Part shown: positions 1-64,000 of the stretch, piece by piece
Numbering within the stretch: the first letter of the stretch is position 1
Layout of the letters: each line of letters begins with the position of its first letter
NCBI RefSeq assembly: GCF_014646055.1
Contig: NZ_BMMS01000030.1
Location: forward strand, 1 to 64,000
DNA: 64,000 nucleotides
DNA from: Wenjunlia tyrosinilytica
GTDB taxonomy: Bacteria > Actinomycetota > Actinomycetes > Streptomycetales > Streptomycetaceae
Direction of reading: 5' to 3'
The notes under the pieces: model-generated
What the model saw: only the letters and a program-made list of their open reading frames with translations
Databases searched by the model: none
What the model was told of the DNA's origin: nothing
Position numbers and translations under genes: made by a program

Positions 1-164
1 CGGACGCCTCCCTCGTGGCCGTCGGCAACATCCACGGCCAGGGCGAACTCCTACTCGAACACCTCGCCGAACTACCCCCCGACAACTCCGAGGAGCCCTC
101 CGAGGAGGCAAGCCGGACCGCCCTGGCCGACGGCTCGTGGTCCGGCTCGGGAGGCGGTCTGTGA
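1..164 (+). CDS. pgsB: PgsB/CapB poly-gamma-glutamate synthase, C-terminal end (partial)
   Basis: Only the last 53 codons lie in the window, ending at TGA 162-164. The visible part reads ASLVAVGNIHGQGELLLEHL. The GN-H-G-GE-L--HL pattern is typical of the extreme C-terminus of PgsB/CapB, the Mur-ligase-like ATP-dependent synthase that polymerises glutamate at the membrane. After it comes an acidic, Ser/Gly-rich tail without obvious structure. The stop codon overlaps the GTG start of pgsC by four bases (GTGA), so the two genes are translationally coupled. The PgsC neighbour makes the call much firmer than the short fragment would alone. Confidence 0.75.
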   Translation, partial: DASLVAVGNIHGQGELLLEHLAELPPDNSEEPSEEASRTALADGSWSGSGGGL

Positions 165-643
165 TCCCCGCCGTCCTCACCCCCGAGATCGCCGCGATCG
201 GTATCGCCCTCGGGCTGGTCCTGTCCCTCGTCTGCTACCTGACGACCAATCTCTCGCCGGGAGGGATGATCACCCCTGGGTGGCTCGCCCTCACCATGGC
301 CGACGACATGGACCGAGCGGCGATCGTCCTCGCGGTGACCGTGCTGACCTACCTGGCCACGGCACTCATGAACAAGGTTGTGATCCTTTACGGCAAGCGG
401 TTGTTCTGCGCCGTGGTGCTCACCGGTGTGGTGATCCAGGCCGGCGTCTACTTGATCCTCCAGCGCGAGTTCCCGCTGCTGTACGCGAACCAGACCCTCG
501 GCTTCATCGTTCCGGGCCTGATCGCCTATCAGATGCAGCGCCAGCCCAAGGGCGCCACGCTGCTGTCCGTCACCACCGTCACCCTCATCAACTATGTCGT
601 TCTGGCAGCGGGCCTGCTGCTCGGTGTCATGCCGACCGCCTGA
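161..643 (+). CDS. pgsC: PgsC/CapC poly-gamma-glutamate synthase membrane subunit
   Basis: Small polytopic membrane protein of 160 residues, the usual size for PgsC/CapC. Known role of the family: it forms the membrane part of the poly-gamma-glutamate synthase with PgsB. Visible hallmarks are an N-terminal hydrophobic helix, the stretch LSPGGMITPGWLAL near residues 30-45, the motif LLYANQTLGFIVPGLIAYQ near 105-125 and a final hydrophobic helix. The GTG at 161 is chosen as start because it overlaps the pgsB stop; an upstream in-frame GTG at 137 would add eight charged residues not expected before the first helix. Next comes a small protein gene 19 bases downstream, probably in the same operon. 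Confidence 0.85.
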   Translation: MIPAVLTPEIAAIGIALGLVLSLVCYLTTNLSPGGMITPGWLALTMADDMDRAAIVLAVTVLTYLATALMNKVVILYGKRLFCAVVLTGVVIQAGVYLILQREFPLLYANQTLGFIVPGLIAYQMQRQPKGATLLSVTTVTLINYVVLAAGLLLGVMPTA

Positions 644-662
644 AGACTTGTGGAGTTCTCTT

Positions 663-1781
663 ATGGACCGGAGCCGACGCAGGACGATGCGCAGCGTGGT
701 TCACGCTCTCGTGGTCATCGCCCTGGTGAGTACCAGCGGTGTTCTCACGCAGGAGATCCAGCGCAAGGAGGAGGACCAGCGGGCGCCGCTCCGTTCCGCC
801 ACCTGGCTGAGCGGGGCCCAGGAGAGGAGAGCCTCAGCAGGCCGTTACCGGTTCGAGCGGCTGACTGCCCCTGCCCGCACCATCGTGCGTGACAGCGACG
901 GGTCCATCGTGGCCGCCTTCACCGATGGAGCGCGCACAGCGGTGCTGACGGGCCCCAGCCGGACGATCGCCGGGCAGTGCATCGCCCGTGCGCCGATCAC
1001 CACCGACAGCTGGGTGCGGTTACTGCCCCGGACCTGGACCAGGCACTCCGAGAAGAGCCCGTGGTTCCAGGGGTGGTTCAGCAAGCACCTTGGCGACACC
1101 CGGGCGGATGTCATAGGAGCGGCGCTGGAGTACGCGAACAAGCCCTCGGCTCAGCAGCCCAGGGTGGCCTGGCCATGGCCGGGAGTCGACCGTCCGGGTG
1201 CGGGTGCCCTTTGCTTCAGCCCCGCATGGTCGGCGGTCGCGAAAATCCCCCGGCCGAGGCCACGGCATTCGGACTTCAACGACTTCCTCGGGGTGTCGTG
1301 GCGCTTTGCCGACGGGGTGGTGCGACAGTCGGCGTCCCCCGGGCCGCGCGCACTGGACTCGGCCGGACTGGTCCGGCTTGTGCTGGGGTACCGCAACAGG
1401 TACCCCCTGAACAGCACCGACCGCAGCAGCGGCGCGGCATTGCCCAGGACCGCTGACGCCATGGCCGCGAGAGGGCCCGGTGTGAGGATTCTGCCTCCGA
1501 AGCCCGCGCGGGACGCGGGTCCGGCTCGGCCCTCGGCCGGACAGGCCTTCATCGGCAAGATGCAACCCGGCGACCTCGCCTTCTTCAAGAGCGATCGCAA
1601 GAACGGCCGCCGCAGTGGCAGTGGTGTGGGCTGCGTCGCCATCTATCTCGGTCTCGACATCGAGGGCAACCCCCGCTTTCTGTCGAGCCGTGCCGAGACG
1701 GGCCCCTTCCTGGGAGGCCTCTCCCACGCTGAGGGCATCCGTTTCCGCGGTCGGCCGCTACGAGCCGTCGTTCGACTGTAG
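663..1781 (+). CDS. Membrane-anchored NlpC/P60-like protein with substituted catalytic residues
   Basis: 372 residues; ATG 663 follows GGAG at a spacing of eight bases. A hydrophobic segment at residues 12-30 looks like a signal anchor. The C-terminal third (about 205-372) has the layout of an actinobacterial NlpC/P60 domain: FLGVSWRFADGV, then LDSAGLVRLVLGYR, MQPGDLAFF near 300 and GCVAIYLGLD near 323. In active members the first motif is DCSG/DCAG and the second begins with His. Here the nucleophile position is Ser233 and the His position is Cys324. NlpC/P60 proteins in pgs loci usually cleave gamma-glutamyl bonds; this one may be an inactive, polymer-binding or differently acting relative. 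Its position directly after pgsBC suggests a role in polymer handling or export. The fold assignment rests on motif reading. Confidence 0.6.
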   Translation: MDRSRRRTMRSVVHALVVIALVSTSGVLTQEIQRKEEDQRAPLRSATWLSGAQERRASAGRYRFERLTAPARTIVRDSDGSIVAAFTDGARTAVLTGPSRTIAGQCIARAPITTDSWVRLLPRTWTRHSEKSPWFQGWFSKHLGDTRADVIGAALEYANKPSAQQPRVAWPWPGVDRPGAGALCFSPAWSAVAKIPRPRPRHSDFNDFLGVSWRFADGVVRQSASPGPRALDSAGLVRLVLGYRNRYPLNSTDRSSGAALPRTADAMAARGPGVRILPPKPARDAGPARPSAGQAFIGKMQPGDLAFFKSDRKNGRRSGSGVGCVAIYLGLDIEGNPRFLSSRAETGPFLGGLSHAEGIRFRGRPLRAVVRL

Positions 1782-1859
1782 GCCCCGCCGGGCCCGTGAC
1801 GCCCGGCGCCCGGCCCACCCGCAGGCCCCCGTCGTCGGGGACCGGGTCGGCTGATCATT

Positions 1860-2263
1860 TCAGGCGGCAGTCTGCGGTGGTCAGGGTCTTGCGATCGCCG
1901 GCGGCCTTGCCGCAGACGGGTGTGAACGAAGGGCTTGTACTGCGACTGTGCCCGGTGCTCCCACGGGTGCTCACTGAGCTCGCGCACCATGGAGATGGCG
2001 CAGGCGTAGGGATCCTCGCCGACTCCGCCCTCCAGTAACTTGGCCGGCAGTCGTCGTGGATAGTGCGCCTGGTGAACGAAGTCCACGATCGCCTTGACCT
2101 GCCGGTCCAGGGCGCCGGAATCGTCTGCTTCGGCCGCCTGCAGCACGACCACCGGCATCAGCGGCGGATTGTCGCCGAACCGGTTGATCAGCCGCTCCAA
2201 CAGGTCGAAGACCGGGTCTGCCGCCTCGATCTCCGCCGTACCACGCCAGACCTCCGGTGCCAT
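1860..2263 (-). pseudogene. Hypothetical protein, apparently frameshifted near its 3' end
   Basis: ATG at 2263 follows a G-run six bases upstream. About 110 residues read as an ordinary acidic soluble protein (PVFDLLERLINRFGDNPP, later RELSEHPWEHRAQSQYKPF). After that, this frame becomes Arg/Pro-rich and would run on antisense to the preceding gene until 1643. The alternative frame continues sensibly (PVCGKAAGDRKTLTTADC) and stops at 1860-1862. That pattern suggests a frameshift around 1920-1935, either a real mutation or a sequencing error. I do not recognise the family. Convergent to the NlpC/P60-like gene. Confidence 0.35.
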
Positions 2264-2667
2264 ACGACCCCCCGATGACAAGAACTTGAGGAATATTCAA
2301 TAACCGAGGCCCGAGGACAGGCGCAGCGGATTCGCGACATTGTCATGGAATCGAGCGGCGGCCCGGGCGGCCGTCAACCGGCATCAGGAGGCGGCCACCA
2401 GCGTTGCCCGAACTGCAATGACGGGCGTTGAGCGCAGTGCTCGACCCTGCTGTGCGAGAGGTGACCGCACAAGGGGGGACATCCGTATGCCTGCCGCCCA
2501 GGCAGGGGAGCGGGCCCACCTGACTGCTGGGACTGCCCGCGCTCTCCTTCGACCGCCCCGGCCACTACCGGGTCGGCCATGGTGGCCGTATGACGATGCT
2601 TCGGATCATCCTCCTGGCCCGGTGAATGATCTACTGATACGGACGGAGTCCGACGATTGGAGATGCC
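2264..2667. other. Intergenic region, no gene seen
   Basis: Divergent spacer between the leftward hypothetical gene and the rightward acyl-CoA ligase. Locally AT-rich near 2280-2300, otherwise high GC. No open frame has convincing composition and I see no strong dyad. It should hold the promoters of both flanking genes, but I cannot place them. Confidence 0.5.
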
Positions 2668-4230
2668 ATGGGGAATCTGGGTTTCTGGACACTGGCACAG
2701 AACGAGCCCGACTGGGTTGCCCTGGTCGAGGCCGACGGCAAGGAGCACCGGGCGGGCGAACTGCGAGCCGCCGCCGATCGGCTGGTACACGGGTTACGCG
2801 CCCGAGGCCTGGTCCCAGGTGATGTGATAGCCACCGTGCTGCCGAACGGCCGCGCCTGGGTGGAGGTCTTCCTCGCCGTCAGCCAGGCCGGCTGGTATCT
2901 GACCCCGATCAATGCGCACCTCGCTGCGCCCGAGATCGCGCATATCGTGCGGGACTGCGAGGCCAGGGCGTTCGTGGTTCACGCACGCCACCGGGGGTCC
3001 GTCATGGGAGCCGCGGCTGACATTCCGGTGCCCGAGCAGATGCGGTTCGCCGTCGGCGGCGGCATACCCGGCTTCCGCCCCTACGCCGAACTGGGCGAGG
3101 GGCAGCCGGACTCGCAGCCGCGGGACCGCAGGTCCGGCACGACCATGCACTACACCTCGGGCACCACCGGACGGCCGAAGGGGGTGCGCCGCCAACTCCC
3201 CGCGTATGATCCGGACACCTACGGCGAGCTGCAGACGATGCTGCTCAACGGCCTGTTCGGCATCCCGCCGCGCGAGGGCAACGTGCACCTGGTCGCCGCA
3301 CCGCTCAACCACACGGCGGTCGCCCAGTTCGGAGGCGCCGCGCTGCACAGCGGTCACACCCTGGTGCTCATGGACGCCTGGGATCCCGAGGAGGCGCTCG
3401 GCAAGATCGAGCGGTATCGATGCACGTACACCCATATGGTACCGACCATGTTCCGCCGACTGCTGGGACTGCCGGAGGATGTCAGGAAGGCCCATGACAT
3501 CTCCTCGATGCGCTGGGCCATCCACGGTGCGGCGCCGTGTCCGACCGATGTCAAGCAGGCGATGCTCGACTGGTGGGGCCCTGTCGTCTACGAGTACTAC
3601 GGGTCCACCGAGGGGGGCGGCGCCGTGGCCACACCCGAGGACTGGCTGGCCCGCCCGGGCACCGTCGGCAAACCGTGGCCGGTCACCGAGCTTCGCATCC
3701 TCGACGATGCGGGTGAACAGGTGCCCACCGGTGCCCCCGGCACGGTCTATATGCGGATGGCCACCGCTGACTTCGACTTCGAGTACAAGGACGACGCGGA
3801 GAAGACGCGGGCCGGTCGCCGGGACGGCTTCTTCACCGTGGGCGACATCGGTTACCTCGATGCCGACGGGTACCTGTACCTGTGCGACCGCAAGGCGGAC
3901 GTGATCATCTCGGGTGGGGTGAACATCTACCCAGCCGAGATCGAAAGCGAGATCCTCCGCCACCCGGGGGTGAGCGACGTCGCGGTCTTCGGCGTCCCGG
4001 ACGACGACTGGGGCGAGCAGATCAAAGCCGTGGTGGAGCCGGTGCCGGGCGCCGAGGCGGGCGAGGAGCTGGCTGAGGGGATTCTGGCCTCACTCGACGG
4101 GCGACTGGCCAAACTCAAGTGGCCCAAGGCCATCGACTTCATCGATGTGATTCCGCGTGATCCCTATGGCAAGCTGATCAAGCGTGAGCTCCGCGACCGG
4201 TACTGGGCGGGGCGGGATCGGGCCATCTAG
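2668..4230 (+). CDS. Acyl-CoA synthetase, AMP-forming (FadD-like)
   Basis: 520-residue ANL-superfamily ligase, full length for the family. It would activate a carboxylic acid as acyl-adenylate and transfer it to CoA. Visible motifs: P-loop YTSGTTGRPKGV near 165-177, the YEYYGSTEGG region near 308-318, GDIGYLDADGYLYLCDRK near 392-410, and the C-terminal KLIKREL with the catalytic Lys. ATG 2668 follows GGAG with good spacing. It ends 129 bases from the convergent NRPS operon, with one shared hairpin terminator between. A reasonable inference is that it supplies the acyl-CoA used by the starter-type condensation domain of that NRPS, but it could equally be an unlinked fatty-acid degradation gene. 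Substrate length cannot be read. Confidence 0.85.
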   Translation: MGNLGFWTLAQNEPDWVALVEADGKEHRAGELRAAADRLVHGLRARGLVPGDVIATVLPNGRAWVEVFLAVSQAGWYLTPINAHLAAPEIAHIVRDCEARAFVVHARHRGSVMGAAADIPVPEQMRFAVGGGIPGFRPYAELGEGQPDSQPRDRRSGTTMHYTSGTTGRPKGVRRQLPAYDPDTYGELQTMLLNGLFGIPPREGNVHLVAAPLNHTAVAQFGGAALHSGHTLVLMDAWDPEEALGKIERYRCTYTHMVPTMFRRLLGLPEDVRKAHDISSMRWAIHGAAPCPTDVKQAMLDWWGPVVYEYYGSTEGGGAVATPEDWLARPGTVGKPWPVTELRILDDAGEQVPTGAPGTVYMRMATADFDFEYKDDAEKTRAGRRDGFFTVGDIGYLDADGYLYLCDRKADVIISGGVNIYPAEIESEILRHPGVSDVAVFGVPDDDWGEQIKAVVEPVPGAEAGEELAEGILASLDGRLAKLKWPKAIDFIDVIPRDPYGKLIKRELRDRYWAGRDRAI

Positions 4231-4237
4231 GACGTCG

Positions 4238-4292
4238 GCGCCTGGTGCCGCTCCCCCTGCCCGGTTTCGGACGGGGGAGCGGCACCAGGCGC
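4238..4292. terminator. Perfect 20-bp stem, bidirectional terminator
   Basis: Left arm 4238-4257 and right arm 4273-4292 are exact reverse complements (GCGCCTGGTGCCGCTCCCCC and its complement) around a 15-base loop. It lies between the convergent acyl-CoA ligase stop (4230) and the condensation-like gene stop (4359). No U-tract, as usual in Streptomyces. Confidence 0.85.
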
Positions 4293-4358
4293 TGTTGAGT
4301 GCCTCGACCGCCCACTTCTGTGCGGAGTTTCAGTTCGGCGACGGCAAGGGCGAGACGG

Positions 4359-5603
4359 TCATCGGGTCCGGGTACGCCCACTGTGTGATGTCCTGGGGCC
4401 GGACCGGGGCGGGACGCGGCACAGCTCGTCGCTGATGCGGTTGAACAGCGCGTCGGCCCGCGCGCCCATCCCGGGCCCGTCCGGATACGACATGGTCAGC
4501 TCCGTGCGCCCTTGGGCCTGCACGGTGACGATCGAGGCGGGCGTGAGCGGTGCCCGCACGGCCAAGGAGTACACGGTGCTCGCCTTGAACCCCGCGGTGG
4601 ACAAGCCGCAGAGATCGACCCGGCCGAGATTGGAGATGAGCGTCGAGCACACGTACCTGCGCCGTCTCGTGACGACCGCGTTCGCGGCTGCCAGAGCCGT
4701 GCCGAGGGCGCGCAACGGAAGGCGGGCGGCTGCCTGCTCCGTGCCGCGGCTGAGCTCCCGCCGTTCGTCCAGTGCCCTGCGCAGCCGCTTGTGGAAGTCT
4801 TCCGCCGCGTCGCAGGTCCGTCCATCGACGAACACGGGCAGGGTCAGGTTGGCGGTCGACGCCAGGCCCGCGTCGTGTCGGCGCAGGTCGACCGGCACCA
4901 TGAACCGGACCTCCTCGGCGTCCTCAACGTTGGCGATCGCCGCGGCCACCCTGGCCACCAGGCCGGGGAAGTTGCCGTCGAGCGTGCGGCGCCTCCAGCG
5001 GAAGGAGGGGCGGGCCACCCGCTCGGCGGACACCCCGGCGCGGTCGAGCGGCGAGCGGAAGTTCAGGCCCAACCGCGGCCTCGCGCCCGTCGTGCCGAGT
5101 TCGGACAGCAGCGAGCGCTCGGTCGCCCCGGACCGCGCACCCACTGGCTCCTCGCCGCGCAGAGCACGGAAGACCTCGGCCATCCAGGTCAGCACGCCCC
5201 TGCCGTCCATGACGCCGTGGAACGCCCGGAAGACGACGGTGCAGGGCTCTCCCGCCAGTACCAGCACCTCGCAGGTGGGCCCGTTCACCGGATCGAGCGG
5301 GCTGCGGAGCGGTTCGGCGTTCTCGAAACGCGTGCGGTCGATCGCCGTACCGTCGACCACCCGCACCGCGGGTGCCTGGCCGCTGTCCACCCAGATCCGG
5401 CCCCTTCTCACCAGTCGCGCACCTGGACAGGCGGCTGATGCCACGGCCACGGCGCGGCTGAGCTCCGAGCGATCCATCCGGCCGTGCCCCTCGACGACGA
5501 GCTGGATGGCGAACGGCGGCGCCAGGCCCATTGCGCCGAGATAGAACCACTCGGTCGGTGAGATCGGCCGCTGGTAGGGGCCGCCGGTCTTGGAAGCGCC
5601 CAT
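4359..5603 (-). CDS. Stand-alone condensation-like acyltransferase (HxxxDG)
   Basis: 414 residues. N-terminal segment PISPTEWFYLGAMGLAPPFAIQ and the motif FRAFHGVMDGRG near 125-135 contain the HxxxDG catalytic signature of the condensation/PapA/WS-DGAT fold. In such enzymes this His promotes attack of an amine or hydroxyl on an acyl thioester. The C-terminal half carries STLISNLGRVDL, like the channel-closing region of these proteins. ATG 5603 lies two bases after the stop of the 74-residue gene; an in-frame GTG at 5609 is the alternative. It is last in the leftward NRPS operon. It may add an acyl group to the NRPS product, for instance on a hydroxyl, but it could also bind rather than catalyse. 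Confidence 0.7.
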   Translation of the reverse strand: MGASKTGGPYQRPISPTEWFYLGAMGLAPPFAIQLVVEGHGRMDRSELSRAVAVASAACPGARLVRRGRIWVDSGQAPAVRVVDGTAIDRTRFENAEPLRSPLDPVNGPTCEVLVLAGEPCTVVFRAFHGVMDGRGVLTWMAEVFRALRGEEPVGARSGATERSLLSELGTTGARPRLGLNFRSPLDRAGVSAERVARPSFRWRRRTLDGNFPGLVARVAAAIANVEDAEEVRFMVPVDLRRHDAGLASTANLTLPVFVDGRTCDAAEDFHKRLRRALDERRELSRGTEQAAARLPLRALGTALAAANAVVTRRRRYVCSTLISNLGRVDLCGLSTAGFKASTVYSLAVRAPLTPASIVTVQAQGRTELTMSYPDGPGMGARADALFNRISDELCRVPPRSGPRTSHSGRTRTR

Positions 5604-5605
5604 GG

Positions 5606-5830
5606 TCACCGCACCCTCCGGAGGTACTCGCCGACGCCGTGGATCTCGTCCGCCCACCGCTGCCACCGGCCAGGACCGGTGGCCCGGCCGACCGCATGCC
5701 GGGAGCCGAGGTCCCTCCGGGGGCTGGACGCCGAGATGATGACGTCGGGTTGATCCGCGCAGCATTGGGAGCGTCCCAGGCTGTCCTTTGCGGCGCGCAG
5801 GCCGATGGACTCGGATCGGGTATGGGGCAT
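5606..5830 (-). CDS. Small 74-residue protein in NRPS operon
   Basis: ATG 5830 follows GAGGAG at normal spacing, and the TGA stop lies two bases before the next gene's ATG, so it is very likely translated. It begins MPHTRSESIGLRAAKDSLG, contains a Cys-Cys pair near residue 23 and SASSPRRDLGSR in the middle, and ends GRWQRWADEIHGVGEYLRRVR. No signal peptide or membrane segment is visible. I do not recognise it; it is not an MbtH protein (no NxExQxSxWP). It could be an accessory factor, a truncated enzyme or a short peptide product. Confidence 0.55.
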   Translation of the reverse strand: MPHTRSESIGLRAAKDSLGRSQCCADQPDVIISASSPRRDLGSRHAVGRATGPGRWQRWADEIHGVGEYLRRVR

Positions 5831-5919
5831 GGCTTCTCCTCATCGAACAAGGTGCATCGGCTCCGGGTTCGATGAACCAGCGGAGGTGATCGGTGGAGCA
5901 CGCACGATGAGAAGTCCTG

Positions 5920-6369
5920 TTACCGAGCGGCCGCGTACTCCGACAGGCCCTTTATGCATTTCTCGACGAAGTTGCCGAGAAGTCGGCGGGCCAGCCGACC
6001 GGTCCAGGGCACCGTGGGAAGGAAGGAGCAGCGCCAACGGATGACCGTACCGTCGTCGGTCGCTTCCAGTTCGATCTCGCCCCGGTAATCGCGGACCGCG
6101 GGGAGCCCGGACAGCGTCCGGTAGCCGAGACGGCGGTCGGGCACGAGTTCTGCGATCTGCACCCTGCTGGCGACCTCGCCCGTCGGGAAATCACTGCGGA
6201 AGACACGAATGGCTCCCACGCCTTCCTTCTCCTCGTCACCCGGCCGCTCCAGTTCGAACGATCCGACAGGGGACCAGGTCGGCCAGCTCGCGCCGTCCCG
6301 CAGCAGTTCGTACACAGCGGCTGGCGCCGCGCTTGTCCGTGCCTCGTGGTAGATGAGTTGACGACCCAT
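5920..6369 (-). CDS. SRPBCC (START/Bet v1-like) protein
   Basis: 149 residues, the usual size of polyketide cyclase/dehydrase-like SRPBCC proteins, which form a deep hydrophobic cavity. Visible family features are APAAVYELLRDGASWPTWSP near the N-terminus, GAIRVFRSD and ELVPDRRLGYRTLSG in the strand region, and a C-terminal helix (RLARRLLGNFVEKCIKGL). ATG 6369 is chosen over the upstream TTG 6375 because GGAGG sits eight bases before the ATG. Third gene of the leftward NRPS operon. Roles known for the family include ring closure, aromatisation and lipid binding; here it might bind or cyclise the released aldehyde, which is inference only. Confidence 0.75.
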   Translation of the reverse strand: MGRQLIYHEARTSAAPAAVYELLRDGASWPTWSPVGSFELERPGDEEKEGVGAIRVFRSDFPTGEVASRVQIAELVPDRRLGYRTLSGLPAVRDYRGEIELEATDDGTVIRWRCSFLPTVPWTGRLARRLLGNFVEKCIKGLSEYAAAR

Positions 6370-6496
6370 GACCAAGTCCTCCGGTGGGGGTAGCGAGCGC
6401 CGTTGATGCTTTTCGAAGGGCGGGCGACAGGAGGCGGGAAAAGCTGGTCCTGTCGATCCCAGGAATCCGCAGAGCCGAATGTGCGCTGTTCTTGGC

Positions 6497-7483
6497 TCAG
6501 CTCAGGACGCAGCCGTTGCCCGGCCGCGAAGGCCGGGACCTGCGATGGTCCCGGTGTGTGAAAGTGCGGTGCAGCCACCGGTCACGGCCGTCGTAGCGGG
6601 GTGTGAAGTGCGTCCGGCCGTGGATGGCGATTCGATTGTCCAGCACGGCGAGGTCGCCGGAGTGCAGCACGACGTTTCTCTTCACCTCGGAGAAAGCGTT
6701 CTTGAGGTGTTCAAGGGCCTGCCGGGCTTCGTCGTCACACGGTTGTGTCGTGTGGAAGTCCACACGCACGTCCGGATCTTCGATGTCTCCTTCGAGCACG
6801 CGGCACAAGGCGGCCTGACCGTTCCCACGGCCGAAAGAAGGCGGCGCCTTTGTGGTGAATCTTGATTCGAACAGCACTCGCTTGGCCGATTCGGGCAGCA
6901 GCGGGAGAGCGCGACGGATGGATGACACCACAGTGCCCGCGCTCCCCTCGTGATCACCGCGCAGGCAAAGCAGCGCAACGTAGTCGGGCCGGTGCGGGTG
7001 GAAGGCGTTCTCCGTGTGCATTTCCAGATTTCGCGAACCCATGTTGCTCTGTGCTCTCTCCCTGCCCCGGACCGGTACCACGTCCTGGACCAGGGCGCCC
7101 TGCTTCTCGCTGCGGAAGGCCAGCATCTCCCCCAATTGCAGGGAGACGAGCGCTGCCACGGAGGCCTCGGTCGTGGACGTCCGCTGGACGGACTCCGGCG
7201 CCGAGGGAGTCGGCGGCAGAGCGGACTCGTCCACCGGCAGGTTTCGAAGGACAAGCAACCCGTCCTGACCCGGATCGTGGCTGTAGGCCCGGATCAGTTC
7301 ACGCAACCGAAGTGGCAGCCGGCCGGACAGGATCCGCGCCGCGTGCAGCCACTTGGAGTCGTCCACGAGCTGCGGCGCTGTATCAGCCAGCTCGATGGCG
7401 ACAAGGCCGAGCTCCTCTCGCTCTTCGTCGGTGAGGGTCAGGTGGGACTCACGGGGAGTCTGGGCGACCACTGTGTCGATCAT
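6497..7483 (-). CDS. Fe(II)/2-oxoglutarate dioxygenase, L-asparagine 3-hydroxylase-like
   Basis: 328 residues, clavaminate synthase/AsnO/VioC type. The iron triad is visible as H156-x-E158 (LEMHTENAF) and distal H289 (DNRIAIHGRTHF), with a 2-oxoglutarate-binding Arg in RYDGRDRWLHRTF. The HxE rather than HxD motif and the residue numbering nearly match AsnO of the calcium-dependent antibiotic pathway, which converts free L-Asn to 3-hydroxy-Asn. Other polar residues near the pocket (E126, N147, D242) also appear to be kept, judged from memory of AsnO. It lies 49 bases downstream of an NRPS whose adenylation pocket reads as Asn-type, which supports the substrate. ATG 7483 has a weak GGA ribosome site. 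Confidence 0.8.
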   Translation of the reverse strand: MIDTVVAQTPRESHLTLTDEEREELGLVAIELADTAPQLVDDSKWLHAARILSGRLPLRLRELIRAYSHDPGQDGLLVLRNLPVDESALPPTPSAPESVQRTSTTEASVAALVSLQLGEMLAFRSEKQGALVQDVVPVRGRERAQSNMGSRNLEMHTENAFHPHRPDYVALLCLRGDHEGSAGTVVSSIRRALPLLPESAKRVLFESRFTTKAPPSFGRGNGQAALCRVLEGDIEDPDVRVDFHTTQPCDDEARQALEHLKNAFSEVKRNVVLHSGDLAVLDNRIAIHGRTHFTPRYDGRDRWLHRTFTHRDHRRSRPSRPGNGCVLS

Positions 7484-7532
7484 GGTGTTTCTTGATTCCT
7501 TCCGGTGAAGGATCTACCGCTTCAACGACTGT

Positions 7533-10500
7533 TCAGGCGCCGGGGGCAAGGAATCCGGAATCGGCGAAATACTGGAAGTAGCGTTCAAGCACGGAACCGT
7601 CCACCTTTGGACACTCGATGCCTGACCCGCCGAGCCCGCGAATGGTCGCGCTCCGGTCGAACCGGAAGTCCCCCATGAGCTCTCCTGCCGCCCCGTCGGC
7701 GATGAGCAGTGCGACGTGGTGCAGCGAGCTGTCCTCCGTTGCGGTCGCCACCGCGTGTGCCTGCTGTAGCCTTCTCGCCCACTCCCGCTGGGGCACGGCG
7801 TCGATCCGATGACCGAGCGATTTGAGGTGGTCCACTATGACGTCGACTCGTGTCGGCTCGGGGTTGGTGAGGTTGTAGGCGGCACCGTTCGGCTCCGCGC
7901 CGAGCCCGAGATGCACGACCGCCCTGGCGACGTAGTCGACGGGCACGAGATCGACGCTGGTCACCGAGCCGGGGCCGCCATCAGGAATCGGCATGGCACC
8001 GAGCTCGATGCCGGCCCTGACGTAGTGCCAGAACGCGTCATCCGCTCCGACCACTCCCGTGCCGGTGGCCCCGCTGATGCGGCCCGGACGGTAGACGGCT
8101 GTGGGAACTCCCCGCCGCCCGGCGGCCCGTACGAGTTCCTCGGCCGTCCACTTGCTGCGTACGTACCCGTTGGACGGCACCAGTTCCGGCGCGACTCTGC
8201 GATCCTCGAGCAGGAGCTCCGGGTTGTCGGCAGCGGACACCAGAACGCTGATGGTGGAGATGTGGTGCACGGGCTTCACCCGGTGTGTGGTGGCCAGCCT
8301 GAGGATCTCATGGGTTCCCCCCACATTGGCCGCCTTGACCCGGCTGTAGGGATCGGCCAGGTTCACCCGTGCCCCGTTGTGGTAGATGACGTCCACCTGC
8401 TTGGCCAGTGCGTCGAATCCGTCGGTACGCAGGCCGAGCAGAGGCTTCTCCAGATCCCCCGCGAGCACGGTGACGCGCGTGCCCACTGCCTGGTCCGAGA
8501 GCCGGTACTTCGCCAGGGTCCGACGAAGCCGCGACTGCGCCTCGTCCCCGTCCGCGGCCCGTACCAGGCACACCACCTCCGCCTGCGTCCGGCGCACGAG
8601 CTCATCGAGCAGGAACGCGCCCAGGAAGCCGGTCGCACCTGTGAGCAGGACGCACCCGGGTTCGCTGTTGCGCAGGGGTTCCGACGGCTTGGCGTTCGCG
8701 GCGGTGATCGATGGATCCAACACGGCCTCGGTGGCCAGGTCAGCCGCTTCGGCCGGGCCGTCGCCGTTCGCTTCCGCCGCCAGCGCGGCACGTACGACTC
8801 CCGAAACCGTGGGTGCCTCCAAGAACGCGTGGAGCGGCAGTTGAGCACCCAGAACCGGGCGGATCCGGTCCACCAGGCGCAGCGCCAGCAGCGAGTGCCC
8901 GCCCAGATCGAAGAAGCTGTCGTCAACGCCCACCCGGGGCACGCCGAGCACATCGGCGAAGATCGCGCAAAGGAGCTCTTCGCGTGGCGTCCGCGGGTCT
9001 CGGCCGGTTGCCGCCGCCCGGAAGTCGGGCGACGGCAACCCCTTGCGGTTCAGTTTGCCGTTGCCGGTCAGCGGCAGGGCGTCCATCATCACGAAGGCGC
9101 TCGGCACCATGTAGTCGGGCAGGCTGTCGGCGGCATGCTGTCGCAGGGCGGCCGCGGGTACACCGCGGCCGTCGGGGACCGCATACGCCACAAGGCGCCT
9201 GTCCCCGGGATGGTCCTCCCGCAGGATCACCGCCACTTGGCCGACGCCCGGGTGGGTTTGCAGCACTGCCTCGATCTCACCGAGTTCGACGCGGAACCCA
9301 CGGAGCTTGACCTGGTCGTCGACGCGGCCGATGATCATCAAGGTGCCATCGCTGTTCCACTTGGCCAGGTCCCCGCTGCGGTACATCCGAGAGCCGGACG
9401 GGCCGAACGGGTCGTCAAGGAACCGTTCCGCGGTCAGTCCCGGCTGGTTCACGTAGCCGTCAGCGAGGCCGGCACCGCAGATGTAGAGCTCGCCCACCCT
9501 GCCGGGGGGCAGCAGACGCCGGTCGGAGTCGAGGACGTAGAACCGGGTGTTCCATGACGCGCGTCCGATCGTCACGGGCCCGGCTGGGACGCGGTCGCCG
9601 GGCGCGATCCGGAACTCGGCGCATCCGACCGTGGTTTCCGTGGGGCCGTATTCGTTGACGACCGTGGTAGCGGGATGGGCCCTGCGCCACTGGTCCAGCA
9701 CATCACCCACCAGCATCTCGCCCCCCAGCACCAGCTCCCCGGTGGGCGAGAAGTGGTCGGGCAGGGCGCTGAGCACCGGCAGATGGCTGGGCGTTGCCTT
9801 GACGAACGTGGGCGGGTGGCGGCGTACCGCGGCAGCTGCGCGAGAACCGTCGTCGCTGAGGCCCGCCAGCACGACCTTGCCGCCGCAGATGAGCGGCACA
9901 AAGAGCCCGGTCGCCGTCAGGTCGAACGACAGCGGCGAATGCAGCAACGCGGTGCCGGCGGCACTGGGGTAGGCGTGCTGGGCCCATGACAGATAGTTCG
10001 TCAGCGCCCGATGCCCGATCACCACACCCTTGGGCCGGCCTGTCGAGCCGGAGGTGTAGATCACAAGAGCCGGGCTGTCCATGGTGAGCGGCCGGATCCG
10101 CTCGGCATCGCGCGGGTCGGCCGCGGAAGAGCCGGTCACCTCTTCCACCGTCCTGGCGTCATCGACGATCAGCACGGCTGCGGATGCGGGGAGCCTGTCG
10201 ACCAGCGCCGACGTGGTGAGCACACACGCCGCGTCGGCCTGCTCCACCATATGGGCGATCCGTCGTGCGGGGTGTTCCACGTCGATCGGCAGATATGCCG
10301 CCCCGGCCTTGAGTACGGCGAGCACCGCCACGACCATGTCCACCGAACGCGGCAGCGCGACCACCACCACCTGTCCGGAACCGATGGACCGCGAGATCAG
10401 CAGACGCGCCAGCCGGTTCGCCCGGGCGTTCAGCTCCGCATAGCTGATCTCGGAGTCCTCGTGTACGAGCGCCGTGTCCTGGGGCGTCTGCCCGGCCTGC

Positions 10501-11897
10501 ATCTCGAACAGCGCGGGCACAGGCTTGTCCGGCACCTCGTGGGCGGTGTCGTTCCACTCGATCAGCAGTCGGTCCCGCTCCTGCGGTTCCAGAATGTCGA
10601 ACTCGCCGATGCGGTGATACGGATCCGCGGTGGTGATCTTCTCCAGCAGTCCGGTGAGTCGTCGATGGTGCATAGCGACATCGCCGCTGGTGTAGAGCTC
10701 CGAATTCGCGTTGAAGTCGATGCGGATGCCACCGGACGCAGAATCCTCGTAGACGGCGACGGACAGGTCGTTGACCGGGCCCGTCGTCAGTGGTCGAAGC
10801 TCGGACCGGAGTCCGGCGAAAGCCGGTGGCTGAAAGAAGGATATGTAGTTGACCGATACACCGAAAGGACTCTCTTCGGCGTGCAGTTCGAGGTCGAGCC
10901 GCATGTCCTCATACCGGTACCGCTGATGCCGCAGGGCCTGCCTGACCTCCTCCGAGGTCTGATTCAGCAGTTCGGAGAGCGTCATGTCCCGATTTACCGT
11001 CAAACGTAACGGCAGGAGGTTCACCATCATGCCGGGGGTGATACTCGCCGCGGGGCTCTTGCGGTTCGCGGCGGGGAACTCCAGGACGATATCCGTCGCC
11101 CCTGTCATTCGATGCAGGTAGGCCGCGGTCGCGGCGAGGAAGATGTTCGACAGCCGGGCTCCTGTGCGTTGCGCCATGTCGCGCAGGTTGTCCACGGTTG
11201 AGGGCGGAAGGTACCGCGTCCGGCGCACGAACGTCCTGGACGTCGCAGCCGCCCGACCTGCCAGACTGGTGGGCTCGGGTCGGTCGGCCAGGCGCTCCGT
11301 CCAGTATCGGCGGTCCTGGAGGAACTGCTCCGACGCACGGTAGCCCTCTTCTTCGTCGAGCAGCCGGCGAAGTGGGCCGAAGGGATTCGCGGTGCAGGGC
11401 CGGCCCTCGACCAGGGAGCCGTAGACATCCGTCATCCGCCAGGTGATGAGGGCGCTGGCGAAGGCGTCCAACAGGATGTGATGGATCCGGACGTACCAGT
11501 AGAACCGCTCGGGTCCCACCTTGAAAACGGCCGTGGTGAACAGCTCATCACTGTGCAGATCGGCCGGTGTGGCCAGATCGTTCTTCATCCATCGCTCGGC
11601 CGCCTCATGCGGGACGGTCGTCTCACTCACGTCGATGACGGGCAAGAGGACATCGGCGCGGGGTCGTACGATCTGCTTCGGTCCCGGCCCGTCCATGACG
11701 AAGCGGAGCCGAAGCGCATCGACCTCCGCAACCACTTTCCGCAGCGCCGCCTGGAACAGATCCAGGTCCAGTGAGCCGTTTATCTCGACGTAGTGGCTGA
11801 CGTTGAATACTGGATTATCGGGGTCGAACTGCTGCGCCAACCAGATTCCGAGCTGGCCGGGCAATAAAGGTAAGCGGGTATCCTGGCGCTCAGACAC
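7533..11897 (-). CDS. Single-module NRPS: C-A-T-reductase, predicted Asn-specific
   Basis: 1454 residues from GTG 11897 (GGGAG ten bases upstream; upstream in-frame ATGs at 11936 and 11942 are alternatives). Domains: condensation about 10-430 with HHILLDA near 139, the usual final Gly replaced by Ala; adenylation about 450-960 with YTSGSTGRPKGV near 615 and TGNGKLNRK near 945; carrier domain with LGGHSLLAL near 998; terminal reductase about 1085-1454 with TGATGFLGAFLLDEL and the Y-x3-K pair in YVRSK. Aligning the pocket by eye to GrsA gives D-L-T-K-V-G-E-V-G-K, an Asn-type code. With no upstream carrier, the condensation domain probably takes an acyl-CoA. NADPH-dependent reductive release would give an N-acyl asparaginal or asparaginol. 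Codons 9 and 11 are TTA, suggesting bldA-dependent translation. Confidence 0.9.
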   Translation of the reverse strand: MSERQDTRLPLLPGQLGIWLAQQFDPDNPVFNVSHYVEINGSLDLDLFQAALRKVVAEVDALRLRFVMDGPGPKQIVRPRADVLLPVIDVSETTVPHEAAERWMKNDLATPADLHSDELFTTAVFKVGPERFYWYVRIHHILLDAFASALITWRMTDVYGSLVEGRPCTANPFGPLRRLLDEEEGYRASEQFLQDRRYWTERLADRPEPTSLAGRAAATSRTFVRRTRYLPPSTVDNLRDMAQRTGARLSNIFLAATAAYLHRMTGATDIVLEFPAANRKSPAASITPGMMVNLLPLRLTVNRDMTLSELLNQTSEEVRQALRHQRYRYEDMRLDLELHAEESPFGVSVNYISFFQPPAFAGLRSELRPLTTGPVNDLSVAVYEDSASGGIRIDFNANSELYTSGDVAMHHRRLTGLLEKITTADPYHRIGEFDILEPQERDRLLIEWNDTAHEVPDKPVPALFEMQAGQTPQDTALVHEDSEISYAELNARANRLARLLISRSIGSGQVVVVALPRSVDMVVAVLAVLKAGAAYLPIDVEHPARRIAHMVEQADAACVLTTSALVDRLPASAAVLIVDDARTVEEVTGSSAADPRDAERIRPLTMDSPALVIYTSGSTGRPKGVVIGHRALTNYLSWAQHAYPSAAGTALLHSPLSFDLTATGLFVPLICGGKVVLAGLSDDGSRAAAAVRRHPPTFVKATPSHLPVLSALPDHFSPTGELVLGGEMLVGDVLDQWRRAHPATTVVNEYGPTETTVGCAEFRIAPGDRVPAGPVTIGRASWNTRFYVLDSDRRLLPPGRVGELYICGAGLADGYVNQPGLTAERFLDDPFGPSGSRMYRSGDLAKWNSDGTLMIIGRVDDQVKLRGFRVELGEIEAVLQTHPGVGQVAVILREDHPGDRRLVAYAVPDGRGVPAAALRQHAADSLPDYMVPSAFVMMDALPLTGNGKLNRKGLPSPDFRAAATGRDPRTPREELLCAIFADVLGVPRVGVDDSFFDLGGHSLLALRLVDRIRPVLGAQLPLHAFLEAPTVSGVVRAALAAEANGDGPAEAADLATEAVLDPSITAANAKPSEPLRNSEPGCVLLTGATGFLGAFLLDELVRRTQAEVVCLVRAADGDEAQSRLRRTLAKYRLSDQAVGTRVTVLAGDLEKPLLGLRTDGFDALAKQVDVIYHNGARVNLADPYSRVKAANVGGTHEILRLATTHRVKPVHHISTISVLVSAADNPELLLEDRRVAPELVPSNGYVRSKWTAEELVRAAGRRGVPTAVYRPGRISGATGTGVVGADDAFWHYVRAGIELGAMPIPDGGPGSVTSVDLVPVDYVARAVVHLGLGAEPNGAAYNLTNPEPTRVDVIVDHLKSLGHRIDAVPQREWARRLQQAHAVATATEDSSLHHVALLIADGAAGELMGDFRFDRSATIRGLGGSGIECPKVDGSVLERYFQYFADSGFLAPGA

Positions 11898-12022
11898 GTG
11901 AATTTTGCTCCCAATCGCGGATTCGCCAAGGTTCATAAACATGCTCAGAAGTCGGCATGTCTCTCGTGAAGGCATCCCCATAAGATCAGAGCCGCGTGCG
12001 AGCATGCAACTTTATGCAGCCC

Positions 12023-12040
12023 ATGTGGTCCAGACCACAT
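12023..12040. promoter_or_regulatory. GntR-type (DasR-like) palindrome upstream of the NRPS
   Basis: ATGTGGTCCAGACCACAT is a perfect dyad with 8-base arms around CA, 126-143 bases upstream of the NRPS start. The core TGGTC-N2-GACCA is that of HutC/GntR-family sites and matches the DasR-responsive element consensus core. A plausible leftward promoter (TTGCAT, 18 bases, TCTTAT) lies just downstream. Dyad seen directly; regulator assignment inferred. Confidence 0.55.
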
Positions 12041-12756
12041 CACCGGACCTCAAGATCGCGCCAGCTTTCGCCCATGTCAGAGGTGGGCGGGCCGGGCCGA
12101 GAGTCGTCCCGTGGGAGGCCGTGTCCAGAGTGTGACGCGGATAGATATGGCATAAGCCATATACTTCTTCGCCGGGTTTTGGCCGGCCACCGTTCGCGTG
12201 CCGGGCCCGGCGCGCGCTTTTGGTGGTTGTGCCACCCTTTCGGCGAAGTGCGAGGACGTCCTCGTCCGTCGGCGCGATATCGAAGTCGCCGAGAACGCAT
12301 CCCCGCGCCGCTCGGGCGCGGCGCCTGCGGGGCTCTGCCTGCGGATGGTTCGCCTGCCGAGTCAATGCCGCCGACCGCGAAGCGCGCCCGCCCTCCGGTG
12401 CGGGCGCCTGCCCCCAAACGCGTCTCCCACCTCCAGCGCTGAATCCGCGCGGCAGCCGTCGGGGAAGACTGCGACAGCGGTGGGACCGTCTCCCACCGCG
12501 CAGCCGCCCGTCGACGACGCCATCCTGATCGGCATCGAGCGCAACGGAGGGACCGGCACCGGCGCGGGCCTGCGGATGCGTGCCGACGCCGTGGACCTCA
12601 CTGCCTGTGCGACCCGGGCCGGGCGCCTCCTGGACCTCGACAACCCGGCAGCTGCCGATCAACCACGCCCAGGACGAAGAGGAAGACCTCCCCCGGACCG
12701 ACCGGCTTCGCCTGCACCCCGCTCGACAAGACCGACCTCGCCGCCGAGAGCAGCAA
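12041..12756. other. Gene-poor region with one short palindrome
   Basis: No open frame here has convincing coding character. It contains the AT-rich dyad ATATGGC-ATAA-GCCATAT at 12145-12162. A + strand stretch about 12460-12640 has fairly protein-like composition (DDAILIGIERNGGTGTG) but no clear start or family, so it may be a gene remnant. Confidence 0.4.
12145..12162. promoter_or_regulatory. Perfect 7-bp-arm palindrome, possible operator
   Basis: ATATGGC and GCCATAT flank ATAA. It stands out as AT-rich in very GC-rich DNA, about 250 bases upstream of the NRPS start. No regulator can be named. Confidence 0.3.
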
Positions 12757-12789
12757 GGGCCTGTCCGGCGGATCCTGCCGGACAGGCCC
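12757..12789 (-). terminator. Hairpin terminator after DUF1062 gene
   Basis: Thirteen-base perfect arms (GGGCCTGTCCGGC and its complement) around a 7-base loop, 18 bases past the stop of the leftward DUF1062 gene. The flanking GAGCA/TGCTC extends the stem with mismatches. Confidence 0.8.
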
Positions 12790-12806
12790 CTGCTCCCGGG
12801 GAGGGC

Positions 12807-13355
12807 TCAGCGCTTGAGCGTGAAGGTGAAGTCGCCTGAGAGCTTGCCGCTCAGCCGGACTGCCGAAACGAGCTTCCCCTCCGTGACCAGTCTGTCGACC
12901 TCGGCCCGCGAAAGACCGCAACCTTCAGCGATCAGTCGCACCGGCCGGACAGGGATCCGCGCCGCGAAGCGGACCGAGACGTCGATCACCTCACGGTCCA
13001 GGTGATCCGATCCGCCGGTGTCGAGGCGCCAGGCGTCGTCCCAGTCGAGGGCGATGCGATTACGGCGCTGCACGACCGGATCCTGGAGCAACTCACCTGT
13101 CAGGCCAGGGTCGTTGTCATGCAGCCGGTCCAGCAGCTCAGGTCGTACGGAGCGCACGTTCATCCGCTCCAGGACCGTGAGCTTTGCGGTCTCCCCGCAA
13201 GCGGTACAGAGCGCGAGGAGCCAGGCGTCGATGAGCTTGTGGTTGGCGTTGACGCGAAATCTGCCGCTCGCCCGGAAGCGCTCGGACGCGCACGCGTGGC
13301 AACGGCGGAGAACCAGCGGCAGGCAGGTGGGCACGACCACCCAGTTTTTGAGCAC
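12807..13355 (-). CDS. DUF1062 domain protein
   Basis: 182 residues, covering the whole family length. Near the N-terminus it has NWVVVPTCLPLVLRRCHACA and, around 50-55, LCTACGE; these paired CxxC motifs probably bind zinc. It continues with KLTVLERMNVRSVRPELLDR and ends RLSGKLSGDFTFTLKR, all typical of actinobacterial DUF1062 proteins. The function of the family is unknown; the C-terminal part (GLSRAEVDRLVTEGKL) resembles an RNA-binding S4-like helix, which is a loose impression. The start is GTG 13355 with no clear ribosome site, so translation may be leaderless. It stands alone, with its own terminator. Confidence 0.8.
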   Translation of the reverse strand: MLKNWVVVPTCLPLVLRRCHACASERFRASGRFRVNANHKLIDAWLLALCTACGETAKLTVLERMNVRSVRPELLDRLHDNDPGLTGELLQDPVVQRRNRIALDWDDAWRLDTGGSDHLDREVIDVSVRFAARIPVRPVRLIAEGCGLSRAEVDRLVTEGKLVSAVRLSGKLSGDFTFTLKR

Positions 13356-13724
13356 AGAAGTACACCGGTTTCAGTGAGAAGTCCGCAGCAAGAAGCAGCG
13401 CGGCGCGCATGCGCGCCGCGCGACGAATCAGCGCTCGGGAGGTCTCACAGGGTGTACAACGGCACGTCCTTGACTGGAGGACTTGGTTCGGCAGCACGGT
13501 AATGGCGCACAGCGGCGCTGTTCCACTGGTTTTCGAGCACCTCGACCGCCGGGTTCCATCCGGCGCGGTTCCGGGTGGAGGCCGAGGCCGGTTCTCCGGC
13601 GGTTGCGGCGCGTCGGCCTGACGGGGCTTCGGGGTCGGTGCACGGCACCCGGGAGCGCGGGGGAGAGGGTGGCCTCGTCTGCCGGCGCCTCGGGGTGCCG
13701 TGCTTGCGGTGGACTCGCCCGCTT
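13356..13724. other. Intergenic region, no gene seen
   Basis: High-GC spacer downstream of the small exported peptide gene and upstream of the DUF1062 gene, both leftward. Open frames here are Arg/Pro/Ala-rich and lack starts with ribosome sites. It contains GGCGCGCATGCGCGCC-like self-complementary sequence near 13400, but I see no other structure. Confidence 0.4.
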
Positions 13725-13952
13725 TCAGTCGCGCTTCGGCATGGGGGCGTTTCCGGCTTCCTTCATGCGCTCGGGCGTCCAATAGTCCAGGACCTTGTCC
13801 GGGTCCTGCCGTACATCGTTCATCGTGGTCCCCGAGTCCGGCTGCGGCTCGGGTTCCGGGTCGGTGGCCGCGGTACGCCGGGCGGCCATCGCCGCCACAG
13901 CGGAGACGAGGGCGGCGGCCGCTGCCCAGCGGGTCGGACTACTGCGACGCAT
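13725..13952 (-). CDS. Small exported protein carrying a YWTPERM motif
   Basis: 75 residues; ATG 13952 follows AAGGAG at a spacing of seven. It has a signal-peptide-like N-terminus (MRRSSPTRWAAAAALVSAVA), an acidic Pro-rich linker, and then DKVLDYWTPERMKEAGNAP before the stop. The same YWTPERM motif occurs in the propeptide of the trypsin-like protease encoded 30 bases upstream in the same direction (ALARYWTPERMAKAVPLDN). It is thus either a free-standing copy of a protease pro-region, perhaps acting in trans as inhibitor or folding aid, or the surviving front of a truncated protease paralogue. The good ribosome site favours expression. Confidence 0.6.
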   Translation of the reverse strand: MRRSSPTRWAAAAALVSAVAAMAARRTAATDPEPEPQPDSGTTMNDVRQDPDKVLDYWTPERMKEAGNAPMPKRD

Positions 13953-13982
13953 GAGCTGTCTCCTTCTCCGGTGTCCGGTCTG

Positions 13983-15005
13983 TCAGGTGACGCCGCCCTG
14001 GGCGTCGTACATCGCTTTGACCGCGTCATCGAAGTAGGCGGCCTCGTTCCAGCCGCCCGAGGTGACGGTGCTCATCACTCCGTTGACGGATCCGAGACCG
14101 TTGGAGTCGTTGAAAGTACGCAGCCACGGCCCACCGCTGGAGCCGCCGCCGAAGTTGCACTGAAGCTCGAGGCCGCCGTCACTGGCTGCCCGTGTCGTAC
14201 CGATGCACGCCCACTGGATCTCCCCGCCGCCGAAGTTCCCGGGGTAGGCCAGGATGGTGATGGGCTGCGTGCGCGAGAAGTTCCAGCTCATCCCGTGACC
14301 GCCCGTGACATTGACGAGCTTGTTCCCGTTGAGCGGCCAGGTGGTCACCATGGCCACGTCCCGCCTGAGGTCGCTGCTGTTGATCCAGGCGTTGAACGTG
14401 CGCAGCTGCTTGGCGGCGAAGGTGCCGAATGGACGGGCCCCGGAACGGTAACGCGGCACATAGACCCAGTTTGTCATCCACGTGCCGCCTCTGCCGCCGT
14501 GTACGCAGTGCCCGGCCGTGACCACCATCTGCTTTGAGTCACTGTTGAGAGCACTCGCCGAACAGGTGTAGGTGCCGCCGTTGCTGGGGTTGGTGAAGAA
14601 CACCTTGCCCACCGCGGCGGATTCATTGATGAGCGGCGCCACGGTGTGGGAGCGGGCGGGGGCGGCCGGGATCATTCCCGGCTTCCCGGTGGGTCCGGCC
14701 TTCTTGGCGGCGTTCGGCCGCGACGGGGCGGCCAGGTTGTCGAGCGGGACGGCCTTCGCCATCCGCTCCGGCGTCCAGTAGCGCGCCAGCGCGGCGGCGT
14801 CCTGCGCGGAGTCGACCGGTGCCCCGCTCGACAGCCGCGCGGTGTGAACGCTGGTCGCGCCGTTCCCGGCGGTGGTGAGAGCACCGGTGATGGGGCCGGT
14901 TTTGGTTTCGGCCGGGGCGGGCGCCGCCTCGGCCGTTCCCGCGCCGATCAGTGCCAGTACGGTGGCCGCGGCCAGCGGGAGTATCGCGTATCTGAGACTG
15001 CGCAC
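13983..15005 (-). CDS. Secreted trypsin-like serine protease (V8/S1B-like)
   Basis: 340 residues from GTG 15005, with AAGGAG seven bases upstream. A Sec signal peptide (LRYAILPLAAATVLALIGAG, then AEAAPA) is followed by a pro-region with ARYWTPERM near 80-88 and the protease domain from about 125. The triad is visible: His in VTAGHCVHGG near 165, Asp in RRDVAMVTTW near 215, and Ser in GGGSSGGPWL near 290. It would act outside the cell on protein substrates. Several Cys residues suggest disulfides. An AT-richer spacer of about 950 bases lies upstream, and the small YWTPERM peptide gene follows, probably co-transcribed. Cleavage specificity cannot be read. Confidence 0.9.
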   Translation of the reverse strand: MRSLRYAILPLAAATVLALIGAGTAEAAPAPAETKTGPITGALTTAGNGATSVHTARLSSGAPVDSAQDAAALARYWTPERMAKAVPLDNLAAPSRPNAAKKAGPTGKPGMIPAAPARSHTVAPLINESAAVGKVFFTNPSNGGTYTCSASALNSDSKQMVVTAGHCVHGGRGGTWMTNWVYVPRYRSGARPFGTFAAKQLRTFNAWINSSDLRRDVAMVTTWPLNGNKLVNVTGGHGMSWNFSRTQPITILAYPGNFGGGEIQWACIGTTRAASDGGLELQCNFGGGSSGGPWLRTFNDSNGLGSVNGVMSTVTSGGWNEAAYFDDAVKAMYDAQGGVT

Positions 15006-15953
15006 GAACTTCTCCTTCGATTGCTCTTGGAGTGCATATTTCTGATGGCATGGCCGATCAGTGTGCGGAGCACAGCGAACCTAGGCGTGGCGGGAACGTG
15101 CGAAACAGCATCAGATCAGCCGCTCTGTTTTTCGCTTTGGGGAGCCCTTCTTTTCGGCCGGTCCGGATTACCGCTTGTTTTCACGGGTCGCTGTGTCATG
15201 GGCACGGTCGTGGCGTCAGTCGCGTCTTCTCTCGGATGAGCGGGCAGGCGGAGGGCCCCGAGGCGCACCCCGGGCCCCGGCCGATACCGGTGAACGACAC
15301 TGCCGACGCACGTCGGGCTGCCGTGAACCGGCCGGACAAAGGGGTGCACCAGGACAGCTACGGCGGGCTTTTTGGCGCGTACATGTCCTTGGTGAAGGGA
15401 TCGGGAGGGCCGGGGGTACAGGCTTGTGCGCGGCCGCAGGACGGGGAACCAGCCGGGAGGAGGGAGCGGCGTGCGGCCTGCCCCTCCTGGCGCTTCAGCA
15501 TCGTCTTGCTATTTCTGCTGGTCAGGGACCTGTTTCTGAATGTCGATGAGCTGCCGTCCCGTCAGATACGCGCCTCCGGACTTGTGGTGGGTGCGGGTTC
15601 GGCGCAGGTATTCGCGGTGACTGGCGACGGCTTGGTGCCGACGTTGCCGACGGGAGTTGTGTGGCAGTCGTGGCGGCCCGGGACGCGAACCACCATGCCG
15701 GGCCGGCCTGCGAGGGGCGGGCGGCCAAGCTGCTCGCCCACGTGGTGCGCGGCACCCGGGTGCGCGGCGAGGCGGCGCAGGCGTCGGAGTTTGCCTGACA
15801 TCGGCAGACGCGGTTCCAGCCGGGCCCATTCCTCATGCGTCGGATCGCCCCGGCCCACGCCCGAGTCAACGATGCGAGCAGGGGCCCGTCGCTTCTGAGG
15901 GTGTCACTTGGCGGTGCCGGGCTGGTGGGGGCGCGTGTGGAGTCCGGCCCTCG
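15006..15953. other. Long intergenic region containing a possible IS remnant
   Basis: Nearly 950 bases without a confident gene. The part just upstream of the protease (15010-15200) is AT-richer and probably holds its promoter. A second AT-richer patch lies at 15500-15545. A possible transposase fragment at 15565-15858 is listed separately. The remaining frames look non-coding. Confidence 0.45.
15565..15858 (-). pseudogene. Possible IS5-type transposase N-terminal fragment
   Basis: The leftward frame opens with GDPTHEEWARLEPRLPMSGK, resembling the N-terminal (L)TDEEWARLEPLLP element of IS5-family transposases. It then loses resemblance and no catalytic DDE segment is present. If real, it is a short decayed remnant. 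No terminal inverted repeats were found. Confidence 0.35.
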
Positions 15954-16511
15954 TCACTGGCCCACCCTCCCGTCGATGCACTCGCGCAGCAGGTCGGCGT
16001 GCCCGCAGTGACGGGCATACTCCTCGATCCTGTGCACCATCAGCTCCCGGATTGCGATCTCGTCCTTGCCCACACGCTCGCCCAGATCCGGGTGCTCGGC
16101 CAGCGCGGCGTCGGTCGCCGCCTGCTCACGCTCCAGATCGGCGTACGCGGCGTCGACCATGGCCTGCTCGGCGGCAGCTCCCTCGAAGTCCGCGTCACGC
16201 CGGCCGTACAGCTTCGGCAGGGGGTCACCGCCGCTGATCCAGTTGCGCCAGTCCCGTTCCACCTCGGCGAGGTGCCGGACCAGGCCGAGCAGCGACATCG
16301 TCGACGGCGGAACCGACCGACGGGCCAGCTGCTCCGCATCCAGGCCCTCGCACTTCATCCGCAGGGTCAGGCGGTAGCCCGTCAGGAAGTCCTGCAGCGT
16401 CGCAAGCTCACCGTCCGGACTGACACCCTTGTCGCGGGGGTCGTCGTCCGGGTCGGCCCACATGTCGGGATAGACGGTTGCCTGGGTCCATCGTGCGGGC
16501 TGATCACTCAT
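15954..16511 (-). CDS. DinB/DUF664 family protein (mycothiol-dependent enzyme-like)
   Basis: About 185 residues. Four-helix DinB/DUF664 protein: GELATLQDFLTGYRLTLRMKCEGLDAEQL, the segment MSLLGLVRHLAEVERDWRNW with a conserved metal-binding His, and the C-terminal HRIEEYARHCGHADLLRECIDG with further His ligands. In actinobacteria these proteins are metal-dependent, mycothiol- or bacillithiol-linked transferases or uncharacterised damage-response proteins. Start ATG 16511 is the usual MSD- start; ATG 16520 three codons upstream is equally possible, neither having a strong ribosome site. Appears monocistronic. Confidence 0.85.
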   Translation of the reverse strand: MSDQPARWTQATVYPDMWADPDDDPRDKGVSPDGELATLQDFLTGYRLTLRMKCEGLDAEQLARRSVPPSTMSLLGLVRHLAEVERDWRNWISGGDPLPKLYGRRDADFEGAAAEQAMVDAAYADLEREQAATDAALAEHPDLGERVGKDEIAIRELMVHRIEEYARHCGHADLLRECIDGRVGQ

Positions 16512-16817
16512 ACATTGCATCTTGATCCGCGACGGCCCAAGTCCGCCACTGAATTCCTCATCGCGAGGTGACGCCGTGGTGGCATCAGGAAGGCGCCGCT
16601 CTCGGCGACTCGGCTCTCCAAAGGAGACAGGCCGCATGGGCAGGTCCGGCGGCCTGCTCGACCGCCGCAGCGGTGGGCTGCTGGGGAAGAGCGTGACGAT
16701 CATGGCGCTCAGCGGTGTCCGGTCGGCACGTCGGTGCCCGCGCAGCCTGTCAGGCTCGTGGTGGCCCAGCAGGCCGGGAAGGGAAGAGCCGTCCGCCGTG
16801 TCGTGGGCGACGAGGGA

Positions 16818-17411
16818 TCAGAGGTCTTTGGGGTCGACCGGGATCCCTCGCGTTGTGCCGTCGATGCCCGCTCTGCTCTGCGCGATGATCTCCTGGACGT
16901 GCTGCTCGATCCGCTGCGGGTCCAGGCCCAGTGCCTTGCCAATGTGGACCGACCACACCTCGGAGCGCAGGTTGGTCTCGAAGTCCAGATCCGCCCGGAC
17001 GTTCTCCCGCGCCGCCTGCCGGTTCTGACTGACCATGACGAATGTGGACAGGAAGATCGCCTCCAGGCTGACGATCATGGTGAGCAGCCCGAACGGGTAC
17101 GGATCGAAGACGCCCGCCTTCCCCAGCAGGCCCTCGTTCAGCACGATCCACGCGGTGAACCAGACGGCGTGGATGCAGACGAACCCCATCGTCCCCGCGA
17201 ACGCGGTGATCGCGTCGGCGACCCGGTCCTGCGAACCGCGCATCCGGGCGAACTGGACCCGCTCGTGGCGAAGGCGGACGACGGGCTGCCCATCGGTGCT
17301 CCCGCCCGCACACGCAGTGCGGTCGCGACCGGCAGGGTCCCCTCGTCCGCGTGGTCGGACAGATCCGCGAAGCGGGGACCGGCTGCCCGCCGGGCTCTGG
17401 GCGTCAGACAT
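16818..17411 (-). CDS. DUF1003 membrane protein
   Basis: 197 residues from ATG 17411, with GGAG six bases upstream. Residues about 65-130 contain two transmembrane helices (FAGTMGFVCIHAVWFTAWIV and LLTMIVSLEAIFLSTFVMVS) followed by SQNRQAARENVRADLDFETNL, the conserved cytoplasmic end of DUF1003 proteins. The family's function is unknown; some members occur in stress loci. The first 55 residues are Arg/Gly-rich and unlike typical members, so a frameshift or a later true start is possible. It lies just before the oxygen-limitation island but on its own. Confidence 0.75.
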   Translation of the reverse strand: MSDAQSPAGSRSPLRGSVRPRGRGDPAGRDRTACAGGSTDGQPVVRLRHERVQFARMRGSQDRVADAITAFAGTMGFVCIHAVWFTAWIVLNEGLLGKAGVFDPYPFGLLTMIVSLEAIFLSTFVMVSQNRQAARENVRADLDFETNLRSEVWSVHIGKALGLDPQRIEQHVQEIIAQSRAGIDGTTRGIPVDPKDL

Positions 17412-17547
17412 TCACGACTCCATGTTCGAGACCGCCCGGACTGTGGCGGTGGGACCGGGAACGGGACGAGCAGGCAAGCTCCATGGGCGGCGGTACGCGC
17501 CGACGCGGCGCGGGAGTTGAGTCGGCCGGGAGCCTGCATACGGTGCG

Positions 17548-17596
17548 GCAGCGTGGCCGCCGACCCGGCCGAACTCTGCGACGGCGGCCACGCTGC
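17548..17596 (-). terminator. Hairpin terminator after GAPDH gene
   Basis: Fifteen-base perfect arms (GCAGCGTGGCCGCCG at 17548-17562, complement at 17582-17596) with a 19-base loop, 21 bases beyond the GAPDH stop. Confidence 0.8.
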
Positions 17597-17616
17597 GGCG
17601 CTTGAGTCCTCGCCGG

Positions 17617-18645
17617 TCAGCTCTGCGGGAGCCGGGTGGCGACGTGGTCGGTGAGGTCGAGGAGCCGGTTGGTGTAGCCCCACTCGTTGTCGTACCAGCC
17701 GAACACCTTGACCAGGTCGCCGTGCGCCTGGGTCAGCGGGGCATCGAACACGCAGGAGGCCGGGTCGCCCACGATGTCTCGGGAGACGATCGGGGCTTCG
17801 GACACCCGCAGCACGCCCTTGAGCGGCCCGTCCGCCGCCTCCCGGAAGGCGGCGTTGACCTCGTCGACGCTCACCGGACGGTCCAGGACCACGGTCAGGT
17901 CGGTCAGCGACCCGTCCTCCACCGGGACCCGTACGGCGCTGCCGTCCAGGGTGCCGGCCAGTCCGGGCAGGACGAGGCCGACAGCGCGGGCGGCGCCGGT
18001 GGACGTGGGGATGATGTTGACGGCGGCGCTGCGGCCGCGGCGCAGGTCCTTGTGCGGGCCGTCGAGGACGACCTGGTCGTTGGTGTAGCCGTGGATGGTG
18101 GTCATCAGGCCCTTGACCAGGCCGAAGTGCTCGTCGAGGACCTTGACCATGGGCGCCACGCAGTTGGTGGTGCAGGAGGCGTTGGAGATGACATGGTCGT
18201 TCTCGGGGTCGTAAGTGTCCTCGTTGACGCCCATCACGATCGTGGCGTCGACGCCCTTGCCCGGCACGGACAGCAGCACCTTGCGCGCCCCGCCCTTCAG
18301 GTGCGCTCCGGCCGTCTCGCGGGTCCGGAAGCGGCCGGTGGACTCGACGACGATGTCCACACCGAGATCCGCCCAGGCCAGCGCGGCCGGGTCGCGTTCG
18401 GCGGTCACGGCGATGCGCTGCCCGGCCACGGTGATGGAGGTGTCGTCGTGCTCGACGCTGCGGCCGAGGCGGCCGAACGTGGAGTCGTACTCCAGCAGGT
18501 GGGCCAGCGCCTCCGGTGAGGTGATGTCGTTGATGGCGACGACCTCGACCGGCGTGCCGTGCCCGGTCTCCGCGCGCTTCAGCACCAGGCGCAGGTAGTT
18601 GCGTCCGATGCGGCCGAATCCGTTGATGCCCACGCGCACGCTCAT
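17617..18645 (-). CDS. gap: Type I glyceraldehyde-3-phosphate dehydrogenase
   Basis: 342 residues. N-terminal Rossmann motif VGINGFGRIGRNYLRL, catalytic Cys in SNASCTTNCVAP near 160, the conserved segment TTIHGYTNDQ, NIIPTSTGAARAVG, and the C-terminal WYDNEWGYTNRLLDL are all intact. It oxidises glyceraldehyde 3-phosphate to 1,3-bisphosphoglycerate in glycolysis. ATG 18645 has GGAGG at eight bases. It lies 135 bases downstream of a DevR-like regulator on the same strand. Because it sits in an oxygen-limitation island, it is probably a second, condition-specific GAPDH serving glycolytic flux during fermentation. A near-dyad GGGAC-N5-GTCCC lies about 96 bases upstream. Confidence 0.95.
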   Translation of the reverse strand: MSVRVGINGFGRIGRNYLRLVLKRAETGHGTPVEVVAINDITSPEALAHLLEYDSTFGRLGRSVEHDDTSITVAGQRIAVTAERDPAALAWADLGVDIVVESTGRFRTRETAGAHLKGGARKVLLSVPGKGVDATIVMGVNEDTYDPENDHVISNASCTTNCVAPMVKVLDEHFGLVKGLMTTIHGYTNDQVVLDGPHKDLRRGRSAAVNIIPTSTGAARAVGLVLPGLAGTLDGSAVRVPVEDGSLTDLTVVLDRPVSVDEVNAAFREAADGPLKGVLRVSEAPIVSRDIVGDPASCVFDAPLTQAHGDLVKVFGWYDNEWGYTNRLLDLTDHVATRLPQS

Positions 18646-18740
18646 GTCCCTCGTCCTCCCGATCGCCTCACGTCTGGTGTGCGCTGCCAGCCTGCGGGCC
18701 GGGGAGGGGATCGGGCTTGGGCCGTACGGGGGCGAGCCGG

Positions 18741-18755
18741 GGGACGTTCGGTCCC
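18741..18755. promoter_or_regulatory. GGGAC-N5-GTCCC dyad upstream of GAPDH
   Basis: GGGACGTTCGGTCCC has perfect 5-base arms, about 96 bases before the GAPDH start and just after the response-regulator stop. It resembles DosR/DevR half-sites (GGGAC) but has a 5-base rather than 4-base spacer. It could instead be part of a weak terminator for the upstream gene. Confidence 0.35.
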
Positions 18756-18779
18756 GCGCGGCCCGTCCCTGTCCCGGGT

Positions 18780-19472
18780 TCAGTGACCGTCGTGCTTGAG
18801 CCGGTCCTGGGCCTGGGTGGCGATGACCGCGGCCTGGATGCGCCGCTCCACGCCCAGCTTGGCCAGCAGCCGGGAGATGTGGTTTTTCACCGTCTTCTCG
18901 GCGAGGTAGAGCCGCTGGCCGATCTGGCGGTTGGTCAGGCCGTCGCCGATCAGGGCGAGGATCTCGCGTTCCCGGTCGGTCAGGCCGGGCAGCGCGTCCG
19001 GTTCTTCTTCCTTCTGCTGGTCGTGGCGCAGGCGGGCCATCAGCCGGGTGGTGGCGCTCGGGTCGAGCAGGGACTGGCCCGCGGCGACCGTGCGGACGGC
19101 GGAGACCAGATCGGAGCCCTGGATCTGCTTCAGTACGTAGCCGGCCGCGCCGGCCATGATCGAGTCGAGCAGGGCCTCCTCGTCGTCGAAGGAGGTCAGC
19201 ATCAGGCAGGCCAGCTCCGGTAGGCGGGAGCGCAGTTCCCGGCACACGGTGATGCCGTCGCCGTCGGGCAGGCGGACGTCGAGCACCGCGACCTGGGGGC
19301 GCAGCGCGGGTACGCGCGCCAGGGCCTGTTCGACGGTGGCGGCCTCGCCGACCACGGTAATGTCCGGTTCGTCGTTGAGGAGGTCGTGCACCCCGCGTCG
19401 TACCACCTCGTGGTCGTCCAGCAGGAAGACCCGGATCGGGTTGTCGGGTCCGGGCCGTGTGCCGTCCGCCAT
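18780..19472 (-). CDS. NarL/LuxR-family response regulator, DevR/DosR-like
   Basis: 230 residues. Receiver domain about 14-130: acidic pair in [14 protein letters not shown], phospho-acceptor Asp in [13 protein letters not shown] near 68, conserved Thr/Lys ([14 protein letters not shown]). C-terminal LuxR helix-turn-helix about 165-225: [20 protein letters not shown] then [16 protein letters not shown]. Known DosR/DevR homologues, including OsdR of S. coelicolor, turn on dormancy and oxygen-limitation genes next to pyruvate phosphate dikinase and hibernation factor, as here. ATG 19472 has AAGGAG at seven bases. No histidine kinase gene is present in the window, so the sensor must be elsewhere. 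Confidence 0.9.
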
Positions 19473-19830
19473 GAGAAGCTCCTTCGTCCGCGCCGTGTGA
19501 CTCCGCACCGGGATGCGCACCCTGGGCGCACCGGTTCCTGCCTACCGGAGATCTTGCGCGATCCCGGTTCGTACGGCCAGGGCCTTCGTCAGCTTGCTTG
19601 CGGAGGTCCCGCCCTCCCGGCCGGGCCATGTGCTGCGGAGGAGGACCATCGGACCCTGGAGCCGCAGCCCCTGCGCCGTATGTCCCGGGATGCAGGCCGC
19701 CGCACAGGCCGGGCTTGTGGTGGTCGGCCCGCGGGTCCACCGGCCGACGCTCGGCATGCGGATCGGGCCGGTCACCCACGCCGTGCCGCACCACGCGGCC
19801 GCCCCGTCGCGGTCGTCCCGCACGACCGAG

Positions 19831-19920
19831 GGCCGCATTCCGCACGTACCGGGGGCCGAGCCGCGCAGGCCGTTGGTGGCGGCCACGTAGAGGCCGCGTT
19901 CCGCACGTACCGAGGGCCGA
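19831..19920. repeat. 29-base direct repeat pair upstream of PPDK
   Basis: Copies at about 19831-19859 and 19892-19920 share GGCCGC(A/G)TTCCGCACG followed by TACCG(G/A)GGGCCGA, differing at two positions, 61 bases apart. The second copy runs into the GGGCCG dyad at 19914. The spacing (about six helical turns) would suit repeated binding of one regulator, or this may be a local duplication. Confidence 0.5.
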
Positions 19921-19927
19921 CCGGCCC
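19914..19927. promoter_or_regulatory. GGGCCG-N2-CGGCCC dyad upstream of PPDK
   Basis: GGGCCGACCGGCCC has perfect 6-base arms with a 2-base centre, about 150 bases upstream of the PPDK start. The geometry equals that of the mycobacterial DosR box (6-2-6 with GGG/CCC ends). Variants occur before the hibernation factor and between pflB and the CBS gene, suggesting a common regulator, most simply the adjacent DevR-like protein. Confidence 0.5.
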
Positions 19928-20071
19928 CCACATCGGGACGTCCGGTCGGGGGTCGCGCGCCGGGGCCCGTTCGACACTGGAGTGCCGGGTGGCGTCGCCG
20001 AGCGCAGTCGCCACCCGGCGCACGGCCGAACCTTTTCGAACTTCCCCCGACGTCGGAAGAAGAGCACCGTC

Positions 20072-22759
20072 ATGGACCGCTTTGTGTACGCGTTCACCGA
20101 GGGCGGCCGCGACATGGCCGCCCTGCTCGGCGGCAAGGGCGCCAACCTGGCCGAGATGACCCTGCTGGGCCTGCCGGTGCCGCCCGGGTTCACCGTCACC
20201 ACCGAAGCCTGCCGCGTCTTCCTCGACACCGGCGCCGAGCCGGACGGCCTGGCCCGCGAGATCTCCGATCACCTCACCGCCCTGGAGCAGACCGCCGGGC
20301 GGCGGCTGGGGCAGCCGGACGACCCGCTGCTGCTGTCCGTCCGCTCAGGGGCCCGTTTCTCCATGCCGGGCATGATGGAGACGATCCTCGACATCGGCCT
20401 CAACGACGCATCGGTCCTCGGCCTGGCGAAGTCCTCCGGGAACGAACGCTTCGCCTGGGACTCGTACCGCCGCCTTGTGCAGATGTTCGGCTCCACCGTC
20501 ATGGGCGTGGACACCGCGCGCTTCGAGCACGTCATGGGCGACATCAAGCGGGCCCGTGGCGCAGCGAGCGACCTGGACCTGGACGCGGCGGACCTGGCCG
20601 GGCTCGTCGAGGCGTACAAGGAGCTGATCCGCCAGGAGACCGGCGACGACTTCCCGCAGTCCCCGGCCGAGCAGCTGCGCCGGGCGGTGCTGGCCGTGTT
20701 CGAGTCCTGGAACGGCGAGCGCGCCCGCCTCTACCGCCGCCGCGAACACATCCCCGAGGACCTGGGCACCGCCGTCAACGTGCAGACCATGGTCTTCGGC
20801 AACCTCGGCCCCGACTCCGGCAGCGGTGTCGCCTTCACCCGCGACCCGGCCACCGGACAACCCGGCCTGTACGGCGATTACCTGCCCAACGCGCAGGGCG
20901 AGGATGTCGTCGCGGGTATCCGCAACACCGTCCCGATCCGCGAGCTGGAGGAGCGGTACCCGACGTCGTACGCCCAACTGCGTGATCACATGCGGACGTT
21001 GGAGACCCACTACCGGGACCTGTGCGACATCGAGTTCACCGTCGAGCACGGCCGGCTGTGGATGCTGCAGACCCGGGTCGGCAAGCGCGCCGCCGAGGCC
21101 GCGTTCGCCATCGCCGCCGAGCTCGTCGACGAGGGCCTCATCAGCCCCGACGAGGGCCTGGCCCGCGTCAGCGGCGACGGCCTGGCCCGGCTGATGTTCC
21201 CCCGCTTCGACACCTCTGCTGTCGGCGACGCCCTGGCGCACGGCCTTCCGGCCTCACCGGGTGCGGCCGTGGGCGCCGCGGTGTTCGACTCCGCCGAGGC
21301 CGTCCGCCGAGCCGCCGCAGGCGAGAAGGTCGTCCTCGTGCGCCAGGAGACCACCCCCGACGACCTGCCCGGCATGATCGCCGCCCAGGCGGTGCTGACC
21401 AGCCGCGGCGGCAAGACCAGCCACGCGGCCGTGGTCGCCCGTGGCATGGGCAAGGTGTGCGTGTGCGGTGCCGAGGAGCTCCTGGTGGACACCGAGGCCC
21501 GGCGCTTCACGACCCGTGACGGCACGGTCGTCGAGGAGGGCACCGTCGTCTCCGCCGACGGATTCGACGGCAGCGTGTACCTGGGCGCGGCACCGCTGGT
21601 CGACTCCACGGTGATGCGCTACTTCGAGACGGGCGAGCGATCGGCCGGCCTGGTCGAGTCCGTGGCCCGCGCCATGGAGCGGGCCGACGGCGTACGACGG
21701 CTGGAGGTACGGGCGAACGCCGACACCCCCGAGGACGCCGCCCTGGCCCGCCGGTTCGGCGCGCAGGGCGTCGGACTGTGCCGCACCGAGCACATGTTCC
21801 TCGGCGAGCGCCGCAAGCTGGTCGAGGCCATGATCCTGGCCCGGAACGACACCGAGCGCGAGGAGGCGCTGAACGCCCTGCTGCCGCTGCAGCGGCAGGA
21901 CTTCGTCGGCATCCTGGAGGCGATGGACGGCCTGCCGGTCACCGTCCGGCTCATCGACCCGCCGCTGCACGAGTTCCTGCCGGACCGCACCGACCTCGCC
22001 GTGCGCATCGCCACCGCCGAAGCGCGGGGCGACGTGCCGGACCCGCACGACACCGAGCTGCTCGAGGCCGTGAACCGCATGCACGAGGAGAACCCGATGC
22101 TGGGCCTGCGCGGCGTGCGCCTGGGCCTGGTGGTCCCGGGACTGGTCGCCATGCAGGTGCGGGCCATCGCCGAGGCGGTCGTGGAGCGCACGAGGGCCGG
22201 GGGCTTCCCCGAGGCGGAGATCATGGTGCCGCTGGTCGGCGCCGTCGAGGAGCTGCGGATCGAGCGGGAAGAGGTGGAACGGGTCCTGGCCGAGGTCTCC
22301 GCGGAGTCCGGCATCCCCGTCCACTGCCCGGTCGGCACGATGATCGAGCTGCCCCGGGCCGCCCTGACCGCGGGCCGGATCGCCGAGGAGGCGGAGTTCT
22401 TCTCCTTCGGCACCAACGACCTCACCCAGACCACCTGGGGCTTCTCCCGTGACGACGTGGAGGCGGCGTTCTTCTCCGCCTACCTCGACAAGGGCATCTT
22501 CGCCACCTCGCCGTTCGAGGCGATCGACCGGGCGGGCGTGGGCCGGCTGGTCCAGATCGCCGTTGCCGAAGGCCGCGCGGCACGGCCCGAGCTGAAGATC
22601 GGCGTCTGTGGCGAGCACGGCGGGGATCCGGACTCGGTGCACTTCTTCCACGCCGCGGGGCTCGACTACGTCTCCTGCTCACCCTTCCGCGTCCCGGTCG
22701 CACGCCTGGAGGCCGGACGGGCCGCCCTGGAGGGGACGGAGGACAGCGACAGCCGGTGA
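20072..22759 (+). CDS. ppdK: Pyruvate, phosphate dikinase
   Basis: 895 residues, full length. It interconverts PEP, AMP and PPi with pyruvate, ATP and Pi. N-terminal ATP-grasp part: GGKGANLAEMTLLGLPVPPGF near 25-45, SVRSGARFSMPGMMETIL near 90-107, GSGVAFTRDP near 250. The swivelling phospho-His is in GGKTSHAAVVARGMGK near 445-460. The C-terminal TIM barrel has GLCRTEHMF near 570, EIMVPLVG near 715, FSFGTNDLTQTTWGFSRDD near 780 and the catalytic Cys in GVCGEHGGDP near 845. ATG 20072 follows GGAAG. PPDK genes belong to DevR-type dormancy regulons in actinobacteria, where PPi-linked glycolysis saves ATP. Confidence 0.95.
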   Translation: MDRFVYAFTEGGRDMAALLGGKGANLAEMTLLGLPVPPGFTVTTEACRVFLDTGAEPDGLAREISDHLTALEQTAGRRLGQPDDPLLLSVRSGARFSMPGMMETILDIGLNDASVLGLAKSSGNERFAWDSYRRLVQMFGSTVMGVDTARFEHVMGDIKRARGAASDLDLDAADLAGLVEAYKELIRQETGDDFPQSPAEQLRRAVLAVFESWNGERARLYRRREHIPEDLGTAVNVQTMVFGNLGPDSGSGVAFTRDPATGQPGLYGDYLPNAQGEDVVAGIRNTVPIRELEERYPTSYAQLRDHMRTLETHYRDLCDIEFTVEHGRLWMLQTRVGKRAAEAAFAIAAELVDEGLISPDEGLARVSGDGLARLMFPRFDTSAVGDALAHGLPASPGAAVGAAVFDSAEAVRRAAAGEKVVLVRQETTPDDLPGMIAAQAVLTSRGGKTSHAAVVARGMGKVCVCGAEELLVDTEARRFTTRDGTVVEEGTVVSADGFDGSVYLGAAPLVDSTVMRYFETGERSAGLVESVARAMERADGVRRLEVRANADTPEDAALARRFGAQGVGLCRTEHMFLGERRKLVEAMILARNDTEREEALNALLPLQRQDFVGILEAMDGLPVTVRLIDPPLHEFLPDRTDLAVRIATAEARGDVPDPHDTELLEAVNRMHEENPMLGLRGVRLGLVVPGLVAMQVRAIAEAVVERTRAGGFPEAEIMVPLVGAVEELRIEREEVERVLAEVSAESGIPVHCPVGTMIELPRAALTAGRIAEEAEFFSFGTNDLTQTTWGFSRDDVEAAFFSAYLDKGIFATSPFEAIDRAGVGRLVQIAVAEGRAARPELKIGVCGEHGGDPDSVHFFHAAGLDYVSCSPFRVPVARLEAGRAALEGTEDSDSR

Positions 22760-22799
22760 CACCCCCCGGAGAGGCCTGGAGGGGAAAACCCCGTCCACC

Positions 22800-23410
22800 G
22801 CCCGCAGGGCGCGGCCGTCGTCGCGGTGGACGGCACCACCGGCGAGGTGTTCCGTCAGCCGGACGCCCGCACGCGGGCGGAGCAGGAGGCGTCAGATGGC
22901 CGCCCACGCGGCGGCCCTGGCCTCCGCCTCCGGCCCCGGAGCCACCGCGGACGGACACCGGGCCCCGCTGCCGTCGAACGTCGGCGTTGCCCGGCGGACG
23001 TGCCCGCCGCCGTCGTGGCGGGAGCCGAGGGCGTCGGCCTGTTCCGCACCGTGTTCCTCTCTCCTCGACGACGGCGGGCAGGCGCCGTCCGAGGAGCGCC
23101 AAGTGGCGGCGTACCGGAAGGTGTCCGAGACGTTTCCGGAAGTCCGCGTGGTGGTGCGGGCGCTGGAGGCGGGCGCGGACAAGCCGCTGGACTTCCTCAC
23201 CCCGGCCGACGAGCCGAACCCGGCGCTGGGCGTGCGCGGGTTGCGCACGCTGGTGACCACCCCGGCGTGCTCCACTCGCGGCTGCGGGCTCCGGCCACGG
23301 CGGCCTCGGGCCGGCCGGTACGGCTCGAGGCGATGGCACCGATGGTCGCGGACCCTGCGGACCCTGCGGACGCCAAGGCGTTCGCCGACGCCCGCCGCCA
23401 GGCGGGTCCG
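22800..23410 (+). pseudogene. Frameshifted remnant of PTS enzyme I (ptsI)
   Basis: Fragments of a PEP-protein phosphotransferase appear in order but in different frames: VAVDGTTGEVFRQPD (about 22810), then AAVVAGAEGVGLFRTVFLS (about 23005), then RQVAAYRKVSETFPEVRVVV and DKPLDFLTPADEPNPALGVR (about 23095-23230), then VRLEAMAPMVADP and DAKAFADARRQAG (about 23310-23405). The N-terminal phospho-His segment and the C-terminal half are missing. It cannot make enzyme I. Its partial resemblance to PPDK reflects a shared fold, but the sequence is ptsI-like rather than a PPDK duplicate. Confidence 0.8.
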
Positions 23411-23527
23411 CCGTCCGTACTGTGCTGCGCCCGGCCACGGCGAACGCGCCGGGGCACCCGGACCCGGTGCCGGGCCCGCCCCTGACGGGGGCCGTGATCA
23501 CGAAAGGCCCTCATGGCCCTGTCGCCG

Positions 23528-23541
23528 GGCCCGATCGGCCC
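23528..23541. promoter_or_regulatory. Variant GGGCCG-N2-CGGCCC dyad upstream of hibernation factor
   Basis: GGCCCGATCGGCCC, about 76 bases before the hibernation-factor start, differs from the PPDK-upstream dyad at one arm position and keeps the 6-2-6 layout. Promoter-proximal placement fits an activator site. Confidence 0.45.
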
Positions 23542-23610
23542 TGGGGGCTCGGTCGTTCTCGGCGAAAGGCTGGAGCCGGCACACAGCGACAACACGAAGG
23601 AGTGGTCGGC

Positions 23611-24039
23611 ATGACCGGCAGGAACGCTGGAGCTCGCGGCATTGCCGCCGTTGTCCAGGTGCGGGCGGAAGGCGAGGTGAGTGAGGGGGCCCTGGCGTAC
23701 GCCCGTTCCAAGATCGACGCCGTCGTGAACCGGCCGGGGCTGCCGGTTGTCACCGGCGAGGTGAGGATCGCCAAGGCGGCGGCCCATCACGCCGAGCACC
23801 CGTGGTCGGCCGTGGCGGACCTTCGGGTGGGCACCCGCGTCGTGGTCGTTCACGCTGAGGAGGCCACCAGCCAGGAGGTCACCGACCGGTTGCAGGACCG
23901 GCTGCGCCGTCAGGTGGAACGCGCGGCCCACGGGGGGAGCGCCGCCCACCGGCTGGTCACCCCGCCCTGGCGCGGCGGGCAGTCGCCCGAAGCCCCGGTC
24001 GGCCGCAACACGCCCACGGACACGCCGACATCCGGATGA
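23611..24039 (+). CDS. Ribosome hibernation-promoting factor (HPF/RaiA family)
   Basis: 142 residues. Reads as an S30AE/sigma-54-modulation fold: VQVRAEGEVSEGALAYARSKIDAVVN, VVTGEVRIAKAAAHHAEHPWSAVADLRVGT, VVVVHAEEATSQEVTDRLQDRLRRQVER. HPF proteins bind the 30S decoding channel and store ribosomes in inactive form. It is short of the long-HPF length and appears to lack the C-terminal dimerisation domain, ending in a Pro/Thr-rich tail. ATG 23611 has AAGGAG at eight bases. In mycobacteria the hypoxia-induced HPF belongs to the DosR regulon; this gene lies between PPDK and adhE with a dyad upstream, consistent with that role. Confidence 0.8.
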   Translation: MTGRNAGARGIAAVVQVRAEGEVSEGALAYARSKIDAVVNRPGLPVVTGEVRIAKAAAHHAEHPWSAVADLRVGTRVVVVHAEEATSQEVTDRLQDRLRRQVERAAHGGSAAHRLVTPPWRGGQSPEAPVGRNTPTDTPTSG

Positions 24040-24101
24040 GCGGGACACTCGGCCGCTCACCGGTGCTGTCGGACACCCGCACCGGCGACCTCGCCGTCGG
24101 G

Positions 24102-24139
24102 CGCCCGACCGGCCCCGGTGACCCAGGGCCGGTCGGGCG
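24102..24139. terminator. Perfect 14-bp inverted repeat between hpf and adhE
   Basis: CGCCCGACCGGCCC (24102-24115) and its exact complement (24126-24139) surround a 10-base loop, 62 bases after the hpf stop and 150 before adhE. It may terminate hpf transcription; the arms also contain CGGCCC/GGGCCG half-sites of the recurring dyad, so a regulatory role is possible. Confidence 0.55.
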
Positions 24140-24289
24140 AAGGCAGGGACCTTTGGCGCCTGCATGGCGGCCTTGGCGTGCGAGACGGTGGTGGCAGGAG
24201 CGGTACCGATCACCCCGCGCTGCCGCTCCTCGCACGGCACGCCGCCGGTCTTCCGGCTCACGACCTCGACGACGGAGGCGCACTCTCCC

Positions 24290-27025
24290 ATGACCCGACA
24301 CGACGTCCGAACCCGCGCCGCCACCCCGGGCAGCCCGCCGTCCCAGACCGCCATCGCGGTGGACCGACTGGTCACGAACGGGCTCAAGGCGCTCGCCGAC
24401 TACGAAGCCCTCCACCAGGAGCAGGTCGACCACATCGTCAAGAAGGCCTCGGTTGCCGCTCTGGACCAGCACACCGCGCTGGCCCGCCTGGCGGTGGACG
24501 AGACCGGACGCGGGGTCTTCGAGGACAAGGCGGCCAAGAACATGTTCGCGTGCGAGCACGTCACGGACAGCATGGGCCGAATGAAGACCGTCGGCGTCAT
24601 CGCCCGTGACGACATCGACGACATGGTCGAGATAGCCGAACCGGTGGGGGTGGTGTGCGCGATCACCCCGGTCACCAACCCGACCTCCACCACCATCTTC
24701 AAGGCGCTGATGGCGCTGAAGACCCGCAACCCGGTCGTGTTCGCCTTCCACCCCTCCGCTCAGCGCTGCAGCGTCGAGGCGGCCCGGATCGTGCGCGACG
24801 CCGCCGTCGCCGCGGGAGCCCCGCAGCACTGCGTCCAATGGATCGAGACCCCGTCCATCGAGGCGACCGACGCGCTCATGCGCCACCCGGGCGTCTCGCT
24901 GATCCTCGCCACCGGCGGCAACGCCATGGTCAAGGCCGCCTACTCGGCGGGCAAGCCCGCGCTCGGTGTCGGCGCCGGCAACGTCCCCGCCTACGTCCAC
25001 AAGAGCGCGAAGCTGCGCCGGGCCGTCAACGACCTGGTGCTGTCCAAGTCGTTCGACAACGGCATGATCTGCGCCTCCGAGCAGGCCGTCATCCTCGACT
25101 CCGAGATCTACGACGCCGCTCTCGCCGAATTCCGCACCCTGCACGCCCACTTGGCCACCGCCGAGGAGAAGGCCAAGCTGGAGGCACTCCTCTTCCCCGC
25201 GGACATGTCCAACAAGGGCTGCGAACCCAAGGTCAACGCGGCGGCCGTCGGCCAGAGCCCCGCCTGGATCGCCGAGCAGGCCGGGTTCACCGTGCCGGCC
25301 GAGACCTCGCTCATCCTGGTCGAGGCCGACCGGGTCGGCCCGGACGAGCCGCTGACCCGCGAGAAGCTCTGCCCGGTCCTCGCCGTACTGCGCGCCGACT
25401 CCGAACAGCAGGGCTTCGACCTGGCCGCCGACATGGTCGCCTTCCACGGCCAGGGCCACAGCGCCGTCGTCCACACCGAGGACCGCGAGCTCGCCGAGGC
25501 GTACGGGATGCGGATGAAGACCGTACGGGTCATCGTCAACTCCCCCTCCTCGCAAGGTGCGATCGGCGGCATCTACAACGGCCTGCTGCCCTCGCTCACC
25601 CTGGGCTGCGGCTCCTGGGGCAGCACCTCGGTGTCCAACAACGTCTCCGCCGCCCAGCTGCTGAACGTCAAGCGGGTCTCCACCCGGCGCAACAACCTGC
25701 AGTGGTTCAAGGTCCCGCCGAAGATCTACTTCGAGCCGCAGGCCATCCGCTACCTCGCCTACATGCCGGACGTCCACCGCGTCACGATCGTCACCGACGC
25801 GACCATGACCCGCCTCGGCTTCGTCGACCGCGTCTCCCGCGTCCTGCAACGCCGCCCCCAGCCGGTGACACTGCAGATCATCGACAACGTCGAGCCCGAG
25901 CCCAGCATCGACTCCGTGCAGCGCGGCGCCCGCCTCATGCGGGACTTCCGCCCGGACACCATCATCGCGCTGGGTGGCGGCTCGCCGATGGACGCGGCCA
26001 AGGTGATGTGGCTGCTGTACGAGCAGGAGGCCGCCGGCAACAACCTGGACTTCGCGGACATGCGGCAGAAGTTCTCCGACATCCGCAAGCGCGCTTTCCG
26101 CTTCCCCGTCCTGGGCAAGCTGGCCCGGCTCGTGTGCATCCCCACCACCTCCGGCACCGGAGCCGAGGTCACCCCGTTCGCGGTCATCTCCGACCCCGCC
26201 ACCGGGAAGAAGTACCCGCTCGCGGACTACGCGCTCACCCCCAGCGTGGCCATCGTCGACCCGCTGCTGACCGCCGATCTGCCGTCGGCGCTGGCCGCCG
26301 ACAGCGGCTTCGACGCCCTCACCCACGCCATCGAGGCGTACGTCTCCGTCTACGCCAACGACTTCACCGACGGCCTCGCCCTTCACGCGATCCGCCTGAC
26401 CTTCGAGAACATCGAGGCGGCGGCGAACGACCGTGCGGGCAGCGCCGAGGCGCGGGCGAAGATGCACAACGCCGGCACCATCGCGGGCATGGCCTTCGGC
26501 AACGCCTTCCTCGGCATCGTCCACGCCATGTCCCACACCCTCGGCGCCACCTTCCACATCGCGCACGGCCGCACCAACGCCGTGCTGCTGGCACACGTCA
26601 TCCGCTACAACGGCACGGTCCCGAGCAAGCTGACGGGCTGGCCCAAGTACGAGGACTACCGCGCCCCGGAACGCTTCCAGGACATCGCCCGCACCCTGGG
26701 CCTGCCCGCCGCCACCCCGGCCGAGGGCGTCGAGTCCCTCGCCCGCGCCGTGGAACGGCTGCGCGACGCCGTGGGCATCGAGCCGTCGTTCCAGGCCCTC
26801 GGCATCGACGAGCGTGCGTTCCTCCACGCCCTGCCCCAGCAGGCCCTCAACGCCTACGAGGACCAGTGCGCACCCGCCAACCCGCGCATGCCCATGCTCG
26901 ACGACATGGAGGAGATCATGCGCACGGCGTACTACGGCCGTGCGGGCACCCGGGGAAAGCAGGGCGAAGTCGCCGCGGCAGAGAACGCGGCGGCCGAGAA
27001 GGCGAAGGGCGGTCGGCAGACGTAG
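24290..27025 (+). CDS. adhE: Bifunctional acetaldehyde-CoA/alcohol dehydrogenase
   Basis: 911 residues, full-length AdhE. N-terminal CoA-acylating aldehyde dehydrogenase half: VCAITPVTNPTSTTIFKALM near 125, and the catalytic Cys in FDNGMICASEQ near 265. C-terminal iron-dependent alcohol dehydrogenase half: GGGSPMDAAK near 563, PTTSGTGAEVTPFAVISD near 620, and the Fe-binding His cluster in DALTHAIEAY and VHAMSHTLGATFHIAHG. It reduces acetyl-CoA via acetaldehyde to ethanol, regenerating two NAD+. ATG 24290 is preceded by GGAGG at eleven bases. Next to pflBA it completes a mixed-acid fermentation route that is unusual in a streptomycete. Confidence 0.95.
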   Translation: MTRHDVRTRAATPGSPPSQTAIAVDRLVTNGLKALADYEALHQEQVDHIVKKASVAALDQHTALARLAVDETGRGVFEDKAAKNMFACEHVTDSMGRMKTVGVIARDDIDDMVEIAEPVGVVCAITPVTNPTSTTIFKALMALKTRNPVVFAFHPSAQRCSVEAARIVRDAAVAAGAPQHCVQWIETPSIEATDALMRHPGVSLILATGGNAMVKAAYSAGKPALGVGAGNVPAYVHKSAKLRRAVNDLVLSKSFDNGMICASEQAVILDSEIYDAALAEFRTLHAHLATAEEKAKLEALLFPADMSNKGCEPKVNAAAVGQSPAWIAEQAGFTVPAETSLILVEADRVGPDEPLTREKLCPVLAVLRADSEQQGFDLAADMVAFHGQGHSAVVHTEDRELAEAYGMRMKTVRVIVNSPSSQGAIGGIYNGLLPSLTLGCGSWGSTSVSNNVSAAQLLNVKRVSTRRNNLQWFKVPPKIYFEPQAIRYLAYMPDVHRVTIVTDATMTRLGFVDRVSRVLQRRPQPVTLQIIDNVEPEPSIDSVQRGARLMRDFRPDTIIALGGGSPMDAAKVMWLLYEQEAAGNNLDFADMRQKFSDIRKRAFRFPVLGKLARLVCIPTTSGTGAEVTPFAVISDPATGKKYPLADYALTPSVAIVDPLLTADLPSALAADSGFDALTHAIEAYVSVYANDFTDGLALHAIRLTFENIEAAANDRAGSAEARAKMHNAGTIAGMAFGNAFLGIVHAMSHTLGATFHIAHGRTNAVLLAHVIRYNGTVPSKLTGWPKYEDYRAPERFQDIARTLGLPAATPAEGVESLARAVERLRDAVGIEPSFQALGIDERAFLHALPQQALNAYEDQCAPANPRMPMLDDMEEIMRTAYYGRAGTRGKQGEVAAAENAAAEKAKGGRQT

Positions 27026-27061
27026 CGCAGTGTCCTACCCCGAGGGGGCGGCCCCGACCTC

Positions 27062-27093
27062 CCGCACCGGACGCGACGCCGCGTCCGGTGCGG
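27062..27093 (+). terminator. Hairpin terminator after adhE
   Basis: Arms CCGCACCGGACGCG and its complement, 14 bases each with a 4-base loop, 37 bases past the adhE stop. Confidence 0.8.
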
Positions 27094-27173
27094 TCGCCGC
27101 CCTACGGCGCCGACGCCATCGACGCAGGCAACTCCCCGTCGTCATGGCGGCCGAGCCAGGGAGCCGTCCACGC

Positions 27174-27204
27174 GCACGGACATGACGATCGGTCATGTCC
27201 GTGC
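27174..27204 (-). terminator. Hairpin terminator after pflA
   Basis: Arms GCACGGACATGAC and its complement, 13 bases each around GATCG, 30 bases past the stop of the leftward pfl operon. Together with the adhE hairpin it insulates the convergent operons. Confidence 0.75.
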
Positions 27205-27233
27205 CCTCCCGCGTTCGGCTGCGTATGTCCTGG

Positions 27234-27980
27234 TCAGTACGCCCGCAGGCCGTGATGGCGGAACTGCTCGCGTACCCGCTCGACCAGATCCGGGGCCGGC
27301 GTGGGGGTGTCGCGCAGGGGGAAGGGGACTCCCAGCGCGTCGTACTTGTGGGCGCCGAGCTTGTGGAACGGCAGAACGTCCACCCGGTCGACGTTGCCCA
27401 GCCCGGCGAGGAACGCGCCGAGCCCGTCGACGGACGCCGGGTCGTCGGTCCAGCCGGGCACCAGGACGTAGCGGATCCACACCGGGAGGCCGAGCCGGTC
27501 CAGGCGGGTGGCGAAGTTGAGGGTCGGGGAGAGTCCGCCGCCGGTCAGTTTCCGGTAGGTGCGGACGTCGAAGGACTTGATGTCGAGCAGCACCAGGTCG
27601 GTGTCGGCGAGCAGTTCGTCGCTCGCGCGGGGGCCGAGGAAGCCGGAGGTGTCCAGGGCGGTGTGCAGGCCGAGTTCCTTGCAGCGGCGGAGGACGGCGG
27701 CCGTGAAGGCGGGCTGCAGCAGGGCTTCGCCGCCGGTGAGCGTCACCCCTCCGCCGGCGGTGGAGATGAAGGCCCGGTACTTGGCGATCTCGGCCATCAC
27801 CTCGTCGACGGTGGCCCGCTTGCCGTCACGCATGTGCCAGGTGTCGGGGTTGGCGCAGTACAGGCAGCGCAGGGGGCAGCCGCTGAGGAAGAGCACGAAC
27901 CGGGTCCCGGGGCCGTCCACTCCCGTGGACAGGTCCCAGGAGTGGATGCGGCCCGTGACCGGCTCGACAGCGGTGTTCAC
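27234..27980 (-). CDS. pflA: Pyruvate formate-lyase activating enzyme (radical SAM)
   Basis: 248 residues. The radical-SAM [4Fe-4S] motif C-x3-C-x2-C is in [16 protein letters not shown] near 35-48, preceded by [28 protein letters not shown] near 80 binds SAM, and LLDIKSFD and [15 protein letters not shown] are the further conserved segments of PflA. It installs the glycyl radical on PflB. GTG 27980 overlaps the pflB stop by four bases (GTGA), so the pair is translationally coupled. No extra ferredoxin-like cluster insert is seen, which places it with PFL rather than glycerol dehydratase activases. Confidence 0.93.
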
Positions 27981-30235
27981 AGCGATCCGTGGAAGGTGCG
28001 GCTGATCACGTCGAGCTGCTGCTCGCGGGTCAGGCGGACGAAGTTGACCGCGTATCCGGACACCCGGATCGTCAGCTCGGGGTACTTCTCCGGGTGTTCC
28101 ATGGCGTCCTCGAGCGTCGCCCGGTCCAGGACGTTGACGTTCATGTGGAAGCCGCCGGAGGCCATGTACGCGTCCAGGATGCCGACCAGGTGGCCCGCGC
28201 GCTCGGCCGGGTCGTGCCCCAAGCCCTCGGGGGTGATCGTCGTGGTGAGCGAGATGCCGTCGCGGGCCTGCTCGTAGGGGAGCTTGGCCACCGAGAGGGC
28301 CGACGCGGCCACGCCGTGCCGGTCGCGGCCGTTCATCGGGTTGGCACCGGGCGCGAACGGGGCGCCCGCGCGGCGGCCGTCGGGGGTGTTGCCCGTGTGC
28401 TTGCCGTACACGACGTTGGAGGTGATGGTCAGCACCGACTGGGTGTGCTCGGCATCCCGGTGGGCGGGGTGCTTGCGCACCTTCGCCATGAACGACTCCA
28501 CCAGGTGGGCGGCGAGCGCGTCGGCGCGGTCGTCGTTGTTGCCGTACGCCGGGAACCCGCCCTCGACCTCGTAGTCGACGGCCAGCCCGGTTTCGTCCCG
28601 GACGACCTTCACGCGGGCGTACTTGACGGCCGAGAGGCTGTCGGCCGCGACCGAGAGGCCGGCGATGCCGCAGGCCATGAAGCGGTGCACGGGGTGGTCG
28701 TGCAGGGCCATCTCGATGCGCTCGTAGGCGTACTTGTCGTGCATGTAGTGGATGACGTTGAGCGCGTTGACGTACGTGGCCGCCAGCCAGTCCAGCATGC
28801 GGTCGTACGCCGCCGACAGTTCCTCGTAATGCAGGTACTCGCCGGTCAGGGCGGGCATCTCGGGTGCGATCTGCTCGCCGGACATCTCGTCCCGGCCGCC
28901 GTTGATCGCGTACAGCAGCGCCTTGGCCAGGTTGACGCGGGCGCCGAAGAACTGCATCTGCCTGCCCACCGCCATGGCGGAGACGCAGCAGGCGATGGCG
29001 GTGTCGTCGCCGGTGCGCGGGCGCATCAGGTCGTCGGACTCGTACTGGATGGCGCTGGTGTCGATGGAGGCCTGGGCGCAGAACTCCTTGAAGCCCTCGG
29101 GCAGCCGCGGCGACCACAGCACGGTCAGGTTGGGCTCGGGGGCCGGGCCGAGGTTGTACAGGGTCTGGAGGAAGCGGAAGGAGGTGCGGGTGACCAGGGG
29201 CCGGCCGTCCGTTCCGATGCCGCCGATGGATTCGGTCACCCAGGTCGGGTCGCCGGAGAACAGGGCGTCGTACTCGGGTGTGCGCAGGAACCGGACGATC
29301 CGCAGCTTGATGACGAAGTCGTCGACCAGCTCCTGGGCGTGCGTCTCGTCGATGAGCCCTTCGTCCAGGTCGCGCTGGAGGTAGACGTCCAGGAAGGTGG
29401 AGGTGCGGCCCAGCGACATCGCGGCGCCGTTCTGCTCCTTCACAGCGGCCAGGAAGCCGAGGTAGAGCCACTGCACCGCCTCGTGCGCGGTGGCAGCGGG
29501 GCGGGAGACGTCGCAGCCGTAGGAGGCCGCCATCTCGGTCAGCTCGCCCAACGCCCGGATCTGCTCGGCCAGTTCCTCGCGGTCGCGGATGACGTCCGGG
29601 CTGGAGGGCCGCGCGTCCAGCCGGGCCCGTTCGGCCTGCTTGGCCTCGACGAGCCGGTCGGTGCCGTACAGCGCGACGCGCCGGTAGTCGCCGATGATCC
29701 GGCCGCGGCCGTAGGCATCGGGCAGTCCGGTGATGATGCCGGCCTTGCGCGCGGCCCGCATCTCGGGGGTGTAGGCGTCGAAGACGCCGTCGTTGTGGGT
29801 CTTGCGGTAGGTGCTGAAGACGCGGGTGACGAAGGGGTCGGCCTGGTAGCCGTACGCCTTCAGCCCGTTCTCGACCATCCGCAGCCCGCCGTTGGGCATG
29901 ATCGCGCGCTTGAGCGGGGCGTCGGTCTGCAGGCCGACGATCAGCTCGCGGTCGCGGTCGATGAAGCCCGGCCGGTGCGAGGTGATGGTGGACGGCAGTT
30001 CCGGGTCGACGTCGAGGATGCCGCGGCGCCGCTCCTGGGGGAACAGACGGGCGACCTTGCCCCAGACGGCGAGCGTGCGCTCGGTCGGCCCGGCCAGGAA
30101 CGACGCGTCACCCACGTATGGCGTGTAGTTGGCCTGGATGAAGTCGCGCACGTCGATGTGGTCGCGCCAGTGCGTGCCGGCGAAGCCTCGCCAGGCCTCG
30201 GTCGCCGCCCGGGGTCCAGTCATGGTTGCGGTCAT
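27977..30235 (-). CDS. pflB: Pyruvate formate-lyase (formate C-acetyltransferase)
   Basis: 752 residues, close to E. coli PflB (760). The catalytic Cys pair is in [12 protein letters not shown] near 410, and the radical Gly in [15 protein letters not shown] near 725. Other kept segments are [19 protein letters not shown] near the N-terminus, [22 protein letters not shown] near 160-182 and [18 protein letters not shown] near 430. It cleaves pyruvate with CoA to acetyl-CoA and formate under anoxia; the enzyme is destroyed by oxygen. ATG 30235 follows AGGAGAGG at about ten bases. Divergent from a CBS-BON gene, with a cluster of GGGCCG dyads between them. The Cys-Cys pair distinguishes it from glycyl-radical dehydratases. 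Confidence 0.95.
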
Positions 30236-30354
30236 CGCCGGTTGTCCTCTCCTGTTGTCGCGCGTGCGTTTCACTTCAGATGCTCGTCGTCCGCTGTGTG
30301 CGCGGGCAGTGTCCGACAGGTACATCAACGGTGCCGTCCGTCCCTGATGGCATG

Positions 30355-30413
30355 GGGCCGTTGGGCCCGTCGGCCCCGGGCGGGCGCGGCCATGGGCCGG
30401 GTGGCCCATGGCC
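30355..30413. promoter_or_regulatory. Cluster of GGGCCG-type dyads between pflB and CBS gene
   Basis: Three 6-2-6 elements: GGGCCGTTGGGCCC (30355-30368) overlapping GGGCCCGTCGGCCC (30363-30376), and GGGCCGGGTGGCCC (30394-30407). The last is inside a larger perfect dyad, GGCCATGGGCC/GGCCCATGGCC, 30388-30413, with a 4-base centre. They lie 120-180 bases upstream of pflB and 100-160 upstream of the CBS gene, so one cluster could control both divergent promoters. Regulator inferred to be the DevR-like protein. Confidence 0.55.
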
Positions 30414-30513
30414 GAGGGCAGGGGAGGGGGAGACACTGGGGGCGGCAGGTTCACGCCCGGACGGCAGCGGCAGCCTGCGGTGAACGAGCCCGTAACCGGA
30501 CTTTCAGGGAGGC

Positions 30514-31221
30514 ATGATGCACGGCACGCCGCACATCGTCAGTGACGTGATGACTCAGACCGTCGCCGCCATCGGCCGCGGCGCGGCCTTCAAGGAGATC
30601 GTGCGGATGATGAACGACTGGAAGGTCAGCGCCCTGCCCGTCCTGGAGGGCGAGGGACGGGTCGTCGGCGTCGTCTCCGAGGCGGACCTGCTGCACAAGG
30701 AGGAGTTCCGCGACAGCGACGGCGACCGGTCCACGCAGTCTCGGCCCTTGTCCGACCTGGCGAAGGCCGGGGCGGTCACCGCCGACGAGCTGATGACCTC
30801 TCCGGCCCTCACCGTCCACGCCGACGCGACGCTCGCCCAGGCCGCGCGGACCATGGCACACGCCAAGGTCAAACGGCTCCCCGTCGTCGACGAGGTGGGC
30901 ATGCTGCAGGGCATCATCAGCCGCGCCGACCTGCTGAAGGTGTTCCTGCGCGACGATGAGGAGATCGCCGAGGAAGTCCGCCGGGAGGTGGTGGCCCCAC
31001 TCTTCCCCTCGTCGGCGTCAGCTGTGCGCGTGGCGGTGCGGGACGGAGTCGTGACGCTCAGCGGCCGCATCCGGGACACGTCCCTGGTCCCCGTGGCCGC
31101 GCGCCTGGTCCGGGCCGTCGAGGGTGTTGTGGACGTGGGCTTCGATCTCACCGGGCACCGCGGTTCCTCCGAGCCGACCGCCGCCCCTTCGGTTCGCGGC
31201 GAGGACGCCTCGCCGTCCTGA
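30514..31221 (+). CDS. CBS-pair and BON domain protein
   Basis: 235 residues. First CBS motif about 8-62 ([45 protein letters not shown]), second about 88-150 ([45 protein letters not shown]), then a BON domain about 158-220 ([35 protein letters not shown]). CBS pairs sense adenine nucleotides; BON domains bind lipid or surfaces. Such CBS-BON proteins are recurrent members of actinobacterial dormancy regulons. Two ATGs, 30514 and 30517, follow AGGGAGG; the second has better spacing. No membrane segment. Partner unknown. Confidence 0.9.
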
Positions 31222-31377
31222 CCCACCACGGGTGAGCGAGCGTCCTGGCCCGGCCTGCTGCGGCCCGGGAACGCCGACTCCAAAACCGCCGCCGACCATG
31301 TCGAGGCCGCGAGGTTTGCCCTGGCCTGCCGAAGAGGTGCCGGCGCGGTGGCGGACGCGGATCGACAGGCATGATGA

Positions 31378-31392
31378 TTGACAGGGTGTCAA
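31378..31392. promoter_or_regulatory. TTGACA-N3-TGTCAA dyad upstream of AhpD-like gene
   Basis: Perfect 6-base arms around GGG, about 62-76 bases before the AhpD-like start. The left arm could also be a -35 element. An AT-rich stretch with a T-run follows (31401-31440), and TAGAGT at 31442 is a possible -10. Confidence 0.45.
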
Positions 31393-31453
31393 AGAAGACC
31401 CAATTTCTTTGTTCCGTCCTGTCGCGCGCTTTTTTTGCAAGTAGAGTCGATGC

Positions 31454-31939
31454 ATGAACAGTGATGAAAGCCCGCCTCGCGTGGCTCTCAAGGAAATCAC
31501 CCCTCAAGTCTCCGCGGCAATGGGTGCCCTGCACGCCGCGGCTGTTTCGGCGGCGGGTGAAGCCAAGGTCGAGCCGGAATTGCTGGAGCTGATCAGGATC
31601 CGCGCCTCACAGATCAACGGCTGTGCGTTCTGCCTCGACATGCATACGAAGGACGCCCGCGCCAAGGGCGAGACCGAGCAGCGCGTCCATGCGCTGAACG
31701 CCTGGCGCGAGACTCCGTTCTTCACGGAACGGGAGCGTGCCGCACTCGCGTTGGCCGAGGCGGTGACCCAGGTGCACGACGGGCATGTGCCGGACGCGGT
31801 GTACCGGGAGGTCGCCGGTGTCTTCGACGAGGCTCAGGTCGCGGCACTGATCTGGGCGGCGACCGTCATCAATGCGTACAACCGCATCGCGATAGCGACC
31901 CGTATGAAACCCGGCAATTATCAGCCGGTTCAGAAATAG
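31454..31939 (+). CDS. Carboxymuconolactone decarboxylase/AhpD-like protein
   Basis: 161 residues. All-helical CMD fold with the AhpD-type redox motif in INGCAFCLDMHTKDARAKGE near 55-72: CxxC followed by the conserved His. Also ELLELIRIRASQ before it and QVAALIWAATVINAYNRIAIA near the C-terminus. AhpD-type proteins reduce disulfide partners of peroxidases. Such single-gene CMD proteins are often induced by oxidative or electrophile stress and controlled by a local repressor, which fits the dyad just upstream. ATG 31454 has only a weak purine-rich ribosome site. It stands alone between the fermentation island and the aminobenzoate operon. Confidence 0.9.
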   Translation: MNSDESPPRVALKEITPQVSAAMGALHAAAVSAAGEAKVEPELLELIRIRASQINGCAFCLDMHTKDARAKGETEQRVHALNAWRETPFFTERERAALALAEAVTQVHDGHVPDAVYREVAGVFDEAQVAALIWAATVINAYNRIAIATRMKPGNYQPVQK

Positions 31940-32036
31940 GCGGAAACGAGGATGTCGCGCCGGGCCGATGTCCGTCGGATCGGCGCGATCTCTTGCGCGT
32001 CGGATCAATGACCGATCGCGCGGACCAGGGCGGCGT

Positions 32037-32879
32037 TCAGCCGGTCTGCAGCGGCTCGGCGATGTCGTCCAGCCATTTCTGCCATTCGGCGGCGTGCGGC
32101 GCTGGGCCCGCGCGCATCGGTCGTCCCGCCCGAATCTCCTCCCCTGTCCGTGTCCCGGTCCAGCCGGTGACCGGGCGGATTCCGTGCAGGGCGTTGACCA
32201 GCCACACCTCGCGACCGTCCAACTCCTCCAGGAACCGCGCACGGTGGACGATCCGGATCCCGGACCGCCCCGCCCGCTCCAGGATGAACCCTGCGGTGAC
32301 CCCGGCCAGCACCGGCAGTTGCGGCGAGGGCAGGCACAAGGTCTCCTCTTCCCACCACAACACGCTGGAGTTCGCCGCCTCCAGCACCACGCCGGACGGG
32401 GTGGTCAGCACCGCTTCCTCCGCCCCCTGGCCGGACACCGACGCCCGGCGGCGGATTCCGGCAAGGGCGTCCAGGTCAGGGCCCTTGCGGCGGGGGACGG
32501 TTCGCGGGTCGAGCTGCCCCGCCGCCCATACCCGTACCCGCGATGCGAGCGCAGGCGCCACCCGCAGCCGCAGCCGCAACCGTGGCGCGGCGGGCGCGGG
32601 AACGAGTTCGACACGCGGGAACCAGGCTCCGGTGCGGGGCAGCGCGTCTGTCATGCTCCGCCAGAACTCGTCCAGTTGCCCGGCGGACGGCCCGCCCAGC
32701 ACTGCGCAGGCACACCGGAAGCGTTCCCGGTGCCGGGCCAGCCCGCGCACCCGGCCGTCGCGGACCAGCCAGGAGTCGGCTGCCAGCAGCCTGTCGCCTC
32801 CTGGTGGTTCGCCCTCCACGGCGGTCAGGCCACGGCCGGGCCGCCAGATCAGGATGCGTTCCGCTGTCGTCTCAGTCAT
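32037..32879 (-). CDS. pabC: Class IV aminotransferase-fold protein, probable 4-amino-4-deoxychorismate lyase
   Basis: 280 residues from ATG 32879, with GGAGGGG six bases upstream. PLP fold-type IV layout: RHRERFRCACAVLG near 50, the PLP Lys in PRRKGPDLDAL near 150, EAVLTTPSGVVLEAANSSVLWW near 175-197, and PVLAGVTAGFILERA near 210. Family members are ADC lyases and branched-chain or D-amino acid aminotransferases. Being last in an operon with a fused PabA-PabB synthase, it is best read as the lyase that releases pyruvate and 4-aminobenzoate from aminodeoxychorismate. An aminotransferase role on a different intermediate cannot be excluded. Confidence 0.8.
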   Translation of the reverse strand: MTETTAERILIWRPGRGLTAVEGEPPGGDRLLAADSWLVRDGRVRGLARHRERFRCACAVLGGPSAGQLDEFWRSMTDALPRTGAWFPRVELVPAPAAPRLRLRLRVAPALASRVRVWAAGQLDPRTVPRRKGPDLDALAGIRRRASVSGQGAEEAVLTTPSGVVLEAANSSVLWWEEETLCLPSPQLPVLAGVTAGFILERAGRSGIRIVHRARFLEELDGREVWLVNALHGIRPVTGWTGTRTGEEIRAGRPMRAGPAPHAAEWQKWLDDIAEPLQTG

Positions 32880-32926
32880 CTTGGTCCCCTCCGTCCTCCC
32901 TTGTCGTCCCCGTCGTCCCCGTCGTC

Positions 32927-34168
32927 TCAGTACTTCCGGCCCGCGCTCGCGGGCGATCCGTGCCGGGGCCCGTAGGGGGCACGCTCCAGCCACTGCCCGC
33001 ACCAGGGCAGTACGGGGGCGAGTGCCGCCGCCGCACGCTGCTTGGCCCGTACGATGCGACGCCGCGGCCGCAGATGCTCCAGGGCCGCGCCGGCCGCGGC
33101 GCTGTTGAACAGCGCCGCCGTACGCCTGGCGGCGGCGAATCGGCCGACTGCCTCCGGCGTGCCGGTGGCCACGGCCTCCGCCGCCGCCGCGGCGTCCGCG
33201 ATACCGCTGTTCATGCCTCGGGCGCCGAACGGCGGGAAGAGGTGGGCGGCTTCGCCGACGAGCAGCACCCGGCGCCGGGGGTCCGTGAACTCGGCCGCGA
33301 CCTTGCGCACGAAGCGGTACGTCGACACCCAAAGGATCCGGTCGACGTGGCCGTCACCGTCGACGACACGTGGCAGCCACTCGTGTACCGCATCCCTGGT
33401 CCCAAAGGACGCGTGTGGGTCGTCGTCCCTGCACTGGAGGTCCACCTGGAAGCCCCCGGTGAATGGCACCCGCATCACGCTGCGTCCGCCGACACCGGGG
33501 TGCTCGTAGTGGAACACCCGCTCGACCGGCAGTTCGGCGCCGGGGGTTTCGGCGACGTCCACCACGACATGGAACCCGCGCGAACGGGTGCCCTCCATAC
33601 GGATGCCCAGCTCCCTCCGCACCGCCGAGCGGGCGCCGTCGGCCGCTATGACCCGGCTGCTGGTCCAGCTGCGGCCGTCCTCGCTGGTCAGTACGGCATC
33701 GGTATCGGTGACCCGCACGCCGTTCACCTTCGCGCCCCACACGAAGTCCACTCCGGCGGACTGGCAGGCGGCGAGCAGGAAACGCTCGGTGTCGACCTGC
33801 CGCAGGCTGGTGAAGGGCGGCAGGCCACCCGTCGATTCGGTGGTTTCCGCCGACGGCGACGCCGCCGAAGACTCCGGGGGTCGCAACGGCGTGGCGAAGG
33901 ACCGCGCGTACACCTCGCGGCCGCGGTACAGGGTGCGCTTGGTGTGCCAGGTCTGCCCGTGCGAGGTGATCTCTGCCGCGAGGCCCGGCCGCATCCCGTC
34001 GAGCAGCCGAAGGGTCTCCCGGTGCACGAACAGCGCCCGGCTCCCCGGCCGTTCCCGGTCTGCCCGGTCCGTCTCCAGTACGGTGACCGGCAGCCCGTGT
34101 GCCCGTACCGCCAGCGCCGCCGCCATGCCCACCGGCCCGGCGCCCACCACGATGACGGGGAGGCACAT
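32927..34168 (-). CDS. FAD-dependent aromatic-ring-type monooxygenase
   Basis: About 413 residues, class A flavoprotein hydroxylase of the MhpA/UbiH kind. Dinucleotide motif VIVVGAGPVGMAAAL at the N-terminus, an Arg-bearing segment SRALFVHRETLRLLD near 45, the DG motif VIAADGARSAVR near 185, and the second FAD motif VLLVGEAAHLFPPFGARG near 310, where the usual GD is GE. These enzymes hydroxylate aromatic rings using NAD(P)H and O2. ATG 34168 is preferred (GAGG eight bases upstream) over GTG 34177, which lies one base after the preceding stop. Operon context suggests an aminobenzoate-type substrate, free or CoA-bound; that is inference. Confidence 0.85.
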   Translation of the reverse strand: MCLPVIVVGAGPVGMAAALAVRAHGLPVTVLETDRADRERPGSRALFVHRETLRLLDGMRPGLAAEITSHGQTWHTKRTLYRGREVYARSFATPLRPPESSAASPSAETTESTGGLPPFTSLRQVDTERFLLAACQSAGVDFVWGAKVNGVRVTDTDAVLTSEDGRSWTSSRVIAADGARSAVRRELGIRMEGTRSRGFHVVVDVAETPGAELPVERVFHYEHPGVGGRSVMRVPFTGGFQVDLQCRDDDPHASFGTRDAVHEWLPRVVDGDGHVDRILWVSTYRFVRKVAAEFTDPRRRVLLVGEAAHLFPPFGARGMNSGIADAAAAAEAVATGTPEAVGRFAAARRTAALFNSAAAGAALEHLRPRRRIVRAKQRAAAALAPVLPWCGQWLERAPYGPRHGSPASAGRKY

Positions 34169-34178
34169 ACCGGACACC

Positions 34179-35813
34179 TCAGCCCCCGGCCGGGATCGTC
34201 GGGCCGCTGGGGTCGGCGGTGACCGGGAGCGTCGCGCCCTCGGTGAGCATGCGGGTGATCTCCACCCGCTTGACCTTCCAGGTGGAGGTCATCGGCAGCT
34301 CCTCGAACCGCCACTGCAACGGGGGGGCCATCGGGGGCAGATCGGCCGTGGCCTCTTCCCACCGCCGGGGGTTGAGGGGCCGGTCGCCCCGTACGCACAC
34401 CACCGGCACCGGCTCGAGGTCGGAGCCGGGCACGATGACGACCTCGCGCAGTTCCTCAAGGCGCGACATCAGCTTGTCCTCGACCTCCAGATTGCTGTTC
34501 ACGGAGTCGATCCGGTCGATCTCCCGATCGATCAGATACAGGCGGCCCCACCGGTCCTTGTAGCCAATGTCGCCCATCTGCCACCAGCCGCGGCGGAGTT
34601 GACCGTCGTACTGCTTCTGGGCGTCGAAATAGGTGAGGATCCGGCCCCTGGTGCGGGCCTCGATACGGCCGGACACCCCTGGCCTGGCGCGTCCGGGCCC
34701 TCCGGCGCTGTCGTCGACGATCCGGATCCGGGTGAAGCCGGGTATCGCGGTGCCCACCCGGCGGCCGTCCGCCCGTGCCGCGCCGCGGCGCGTGAACCAC
34801 TGGAAGGCGACAGGTCCGGTCTCGCTCTGCCCGTAGAGCTGGACCAACCACGGAGCGCGCCTGCGCGAAGCGCCGAGTAACCGCCGCACGGTGCGCGGGT
34901 GGATGGCGTCGAAGGTGCTGCCGTACGAGCGGACCCGGGACAGCGGCTCGCCGGGTGCGTCGGCCAGTTCCTCCCACAGGACGAAGGTGTTGGGGTGGGT
35001 CTCGACGATACCGGGGCGGTGCCTGGCGAGCAGCGGTCCCACGTCGGCCGGGGTTGGATCGACGATCATCACCAGGGGGCTGCCGAAGTGCAGCAGCACG
35101 CCCAGCAGATGGTAGAAGCGGGAGTGGACGAAGGACATGTGCAGGGCCGCGGTCTCCCCGCGGGCCGGCCAGCCCATCGCCTTCTGGGGGATGAGGCGGT
35201 TCCACATCGTGTTCGCGCAGTGCACGGCCAGTTTGGGGATGCCGGTGGTGCCTGAGCTGTGAGTGATGAGCGAGGGCTCGCGAGGGTGCAGCCGTACCGG
35301 TCCGTGGGGCGGGGCGGCGTCGTACATGTCCAGGGGCACGCTGCCCGCGGTGGCAGCGGGGGCGGGGCCGACGGACAACACCTCTCGTACGAGATGTGGC
35401 AGGTCGACGTTGTGCAGCGGCCCATCCAGTTTGGCCCGGTCGGTGATCAGCCACGGCTGCCGCAGCCGATCGAGCAGTTCACCGGCGACCCCGCCCTCCA
35501 GAGCGGGCGAGAGGAGGGCCGGGACCGCGCCGATACGGGACACGGCGCAGGTCAGCAGCACGATGTCGAGGTTGTCGGATTTGTGGATGGCCACGCGCTC
35601 GGTCGGCCGTATCCCTGCTGCCCACAGCCGGGCGGACAGATCGTCGATCAGATCGGCGAGTACGGGGTAGCTGAGGGCGACCCCGGCTTCGGGTTGCACG
35701 TCCAGTGGCCGGTCGAGGGTGACGGGGACGTTGCCGTGCCGGGAGGCGGCTCGCCGGAGCATCAGCCCCGGATAGAAGCCCCGATCCGAGAGCGGGGGCA
35801 GGGTCTGCCGCAT
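34179..35813 (-). CDS. AMP-forming acyl/aryl ligase (second of pair)
   Basis: 544 residues, ANL superfamily. THSSGTTGIPKLAVHC near 200-215 is the P-loop, QLYGQSETGPVAF near 325 the A5 region, WWQMGDIGYKDRWGRLYLIDRE near 430-450 the hinge region, and TSTWKVKRVEITRML near the end carries the C-terminal Lys. The segment SLITHSSGTTG departs from the common YTSGTTG. ATG 35813 follows AAAGGAA at nine bases. It lies 23 bases downstream of the first ligase and is clearly diverged from it, so the two probably activate different acids, or one feeds CoA and the other a carrier protein encoded elsewhere. Confidence 0.85.
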   Translation of the reverse strand: MRQTLPPLSDRGFYPGLMLRRAASRHGNVPVTLDRPLDVQPEAGVALSYPVLADLIDDLSARLWAAGIRPTERVAIHKSDNLDIVLLTCAVSRIGAVPALLSPALEGGVAGELLDRLRQPWLITDRAKLDGPLHNVDLPHLVREVLSVGPAPAATAGSVPLDMYDAAPPHGPVRLHPREPSLITHSSGTTGIPKLAVHCANTMWNRLIPQKAMGWPARGETAALHMSFVHSRFYHLLGVLLHFGSPLVMIVDPTPADVGPLLARHRPGIVETHPNTFVLWEELADAPGEPLSRVRSYGSTFDAIHPRTVRRLLGASRRRAPWLVQLYGQSETGPVAFQWFTRRGAARADGRRVGTAIPGFTRIRIVDDSAGGPGRARPGVSGRIEARTRGRILTYFDAQKQYDGQLRRGWWQMGDIGYKDRWGRLYLIDREIDRIDSVNSNLEVEDKLMSRLEELREVVIVPGSDLEPVPVVCVRGDRPLNPRRWEEATADLPPMAPPLQWRFEELPMTSTWKVKRVEITRMLTEGATLPVTADPSGPTIPAGG

Positions 35814-35836
35814 GTGGCTGTTCCTTTCCGAGGTGG

Positions 35837-37429
35837 TCACCACGTGCCCTGGCGGACCAGGTGGCGGCGGAGTTTGCCGGTCGGTGTCCGCGGGAGCGAC
35901 CGGACGACGGTGACGGTCCGGGGGACCTTGAAGGGGGCGAGGTGCTTGCGCGCCAGGGTGAGGAGTTCGTCCTCGAGGTCGGCGGCGTCCGTGTTCGCGT
36001 TCGGGTTGGTGACGACGAACGCCTGCAGCCGGGTGGCGCCGCGCTCGTCGGCGATGGATGCCGCGGCCACCTCCCTTACCGCCGGATGGGCCCGCAGCAC
36101 ATCCTCCACTTCGAGCGGTGACATGGTGATCCCCCCGACCATTTCCATGTCGTCCACCCTGCCCAGGTGGCGGTAGCTGCCGTCCGGCTCGCGGCGGGCG
36201 CGGTCCCGGGTGGCCAGCCAACCGTCGACCACGGTGCGGGCGGTCTCCTCGGGCAGGTTCAGGTAGCCGGGGGTCACCGTCGGTCCGCGTACCCAGAGTT
36301 CGCCTTCCGCCCCGTCGTGCGTGACGGGGCGTCCCGTGGGGTCCCGCAGTTCCACGTCGTAGCCGGGCACCGGGCGGCCGACCGTGCCCGGGATGTTGTG
36401 GTCCAGGTGGTTGGCGCAGAAGGCGTGGCCGGCCTCGGTGGAGCCGATCTGTTCCAGGACGGGCGCGCCCAGGAGTTCGGTGACCCGCTGCCCGAGGCCG
36501 GCGGGCATCCTTTCCCCTGCCGAGACGGCGGCGCGCACCGAGGCGAAGCAGGCCGCGTGCCCGCTTCCCCGGTCGGCCACAAGAGCGGCGTACGCCGACG
36601 GTACGGAGTACAGCAGAGTGACCCGGTGCCGGGCGGTCAGTTCGTCGATGACCGCGGGGGTGGGCCGCCGGTCCACCAGTACGGCGGAGGAGCCGGAGAA
36701 GAGCGGGAAGGCGAACGCGTTGCCGAAGCCGTAGGCGAAGTAGAGCTTGGACACCGACAGGGTGACATCGGCGGGGGTGATGCGGAGCAGCCGCTGCCCG
36801 ATGAAGGCGTGATAGTTCTCGGGGTCGCCGTGGCAGTGCACGACTGCTTTGGGGCGGCCGGTGGTTCCGGAGGTGTACTGGATGTAGAGCGGGGTGCGCG
36901 GCCCGGTCGGATGGGGGGCGGTGGCGGGCGGCGTGGCGGTGGTGGCGAGCGCGAGCAACTGGTAGGCGCAGAGCTGGTGCCGTCCGGCGAAGCGGTCCTC
37001 CAGGCCGGGGCCGGTCACACAGAGCACGGCATCGGTGTCGTCCGCCATGAAATCGTGCTCGGCGGGGAGGAGTTCGGGGTTGGCCAGTGCCGCCACCGCT
37101 CCGAGGCGGGCGGTGGCGAGGAAGGCGGCCACCCATGCGAGGGAGTCGGGCAGCGCGAGCAGGATGCGGTCGCCGGGCCGGACACCGTGATCGGCGAGGA
37201 CGGTGGCGGCACGGGCGGCGAGATCGTGCACCTGGCCGTGGGTCCAGACCTGGTGGCCCTCGTGGAAGGCCGGCAGGTCGGTCCAGCCGTGATGCTCTGC
37301 CAGGGCGGCGAGACGGCCCGCCATATTGCTCGCGCTGACGATCGGTTCGCCGTGCGTGCCGGTCACAGTGTCGACCTGGGGGGAGTGGTCGGGGGAGTGG
37401 GACGTGGACCAGGGCGGGGTCGTCGTCAT
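35837..37429 (-). CDS. Benzoate/aminobenzoate-CoA ligase-like enzyme
   Basis: 530 residues. Motifs: IQYTSGTTGRPKAVVHCHGD near 180-198, VSKLYFAYGFGNAFAFPLFSG near 225-245, GSTEAGHAFCAN near 320, GRVDDMEMVGGITMSPLEVED near 430-450 and PTGKLRRHLV at the C-terminus. The KLYFAYGFGN segment is characteristic of benzoate-CoA ligases, which convert aryl acids, ATP and CoA to aryl-CoA. ATG 37429 overlaps the pabAB stop by four bases, so it is translationally coupled to aminobenzoate synthesis; 4-aminobenzoate or a derivative is the natural candidate substrate. No assembly-line enzyme to use the aryl-CoA is present in the window. Confidence 0.88.
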   Translation of the reverse strand: MTTTPPWSTSHSPDHSPQVDTVTGTHGEPIVSASNMAGRLAALAEHHGWTDLPAFHEGHQVWTHGQVHDLAARAATVLADHGVRPGDRILLALPDSLAWVAAFLATARLGAVAALANPELLPAEHDFMADDTDAVLCVTGPGLEDRFAGRHQLCAYQLLALATTATPPATAPHPTGPRTPLYIQYTSGTTGRPKAVVHCHGDPENYHAFIGQRLLRITPADVTLSVSKLYFAYGFGNAFAFPLFSGSSAVLVDRRPTPAVIDELTARHRVTLLYSVPSAYAALVADRGSGHAACFASVRAAVSAGERMPAGLGQRVTELLGAPVLEQIGSTEAGHAFCANHLDHNIPGTVGRPVPGYDVELRDPTGRPVTHDGAEGELWVRGPTVTPGYLNLPEETARTVVDGWLATRDRARREPDGSYRHLGRVDDMEMVGGITMSPLEVEDVLRAHPAVREVAAASIADERGATRLQAFVVTNPNANTDAADLEDELLTLARKHLAPFKVPRTVTVVRSLPRTPTGKLRRHLVRQGTW

Positions 37430-39603
37430 CGGACCGGCTCCTCTGCCAGGGGTGCCGCGGGCACGGCGTCCGGGACGGCCGTGCGGTCCATGTGGTCGCG
37501 GTAGGCGCGCATCGGGGCGGCGGTCTTGAGCAGCATCTCGTCGTACTCGGCAGCGGGGTCCGAGCCGAGGACGATCGCACCGCCCGCCCCGAGGCGCATC
37601 CCGCCGTCACCGCGGCCGCTGATCACGGCGGTGCGGATGACGATGTTGAGGTCCGCGGCTCCGTTGCAGCTGAGATAGCCGATGGCGCCGGAGTAGACGC
37701 CGCGCGCCTCGGTCTCCAGCGAGTCGATGATCTCCAGCGTCCGCAGCTTCGGTGCTCCCGTCATCGAACCGCCGGGGAAGCAGGCGCGAACACAGTCCAC
37801 CGCGTCCGTGTCCTCGCGCAGCCGTCCTTCGACGGTGGAGACCAACTGGTGCACGGTGGCATAGGCCTCGGTCGCCATCAGCCGGGGAACCCGTACCGTC
37901 CCCGTCTCGCAGACCCTGCCCAGGTCATTGCGGAGCAGATCGACGATGATCAGATTTTCGGCCCGGGTCTTGGCGTCGGTGGTGAGCGACGCCCGAAGGA
38001 GCGCGTCCTCCTCCGGCCGCGCGCCGCGCGGCGCGGTGCCCTTGATGGGCTTGGCCTGGGCGATGCCGTCCCGGGTGATGCGGAGGAAGCGCTCGGGGGA
38101 CGAGCAGGCCACTTCGACGTCATCCCGGAACTTCAGATAGGCCGCGTAGGGCGCCGGGTTGCAGCGGCGCAGCAACCGGTAGAAGTCGAATGCGTCGCGC
38201 GGCGCGGGCAGCCGGGCGGTGTTGGTGAGACAGATCTCGTAGCTGACGCCGGCCGTCAGCTCACGCTTGCAGGCTTCGACGTCGGCCAGATACGTCGTAC
38301 GGTCGCGGACCAGCCAGGGTTCGGCGGCGTCGATGTCCCCTGCGCCGACCGGCGGCGGTGGCGCGGCCTCGGTAGCGGGCGGTATGAACCTCAGCTGGGT
38401 GATCGCGCTGTCGAGCCAGTCGGTGGCCTCCCGCAACCCCCGCGGGGTGTCCTCGGCGACGCAGACGGCATAGGTGGCCCCCTCCTGGTGGTCCACAGCG
38501 ATCAGCCGGTCGGCGAAGAGCCAGCAGGCGTCAGGGGTTTCGGCCCGGTGGCGGTTGGGCGAGCCGCAGTCGGCCTTCAGTTCGTAGCCGAAGTAGCCGA
38601 CATAGCCCCCGGTGAAGTCGAAGGGCAGCTCGGAGGCGTCCACCTCGCGCTGGGCCAACTGCCGCTTCAGATAGTCGAAGACGCTGCCCCGGACCCGCCG
38701 GACGGGCTGCCCGGTCCGCTCGACCTCGCAGCCTCCCGCCTGGACGTCGTAACGTACGAACTCGGCCAGCGGGCCGGTACCGTCCCCGAAGAAGGAGAAA
38801 CGGGACTGGCCGGACTCGACCCGGGAACTGTCCAGCCAGAACGCCCGGGGCGCGTCGGCGCACATCCAGGTGAAGGCCGCTTCGGTGTCGACGTGGGTGT
38901 CGATCACCCTGGTGTGCAGCCGGTAGCCGCGTCGGCGGGGCCCCGGATCGGCCGTACTCCGCGCCCTGCCCGTCGTGCTCCGCCGTGCCCCGTCCCCTGT
39001 ACGGTCCCGGCTGCCGGACCGTATCCGGTCCCGAGTAAGGTCCCGGAAGTTCGAGAGCATCAGCGGGCCGTACTCGGTGAGGACGGACTCGGGATGGAAT
39101 TGCACCCCCCACAGCGGGCGGCTGCGGTGCCGCAGGCCCATCAGCACGCCGTCCTCGGCCCAGGCGGTCCCCTCCAGACCCGGCGGCAGCGGACCCTGCA
39201 CGGACAGTGAGTGGTAGCGGACCGCGGTGAAGTTCTGGGGCAGCCCGCGGAACAGATCCCGGCCGTCGTGGGTGATCGTGGAGAGATACCCGTGCCGGGG
39301 CTGCGGCGCGGCCGCGACCCGGGCCTGCTCACCGACCGCGATGCCCTGATGCCCGAGACACACGCCCAGCACCGGGATGCCGGACCGGGCCAGCAGCGCG
39401 GTGCCGATGCCGAAATCGCGCGGTTCGGACGGATGGCCCGGCCCGGGGGACACCACGACGTTGTCGAAATTCCGGAGATCCAGGTCGGAGCCGGCCGGCG
39501 CGTCATTGAGGACCACCACCGGTTCCTCGCCGTTGACCTCGGCGATCAGCTGGAACAGGTTGTACGTGTACGAGTCGTAATTGTCGATGAGTAGAGTCTT
39601 CAC
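37426..39603 (-). CDS. pabAB: Fused aminodeoxychorismate synthase (PabA-PabB)
   Basis: 725 residues. Glutamine amidotransferase half: LLIDNYDSYTYNLFQL at the N-terminus, nucleophile in LGVCLGHQGIAV near 83, and GVQFHPESVLTEYG near 180. Chorismate-binding half: ELTAGVSYEICLTNTARL, SSPERFLRI, AKPIKGTAPRG with the catalytic Lys, ENLIIVDLLRNDLGRV and FPGGSMTGAPKLRTLEIID. It converts chorismate and Gln to 4-amino-4-deoxychorismate. The start is taken as GTG 39603: AAGGGAG lies eight bases upstream, whereas ATG 39612 directly abuts it. Fused PabAB is typical of Streptomyces secondary metabolism using 4-aminobenzoate, as in candicidin-type pathways. PIKGT favours PabB over TrpE. Confidence 0.92.
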   Translation of the reverse strand: MKTLLIDNYDSYTYNLFQLIAEVNGEEPVVVLNDAPAGSDLDLRNFDNVVVSPGPGHPSEPRDFGIGTALLARSGIPVLGVCLGHQGIAVGEQARVAAAPQPRHGYLSTITHDGRDLFRGLPQNFTAVRYHSLSVQGPLPPGLEGTAWAEDGVLMGLRHRSRPLWGVQFHPESVLTEYGPLMLSNFRDLTRDRIRSGSRDRTGDGARRSTTGRARSTADPGPRRRGYRLHTRVIDTHVDTEAAFTWMCADAPRAFWLDSSRVESGQSRFSFFGDGTGPLAEFVRYDVQAGGCEVERTGQPVRRVRGSVFDYLKRQLAQREVDASELPFDFTGGYVGYFGYELKADCGSPNRHRAETPDACWLFADRLIAVDHQEGATYAVCVAEDTPRGLREATDWLDSAITQLRFIPPATEAAPPPPVGAGDIDAAEPWLVRDRTTYLADVEACKRELTAGVSYEICLTNTARLPAPRDAFDFYRLLRRCNPAPYAAYLKFRDDVEVACSSPERFLRITRDGIAQAKPIKGTAPRGARPEEDALLRASLTTDAKTRAENLIIVDLLRNDLGRVCETGTVRVPRLMATEAYATVHQLVSTVEGRLREDTDAVDCVRACFPGGSMTGAPKLRTLEIIDSLETEARGVYSGAIGYLSCNGAADLNIVIRTAVISGRGDGGMRLGAGGAIVLGSDPAAEYDEMLLKTAAPMRAYRDHMDRTAVPDAVPAAPLAEEPVR

Positions 39604-39659
39604 CCGGCCCATCTCCCTTTCGTCTTTTCTGGCGCGTAGTGGTCTACCGGCCCTGGGCC

Positions 39660-40328
39660 TTATGTGGCGCGCCGCTTGTGCCGCCCCCGGAGCGCTTGGA
39701 GCGGCGGGTGGAGCCATGTCTTGAAAAAGCGTTGCAAACGCGGCATGAGTACCCATGTGACAAGAGCTGTCACGCACAGGCACAGCAACAGGGTGCGGAT
39801 GAGGGCGTTCAGTCCCCCGATATAGGGGATTACTGCCAGATTGAATACGAGCACCGATGGGAAGACGGCGCTCATATTCACGAACCATAGCTTCCATTTC
39901 GGTGGTGGCGATGGAGCTGAAGGCCGCGCGGGCGGAGGCTGTGACGGCTGCCGATCCGGTGTCTCCGTCCGCTCCGGTGCGCCTGCCGGAACGGGCGGCG
40001 ACGGATGGTCGAACCAGTTGCTGGGGCCGCGTGTCATCCGCCGCCCGGCGTCCCGCGCGAACCGATTCGCATGTGCCTCCCACCGCAGCCGGGCGAGGGA
40101 GTACTCCCAGGCCAGTGCGGACTCCTCACTGTCGAAGAGGTGGACGACACGCCATTCCGATCCGGTCTCTCCGGGGGCTCGGGTGGTGAGGATGCCGCCG
40201 CCGAGTGATCCCGGCGGCCGGCCTGCCGCACCGAGCACCGCCATGGCCCAGGAGCGAAAATCGTTCTCGCGACCGGGCTCCACACGGTAGGTGGCAGTGA
40301 CCGCAACGGTGACGGATTCCTCATGCAC
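39660..40328 (-). CDS. ABM-domain protein with C-terminal membrane segments
   Basis: 222 residues from GTG 40328, with GGAGGAGG eleven bases upstream. Residues about 5-100 resemble the antibiotic biosynthesis monooxygenase (dimeric ferredoxin-like) fold: VTATYRVEPGRENDFRSWA, then WRVVHLFDSEESALAWEYSLARLRW. A Pro-rich linker follows, then two hydrophobic helices (VFPSVLVFNLAVIPYIGGL and TLLLCLCVTALVTWVLM) and a basic tail. Proteins with this layout are annotated as ABM-family membrane proteins, mostly without known function. It is the first gene of the leftward aminobenzoate operon, 56 bases before pabAB. It might bind or oxidise a pathway intermediate at the membrane. Confidence 0.7.
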   Translation of the reverse strand: MHEESVTVAVTATYRVEPGRENDFRSWAMAVLGAAGRPPGSLGGGILTTRAPGETGSEWRVVHLFDSEESALAWEYSLARLRWEAHANRFARDAGRRMTRGPSNWFDHPSPPVPAGAPERTETPDRQPSQPPPARPSAPSPPPKWKLWFVNMSAVFPSVLVFNLAVIPYIGGLNALIRTLLLCLCVTALVTWVLMPRLQRFFKTWLHPPLQALRGRHKRRAT

Positions 40329-40691
40329 TCGGTCTGCGACCTCCTCCGTTCCAGCCCTGTTCCACGAAGCGGGATGTCGGTGAGTACGACGGGGTCGTAT
40401 CGGCCGTTCAAGCGGTGCTGAGACTTTTTTGCGCTTCCCTGAGGCTGGCTTGGATTCAGCCCTCTGGCCTGCGCAGAGACTGGAACGAGGGGCTCTCGCG
40501 TCACACTTCCGTAAGAATTTGAGGAGATCCATTGGATGTCCGCTGTGCGCACTTTGGGGGAATTAGGACTTTTCTTCGGGGTGGAATCCTTGGAATGGGT
40601 TGTCGAATGTGCCGAGGGCGTTGCAGTATCGACCCGAGCACCTCGTGAATAGCTGGATCAGTAGGATCGGGAAAATGAAAGAAGGGCAGCC
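40329..40691. other. Divergent promoter region of the aminobenzoate locus
   Basis: About 360 bases between the leftward ABM-pabAB operon and the rightward DUF3050 gene. AT-richer around 40420-40430 and 40510-40690 than the surrounding genes. I see an imperfect direct repeat GGAAT(C)CTTGGAAT near 40588-40600, but no strong dyad and no SARP-like heptamer array. Confidence 0.5.
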
Positions 40692-41474
40692 ATGTCCAGG
40701 TATGACTGGGGCCTGGCCCATGAGGGCATCGAGCGTACGCATGCCGCCATTGCATCGGTCCGGACGGCAGTGACCGCCCACCCGATTTACCGCCGGATAG
40801 GCACCCGGGCGGAGATGGCGACGTTCATGGAGCACCATGTCTTCGCCGTGTGGGACTTCATGTCGCTGTTGAAGTCCCTTCAGCGGAACCTGACCTGCGT
40901 GGACGTTCCCTGGGTGCCGCGCGGGTCTGCCGTGAGCCGGCGGTTGATCAACGACATCGTGCTGGTGGAGGAGAGCGACGAATTGGCCGGCGGTTTCACC
41001 AGCCATTTCGAGCTCTACCGGGCCGGTATGACCGAGGCGGGAGCAGACACCACGCGGATCGACGCCTTCCTCGCCCTCCTCACCGAGGGGAAGGATGTCC
41101 CGGAGGCGCTGCGCGCCGCCCAAGTGGCGGCGCCTGCGGCCGAGTTCGTCCACACGACGTTCGGGATCATCGCCGACGGCCCGCCGCACTGCCGGGCGGC
41201 AGCCTTCGCCTTCGCCCGCGAGGACCTCATCCCCGAGATGTTCGACCAGGTGATCAAGGGGGAGGGAAACGCCGACCGGTTCCCCGTCTTCTGCGACTAC
41301 TTGGCGCGTCACATCGAGGTGGACGGCGAGGAGCACACCCCCATGGCCATGCAGATGGTCACGGACCTCTGCGGCGACGACGCCACACGGTGGGAGCAGG
41401 CCGCCGACACGGTGATACTCGCGCTGGAGGCGCGGGCACGCCTCTGGGACGGCATCATGTCAGCCATGGTCTGA
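40692..41474 (+). CDS. DUF3050 protein, heme-oxygenase-like diiron candidate
   Basis: 260 residues, full-length DUF3050. Visible family segments: [21 protein letters not shown] near 45-65, [11 protein letters not shown] near 87-97, [13 protein letters not shown] near 101-113, [11 protein letters not shown] near 176-186 and [18 protein letters not shown] near 203-220. The spaced acidic and His residues (E47/H48, E93/E94, H105, E177, H207, H215) follow the ligand order of heme-oxygenase-like diiron oxidases, a fold that includes N-oxygenases, desaturases and CADD, which makes 4-aminobenzoate in Chlamydia. Divergent from the pabAB operon. Amine N-oxygenation or another oxidation of an aminobenzoate is a reasonable hypothesis. 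ATG 40692 follows AAGGG. Confidence 0.8.
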
Positions 41475-41577
41475 CCGCGGTCCTGCCCCGCCCTTCCTCG
41501 GGCTGCGGCATCGGCTTCGGCTTCGGGTCCGCCTCCGCCTGTCGACTCCGGCGCCTCGCGCAGTGGGCGAATGCCCG
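41475..41577. other. Short spacer between DUF3050 gene and decayed ligase
   Basis: Contains a low-complexity TCGGC/TTCGG-rich stretch near 41510-41530. No gene or strong hairpin seen. Confidence 0.4.
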
Positions 41578-42035
41578 TCAGTACGCCGGCACGAAGGCGT
41601 CCCGCTTCCACCGGGCCGTCGTCACCGGACGATCCCGGGCGGTGGCCCGCCGGACGCAGACCGGCTCGTCCTGGGCAAGGGCGGTGGTGACACGGGTGCG
41701 CGGGTGGTGCTGTTCTGCCCGCAAAGGGCGGGCGTCGCGATCCTCGAGTGCCGCGTCGCCGACGAGCCGCGGCCCCGACCGGTGCTGGAGTGAAGGCAGG
41801 GGGTGGCGGCCGGATCCAGCCCACGCAGGAAATCCGCAAGCATCCGGTCGGCGGGCAATCTCGAACCCGTGCTGCGGATCCACCGCTTGTCGGGGCAACG
41901 GTGCCCCGAGGTTTCCGCCGGCCGGGCGACCCGGTCGGCACACTCGGCCGCCGAGCGCACGCGCTCCCCGCAGATCGTCACAGGGCGTCGCCCGTCCTGC
42001 TGCCCGGCTCGGTGCAGCGCCTGAGTCAGGTACAT
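41578..42035 (-). pseudogene. Decayed N-terminal part of an acyl-CoA synthetase
   Basis: From ATG 42035, which follows AAGGGA, the frame reads MYLTQALHRAGQQDGRRPVT then RVRSAAECADRVARPA, the characteristic opening of fatty-acid/medium-chain acyl-CoA ligases. After about 70 residues resemblance passes into other frames (GDAALEDRDARPL; ALAQDEPVCVRRAT) and disappears; the YTSGTTG P-loop and everything beyond are missing. It is a truncated, frameshifted fadD-type gene. The rest of the region to 42263 has no gene I can support. Confidence 0.6.
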
Positions 42036-42263
42036 CCGATGTGTCCCTTGATCGGCGGCCGGACCGGCCGGGTGGGACGGGGAGGGGCCGTGCCAGCCGG
42101 AGGCTTCACCGAGGGCGGTGAGCTGGTCGGCGTGGGGCGCGCGCTGCGCGGACTGCTGCCGGACACCGGGCCGGGTACGCCTGCGCGCCGCTGCTGCTCC
42201 CGCGCACCCGGACCGGTGCCCGCGTCGGCCGGACCGGCCCACACTCCCGTCGGGCCGTTCCGC

Positions 42264-43655
42264 TCAGAGCACCGACGGTTTGGCAGTGGACTGGGGGGAT
42301 CCCTGCACGGGGGCCGCCGGCGGCTGGTTGTTCACCGACTGCCCCGTGGTGAGGTTCGGCGCGGTGAGGCTCGCGGCATCGGCTATGAACTTCACCTGGC
42401 CGGACTGCAGTTGCTTCGAGCCGCGCACGTTGCCGTCCTTGGCCGCCATTCCCGCTTCGACCAGGGCCGTCCCGGCGTTCTCCCAGGTGTAGTTCTTCAG
42501 CACGTTGTGCAGTTCATAGGCGCCGACCTTGCGGTCCGCCCAGTTGTCCGCGACCTTCCCGATGGCGTCCGCCCAAGCGATGTGCCGCTGCGAGGCATCC
42601 TCGGGTGTCATGACCACGCTGTCCCTGCCGAGGTGGGCCGCACCGCGGTCGGGGTCCTGGAGGAACTTGGCCGCGCCACTGTCCCGGTTCACCAGGATCG
42701 GAATGCAGTGCGCGGCGGCCTCGGTGGCGACCAGGCCGAAGCCCTCGGTCTTGGACGGCATGATCACCACATGGTTGGCGTGCATGTCGTTGACAAGGTC
42801 CTGCTTGTCCTTGGTGAAGGGCCTGACGGTGACCCTTCCCGCTCCGCCGGCGAGCTTGTCCGCTTCGGCCTGCGTCTCGTTCAGCTTGTCCGGGTTCGCG
42901 CCGCGGATGGTGAGATGCACGTTCCTGCCGCCGTCGTTGAGATGCTTCACCGCTGCCAGGGCGTCGCCGCCCCCCTTCATGTGGTCATCCATGCGCCCCA
43001 TCAGCAGAACGTTGAGCTGTTCCTTCGGCGAGGGCGGGATGAAGGTCTGGACCGTTTCGCCACCGGGCATGAGATCGTGCCAGCTCTTGGCCTGCGCGGT
43101 CATCCGCTGAATCCGCCGGATGTCCTCGGTAAGTGCTCCGCCGACACCGACACCGACGGGGGCCTCGCTGAGAATTCGCTTCTCGATCTCCACCTTGGCC
43201 AGGCCTGCCTCCGTCCGCATCTGAACCATGGCCGAGTCCTTCGGATCGGTGATCTTGGCCTGCTCCAGCTTCTCGGGAGAGGTGTGGAGAAAGTTCATGT
43301 GCACGGCGTCCGGATACCAGGCGGCCTGCATGGCCGACGCCGCGGGTCCGGAGAACCGGCTGTGTCCGATGACGATGTCGTACTGGTCGTTTCCCCTGGC
43401 CGGGAGGCCGAATTCCTGCGGATCCTGCTTCGACGCGTTGAGTATCGTCTGTATCTTGTTCTCGCCCTCCACGGGGGGAACCGTGTGAACGTTCGCATCT
43501 CCGTGGCTTTGCGGGCTGTCCGTTACATAGAGCAGGTCCACTTTGTGGTTCGGGTTTGCCGCGAGCCCCTCGGTGAGGAGCTGGTTGAACACGGGAACTC
43601 CGCCGAGCCCCATGCCACTCTCGTTGGAGACAACGAGGATGCGTGTCGGTGCCAT
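42264..43655 (-). CDS. GT4-family glycosyltransferase
   Basis: 463 residues. N-terminal GT-B domain starts ILVVSNESGMGLGGVPVFNQ, with the glycine loop typical of GT4 enzymes. The C-terminal domain has LNVLLMGRMDDHMKGGGDAL near 225 and the E-x7-E signature in PSKTEGFGLVATEAAAH near 310-326, the retaining GT4 donor-binding element. It would transfer a sugar from a nucleotide-sugar; acceptor unknown. The last 60 residues (after about 400) are an extension rich in Gln, Pro and Ser. No membrane segment, so cytosolic. Downstream partner of DUF4913 and Ser/Thr-rich peptide genes on the same strand, 57 bases from the nearer. Confidence 0.88.
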   Translation of the reverse strand: MAPTRILVVSNESGMGLGGVPVFNQLLTEGLAANPNHKVDLLYVTDSPQSHGDANVHTVPPVEGENKIQTILNASKQDPQEFGLPARGNDQYDIVIGHSRFSGPAASAMQAAWYPDAVHMNFLHTSPEKLEQAKITDPKDSAMVQMRTEAGLAKVEIEKRILSEAPVGVGVGGALTEDIRRIQRMTAQAKSWHDLMPGGETVQTFIPPSPKEQLNVLLMGRMDDHMKGGGDALAAVKHLNDGGRNVHLTIRGANPDKLNETQAEADKLAGGAGRVTVRPFTKDKQDLVNDMHANHVVIMPSKTEGFGLVATEAAAHCIPILVNRDSGAAKFLQDPDRGAAHLGRDSVVMTPEDASQRHIAWADAIGKVADNWADRKVGAYELHNVLKNYTWENAGTALVEAGMAAKDGNVRGSKQLQSGQVKFIADAASLTAPNLTTGQSVNNQPPAAPVQGSPQSTAKPSVL

Positions 43656-43712
43656 GCCGGTTTCTCTTCTCGTCTGTGCTCGGAAGGTATTCGGTGGGGC
43701 TCAGGACCCGGA

Positions 43713-44120
43713 TCAGCCGTCGTACACCTCGACCCGTGGCGGGTGCTTCGGTCGGTGGCTTCCGGGCTTGCAGCCCGAGAAAGGTCCCGAGGGGTCGCGC
43801 AGAAACGTCATCGCCGGTCCCAGGAAGTCCCGGTGCCACATGGCGGGCCCGTTCATGCCGGCCTTGGCGGAGGTCATTTCCTGCCATGCCATCCACAGGC
43901 CGTAGAGGTGGGCCATCGCGTCGGGGTGCTCCCACCAGCGCGGGCACCACGGGGCGCGGGACGACTCCTCTGCGGCGTAGACCGGCACCAGGAGGTTGTG
44001 CACCCAGATGGCGAGGCCGCGTTGAGCCGCCGTCAGGTCGTCACCCTGCTGGTAGAGGATGAACGGGGGTGGGCCCTGTTCCGCTTCCGCTTCCTCGCCG
44101 CCGGTGTTGTCGTCGTTCAT
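43713..44120 (-). CDS. DUF4913 domain protein
   Basis: 135 residues. LAIWVHNLLVPVYA, WCPRWWEHPDAMAHLYGLWMAW and WHRDFLGPAMTFLRDPSGPF followed by SGC match the Trp-rich pattern of DUF4913, a family found mainly on actinobacterial plasmids and integrative elements and of unknown function. The N-terminus is acidic and disordered-looking. ATG 44120. Its presence in an operon with a glycosyltransferase, next to a TniQ-like fragment and an IS remnant, suggests acquired DNA. Confidence 0.8.
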   Translation of the reverse strand: MNDDNTGGEEAEAEQGPPPFILYQQGDDLTAAQRGLAIWVHNLLVPVYAAEESSRAPWCPRWWEHPDAMAHLYGLWMAWQEMTSAKAGMNGPAMWHRDFLGPAMTFLRDPSGPFSGCKPGSHRPKHPPRVEVYDG

Positions 44121-44218
44121 CCGGTACGCCTCTCCTCTGTCATCCCGTCGGCCCCGTCGGGTCTGCGAGCCGGCGGTTCTTCTCAGGTGCGGACGAGTGT
44201 GCCGATCGCCTCCCGCTT

Positions 44219-44524
44219 CTACATGGGGGTGTCGGCCTTGTCGGTCTCGGCGTGGTATTCGTCGAACATGTTCTTCGCGGACGTCTCGACGTCGCTCGTC
44301 GACGGCCTCGGCTCGGAGATCAGGAAATCGTCGCTGGACGGTTCGGCCTCGACGGGTCCCCCATGGCTCTCAGAGATGTGGGAACGAAGTTGGGCGTACC
44401 TCTGCGAGTCGAGGGACCAACTCGTCGGTCGCGGATCGTCGGACTCCGATGTGGAAGTGCCGACGCCGTTCTTCGGCAGCGGCAGTGCTGCCGCGTCGAT
44501 GACAGTCCGTTCGGTATCGGGCAT
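44219..44524 (-). CDS. Small acidic Ser/Thr-rich protein
   Basis: 101 residues from ATG 44524, with GGAAAGGA at five bases. No signal peptide, no Cys, no membrane segment. The sequence is strongly acidic and about a quarter Ser/Thr, for example GVGTSTSESDDPRPTSWSLD and EPRPSTSDVETSAKNMFDEY. It precedes DUF4913 and GT4 genes on the same strand. I do not recognise a family. It might be a disordered adaptor or a substrate of the glycosyltransferase; neither can be shown here. Confidence 0.6.
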   Translation of the reverse strand: MPDTERTVIDAAALPLPKNGVGTSTSESDDPRPTSWSLDSQRYAQLRSHISESHGGPVEAEPSSDDFLISEPRPSTSDVETSAKNMFDEYHAETDKADTPM

Positions 44525-44623
44525 GGACGTCCTTTCCCTCGGCGCGATCCTTCGGGTTCGTATGCTGCCCCGTTGGCGCGGGGTGCCCTCGAAGGATCAC
44601 CACGGGGCCGTGGTGCGGAGGGT

Positions 44624-44785
44624 TCAACGCCCGGAGGGGATTTCCTCGGCCCTCCCACAACCCGCGGAATATCGCTGAACCAACGTCCCGGCGGACGCGA
44701 ACGGAGCGATCGGCAACCCATGGGCGGCTGCCACCCGGTGCAGGAACGACCACGTCGTTTCCCCCGGGCAAGGCACCGCACGCAC
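44624..44785 (-). CDS. Short TniQ-like fragment
   Basis: 53 residues from GTG 44785, with GGGAG nine bases upstream. CPGETTWSFLHRVAAAHGLP resembles the opening of TniQ/TnsD-like transposition proteins (PGES--S-L-RLA--NGL). The zinc-binding and later parts are absent, so if the identification is right this is a truncated remnant. It is in line with the three downstream genes, 99 bases before the Ser/Thr-rich protein. Confidence 0.3.
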   Translation of the reverse strand: MRAVPCPGETTWSFLHRVAAAHGLPIAPFASAGTLVQRYSAGCGRAEEIPSGR

Positions 44786-45215
44786 GCAGGACTGCTCCCA
44801 CTCCGCTGCCTCCGCCCACTTCCTAAGCCCATTGCCTGGCGACTGGTGTGCCGCCAGACTCCGTCGGCGGCACGCCAGGGCGCCTTCGGACCGGAAACCA
44901 GCCCACGCTGCCCGGCGCCGGCCGGCCCGGCCAGGGATCGCCGGTCCCTTCGCCCGTGGGAGTGAGAGGAGGACATCCCCATCGACATCCCCCCATTCGG
45001 GGCGGGGACGCGGATCGGACGACGACGAAAGCCGTCCCCTCGGAGCGGCAGCGCTCAGCGCGACACGCGGCTGCCCGGACAGGGGCGGCCCTGAAAACAC
45101 TTCGCCCGTGCTCGACTCGTCCGGTACGGTCGCGGGATTGTTTTCACTCCTGGGAGCCCATGCGGTTCGCGTGTGGCCTCCCCGGCAGTTTCCCGGGCTG
45201 AGAGCAGGTTTCGTT
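44786..45215. other. Intergenic region, no gene seen
   Basis: Divergent spacer upstream of the VOC gene. Frames here are Arg/Pro/Ser-rich on both strands with no supported start. An AT-richer patch around 45125-45160 may hold the VOC promoter; the hairpin GGCAGTTTCCCGGG-like sequence near 45183 is weak. Confidence 0.4.
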
Positions 45216-45596
45216 ATGGCATGTCGTATCAGCGAGCTCGTGCTCGGTTGCCGCGACCCTGAGGTGCTGGCGCGGTTCTGGTGCGAGGTCCTGGACTTCG
45301 TCGTGCTCGATCGCGAGGACGACGGCTCGTTGGAGATCGGGCCGCGCGAAGGGTTCGGTGGTCCGCAGCCGACGATCATCCTCAGTCGCAGGGATGAGCC
45401 GGAGAAGGGGAAATCCCGGCTGCACATCGACGTCAACGCCACGGACCGCGATCAGGACGCCGAGCTCGAACGCCTTCTGAAGCTTGGTGCGCGCCCGGCC
45501 GACATCGGACAGACAGGGGAGGAGCAGTGGCATGTCCTGACCGACCCCGAAGGCAATGAGTTCTGCCTGCTCAGGGCCCGCCTCGACCCACTCTGA
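45216..45596 (+). CDS. VOC (glyoxalase/bleomycin-resistance fold) protein
   Basis: 126 residues, one VOC domain. ISELVLGCRDPEVLARFWCE opens the first beta-alpha-beta-beta-beta unit, RLHIDVNATDRDQDAELERLL the second, and WHVLTDPEGNEFCLLRA is the typical closing strand with its metal-binding Glu. Members bind small molecules or metal-dependent substrates; many in Streptomyces are orphan resistance or detoxification proteins. ATG 45216 has only a weak ribosome site (AGCAGG). Monocistronic. No specific substrate can be given. Confidence 0.88.
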   Translation: MACRISELVLGCRDPEVLARFWCEVLDFVVLDREDDGSLEIGPREGFGGPQPTIILSRRDEPEKGKSRLHIDVNATDRDQDAELERLLKLGARPADIGQTGEEQWHVLTDPEGNEFCLLRARLDPL

Positions 45597-45685
45597 TGCT
45601 CATCGGTCACGCCTCGGCACCAGATGGTGCCCAGGGTCTGCCTCGAAGTCCGGTGTGACGGGCGTGTCGTGATCGTGAAGCAAGT

Positions 45686-45740
45686 GAGGTCTCCGGTGGA
45701 GGGTTCATCGACCGAGAAGGACCTGAACACCGGAGACCTC
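45686..45740. repeat. 12-bp inverted repeat beside the IS remnant
   Basis: GAGGTCTCCGGT (45686-45697) and its exact complement (45729-45740) enclose 31 bases. It could terminate VOC transcription, though it is 90 bases past the stop, or be part of the mobile element next to it. Confidence 0.6.
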
Positions 45741-45754
45741 GGGGCCACCCAGCG

Positions 45755-46180
45755 GTGACGAGGCGGCTTGACCAAACCCGGGCGAACGCGGCCGGACTGA
45801 TCACCTGGGACGTCAGCGTGGACTCAACGATCGCCCGGGCGCACGAGCACGCCGCCGGCGCCCGCCGACACCCTGGGCTGCGGCAGGAGCGCCCGGTGGC
45901 CTCTCGGCAGAACCCGACGAGCACGCGCTGGGACGTTCCCGCGGCGCGTCGGCCACCAAGAATCACCTGGCTTGTGAACTGAGCCGGAAGGTGCTGTCCC
46001 TGGTCGAACCGCCGGGCAGCGCGGCGACTCGCCCCGGTTCCAGACCGTCCTGGACGGCATCAACGTCCCGCGCATCCCGCGCATCCCGCATCCCGCGCAT
46101 CGGCGCAGGCCGACCCCGCACACGGCTGATGGTGGCGGGCAAGCCGTACGCCGTCCCAGGAGGCGTGCGGTTCGGCGGGC
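45755..46180 (+). pseudogene. IS5-family transposase remnant
   Basis: ITWDVSVDSTIARAHEHAAG around 45800-45860 is the first catalytic-Asp segment of IS5-type DDE transposases. GRSRGASATKNHLACEL follows in another frame at about 45930-45985, then PGQRGDSPRFQTVLDGI near 46010, and GRPRTRLMVAGKPYA near 46110 in yet another frame. Order is preserved but at least two frameshifts and missing N- and C-termini make it non-functional. It contains an expanded run of GCGCATCCC-like units at 46070-46105. No clear terminal inverted repeats. Confidence 0.8.
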
Positions 46181-46183
46181 AGC

Positions 46184-46216
46184 GACGAGGGCCGCCCCCA
46201 TGGGTCGGCCCTCGTC
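46184..46216 (-). terminator. Hairpin terminator after GH89 gene
   Basis: Eleven-base perfect arms (GACGAGGGCCG and complement) with an 11-base loop, 13 bases beyond the GH89 stop. Confidence 0.8.
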
Positions 46217-46228
46217 GGGGGACAAGCC

Positions 46229-49200
46229 CTATGCGACGGTGAAGTCCTTGAACTCGGCGATGCCGCGGGTGCCCGTCCAGCCGTTGGCCGCCGTCATGAA
46301 GACACCGATGTCCTGGGTGTCGGCGGCGCCGGACGGGGTGGCCGTGCCGACCTCGGTCCAAGTGGTGCCGTCCGTGCTGAACTCGCCCGTGTAGCTGCCA
46401 CCCGAGCGGGTAAGGCGCAGATGGATCGGCGCGGCCGAGGAGCCGTTCATCGCGATCGAGTCGAACGTCCCGTTGCCGTCGGAGTCCCAGGAGAGCACAC
46501 AGCCGTTGGACGGGGTCACCGACAGGTTGACGTATCCGGCGTCCCCGCTCGCGGCGAGGCGGTTGCGGACGATCAGGCCCGCGCGGGCCCAGCCACCGGT
46601 GGTGTCCTGGGAGACGACCGCGACCGTCGCGGTCGAGGTGCCCCCGAACGCGCCGGGGCGGTAGATCGCCCCGAACTCGTTGGTTCCGCCCCACAGGTCG
46701 GCTCCGGCGCCCTCGATGGCGAGCGAGCTGCCGGCGCCGCCCGACTGGCCGAAGACCGCCTCGTTGAAGGACACGGTCCGGTAGGGGTCGCGCACCCCGG
46801 TACCGGCCATCAGCCGCACCGCCGCCACGACCGAGCCGGCCGAGCGGCCGAAGGTGTAGGAGGCGGCGACCGGCACCGCGGTGACCAGGGTGCGGGCGCC
46901 CCCGGTGATGCCGACCTCGAACGTCGCCGTGAAGGTGTCCCCCGGAGCCACCGAGGCCGCCTTCGTGGCGCCGACGGGCTCGGCGGTCATACCGTCCGGC
47001 GTCTCGACCGACAGTTCGACGCCCTTGGCCGGGGCGAAGCCGTTGCGGTTGGTGAACGACACGGCGACCTTGACCGGCTGGTCCGGCGTCACCGACACAT
47101 GGTCGGCGGACGCGGTCAGCGCGACCTGGTGCGGGTCGGCGGCCAAGGCGGCCAGCACCTGCTCGGCCAGCTTGTGGATGTCGCCTTCGGCCTTCGTCGG
47201 ATAGGTGTCGTGCCGGTGCGCCCAGCGGTCCTCGATCTCGAACCAGTCGATGCCCGCGGGCGGCCGGCCTGTCGCGAGCGCGTCGGCCAGCTCGTGGAAG
47301 TAGGTGTTCCAGCGGGTGCGGTAGAGGCCGCCGACGAGCCCGGCCCACTCCCGGTTGGCGTAGTCGTGCAGCCCCTGCTCGCTGCTGGTCCGCCCACCCC
47401 AGGTGGTGATGATGGACCGGGCGTCGTACTCCAGCCGGTCCTTCTCGACGGGGGTGGCGCCCCAGGAGCGGGCGTCCGCCAGCCAGCGCCCGAGCAGGTG
47501 CTGCTCGCTGGTGGCCAGCACCTTGTCCATCAGCGTCATCCAGCTCAGCCAGGTCCCGGTGAGCTCGGCGAACCGCTTGCGGTCACCGGCGTCGTAGGCC
47601 GACTTGATCTGCGGCAGCAGGATCCTGCCGCGGTTGGAGAGCACCTGGCGGGTGACGTCGGTGAGGTCGTACCGGTAGGCCGAGCTGCCGCGCAGCTCGG
47701 GCGCGACCCTGACCAGTTCGGCGAGCGCCCTGTCGAACGCCACGGTGTCGTAGCGCTCCGCCCCGGGGCTCCACGACGCGGCCTTCGTGGCGCTCAGGCT
47801 CGGCCGTGCCGCGAACAGCCCGTCCGCCGCCTCGCTCCACGAGTCCTCGCGGGTCGTTCCGTACGCGGTCTCCCGGATCACCTTCCAGGCCGCTGCGGCG
47901 TGCCGGTCCTTGCCGCCGTACCGTGAGGTCGCGTACGAGGTGAACCAGTCGTCGAGGCCGATGGTGCCGGGGGTCCAGGCCAGTTCGGTGAACAGGGCCA
48001 TCGCGGCGGGGTTGTTGTCGGCTCCCTCGGGCATCATCGCGATGCCCGCCAGTGCGCTGTCCTTCTTGTCCCTCCAGCGCGGGTAGAGGCTGACCCAGTC
48101 GGGGGTGTTGGCGCCGATGGGGGTGTGCCCGCCGAAGTTCCAGATGCTGCCGAACGCGTACGGGGTGCCGCCCCAGTCGCTCTCCCGGTCCGTGACCGAG
48201 GGGTAGCGGTCCGAGAGCCCGTCGACTACGAGCATTCCGCTCTTGTCGACGGCGTCCAGGATCTCCTTGCGGGGGTTGCCCTGCCAGCCCAGGATCGCCC
48301 AGACCGCCCTCGGGTGGGCGGAGCGCAGGGCTGCCTCGACGGTCCTGGCGGCTTCGCCGACGGGCACGTCGCCGGGCTTGCCGCCCTCGTGGAGCAGGTC
48401 CATCTTGTACATCGTGCTGTCACCGAAACGCTCCCGCTGGTGCCGGTAGAAGGAGCGGGCGACCTTGGCGAAGACCGGGGTGCGCGGGTCGAGCCAGTCC
48501 GGGCGCTGGAAGGCGCCCCAGTCGCCCTGTTCGACCACCGAGGCGCCGGGGTTCTTGGCGGCGAAGCCGTCCGGCACCGTGCCGTAGTAGCCCGGCAGCA
48601 CCGGGGTCATCCCGAGCTCCCGCACCCTGGTGACGATCTTCTCGGCGAGGGCGGCACGCCGGTCGATCAGCTGTTTGGACACCGGGCCGCCGAACCCGGA
48701 CATGTTCTGCAGCAGCCACCACGGCTGGTGCGACGGGGCGGGGATCCACGACCTCATCTCGGCGTCGGAGTAGCCGAACTCGCGGAAGGTGTCGTAGTAG
48801 ACGGCATCCGCGCCGATGTAGACGAGGACGGCGTTGATGCCGTGCAGCGCGAGCACGTCGATCTCGCGCTCCCAGGCCCGCCATCCCCGGTAGGCGCCGG
48901 TGTAGCCGTCGTTGGTGTCGTTGAGTGCGAACCGGTGGCGTACGTTCGCCGTTCCCTTGATCTCTCGGGTGGGGCCCGGGAGCAGCCCGGGCAGGTCGAG
49001 CTGTTCGCCGTTCCAGGAGATGTCGGCCTCGGCCACCTGGGTGAGGTAGGTGTTGAAGCCGGTGAGCAGCACGGCGGGGCTGGTGCCCTCCACCGTGATG
49101 TGCCCTCTGCGGCCGGTGACCCGGAAGCGGTCGCCGCCCTTGGGGCTGACGGCGCGCAGTTCGACCTGCCGGTGGTGGCCGGGCACCAGCCGCCGCAGGG

Positions 49201-49339
49201 CCGCGGCGGCGGGAGCCGTGTCGAAGGAGTCGGAGGTGTCTGCCCACGCGTCCTGCGGGGGAGCCAGGAGCACCGCGCCGCCGATGGCGCCCGCGCCGGT
49301 CAGCACCCGTCTGCGGGTGACGCCGTTGCTGTCGTGCAT
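46229..49339 (-). CDS. Secreted alpha-N-acetylglucosaminidase (GH89)
   Basis: 1036 residues. Tat-type signal (VTRRRVLTGAGAIGGAVLL), then NAGLU-like N-domain (FRVTGRRGHITVEGTSPAVL), the TIM barrel (WRAWEREIDVLALHGINAVL, PAPSHQPWWLLQNMSGFGGP, FGDSTMYKMDLLHEGGKPGD, FGSIWNFGGHTPIGAN) and an all-helical C-domain (ITTWGGRTSSEQGLHDYANREW). A NEW3-like domain (about 775-850) and a lectin-like C-terminal module (about 870-1036) follow. GH89 enzymes release terminal alpha-linked GlcNAc from heparan fragments or mucin-type glycans. ATG 49339 has AAAGGAA at five bases. First of three leftward secreted glycosidases in a row downstream of one another. Confidence 0.92.
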   Translation of the reverse strand: MHDSNGVTRRRVLTGAGAIGGAVLLAPPQDAWADTSDSFDTAPAAAALRRLVPGHHRQVELRAVSPKGGDRFRVTGRRGHITVEGTSPAVLLTGFNTYLTQVAEADISWNGEQLDLPGLLPGPTREIKGTANVRHRFALNDTNDGYTGAYRGWRAWEREIDVLALHGINAVLVYIGADAVYYDTFREFGYSDAEMRSWIPAPSHQPWWLLQNMSGFGGPVSKQLIDRRAALAEKIVTRVRELGMTPVLPGYYGTVPDGFAAKNPGASVVEQGDWGAFQRPDWLDPRTPVFAKVARSFYRHQRERFGDSTMYKMDLLHEGGKPGDVPVGEAARTVEAALRSAHPRAVWAILGWQGNPRKEILDAVDKSGMLVVDGLSDRYPSVTDRESDWGGTPYAFGSIWNFGGHTPIGANTPDWVSLYPRWRDKKDSALAGIAMMPEGADNNPAAMALFTELAWTPGTIGLDDWFTSYATSRYGGKDRHAAAAWKVIRETAYGTTREDSWSEAADGLFAARPSLSATKAASWSPGAERYDTVAFDRALAELVRVAPELRGSSAYRYDLTDVTRQVLSNRGRILLPQIKSAYDAGDRKRFAELTGTWLSWMTLMDKVLATSEQHLLGRWLADARSWGATPVEKDRLEYDARSIITTWGGRTSSEQGLHDYANREWAGLVGGLYRTRWNTYFHELADALATGRPPAGIDWFEIEDRWAHRHDTYPTKAEGDIHKLAEQVLAALAADPHQVALTASADHVSVTPDQPVKVAVSFTNRNGFAPAKGVELSVETPDGMTAEPVGATKAASVAPGDTFTATFEVGITGGARTLVTAVPVAASYTFGRSAGSVVAAVRLMAGTGVRDPYRTVSFNEAVFGQSGGAGSSLAIEGAGADLWGGTNEFGAIYRPGAFGGTSTATVAVVSQDTTGGWARAGLIVRNRLAASGDAGYVNLSVTPSNGCVLSWDSDGNGTFDSIAMNGSSAAPIHLRLTRSGGSYTGEFSTDGTTWTEVGTATPSGAADTQDIGVFMTAANGWTGTRGIAEFKDFTVA

Positions 49340-49443
49340 GAATTTCCTTTCCGAGCGGATGGCGCGGCCATGAGGACATGAGGACCTGGGCAGACATGTC
49401 GTCAGGTGGTCACGCGGGTCACGCGTTCAGGTGGTCCGGTGTG

Positions 49444-51303
49444 TCACCGGGTCAGCGCCTTGACGACGGCGGCGCGGGCGGTCTCGATGTCGGTGACGTC
49501 CTTCTTGCGGCCGTCGAGGTCCCGGGTGGCGGTGGTGAGTGCGTCGGTGAGCGCGGCGCTGTCGGTGCCGCCGTCCTTCTTCCTGAGCTGGGCGACGAGG
49601 TCGAAGTCCTCGATGCCCTCCTTCAGCTGCTCCCACCGGATGGAGGACATCGGGCCGTTCTCGCCCGGGTAGACGAGGTACTCGTCGCCCTGGCTGAAGA
49701 TGTGCACCGGCTGTTTGAACGGGTCGGGCGTCCAGCTGTTGTAGGACCAGCGCAGGAAACCGTCCAGGTGCCGCCGCGCGGAGATCCAGGGCAGCATCCG
49801 GGCCTCGACCGCGGGCGAGTAGGTGAGGGTGTTGGGGTGCGCGGGCAGGCCGTATGTGTAGAAGGTGGTGATCTTCCCGGCCCTGCGCCGCTCCGCGGCC
49901 TTCTCCGGCGTCATGGCGTCGATGCCGCCCCAGTCCACGGACAGGTTGGAGGCGATGTTCTCGGTGTTGATCGATCCGGCGACGGAGATGCGCTCGTCGA
50001 AGGCCGGGACGGTCTCGTGGACGAAGTCCTTGACGACCTTCATGGTGTCGACCGGACGCTCGTCGAACGACAGCCAGGTGTGCGGCAGCCAGCCCTTCGC
50101 CTTCACGTGCGCCTCGAAGGCCGGGAGGAACGCCCCCCAGGCCTGCCGCCAGCGGGCACCGCCGAGGTCGACGTTCTCGTAGACGGTCTTGCCGGTGCGG
50201 GAGTCGGTGTAGGTCAGGTGCTCGCCGTCCTGGAAGGCCAGCATGGAGAAGGCACCGATCTCCGGGCCGACGCCGGCCCTTTTGGCGGTCGCGACATATC
50301 TGTCCCAGCGCGAGAAGTCGAAGGCGAACCTGCTGCCGTTCCATGTCCAGTCCACCATGCTCGAGTACGGCGTGGCCGTCTGCGACTGGCGGGTGCCCAG
50401 CGACCACTGGTGATGCCAGGGGTTGTCGACGATGGTGGTGTTGATGACCCGCTGGCCGCGGCCGGCCAGGTCCCGGTCGTATCGCTCGATGAGCTTCCAG
50501 TGCCGGTCGGACCAGAGCTCGACCCCGTGCGCCTGGGCGATCGTCTCCGGCTGGGCCCAAACATCGAGGAAGAACGAGGAGGTGGCGGCGTCGGGCACGG
50601 TGGCGTCCGAGACCTCGACGGTCAGCGGGTAGCTCGCCTCGGTCCTGCCGTCCGCGTCGACCTTGACGGTGCCGGTGTAGGTGCCGGGCTTGGCGTCCTT
50701 GGGGATGTGGAAGGTGAACCACAGCGGCTGCGCCGCGTACGCGGGCACATCGATGTAGGGGCGTTCTTCGAGCGGGTCGCCGACCACGTCGGGGTTGCGG
50801 TCTCCCGAGACCTCCTTGCCGGAGCTGACGTCGTCGATGGTGGCGGACCAGTCGACCTCGCTCTTGGACCGCTGGACCGGCACGTACTCGACGAACCGGA
50901 CCTTCGCCGACCGGGAGGACAGCCGCGCCCCGCCCGGGCCCGTGAGATCGCCGACCCGGGCGCGGACGTTGCCGAGATCGTGGCCGGAGGCGATCGCCAG
51001 CTGTGCGGAGACCTGCTCGTTGCGCACGGCGGACAGGGACAGGGCCTTGGTGTCCTTGCCGTCGATGCTGAAGGGGTAGCGCGGGACCCGGACCTCGGCG
51101 GAGCTGCCGAACGATCCCGTGGGTACCCAGGTGATGGTGCCTCTGGTGCCCATGGCGTCGGCCACCTTGACGGTGAGCCAGGTGGTGGTGGGTTTGGAGT
51201 TGAGGTCGGTGGTGCCGGTGCCGTTGCGCGCGACCGCGACGGTGCTCGCGGCCACGACGGCCCCTGCGACGAAGGCGGCGACAACGGTGGACATACGTGC
51301 CAT
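49444..51303 (-). CDS. Secreted DUF4091/GH123-like glycoside hydrolase
   Basis: 619 residues from ATG 51303, with GAGGA eight bases upstream. Signal-like N-terminus (MSTVVAAFVAGAVVAASTVAVA). An N-terminal beta-sandwich (FTFHIPKDAKPGTYTGTVKV) is followed by a barrel with SFFLDVWAQPE, WLPHTWLSFDERPVD and the closing FLRWSYNSWTPDPF and FSQGDEYLVYPG segments typical of DUF4091. The D-E pair in LSFDERP matches the catalytic Asp-Glu of GH123 beta-N-acetylgalactosaminidases, which use the substrate acetamido group. It lies between GH89 and GH31 genes, supporting action on amino-sugar-bearing glycans. The exact sugar is inferred. Confidence 0.8.
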   Translation of the reverse strand: MARMSTVVAAFVAGAVVAASTVAVARNGTGTTDLNSKPTTTWLTVKVADAMGTRGTITWVPTGSFGSSAEVRVPRYPFSIDGKDTKALSLSAVRNEQVSAQLAIASGHDLGNVRARVGDLTGPGGARLSSRSAKVRFVEYVPVQRSKSEVDWSATIDDVSSGKEVSGDRNPDVVGDPLEERPYIDVPAYAAQPLWFTFHIPKDAKPGTYTGTVKVDADGRTEASYPLTVEVSDATVPDAATSSFFLDVWAQPETIAQAHGVELWSDRHWKLIERYDRDLAGRGQRVINTTIVDNPWHHQWSLGTRQSQTATPYSSMVDWTWNGSRFAFDFSRWDRYVATAKRAGVGPEIGAFSMLAFQDGEHLTYTDSRTGKTVYENVDLGGARWRQAWGAFLPAFEAHVKAKGWLPHTWLSFDERPVDTMKVVKDFVHETVPAFDERISVAGSINTENIASNLSVDWGGIDAMTPEKAAERRRAGKITTFYTYGLPAHPNTLTYSPAVEARMLPWISARRHLDGFLRWSYNSWTPDPFKQPVHIFSQGDEYLVYPGENGPMSSIRWEQLKEGIEDFDLVAQLRKKDGGTDSAALTDALTTATRDLDGRKKDVTDIETARAAVVKALTR

Positions 51304-51492
51304 GGGCCGGTTCCTCGCTTCGGTACGGGGCCCGGCAGGCGGGTTGACCTGCCGGGGCCGAGGGGAGGTGCAAGGGGGCGGGCGCGGGTGTCGGCAGGCC
51401 GCTGCCGGCACGTGCGTCCAGGAGGTGGGTCCAGGACTCGGGAGCGGGGAGTCGGGTCCCGGGAGTCGGGAGGCTGGAGTCGGGACGCGTGA

Positions 51493-54486
51493 TCAGGACG
51501 TGACCTCGAAGTCGCGGAAGTCCGCCTCCATGGTCTCGCCGGGGTAGAAGAGGTTGACCGCACTGGCCACCATCCCGGCATCACCGGTACCGGATGCCGA
51601 CGGCACCTCGGCGGTGCCGACCTTCGTCCACGTCCGTCCGTCCTTACTGGCGTACGCCGTGTAGGTGGCGCCGTCGCGGGTCAGCCTCAGATGGGCCGGG
51701 TGGTAGGTGGCGCCGCCGCCGGCCCAGGTGTCGAGCCGTCCGTCGCCATTGCTGTCGGTCATGAACTCCAGGCCGTACTTGTTCGTCATGACCAGCACCG
51801 CGTAGCCGCCCTTCTCCGGTGCGGTGAGGTCGTTGGCCACGGCGATCCCGGCCTTGCCGGCGGGGGTGATGCCCTCCTGGGAGGCCACCTCGGCCTGCAC
51901 GGTGGCCTTGGGACCGGCCACGTCGTCGAGGTAGACGGCGCCCTTCTCGTCCTGCCCGCCGGACAGGTCCCGCCCGCCGGCCCAGATAGCGATCTGGTCA
52001 CCGGCCTGGCCGTACTTGGCGTCGGTGGTGGCTGTTGTCCTGTAGGGCGCCTTGACACTGCCCGGGACGGCCTTCACCTGCGCCTGGACAGTGTCCGAGA
52101 CCTCCTTGCCGTAGTCGTACGTCACCTCGGCCGTGATGTCGTGGCTGCCCCACCGGGCCTGCTCCGCCGGAGTCACCGTCCAGTCGGTGGTCAGGGCTGC
52201 GCCGTTCTTGAGCCTGCGTGCGGTGGCCGCGGTGGTGGCCTCGGCGGTCCAGCCGTCGGGCACCTTCAGGGCCGCCTTGACGCCCAGGATCGGCCGGTCG
52301 CCCCAGTTGGCCGCCGTGGTGGTGACCTTGAACGGGGTACCGCTGCCGGTGGACGGGGAGTCCGGGCTTATCACGATGCCCGCGGCCGGCACGTCGTGGC
52401 GCTCGAGCGCCCGAACGGCCTTGCCGGCGCCCTTGGCCTTGAGGTTGACGAACGCCGGGGTGACGCCGAGCTGCGCCCCGTATCCGGTGAGCGTCGTGGG
52501 GCCGTGGATCACGGTTCCGTGGTTGACGTCGTACCAGGCGCCGGCGGGCAGGTAGACCGTGCGGGAGGCCTTGTCGGTGAGGTTGGGAGCGGCGAGCACG
52601 GCCGGGCCGAGCATCCACTCGTCGCCGACGGTGTAGCTCTTCCGGTCCTTCGGGTAGTCGAAGAACAGTGGGCGCATGATCGGGTCGCCGGTGGCCACCG
52701 TGTGCTGGACCTGGTCCCAGATGTAGGGGGCGAGCCGCTCGTGGGCCTTGATCGCCTTTTGGTAGAGGTCGATGGTCTCCTGGTCGTAGACGACTTTCTG
52801 GCCGGTGGTCACATCGTTGGTGTCCACCGGGGACGTCGAGGAGTACATCAGCGGCATCAGCGAGGCCGACTGGGCCCAGCGCACCAGCACACCCTTGGAC
52901 GGGGCGGGGTGGCTGCCGGAGCCGCCGATCATGTCGGACTCGACGAACGGGTAGCCGATGGTGGAGATCGCGAGGTTCTGGGTAACGGAAGCGCGCAGGG
53001 ACTCCCAGTTGGTGCCCTTGTCCACCTGCCGGGTGACGAAGCCGGCCCTGTGTCCCGTCTCGCCCCAGTGCACCCGGATGCCCGAGCCCTGAAGGTCGAA
53101 CTCATCGGCGAGCTGCGCGCCGAGCCTCTGGTAGTCCGCGGCCTGGTGGCCGCTGTGCGGGGCGCAGGCGTCGTCGAAGAAGCGGGTGTCGAACTTCAGC
53201 CCGTCGATCTCGTTGTCGCTCATGAGCTTCTTGAGGTTGCCCACGTACCAGGCCTTGGCGTCCGGGTTCGCCAGGTCGATGATCCCGGCATCGCCGTTCC
53301 ACCAGGTGACTTTGCACGGCTTGCTCGTGTCCTTGGCGTCCTTGAGCAGGTACCCGTGGTCGACCGCGTACTGGTAGTTGTCGGAGTCCAGGTTGATCCA
53401 CAAGGTGACCCAGATGCCGAAGTCGAACCCCATCTTGTGGATCTTGGCGGACATGCCCTTGGGGTCGGGGAAGGTCTTCTTGTCGAAGGTCAGGTTCCCG
53501 TACCCGGACTCCCACTTGTCGTCGAGCTGGATGGTGTGCCCGTCCACGCCGTTCTTGTGGAGGTCGGTGGCGTAGTCGAGGAGCTTGTCCTGGTCGACAT
53601 TGGTGTAGAACTGCGCCCACGAGTTCCACAGCGGCTTGGCGTACTGCTCGTAGGTGGCGTCGCTCTTGCCCGGCTTGCCGACGACGCCGACGTAGTCACG
53701 GTAGACCTCCAGCGGCGTGGACTCGACGAACACCGTCGCCTTGTAGGTGTCCGCGGACTCGACCGTGAAGCGGCCCAGGCCGTCCTTGTGCCCGTTGATG
53801 GAGACATCCATCGTCCTGCCGGTGTCGACGCGCAGACCGGTCGCGCTGGAGGTGTACCAGAACGGGTCGACCATGTGGTACGAGGACGGGCCGAACGCCT
53901 CGTCCTTGACCTCGCCGCTGTCGAGCGGCCACGGCTGGTCGGTACCGGGGCCTCCCTGCGGGGTCAGCGCCTCACCGTGCCCGTACCAGTGGCCCGCCGA
54001 CGAGAGGTCGTAGGCGAGGCCGAGTCGGTCGGGGCTACCGCCTTCGACGTCCCAGTTCAGTTGGTAGCGGTCGGCCTTGGGCGTCAGGTGCGCGATGACG
54101 GTGGCACCGTCGAGCGTGGTGTCGGCGGTGAGGTTGAGGACACCCTTCTTCCATGACCAGTCGGTGACCTTTGCGGCGTGCTGCCAGCTCCCGCCGGACC
54201 TGAATCGCAGTCCGCCGGTGTCCCCAACGGCGGTGCCGAGCAGGGGCTTGCCGTCGCGAGAGGTGGTCAGTGCCAGCTTGTCGGTGGCGACATCGACCGT
54301 GTATCCGGGCGCCTCCTTCGTGGCGGGGACGGACACGGCGACGCCGTCCCCGCGCCGGGTCACCTTGATCCCGTCCGCCGAGTCGGCCTGGGCGGAGGGG
54401 GTGAGGACGGCGGAGACGGTGGGTACGAGCGCCAGGGCCAGCGCGGCGGCCAGGAGCCTGACGCGCCTGGGTGTGTGTGGGTGCAC
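51493..54486 (-). CDS. Secreted GH31 glycosidase with C-terminal lectin-like module
   Basis: 997 residues from GTG 54486 (GAGGA six bases upstream). Signal peptide (RLLAAALALALVPTVSAVLT). GH31 barrel: WNSWAQFYTNVDQDKLLDYA near 290, HTIQLDDKWESGYG near 318, the nucleophile Asp in EIDGLKFDTRFFDDAC near 425-440, and RWAQSASLMPLMYSS near 555. A beta-domain, a NEW3-like domain (about 715-800) and a lectin-like module (about 835-997) follow. The last module resembles that of the GH89 enzyme. GH31 covers alpha-glucosidases, alpha-xylosidases, alpha-galactosidases and alpha-N-acetylgalactosaminidases; its neighbours favour one of the last two. First gene of this leftward group. Confidence 0.9.
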   Translation of the reverse strand: MHPHTPRRVRLLAAALALALVPTVSAVLTPSAQADSADGIKVTRRGDGVAVSVPATKEAPGYTVDVATDKLALTTSRDGKPLLGTAVGDTGGLRFRSGGSWQHAAKVTDWSWKKGVLNLTADTTLDGATVIAHLTPKADRYQLNWDVEGGSPDRLGLAYDLSSAGHWYGHGEALTPQGGPGTDQPWPLDSGEVKDEAFGPSSYHMVDPFWYTSSATGLRVDTGRTMDVSINGHKDGLGRFTVESADTYKATVFVESTPLEVYRDYVGVVGKPGKSDATYEQYAKPLWNSWAQFYTNVDQDKLLDYATDLHKNGVDGHTIQLDDKWESGYGNLTFDKKTFPDPKGMSAKIHKMGFDFGIWVTLWINLDSDNYQYAVDHGYLLKDAKDTSKPCKVTWWNGDAGIIDLANPDAKAWYVGNLKKLMSDNEIDGLKFDTRFFDDACAPHSGHQAADYQRLGAQLADEFDLQGSGIRVHWGETGHRAGFVTRQVDKGTNWESLRASVTQNLAISTIGYPFVESDMIGGSGSHPAPSKGVLVRWAQSASLMPLMYSSTSPVDTNDVTTGQKVVYDQETIDLYQKAIKAHERLAPYIWDQVQHTVATGDPIMRPLFFDYPKDRKSYTVGDEWMLGPAVLAAPNLTDKASRTVYLPAGAWYDVNHGTVIHGPTTLTGYGAQLGVTPAFVNLKAKGAGKAVRALERHDVPAAGIVISPDSPSTGSGTPFKVTTTAANWGDRPILGVKAALKVPDGWTAEATTAATARRLKNGAALTTDWTVTPAEQARWGSHDITAEVTYDYGKEVSDTVQAQVKAVPGSVKAPYRTTATTDAKYGQAGDQIAIWAGGRDLSGGQDEKGAVYLDDVAGPKATVQAEVASQEGITPAGKAGIAVANDLTAPEKGGYAVLVMTNKYGLEFMTDSNGDGRLDTWAGGGATYHPAHLRLTRDGATYTAYASKDGRTWTKVGTAEVPSASGTGDAGMVASAVNLFYPGETMEADFRDFEVTS

Positions 54487-54545
54487 TGCTCGTCCTCTAG
54501 TCGACGGGGTTTGTGATCTACCTGTGACACTGCTGCAAGATTCTG

Positions 54546-54577
54546 CTCATATTCCGGCGGTAGAAGTCATGTGTCAA
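54546..54577 (-). promoter_or_regulatory. Candidate promoter of the glycosidase group
   Basis: Leftward TTGACA (complement of 54572-54577) is followed 17-19 bases later by GAATAT/AATATG, about 60 bases upstream of the GH31 GTG, in a clearly AT-richer stretch (54520-54610). Consensus -35, weak -10. Confidence 0.4.
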
Positions 54578-54599
54578 CAGTTTAGATGCGCGAATTGGT

Positions 54600-55167
54600 G
54601 ATCGAGCAAGAGGGCCGCGTCAGCCACCCCTGGCTGAATTGCCAACGCACATAGGGATATTGCGCCATCAGTCACCCTCGTTCTGGCCACTTCCGACGGC
54701 CGGGCAGCCGTGAGGGGCGCCTTGATAGCTGTTGCGCGCATCAAGCATCTTTCGCGCAGAACGATGCACCCCATGGATGTCGGTGTTGCCGCACGGCGAC
54801 GGGAGCGACCCGGAACGTATCGGTACGGGCGAGGACGGTTGGCACACACCGCCCTCAGCGGCGCGCACTGGCAGGGGCGGGCGGGCAGTTCGTACACCGA
54901 CCACGACCGCCGGATCCCGACCGTGGCCACCACCTTGGACCGCCTGCGGCGCCGAGTTCGCCGACGACCATTGAGTGCCAGGCACTCAGCGCGGGTCCCG
55001 GTCCCCGATCGGCTCGGCGCCGCCGGACAGCCTCGGGGGAACGGCCCACCAGCGGGGCACTGACACCCCTGGCGAACGCCCGAAGCGGGGTCGCCCGCAG
55101 CGGCCCCCGTCGAGGAGCCGCGCCACCGCGGCTGACGTGGACGGAGCGGGGGAGGTGATCGAGCCAG
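54600..55167. other. Intergenic region, no gene seen
   Basis: Between the GH31 promoter and the metalloprotease terminator. Frames on both strands are short and unsupported; a leftward 119-codon frame ending at 54574 has no motif. No strong repeats other than the terminator. Confidence 0.45.
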
Positions 55168-55201
55168 GCGGCGCCGGCCCCCGGGAGGGGACCGGCGCCG
55201 C
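55168..55201 (-). terminator. Hairpin terminator after metalloprotease gene
   Basis: Arms GCGGCGCCGG and its complement with a 14-base GC-rich loop, 25 bases past the stop of the leftward metalloprotease. Confidence 0.75.
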
Positions 55202-55225
55202 TCGACGGACCGGGAGGCATCCGGG

Positions 55226-56236
55226 TCAACCGCGTCCGGCGGACTGCTTGCGGTAGGCCTTGAAGAACTTGTCCATGCGCTTGACCTGGTACTTGGTGAA
55301 CTGCGTCATGCACGTGTCGTACGAGTAGTCCATGAAGTTGTGGATCGGGTCCTTGCCCGGCTCCGGGCAGGTGTCGCGGCCGGTCGGGCAGCCGGAGGCG
55401 GGGCTGGCCTCGCGGGGGGTGTCCCTGACGTAGTCGCCGATGGTGCAGCCGCCGTCGAAGGTGTGGAACAGGCCCATCCAGTGGCCGACCTCGTGCGTGG
55501 CGGTGTCGCCCTCGTTGAAGTTCGTCGACGTTCCGCCGGGCAGCGACTCGTCCAGCAGGACGACGCCGTCCATCTTCGGGTGGTCCTTGTAGTCGGTCGG
55601 GAAGGTCGCCCAGCCGAGGAGGCTGTCGAGCTTGGCGGTGTACACGTTGAGCGTGCCGGCGTTGCCCCTGTGGAGCTTGGTCTTCATGGCGCGCTCCTGC
55701 GGCGTCTCGTCGCGCAGTCCGTTGTACCAGGAGGCGTTGTCGGTGTAGTCGATCGCCTTGAGGACGAACGTGTACCGGGACTCGTAGTTGCCGGCGCCCT
55801 TGCCGCCGTAGCCGCCGTTGAGCACGGCCATCTGCTTCTCGACCTTGGCCTTGCTGAGCTTGCCCTTGTCCCCGTCGTGGATGACGTGGAAGTAGACCGG
55901 TATGGTCTCGCGGGCGTTGAGCCCCCCTGCCGCGGTGCCTGGGGCGCCGGAGCGGGTGAGCCGGCCCAGGTCCGCCTGGATGGCTCTGGTCTGCTTCGCG
56001 TTGAGCGTGTCCGGGTCGGCCTGGGGGCTGACTCCCGTCTTCACCCGGGCGTTGGCGTGCACCTGGCCGCCCGTCGGGCACAGGTGCGAACCCTTGGCGG
56101 CAACCTTGGCGAACGAGCCGGAGGTGCCGCCGAATGGGCTGCCGAGGACCGGAGTCAGCGTCAGGGCCCCGGCAACGAACGCCACGGAGAGGTACCTGCT
56201 GCGATAGCGCGGACTGTGGACGGCGCGATGTCTCAT
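55226..56236 (-). CDS. Secreted M43 (pappalysin-like) zinc metalloprotease
   Basis: 336 residues from ATG 56236, with AAGGAG five bases upstream. An N-terminal signal sequence (YLSVAFVAGALTLTPVLG) precedes a pro-region and a catalytic domain starting near ETIPVYFHVIHDG. The extended zinc motif HEVGHWMGLFH near 238-248 gives three His ligands plus the catalytic Glu, and NFMDYSYDTCM near 305 is the Met-turn, both diagnostic of M43 metzincins. Several Cys residues (GGCTIGDYV, SGCPTGRDTCPE) suggest disulfides. It acts outside the cell. Downstream of it in the same direction, but with its own terminator, is the glycosidase group, so glycoprotein breakdown may combine both. Confidence 0.92.
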   Translation of the reverse strand: MRHRAVHSPRYRSRYLSVAFVAGALTLTPVLGSPFGGTSGSFAKVAAKGSHLCPTGGQVHANARVKTGVSPQADPDTLNAKQTRAIQADLGRLTRSGAPGTAAGGLNARETIPVYFHVIHDGDKGKLSKAKVEKQMAVLNGGYGGKGAGNYESRYTFVLKAIDYTDNASWYNGLRDETPQERAMKTKLHRGNAGTLNVYTAKLDSLLGWATFPTDYKDHPKMDGVVLLDESLPGGTSTNFNEGDTATHEVGHWMGLFHTFDGGCTIGDYVRDTPREASPASGCPTGRDTCPEPGKDPIHNFMDYSYDTCMTQFTKYQVKRMDKFFKAYRKQSAGRG

Positions 56237-56829
56237 CTGCTCTCCTTGATCGGACCGACGGGCCACGGGAGGCACGCGCGCACAGCCGCGGCGGAGCCGT
56301 TCCCGTGGGCCGGACCGCCGCCGCTCCTGATGGGCCCGCTGCACGCCCACGCGAGGGAATACGCAGAAATCGCGGACTCGGTTGTCATGACCCTGAAAAA
56401 TTTGCCACTGGCTGAGCGCATGAGCCTCCACCTGGCGGAGCCTCAGTTGACGCGTTCGGCGCTCCCGCCCCCTGCCGGGCGCGGCAGACCGCCGCCGCTC
56501 CTTGCCGAGGGGGTGGGCAAGTCGCACGCGAAAGGCTTCACCTCGTTCGCCGGACTGATCCTGGTGATCCTCGATGGGTGCCTTCCTCCGTCTGCTCGAC
56601 CGGAACGGCGCCGGCAGGACGCCGGCCCGCGACGCTGGTGATGGCGTGGCCGGAACCCTCCCCGGTCGATGGCAATCGCTGCGCTCGTGCGCACCGCCAC
56701 CCCTTCCTGCCGACTCCAGTAGCCCGGGTCAGCCGTAAATCGCTGGCGCGGCATCCAGCCGCGGTGGATGATCCGCATGGGGTCCGGGGCCGCCGCGAGC
56801 CTTCTCCTCCTGTTTGAGAGGGAGTTGTG
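56237..56829. other. Divergent promoter region, no gene seen
   Basis: About 590 bases between the leftward metalloprotease and the rightward carboxylesterase. The metalloprotease side is AT-richer at 56385-56410 (CCTGAAAAATTTGCC). A leftward frame at about 56450-56780 is Arg/Gly-rich with no motif. No operator-like dyad stands out. Confidence 0.45.
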
Positions 56830-58368
56830 ATGACTGTTGCCGAGTCCGAGCCGTCCGGGTCCCGGCCCGAAGTCCGCGCGGCGGCCGGGAGGCTGCGCGG
56901 CGGCTGGGAGGCGGGTGTGGCGGTCTTCCGCGGCATCCCGTTCGCCGAACCCCCGGTCGGCGAGCTGCGCTTCGCCGCGCCGCGACCGGTACGGGGCTGG
57001 AGCGGCGTGCGGCAGGCCCTCTCGTTCGGCCCGCCGCCCCCGCAGGGCGGGCATTTCGGCATGGACGCGCTGTCGCAGGACGCGGCGGGCGACGACTGGC
57101 TGACGGTCAACGTCTGGTCGCCCGAGCCCGACCCGGGCGCGGGGCTGCCGGTGATGGTGTGGATCCAGGGCGGCGCCTACGTGATCGGCATGTCCGGCCT
57201 GCCCGAGTACGACGGTGGTCGGCTCGCGCGGGACGGTGGCGTGGTCGTGGTGACGTTCAACTACCGCGTGGGTATCGAGGGCTTCGCGCAGATCGAGGGG
57301 GCTCCTGCCAACCGGGGTCTGCTCGACCAGGTGGCCGCGCTCGAGTGGGTGCGCGAGAACATCCGGGCCTTCGGCGGCGACCCTGGGCGGGTCGCGGTTT
57401 TCGGCCAGTCGGCGGGTGGGGGATCGGTCGCCGCGCTGCTGGCGATGGAGCGTACGGCCGGGCTCTTCCGCCGGGCCGTCGCGCAGAGTGCGCCGGGCAC
57501 CTTCTTCTCGCCGGAGCTTGCCGCGGACATCGCTGCCGCCTGCGCCGCCGAGCTGGGGCTGCGGCCCACGGTGGCCGACCTGTCCAGCGTTGCCCCGCGC
57601 CGGCTGTCCGCCGCCGCTGACAGGGTCGGCGCCGAGATGGAGCAGTGGGCGCAACGCTGGGGCCTGCCCGCGCACAGGACGATCCCCTTCTCGCCCGTCG
57701 TCGACGGCGAGGTCCTGGCCGTGACACCCTGGCAGGCCCTGACCGACGGCGCCGGCCGCGACATCGAACTCCTCGTCGGCCACACCCGCGACGAGCAGCG
57801 CCTGTTCACCGCCCTCGACGGTATGCTCGGCCAGGTGAGCGAGGAGCAGGCGGGCAACGCCCTCGATGTCTTCGCACCCGGCCCGGACGGCGCGCGCCGC
57901 TACCGCGACGCCTTCCCCGCGGCGGGCCCGGAGGAGCTGTACGAACTGGTCCATTCCGACTGGCTGTTCCGCATGCCGTCGCTCCACCTCGCCGAGGCCC
58001 AGACGGCTGCCGGCGGCCGAGCGCACCTCTACGAGCTGGCCTGGCCGGCCCCGGGCATGGGCGGCGCCCTCGGCGCCTGCCACGGCCTCGACGTGCCACT
58101 GGTCTTCGGCAACCTCGACCGCGGCCAGGCTGCCATGCTGATCGGTGAAACACCCTCCCCGCAGGCAGAGGCCCTGTCCGCCCGGATGCGCGCCGCATGG
58201 GCTTCGTTCGCCGCCCACGGTGACCCCGGCTGGCCCGCGTACGACACCGATCAGCGCCTCGTTCAGCGCTTCGACACCCGGTCGGCTGTCGCCGCCTACC
58301 CGGAAGAGCCCTCGCGCCTGATCTGGCAGAGCCACACCTTCCCCGTGCTGCCGCTGATCAGCCGGTAG
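56830..58368 (+). CDS. Type B carboxylesterase
   Basis: 512 residues, alpha/beta hydrolase of the carboxylesterase/para-nitrobenzyl esterase family. FRGIPFAEPPVGELRFAAP near 35-55, VMVWIQGGAYVIGMSG (oxyanion region) near 107, nucleophile Ser in VAVFGQSAGGGSVAALL near 195, an acidic residue region near 320 and His in GACHGLDVPLVFG near 415 are intact. It hydrolyses carboxylic esters; substrate unknown. ATG 56830 follows AGGGAG at five bases. No signal peptide, so cytosolic. Appears monocistronic. Confidence 0.93.
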   Translation: MTVAESEPSGSRPEVRAAAGRLRGGWEAGVAVFRGIPFAEPPVGELRFAAPRPVRGWSGVRQALSFGPPPPQGGHFGMDALSQDAAGDDWLTVNVWSPEPDPGAGLPVMVWIQGGAYVIGMSGLPEYDGGRLARDGGVVVVTFNYRVGIEGFAQIEGAPANRGLLDQVAALEWVRENIRAFGGDPGRVAVFGQSAGGGSVAALLAMERTAGLFRRAVAQSAPGTFFSPELAADIAAACAAELGLRPTVADLSSVAPRRLSAAADRVGAEMEQWAQRWGLPAHRTIPFSPVVDGEVLAVTPWQALTDGAGRDIELLVGHTRDEQRLFTALDGMLGQVSEEQAGNALDVFAPGPDGARRYRDAFPAAGPEELYELVHSDWLFRMPSLHLAEAQTAAGGRAHLYELAWPAPGMGGALGACHGLDVPLVFGNLDRGQAAMLIGETPSPQAEALSARMRAAWASFAAHGDPGWPAYDTDQRLVQRFDTRSAVAAYPEEPSRLIWQSHTFPVLPLISR

Positions 58369-58815
58369 CGCCGACCGACCCGGCCGGGCGGGGCCACTGG
58401 TCCTGTCCGAGTGAGGACTCGGGGAATGCCTTGGCAGCGTTGGCGCAGCGGATCGCGGCGCGTTCGCTGATGCCGCAGACGGTGGCCAGATGGCGTCCAG
58501 GAGGGTCTCGACGCGGTCCCACAGCCGCTGTGGGCCGGCTTGCTGTACCTCCCAGGCGTGCCGTGCGGGGTGATGGTGGGCGGCGGAGCCGGTTCCCGCG
58601 GCCGCAGCGCGGGGCACGGCTGCGTGGGCGTGCGGGAAGGGCCCCGGCCCCTTCCCGCACGTTGAAGTCGCGTGCCTGGCCATTGTCGCCCGGCGTCCCG
58701 GTCTTGAGTTCCGCGGCCTGACGGTGGGACGGCTGGACCGCGGTTGGGCCCGCTCGCGTTGTCCGATGCCGAGCGGACGGTGTTGCAGGGGTGCACGCGT
58801 CGTCGCCGTTCCGGC
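58369..58815. other. Region of decayed sequence
   Basis: No intact gene. A leftward stretch near 58480-58560 (HAWEVQQAGPQRLWDRVETL) resembles the C-terminal end of actinobacterial SAM methyltransferases of the kind found with small peptide loci, but it is short and unaccompanied. The hairpin GGGAAGGGGCCGGGGCCCTTCCC-like sequence lies near 58637-58660. Confidence 0.35.
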
Positions 58816-59035
58816 TCAGGAAGCGGACAGTTCCGCTCTGACCTGGCGTGCCGCGGTGACGAGGTTGTCGAGGGACGCGCGTGTTCCGGGCCACCCGCGT
58901 GTCTTGAGGCCGCAGTCGGGGTTGACCCACAGGCGCTCGGCGGGGATGGCTTCAAGTCCCTTGCGGAGCAGGGCGGCCGCTTCGGCGGCGTGCGGGACGC
59001 GCGGCGAGTGGATGTCGTACACGCCGGGGCCGGCC
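58816..59035 (-). pseudogene. metE C-terminal remnant
   Basis: About 71 codons read [13 protein letters not shown], then [18 protein letters not shown] and end at a TGA. This is the near-invariant C-terminus of cobalamin-independent methionine synthase MetE, including the zinc-binding Cys in NPDCGLKTR. Upstream sequence (beyond 59040) no longer resembles MetE, so about 90% of the gene is missing. Confidence 0.85.
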
Positions 59036-59299
59036 TCGCGCGGGTCCGTGACACACCTGTCCACCGGGTAGTCAGGCCGACCCGCCCTCGAGGTCACCGG
59101 ATGTCCGCGCACGATCGGTCGCGCACGGGCAACGGGCCGCCGTCCACCATCCGGGCGGTGACATGGGACACGCACGACCCACGCAGGGGAGGGAGGCGGA
59201 AGGGCGCGCAAGAGCCACCACCGGCTGGTCCACGTCCTGCGAGGCAACGGGTCCATCAGTTCCGCCGTGCCACCGGGCCGCCGGGCCACCTCAACTCCG

Positions 59300-59385
59300 G
59301 CCGTATGGTGGAACCCCCCGCCGGTCTTGCGCCCGACCATCCCCGCCTCGACCATCCGCTGGTGACCGACACGAACGGCGTGAGC
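59300..59385 (-). pseudogene. Possible hydroxyacyl-CoA dehydrogenase C-terminal scrap
   Basis: The leftward frame reads [20 protein letters not shown], like the GRKTGRGFY end of 3-hydroxyacyl-CoA dehydrogenases. Only about 25 residues are recognisable. It adds to the evidence that 58.4-59.5 kb is a patchwork of degraded genes. Confidence 0.4.
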
Positions 59386-59513
59386 GCCCGACTGGCCCGG
59401 AACAGGCCGAACTTGGTCGGGTACGGCGGGGTCGCCGGATCGCACGCGGTCGCACTGTCCGGGTTGCCGGTCGCGCGAACTCGGCGTGGAACGCCTTACC
59501 GCGGGGCTCGCGC

Positions 59514-60038
59514 TCAGGGGGTGCCGAAGGACCCGCCGCCCACGGCCGGTGCGAGGTTTCCGAGCAGAGCATGCGCGAAGCAACGGTGGATCTGCTCGTT
59601 GGAGGCACCGGAGACTTCCCGGATGTACTCGACGTGGTCGACGTAGCAGCCGCGGACCGACTCGCCGATCATGGGTTCGCCCGCGCTGCAGACGGCATGC
59701 ATGAGGACCATCAGGGCATCCCGCTCGCCGCCGGCCGCGTCGTACGCCGTCGCCAGGGCTCGCAGGGTCCGCTCGGGATCAGCGCCCTCCATAGTGGCGG
59801 CCGCCACTGCGACTGCCTCCCGCAGACGCGCCGAGCAGTGGTCGATCAGAGCAGCGAACAGCGTTTCCTTGTTGGGGAACAGCCGGTAAAGGTAGGACTG
59901 GGAGATACCGGCGGCCTGCGCCACGTCACTGGTGGACGTGCCGTAGTACCCGCGTTCGGCGAAGGCCTTGACCGCCGTGAGCATCACGGTGGCGCGGTGT
60001 TTTTCCGCGGTGGAACGCTGACGCATGTTCGCAGTCAT
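59514..60038 (-). CDS. TetR-family transcriptional regulator
   Basis: 174 residues. The N-terminal helix-turn-helix is intact: [30 protein letters not shown] then [19 protein letters not shown], about 14-62. The ligand-binding half includes [20 protein letters not shown]. TetR proteins usually repress nearby genes and release DNA on binding a small molecule. Start ATG 60038 lacks a good ribosome site; ATG 60026 (MRQRS) is an alternative. It lies 113 bases downstream of the PadR gene on the same strand and may regulate the redox operon or an unseen transporter. Confidence 0.9.
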
Positions 60039-60151
60039 GGATGGACCAAGCCCCCTCTCGCCCCTGGGCACTCGACGGAACGGGCTCGCACGGCCTCACG
60101 GACCAGGCTCACCGTGCCGCCGGCGGGCCTGGCCTGCACAGCAGGCCGGCC

Positions 60152-60724
60152 TCATCCGCCGCTGAAGGCCGCGGCACGCTGTTCCAGTCTGTTCAGGGCC
60201 ATCTCACTCCAATGGAGGTTGTCCCTTTCGAAGGCCATGCCGCGCAGCAGTGTGAGGTAGGGGCCGATGCGCTCGCCGCCGGCGAAGTATTCGTCCTCCG
60301 TGCGCCCGTCCAGCAGGCGTTGCTGAAGACGCGTGTAGCGAGCCAGCTTGGCCGTGGCCCATTCCATGCGCTCGGCGATGGCGGATCGCACGGCCTCGAT
60401 GTCCCCGGCGTCGACGCTCTGTACCTTGACCATCAGCTCGTCCCTGATAGCCGTCGGCTTGCCCGGGGGTTCGGCCGTGTAGGCGCGCACCGCCTCCAAT
60501 CCGGCCGCGGTGAGGGAGAACAGCCGCTTGTTGGGGCGGCGCTCCTGCTCCACGACGCGGGCCGTGATGAGCCCGTCCCCCTCCATGCGCTCCAGTTCCC
60601 TGTAGAGCTGCTGGGGGGTGGCCATCCAGAAGTTGGCGACCGAGGCGTCGAAGCCCTTCGCGAGGTCGTAGCCGGACGCCTCGCCCTCCAGGAGAGCGGC
60701 CATCACCGCATTGCGTAGAGCCAT
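60152..60724 (-). CDS. PadR-family transcriptional regulator
   Basis: 190 residues. Winged helix at the N-terminus: MALRNAVMAALLEGEASGYD, then FWMATPQQLYRELERMEGDGLI and RPNKRLFSLTAAGLEAV; the C-terminal Vir-type helical domain follows (about 95-180). PadR proteins are mostly phenolic- or drug-responsive repressors that bind dyads in their own divergent promoter. Two dyads with a shared TTGACTA-like arm lie in the 119-base spacer to the NTF2-like gene, so it probably represses both itself and the redox operon. ATG 60724 follows GGGGG. Confidence 0.92.
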   Translation of the reverse strand: MALRNAVMAALLEGEASGYDLAKGFDASVANFWMATPQQLYRELERMEGDGLITARVVEQERRPNKRLFSLTAAGLEAVRAYTAEPPGKPTAIRDELMVKVQSVDAGDIEAVRSAIAERMEWATAKLARYTRLQQRLLDGRTEDEYFAGGERIGPYLTLLRGMAFERDNLHWSEMALNRLEQRAAAFSGG

Positions 60725-60744
60725 GCCCCCAGCCTAGCACTCAG

Positions 60745-60826
60745 TTGATTAGTCAAAAAACTGCCTAGGGTGTGGACATCTTATGCCGCCGCCCCTAATC
60801 TGCGATGCACCTATTCAACTCGTTGA
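60745..60826. promoter_or_regulatory. PadR-divergent operator region with two dyads
   Basis: TTGA-TTAG-TCAA at 60745-60756 and TCAAC-TC-GTTGA at 60815-60826, in the AT-rich spacer between padR and the NTF2-like gene. Both include TTGACTA (on opposite strands). The first sits 21 bases from padR, the second 18 bases before the downstream GTG, placements that would block both promoters. Confidence 0.55.
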
Positions 60827-60843
60827 CTACACGAGGTGATCTT

Positions 60844-61239
60844 GTGCACCCCTTCCGCAAGGCCGTCGAAGCAGGCGACATGGACGCGGTCGCCGCCCTC
60901 CTTGCCGAGAACGTCGTCTTCACCAGCCCCGCCGTCTTCAAGCCGTATCCGGGCAAGGCGATCACCGCCGCGATCCTGAACGCCGTGTCGCAGGTCTTCG
61001 AGGACTTCACCTACATCCGGGAGATCGCGAACCCGGACGGCCGCGACCACGCCTTCGTCTTCACCGCCACCGTGAACGGCAAGCAGCTCACGGGCTGCGA
61101 CTTCCTCCACTTCGACGAGGACGGCAAGATCGACGACTTCATGGTGATGGTCCGCCCCCTCTCGGCCGCCAAGGCGCTGTCCGAGGCGATGGGCGCGAAG
61201 TCCGACGAGATCGCGCGCGAGGCGGGCGGCCATGAGTGA
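60844..61239 (+). CDS. NTF2-like (SnoaL) fold protein
   Basis: 131 residues. FRKAVEAGDMDAVAALLAEN, FTSPAVFKPYPGKAITAAIL, VFTATVNGKQLTGCDFLHFD and KIDDFMVMVRPLSAAKAL follow the SnoaL-like/NTF2 cone fold, common in small-molecule isomerases and binding proteins. GTG 60844 is chosen because GAGGTGA lies just upstream; an upstream in-frame ATG at 60805 would place the second dyad inside the coding region. It overlaps the next gene by eight bases, so the two are coupled. Substrate unknown. Confidence 0.85.
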   Translation: MHPFRKAVEAGDMDAVAALLAENVVFTSPAVFKPYPGKAITAAILNAVSQVFEDFTYIREIANPDGRDHAFVFTATVNGKQLTGCDFLHFDEDGKIDDFMVMVRPLSAAKALSEAMGAKSDEIAREAGGHE

Positions 61240-62713
61240 CTTCGACGCCGTGGTCATCGGCGCGGGCAACGCCGGACTGACCGCCGCCACCACCCTCCAG
61301 CGCGCGGGACTGCGCACGCTGCTGGTGGAGCGCCACAGCATCCCCGGCGGCTGCGCCACCTCGTTCCGGCGGGGCCGCTACGAGTTCGAGGTGGCCCTGC
61401 ACCAGCTCTCCGGTATCGGGTCGGAGGGCCAGGAGTTCTCCCTGCGGGGTCTGTTCGAGAAGCTGGGCGTCATCGACCGCCTCGACTTCGTCCAGGAGCA
61501 CGACCTCTACCGGGCCGTCGTGCCCGGCGAGTACGACGTGACGCTGCCCGCGGACTGGGCGGCCGCCGTGGACGTCCTGAGCGATGCCTTCCCGGGCAAC
61601 CGTGAGCGGGTCGAGCGGTTCTTCCAGCTGGTGAAGGACACCACGATCTGGCAGATGGCCGCCATGCGCGGGCTGCCCCCCGAGCAGGTCGACCCCACCT
61701 ACTTCCGTCAGGGGCTGCGCCCGCTCAGCGAGGTGCTGGACGACCACTTCGACGACCCCCGGCTGAAGTCGGTCCTCGCCACCTACTGGACCTATGCCGG
61801 ACAGCCGCCCTCCCGGCTCGCCTTCCAGGACCTGGCGCTGATGCTGTTCGCCTACCTCGAGTTCAAGCCCTGGCACATCAGGGGCGGCTCGCAGGCCATG
61901 TCCAGCGCGTTCCTCGACTCGTTCCTCGCGGCGGGCGGCGAGGTCCGCTTCAACACGGCGGTCGAGGCGATCCTGACCGAGCGGGGACGCGCCGTCGGAG
62001 TGCGCCTCGACGACGGCCAGGAGGTCTCCGCGCGGGACGTCATCTCCAACGCCTCGCTGCCGCTGACGTACGCCATGCTCGGCGATGCCGTTCCCACGAC
62101 CGTACGGAACGATCTCGCCACCCGGCGGATCGGCGTGTCGGGCTTCGTCCTGCACATGGGCCTTGACGCCACACCCGCCGAGCTCGGCTTCACCACCAGC
62201 ACCACCTTCGTCAACGCCGACCTGGACGAGGACCGCCTGCACGCCTCCTGGCACACCCTGGAGCCGGCCCGCGGGATCTGCGTCTCCTCCTACGACGTCG
62301 CCCCGATCGGCTTCGCCCCCTCGGGCGCCACGCACGTCAGCCTCATGACGCTCCAGTACGCGGACGCCTGGGACAAGGTCTCGCCCGGCGAGTACGCCCG
62401 CGCCAAGTTCGCCTACGCCGAGACACTGCTGGACCGCGTCGAGGTGATCACGCCCGGCATCCGCGACGCCATCGAGGAGGTCGACGTCGCCACCCCGATG
62501 ACCATGTCCCGCTACCTCGGGCATCCGGGCGGCGCGATCTACGGCTACGACCAGGACCGCACCGAGAACTGGCTCTTCCGCAACAGCGAACGCGAGACCC
62601 ATGTCCCCGGGCTGCACCTGGCCGGCTCTTGGGTCGCAACGGGTGGCTTCCAGCCGACGCTGGAATCCGGTCACCGGGTCGCTCGCCGCCTGCTGCGCCA
62701 CCAGGCCGCCTGA
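61232..62713 (+). CDS. NAD(P)/FAD-dependent oxidoreductase, phytoene desaturase/RetSat-like
   Basis: 493 residues. N-terminal dinucleotide motif AVVIGAGNAGLTAATTLQRAG followed by LLVERHSIPGGCATSFRRG is typical of the carotenoid desaturase/isomerase flavoprotein family, and LAGSWVATGGFQPTLESGHR at the C-terminus is the second FAD contact. Middle segments such as WHIRGGSQAMSSAFLDSFLA match the substrate-entry region. No carotenoid genes are nearby, so a different isoprenoid or polyene substrate is likely. ATG 61232 lies inside the end of the NTF2-like gene; 25 bases later a flavin/2Fe-2S reductase begins, a plausible electron partner. Confidence 0.9.
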   Translation: MSDFDAVVIGAGNAGLTAATTLQRAGLRTLLVERHSIPGGCATSFRRGRYEFEVALHQLSGIGSEGQEFSLRGLFEKLGVIDRLDFVQEHDLYRAVVPGEYDVTLPADWAAAVDVLSDAFPGNRERVERFFQLVKDTTIWQMAAMRGLPPEQVDPTYFRQGLRPLSEVLDDHFDDPRLKSVLATYWTYAGQPPSRLAFQDLALMLFAYLEFKPWHIRGGSQAMSSAFLDSFLAAGGEVRFNTAVEAILTERGRAVGVRLDDGQEVSARDVISNASLPLTYAMLGDAVPTTVRNDLATRRIGVSGFVLHMGLDATPAELGFTTSTTFVNADLDEDRLHASWHTLEPARGICVSSYDVAPIGFAPSGATHVSLMTLQYADAWDKVSPGEYARAKFAYAETLLDRVEVITPGIRDAIEEVDVATPMTMSRYLGHPGGAIYGYDQDRTENWLFRNSERETHVPGLHLAGSWVATGGFQPTLESGHRVARRLLRHQAA

Positions 62714-62738
62714 CCGCACGATCCGACAGGGAGCCCCC

Positions 62739-63875
62739 GTGACCCACCGCCTCGCCCCTCTCTTCGAGGGCTACACCGACATCCAGGCCGACATCGACGG
62801 CCGCCCCGCCGACACCGCCGACCACACCGCGCAGACAAGCCGCACTGTCGCGTCGTACCACCCCCGGCGGCTCGCCCTCACCGTCTCCGGGATCATCACG
62901 GAGACCGTCAGCTCCGCCACCTTCCGGCTGCGCCGACCCGACGGCGCGGACCTGCCGCCGTTCCTCGCCGGGCAGTACGTGGGCGTGTTCGCCGACGGCA
63001 CCAACCGCCCGTACGCCCTGTCCTCCGGCCCGGCGAGCCTCGACCACTGGGACCTGACGGTGCGCCGGGTGCCCGGCGGGCGGATCAGCAACCACCTCAT
63101 CGACACGCTCGCGGTGGGCGGCACACTCACCACGACCGGGCCGATGGGCACCTTCCACCACAACCCGCTCTTCCACGGCGACGACCTCGTGTTCCTCGCC
63201 GGCGGCTCCGGTGTCGTGCCGGCCATGAGCATGATCCGCGACATCCTCGACAACGGACTGGACCGCCGCTTCCATCTGATCTACGGCTCCCGCACGCCCG
63301 ACGACGTCATCTTCCACGAGGAACTCGACGCCATCGCCGCCGACCACCCGAACATCCGCGTCGACCACGTCATGACCGAACCTGGAAACGGGTGGGCCGG
63401 CCCCACCGGCCTGCTGAGCTCCACGCTGATCAAGACCCTCGCGGGTCCGCTCGACCGCCGCATGGTCTACGTGTGCGGCCCCCAGGCCCTGTACCCCTAC
63501 GCGCTGCGGCAGTTGGAAGAGCTCGGCCACCCCCGCCGCCGGATCCGCTTCGAGGCCAACGGCGCCCCCGCCGACCCCACCCGCCAGGCCCACTGGCCGG
63601 CCGACGCGGACCCCGGCGCCGAGGTCACCGTCACCGCCGGCGGTACCTCGTTCCGCACCCCTCGCGGACGGCCCCTGCTGGACGCGCTGGAGGACCAGGG
63701 CATCCGACCGGAAGCCGCCTGCCGCTCAGGCGAGTGCGGCCTGTGCCGCGTCCGCGTCCTCAAGGGCACCGTGCACAACGCCGAGGAAGCCCGACTGCGG
63801 TTGTCCGACGAGCGGTTCGGCTACACCCACTCCTGCGTCGCCTACCCGGTCACCGACCTCGACCTCGACCTCTGA
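62739..63875 (+). CDS. FAD/NAD(P)-binding reductase with C-terminal 2Fe-2S ferredoxin
   Basis: 378 residues from GTG 62739, with AGGGAG five bases upstream. FNR-type FAD domain: NRPYALSSGP near 90 and RISNHLID near 115. NAD(P) domain: LAGGSGVVPAMSMI near 155 and VYVCGPQALYPYALRQ near 245. C-terminal plant-type 2Fe-2S cluster: CRSGECGLCRVRV with CX4CX2C near 330 and a final Cys in YTHSCVAYP near 367. This layout is shared by phenol hydroxylase and vanillate demethylase reductases and Hcr-type proteins, which pass electrons from NAD(P)H to an oxygenase. No oxygenase component is visible in the window; it may be the truncated gene that follows. Confidence 0.93.
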   Translation: MTHRLAPLFEGYTDIQADIDGRPADTADHTAQTSRTVASYHPRRLALTVSGIITETVSSATFRLRRPDGADLPPFLAGQYVGVFADGTNRPYALSSGPASLDHWDLTVRRVPGGRISNHLIDTLAVGGTLTTTGPMGTFHHNPLFHGDDLVFLAGGSGVVPAMSMIRDILDNGLDRRFHLIYGSRTPDDVIFHEELDAIAADHPNIRVDHVMTEPGNGWAGPTGLLSSTLIKTLAGPLDRRMVYVCGPQALYPYALRQLEELGHPRRRIRFEANGAPADPTRQAHWPADADPGAEVTVTAGGTSFRTPRGRPLLDALEDQGIRPEAACRSGECGLCRVRVLKGTVHNAEEARLRLSDERFGYTHSCVAYPVTDLDLDL

Positions 63876-63877
63876 TC

Positions 63878-63917
63878 CGGTACGGCGGCCGCGTCCCGCG
63901 ACGCGGCCGCCGTACCG
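63878..63917 (+). terminator. Perfect 18-bp-stem hairpin
   Basis: CGGTACGGCGGCCGCGTC (63878-63895) and its exact complement (63900-63917) with the tetraloop CCGC, immediately after the reductase stop. A same-strand gene starts 26 bases later with its own ribosome site, so the hairpin could attenuate rather than fully end transcription. Confidence 0.85.
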
Positions 63918-63942
63918 GCCCACCGAAGGAGCCGAGACAACC

Positions 63943-64000
63943 GTGTCCATGATCGACGCACCCGCCGTCGCCCAGCTGGCCGAGCTGGCGGGTGGAGCCT
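63943..64000 (+). CDS. Start of an unidentified gene (partial)
   Basis: GTG 63943 or ATG 63949 opens a frame reading SMIDAPAVAQLAELAGGA to the window edge. AAGGAG lies at 63925-63930, closer to normal spacing for the GTG. Nineteen residues are too few to identify. Same strand as the redox operon but separated from it by the perfect hairpin. Confidence 0.5.
   Translation, partial: MSMIDAPAVAQLAELAGGA

Follow-up and report, generated by a model that had tools for sequence, protein, structure and literature searches.

The rotihibin (rth) cluster of Streptomyces scabies combines an L-asparagine oxygenase of the AsnO type (RthM), modules predicted to load Asn, a lipid tail, and a terminal reductase, to which its authors attributed by inference the L-asparaginol end of the product (PMC8552735). 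Particular to that cluster are a five-module NRPS (pentamodular RthA plus RthB), a fatty acyl-AMP ligase with an ACP, an MbtH protein, and an ABC transporter; its Table 1 shows neither an SRPBCC protein nor a free-standing condensation (C)-like enzyme, both of which are present in the window (the 64,000-nt stretch of Wenjunlia tyrosinilytica contig NZ_BMMS01000030.1 analyzed here) (PMC8552735). Like the window, the fragin/valdiazen (ham) cluster combines a reductase NRPS with a C enzyme that stands alone and with a polyketide-cyclase gene (PMC5878181). It differs in that its NRPS is a Val-loading A-T-R protein lacking a C domain, its starter C lies in HamF, and it carries an aminotransferase and diazeniumdiolate genes (PMC5878181). 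Our literature search found asparaginol of nonribosomal origin for rotihibin alone and no paper joining asparaginal, nonribosomal synthesis, and a reductase.

Other systems resemble the window in single components. Lipstatin-type beta-lactone NRPSs contain a C-like domain homologous to the product of positions 4359 to 5603; there, the domain is fused (LstE reportedly has the architecture C-like-A-PCP and is said to form aminoacyl esters in lipstatin-type clusters), whereas in the window it stands alone, and no beta-lactone gene was matched among the genes scanned around it. The colibactin-type prodrug module ClbN reportedly joins a starter C, an Asn-specific A, and a T domain, as here, and is said to be followed by an epimerase and elongation, where the window has a reductase. 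The Sco isonitrile clusters (ScoA-C and ScoE), together with a locus from our searches (L183) that we take from its gene set to be of the isonitrile-lipopeptide type, share a one-module Cs-A-PCP-TD NRPS, a fatty-acid ligase, and a TauD-superfamily enzyme, but they have an ACP, an FcoT-like thioesterase, a ScoE-type dioxygenase in place of AsnO, and a different pocket.

Set against these systems, the window probably holds a compact operon for a small lipo-amino-acid derivative, built from AsnO-type hydroxylation, a lipid-started Asn module, and reductive release. The sequence-only reading had named no described pathway with exactly this gene set, which holds for the one-module set by itself, although the combination of AsnO, Asn modules, and a reductase is published for rotihibin. 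At the center of the locus lies a complete C-A-PCP-reductase NRPS on the reverse strand (7533 to 12005; 1490 aa as the longest ORF), in which all five Pfam NRPS matches (Condensation, AMP-binding, AMP-binding_C, PP-binding, and NAD_binding_4) exceed their cut-offs. It comprises a starter-type condensation domain (10563 to 11879; Condensation, residues 43 to 481, with HHILLDA at residue 175), an adenylation domain (9036 to 10508; AMP-binding, 500 to 851, and AMP-binding_C, 910 to 984), a PCP domain (8790 to 8975; PP-binding, 1011 to 1072, with GGHS and Ser1038), and a thioester reductase domain, or TD (7548 to 8651; PF07993, NAD_binding_4 at 1121 to 1363, with Y1281-x3-K1285). The TD also matches the NCBIfam Thioester-redct model (TIGR01746) over its full length (residues 1119 to 1486; 319 bits versus a cut-off of 213), and these two matches bear out the earlier claim of release by a reductase in place of a thioesterase. 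Three start codons are candidates (12005, the longest ORF; 11981; and 11897), of which 11897, a GTG with GGGAG ten bases upstream, is plausible and perhaps the better one.

By its best solved relatives, the C domain is of the starter type: the two top PDB matches, 7c1k at 284 bits and CDA peptide synthetase I at 251 bits, presumably represent RzmA-Cs and the C1 starter domain, respectively, versus at most 104 bits for PvdL, Txo2, and lower matches. A lipid start, as had been proposed, fits this assignment, and the accompanying claim that no carrier domain lies upstream agrees with our scan, in which the NRPS's own PCP was the only one matched among the genes scanned within positions 1 to 22759. 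With a single module, and with a second carrier domain, MbtH, and a transporter all unmatched among the window genes scanned, the locus does not fit the rotihibin cluster type.

The adenylation pocket (D695, L696, T699, K736, V759, G761, E785, V793, G794, K984) reads DLTKVGEVGK, the same string as in the sequence-only reading; its residues were located through motif anchors chosen from GrsA motifs rather than by alignment to GrsA. The string fits DLTK(x)GEVGK, which we take to be an Asn code, so that the Asn-type pocket is supported and an Asn-type substrate predicted, with the proviso that the code cannot separate 3-hydroxy-Asn from Asn.

Downstream of the NRPS by 49 nt, on the same strand, is an Fe(II)/2OG dioxygenase of 328 aa (6497 to 7483). 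Its best match among 17 solved matches (phmmer) is the entry titled "Putative oxygenase" or "asparagine oxygenase" (2og5/6/7; 279 bits), as the assignment to an AsnO type had anticipated, versus 174 bits for clavaminate synthase 3, 131 for an Arg beta-hydroxylase, and 130 for a Lys 3-hydroxylase; we reject an Arg or Lys hydroxylase identity on these scores. AsnO hydroxylates free L-Asn, with E125, N146, D241, and R305 among its active-site residues. The two proteins align without gaps, with 148 of 313 aligned positions identical, among them the four active-site residues (E126, N147, D242, and R306 in the window protein) and the metal ligands H156, E158, and H288; the H156-x-E158 pair had thus been placed correctly, but the distal histidine is H288 and not H289. 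Eight checked residues are identical in all 30 relatives aligned (rows with some duplication, since L013 and L128, and likewise L015 and L135, seem by length to be one contig each, leaving 26 distinct AsnO-like loci of 28 collected) and therefore serve as family markers, being no proof of an Asn substrate.

A gene overlooked in the sequence-only reading follows after 127 nt: an SRPBCC/polyketide-cyclase-like protein of 149 aa (5920 to 6369, reverse strand; Polyketide_cyc2, PF10604, 58 bits, E = 1.4e-15). The C-like gene (4359 to 5603, reverse strand) comes 316 nt further on, a gap that makes its membership in the cluster uncertain. Between them, a 74-aa ORF (5606 to 5830, reverse strand) has an AGGAG-like site and a stop two bases before the ATG at 5603; it has no Pfam match and may not be a gene. 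The candidate lipid activator, a FadD4-like acyl-CoA ligase (2668 to 4230, forward strand), is convergent with the rest, so its membership is also uncertain; it is an extra, divergent paralogue with 56% identity to the genome's own copy on contig C31, which itself shares 77 to 78% with the three family relatives compared.

The C-like protein (414 aa; FHGVMDG and H129xxxD133) most likely starts at the ATG at 5603 and not at 5843, since the BLAST matches to its relatives begin within about 10 residues of that codon. Neither it nor its relatives have a Pfam or NCBIfam family match of their own, and the Pfam Condensation model matches 0 of 21 sequences. The protein shares 32 to 48% identity with the 20 other aligned relatives, and H129 and D133 are invariant across all 21. 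In a profile-profile comparison with C domains (hhalign; E = 1.3e-4, with a probability of just 54%, over 326 columns), this His and Asp align with HHxxxD; a single-sequence AlphaFold model (pLDDT 36.8) was too low in confidence for use of its fold. The profile match, which is the sole link between the two groups, suggests that the protein belongs, as a stand-alone copy, to a family related to C domains. The condensation-like enzyme of the sequence-only reading is no ordinary C domain but the free-standing, probably C-related form of a domain that is mostly fused to A-PCP: an A domain follows the C-like relative in 16 of 20 fetched loci. Free-standing forms occur in one lipstatin-type cluster (L205) and, with no A domain following, at L059 to L062. 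Among the contexts scanned, the relatives reside in lipstatin-type (KASIII, 3beta-HSD, and ligase) or PKS clusters, and on contig C17 of the source genome C-like-A(DLTKGQEIGK)-PCP is part of a KASIII-pair cluster. In five loci, an AsnO-like gene directly precedes C-like-A-PCP; the pocket is DLTKGLEIGK in four of them (L129, L130, L132, and L137) and DLTKTVEIGK in the fifth (L207), so that the pairing of these enzymes is seen again in two types of PKS cluster. To these linked pairs, the window dioxygenase is 49 to 51% identical (elsewhere up to 62%) and the C-like protein 40 to 43% (elsewhere up to 49%); as neither is closest to them, joint inheritance is improbable, and we reject descent of the two genes as one block.

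No orthologous cluster or identical one-module gene set was found among the loci inspected, so conservation lends no support to the cluster boundaries. At 1e-70, the TD query found matches in 35 of the 345 genomes of the family, the source genome among them; the best other match was 49% identical, and the surroundings were examined for 3 of 36 others (L191 to L193). At 1e-85, the starter-C query found matches in 29 of the 394 genomes of the class, again counting the source genome (best other match, 44%). Of 39 other matches, 11 were examined: one (L183) has a TD, and another, in genome G109, lies 15 kb from an AsnO-like gene but has different pockets and lacks a TD within the stretch covered. 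The SRPBCC query hit 15 of 345 genomes (own included; best other match, 54%), and the five loci examined showed no match to other cluster genes at the cut-offs used. A search of 72,556 plasmid records gave 292 with a match to the NRPS, none of them reaching 60% identity; the best full-length match among the 15 listed was at 39.9%. These scans left out FadD4 matches of <200 bits throughout, C and PCP matches of <60 bits at AsnO-like loci, and C matches of <70 and A matches of <100 bits at the loci of TD, starter-C, and SRPBCC relatives.

In the pathway that we propose, the AsnO-type enzyme would hydroxylate L-Asn at C3, the A domain would load Asn or 3-hydroxy-Asn onto the PCP, and the starter C would attach a fatty acyl group from an acyl-CoA, perhaps supplied by the FadD4 paralogue or by the cell's pool. 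NAD(P)H-dependent reduction of the thioester by the TD would follow and most likely proceed to the alcohol N-acyl-(3-hydroxy)asparaginol, as the asparaginol end of rotihibin favors this form over a free aldehyde; if it stopped after two electrons, the resulting aldehyde would be expected to cyclize to a 4-acylamino-5-hydroxy-pyrrolidin-2-one. The C-like enzyme might acylate a hydroxyl of the product or transfer PCP-bound acyl-(hydroxy)Asn to an alcohol, and genomic context makes it a candidate that may form an ester in the LstE manner; binding, dehydration, and cyclization are candidate roles for the SRPBCC protein. The favored product is thus N-acyl-(3-hydroxy)asparaginol or, after closure of the aldehyde, a hydroxy-lactam, with O-acylation perhaps following. 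Between the asparaginal and asparaginol that had been envisaged, the rotihibin precedent favors the latter, and chemical reasoning that free asparaginal should close on its own carboxamide weakens both the aldehyde and the associated idea of a legumain inhibitor. More tentatively, and with greater doubt than assent, a free-standing LstE-type enzyme could act in trans with the lipoinitiated, hydroxy-Asn-loaded, reductively released module, yielding an O-acylated N-acyl-3-hydroxyasparaginol or 3,5-dihydroxy-4-acylamino-lactam, a lipid class of which we know of no description. A counterpoint to the preferred pathway is that the reduced residue in rotihibin is plain asparaginol and not hydroxylated (PMC8552735).

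Reduction might instead stop at the aldehyde, with carboxamide closure giving a 4-acylamino-3,5-dihydroxy-pyrrolidin-2-one or dehydrated pyrrolinone, assisted by the SRPBCC protein and with no alcohol formed. The cyclase-like gene sits within the operon, and in ham a polyketide-cyclase gene and a stand-alone starter C accompany the reductase NRPS, with an aldehyde/hemiacetal as the shared intermediate and an alcohol reduction that may use an enzyme outside the cluster (PMC5878181). The rotihibin terminus, reported as asparaginol (PMC8552735), argues the other way, as do the ham N-oxygenase, heme oxygenase, and aminotransferase, which are unmatched among the window genes scanned (which also sets the locus apart from the fragin cluster), and we consider this outcome rather unlikely. 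Still less likely is that release is actually catalyzed by the C-like enzyme, which would transfer PCP-bound N-acyl-(hydroxy)Asn onto the alcohol of a lipid or polyketide and so form an aminoacyl ester of the lipstatin/esterastin kind, leaving the TD as a side exit: the TD is intact in cis, and the genes scanned on either side of the cluster gave no beta-lactone or PKS match, even though relatives occur as A-PCP fusions in clusters with KASIII, 3beta-HSD, and ligase genes, as well as next to DLTK-type A domains in PKS clusters linked to AsnO, and the same genome has the KASIII-pair cluster on contig C17.

A remnant cluster, whose C-like gene lost its A-PCP half and whose NRPS is a relic, would accord with the A domains that follow most C-like relatives and with the failure to find an orthologous cluster among the loci inspected; we hold it to be highly improbable, as the genes are open, the motifs are intact, and free-standing C-like forms exist elsewhere. 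Least credible of all is a ScoA-like, metal-binding lipo-amino-acid pathway of the isonitrile-lipopeptide type. L183 matches in its Cs-A-PCP-TD architecture and adjacent fatty-acid ligase, but the dioxygenase scores just 27 bits against the ScoE-like protein of L183 (BLASTP) versus 279 against AsnO (phmmer), the pockets differ (DAEDASTVTK versus DLTKVGEVGK), and an ACP and an FcoT-type thioesterase were both unmatched among the window genes scanned, leading us to reject such membership.

The cluster in the window would place rotihibin's AsnO-plus-reductase chemistry in one module and four or five genes, small enough for reconstitution in vitro. The putatively C-related acyltransferase family, which has no Pfam or NCBIfam match, recurs with both beta-lactone-type and AsnO-linked polyketide clusters, and this recurrence makes its reaction testable. 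If the LstE-type enzyme does act in trans, the family would constitute an ester-forming, C-related lineage lying outside the Pfam and NCBIfam models.

The cluster lies in the 8.49-Mb Wenjunlia tyrosinilytica assembly, in a window that covers bases 1-64000 of its contig and begins at the contig end, of which the cluster itself is clear. The NRPS gene (12005-7533) is the first of four on the minus strand; after 49 nt comes that of an AsnO-like dioxygenase (7483-6497), after a further 127 nt that of an SRPBCC protein (6369-5920), and after 316 nt more that of a condensation-like (C-like) protein (5603-4359). Convergent to them is the gene for a FadD4-like acyl-CoA ligase (P0004, 2668-4230). A possible 74-aa ORF (5606-5830, minus strand) has an AGGAG-like site and ends 2 nt short of the start codon of the C-like gene; a Pfam scan of it yielded no match. 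To the left lie a gene (594-1781) without a convincing Pfam match and, by domain scan, a CapC gene; the same scan places a DUF1062 gene, a weak trypsin-like match, and a mycothiol transferase to the right.

By Pfam and NCBIfam, the NRPS contains Condensation, AMP-binding, PP-binding, and full-length thioester reductase (TD) domains, which bears out the sequence-only reading of a reductase at the module end. That reading had also noted the lack of an upstream carrier domain, and this holds among the subset of ORFs scanned (up to 22.8 kb), where no carrier domain besides the NRPS PCP was matched. The best whole-protein model, myxochelin MxcG, requires 2300 bits; the NRPS reaches 1095 and is therefore not a member of that family. 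The ten pocket residues of the A domain, located through hand-chosen motif anchors, are DLTKVGEVGK (identical to those first read by eye), which we take to be an Asn-type code. The start originally assigned to the NRPS, a GTG at 11897, lies ten bases downstream of GGGAG and is possibly the genuine one.

Compared alone with solved structures, the C domain scored highest for 7c1k (the RzmA starter C; 284 bits) and CDA peptide synthetase I (251), followed by EntF and ObiF1 (195 and 194), 1l5a (120), and PvdL, Txo2, and below (≤104). These scores support the lipid starter proposed earlier, with a fatty acyl donor that would acylate via the C domain without an upstream module. At the cut-off used, 61 of 150 family genomes have a P0004-type ligase. 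The second copy in the same genome (contig C31) is 77 to 78% identical to the three relatives compared, whereas P0004 is 56 to 59% identical to that copy and those relatives, marking P0004 as an extra, divergent copy; a dedicated role in the cluster would fit.

Among solved structures, the closest relative of the dioxygenase is AsnO, by a wide margin (148 of 313 positions identical, gap-free), as had been anticipated. Eight checked positions are invariant in 30/30 aligned relatives (two contigs counted twice) and, being so, mark the family; they are no proof of this enzyme's substrate. When 84,980 species genomes were scanned with the dioxygenase, by a method that finds close relatives only, eight relatives at ≤58% identity were returned; a second search returned one at 61%. 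Around 28 AsnO-like loci (26 distinct; eight from the scan plus 20 taken from the second search, which gave 51 other matches), no reductase-domain match at E 1e-6 or better was found within the stretch examined. Four genomes (G151, G298, G334, and G335) matched both TD and AsnO searches at the cut-offs used, with the matches on separate contigs or hundreds of kilobases apart.

The enzymes are seen in the sequence, and from them we infer the substrates of the pathway. The nearest published logic is that of rotihibin, which combines an AsnO (RthM), two Asn-predicted modules, and a terminal reductase taken by its authors to account for L-asparaginol (PMC8552735). Following that logic, the product ranked first would be an N-acyl-(3-hydroxy)asparaginol, with a cyclised aldehyde second; a protease-inhibitor role for the product is unsupported. 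The ham cluster, in which a polyketide-cyclase gene accompanies both a reductase NRPS and a free-standing C enzyme, provides the best parallel for that gene combination (PMC5878181, PMC11659414).

The C-like protein has no Pfam or NCBIfam match; within a 21-member alignment, one member matched WS/DGAT (E 0.0018) and one PapA5 (E 0.018) in NCBIfam. Against 13 C domains, the C-like profile aligned over 326 columns (E 1.3e-4, probability 54%), with its invariant H129 and D133 opposite the second His and the Asp of HHxxxD. Relatives occur in 20 of 121 family genomes and 5 of 340 class genomes (own included in both). An A domain follows in 16 of 20 fetched loci, in open frames that span 948 to 1438 aa, and the pocket is of the DVTN kind in 12 of these 16 fused relatives. 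A third C-like protein of the same genome (contig C35, 7208-10345) is fused to an A domain with the pocket DVTNGQEIGK.

Scanned settings of C-like relatives match the lipstatin pattern, in which the role of LstE is ester formation. In one locus (L045), a KASIII-like gene is accompanied by a gene of the 3beta-HSD type and by an AMP ligase; a Rhodococcus plasmid has a formyltransferase; and in L205 the C-like protein is free-standing. On contig C17 of the same genome (about 8589-18238), two KASIII-like genes and a 3beta-HSD accompany C-like-A(DLTKGQEIGK)-PCP, with AMP ligase absent among the genes scanned, forming a lipstatin/esterastin-like cluster; esterastin is an N-acetyl-Asn ester. An AsnO-like gene directly precedes C-like-A-PCP (pocket DLTKGLEIGK) in a PKS cluster family (L129, L130, L132, and plasmid L137), whose product is possibly a hydroxyasparaginyl polyketide ester; L129 and L137 also have a metallophosphoesterase and an acyl-CoA carboxylase subunit. 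The same order, with pocket DLTKTVEIGK, occurs in a different PKS cluster on a Streptomyces atratus plasmid (L207, 13959-18023). Given these arrangements, the window cluster repeats a functional pairing of AsnO-like and C-like proteins, though the closest relatives of its dioxygenase and C-like gene lie outside those linked pairs. Background for the lipstatin pattern comes from accounts of oleACD and LstAB (PMC7064751, PMC12141560).

No match close enough for an NRPS orthologue was found: the best other match was 49% identical when 345 family genomes were searched with the TD (3 of 36 matches viewed in context) and 44% when 394 class genomes were searched with the starter C (11 of 39 viewed), and all matches in 72,556 plasmid records were <60%. 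Within a single multi-module NRPS region of G109 (L175, L176), ~15 kb separate a starter-type C domain from an AsnO-like gene, with no TD found within the stretch examined. Another locus (L183), which we take to be an isonitrile-lipopeptide-type cluster, contains TauD, FcoT, a ligase, an ACP, Cs-A-PCP-TD, and a periplasmic binding protein. The window cluster is a new form of known reductive-release lipopeptide chemistry.
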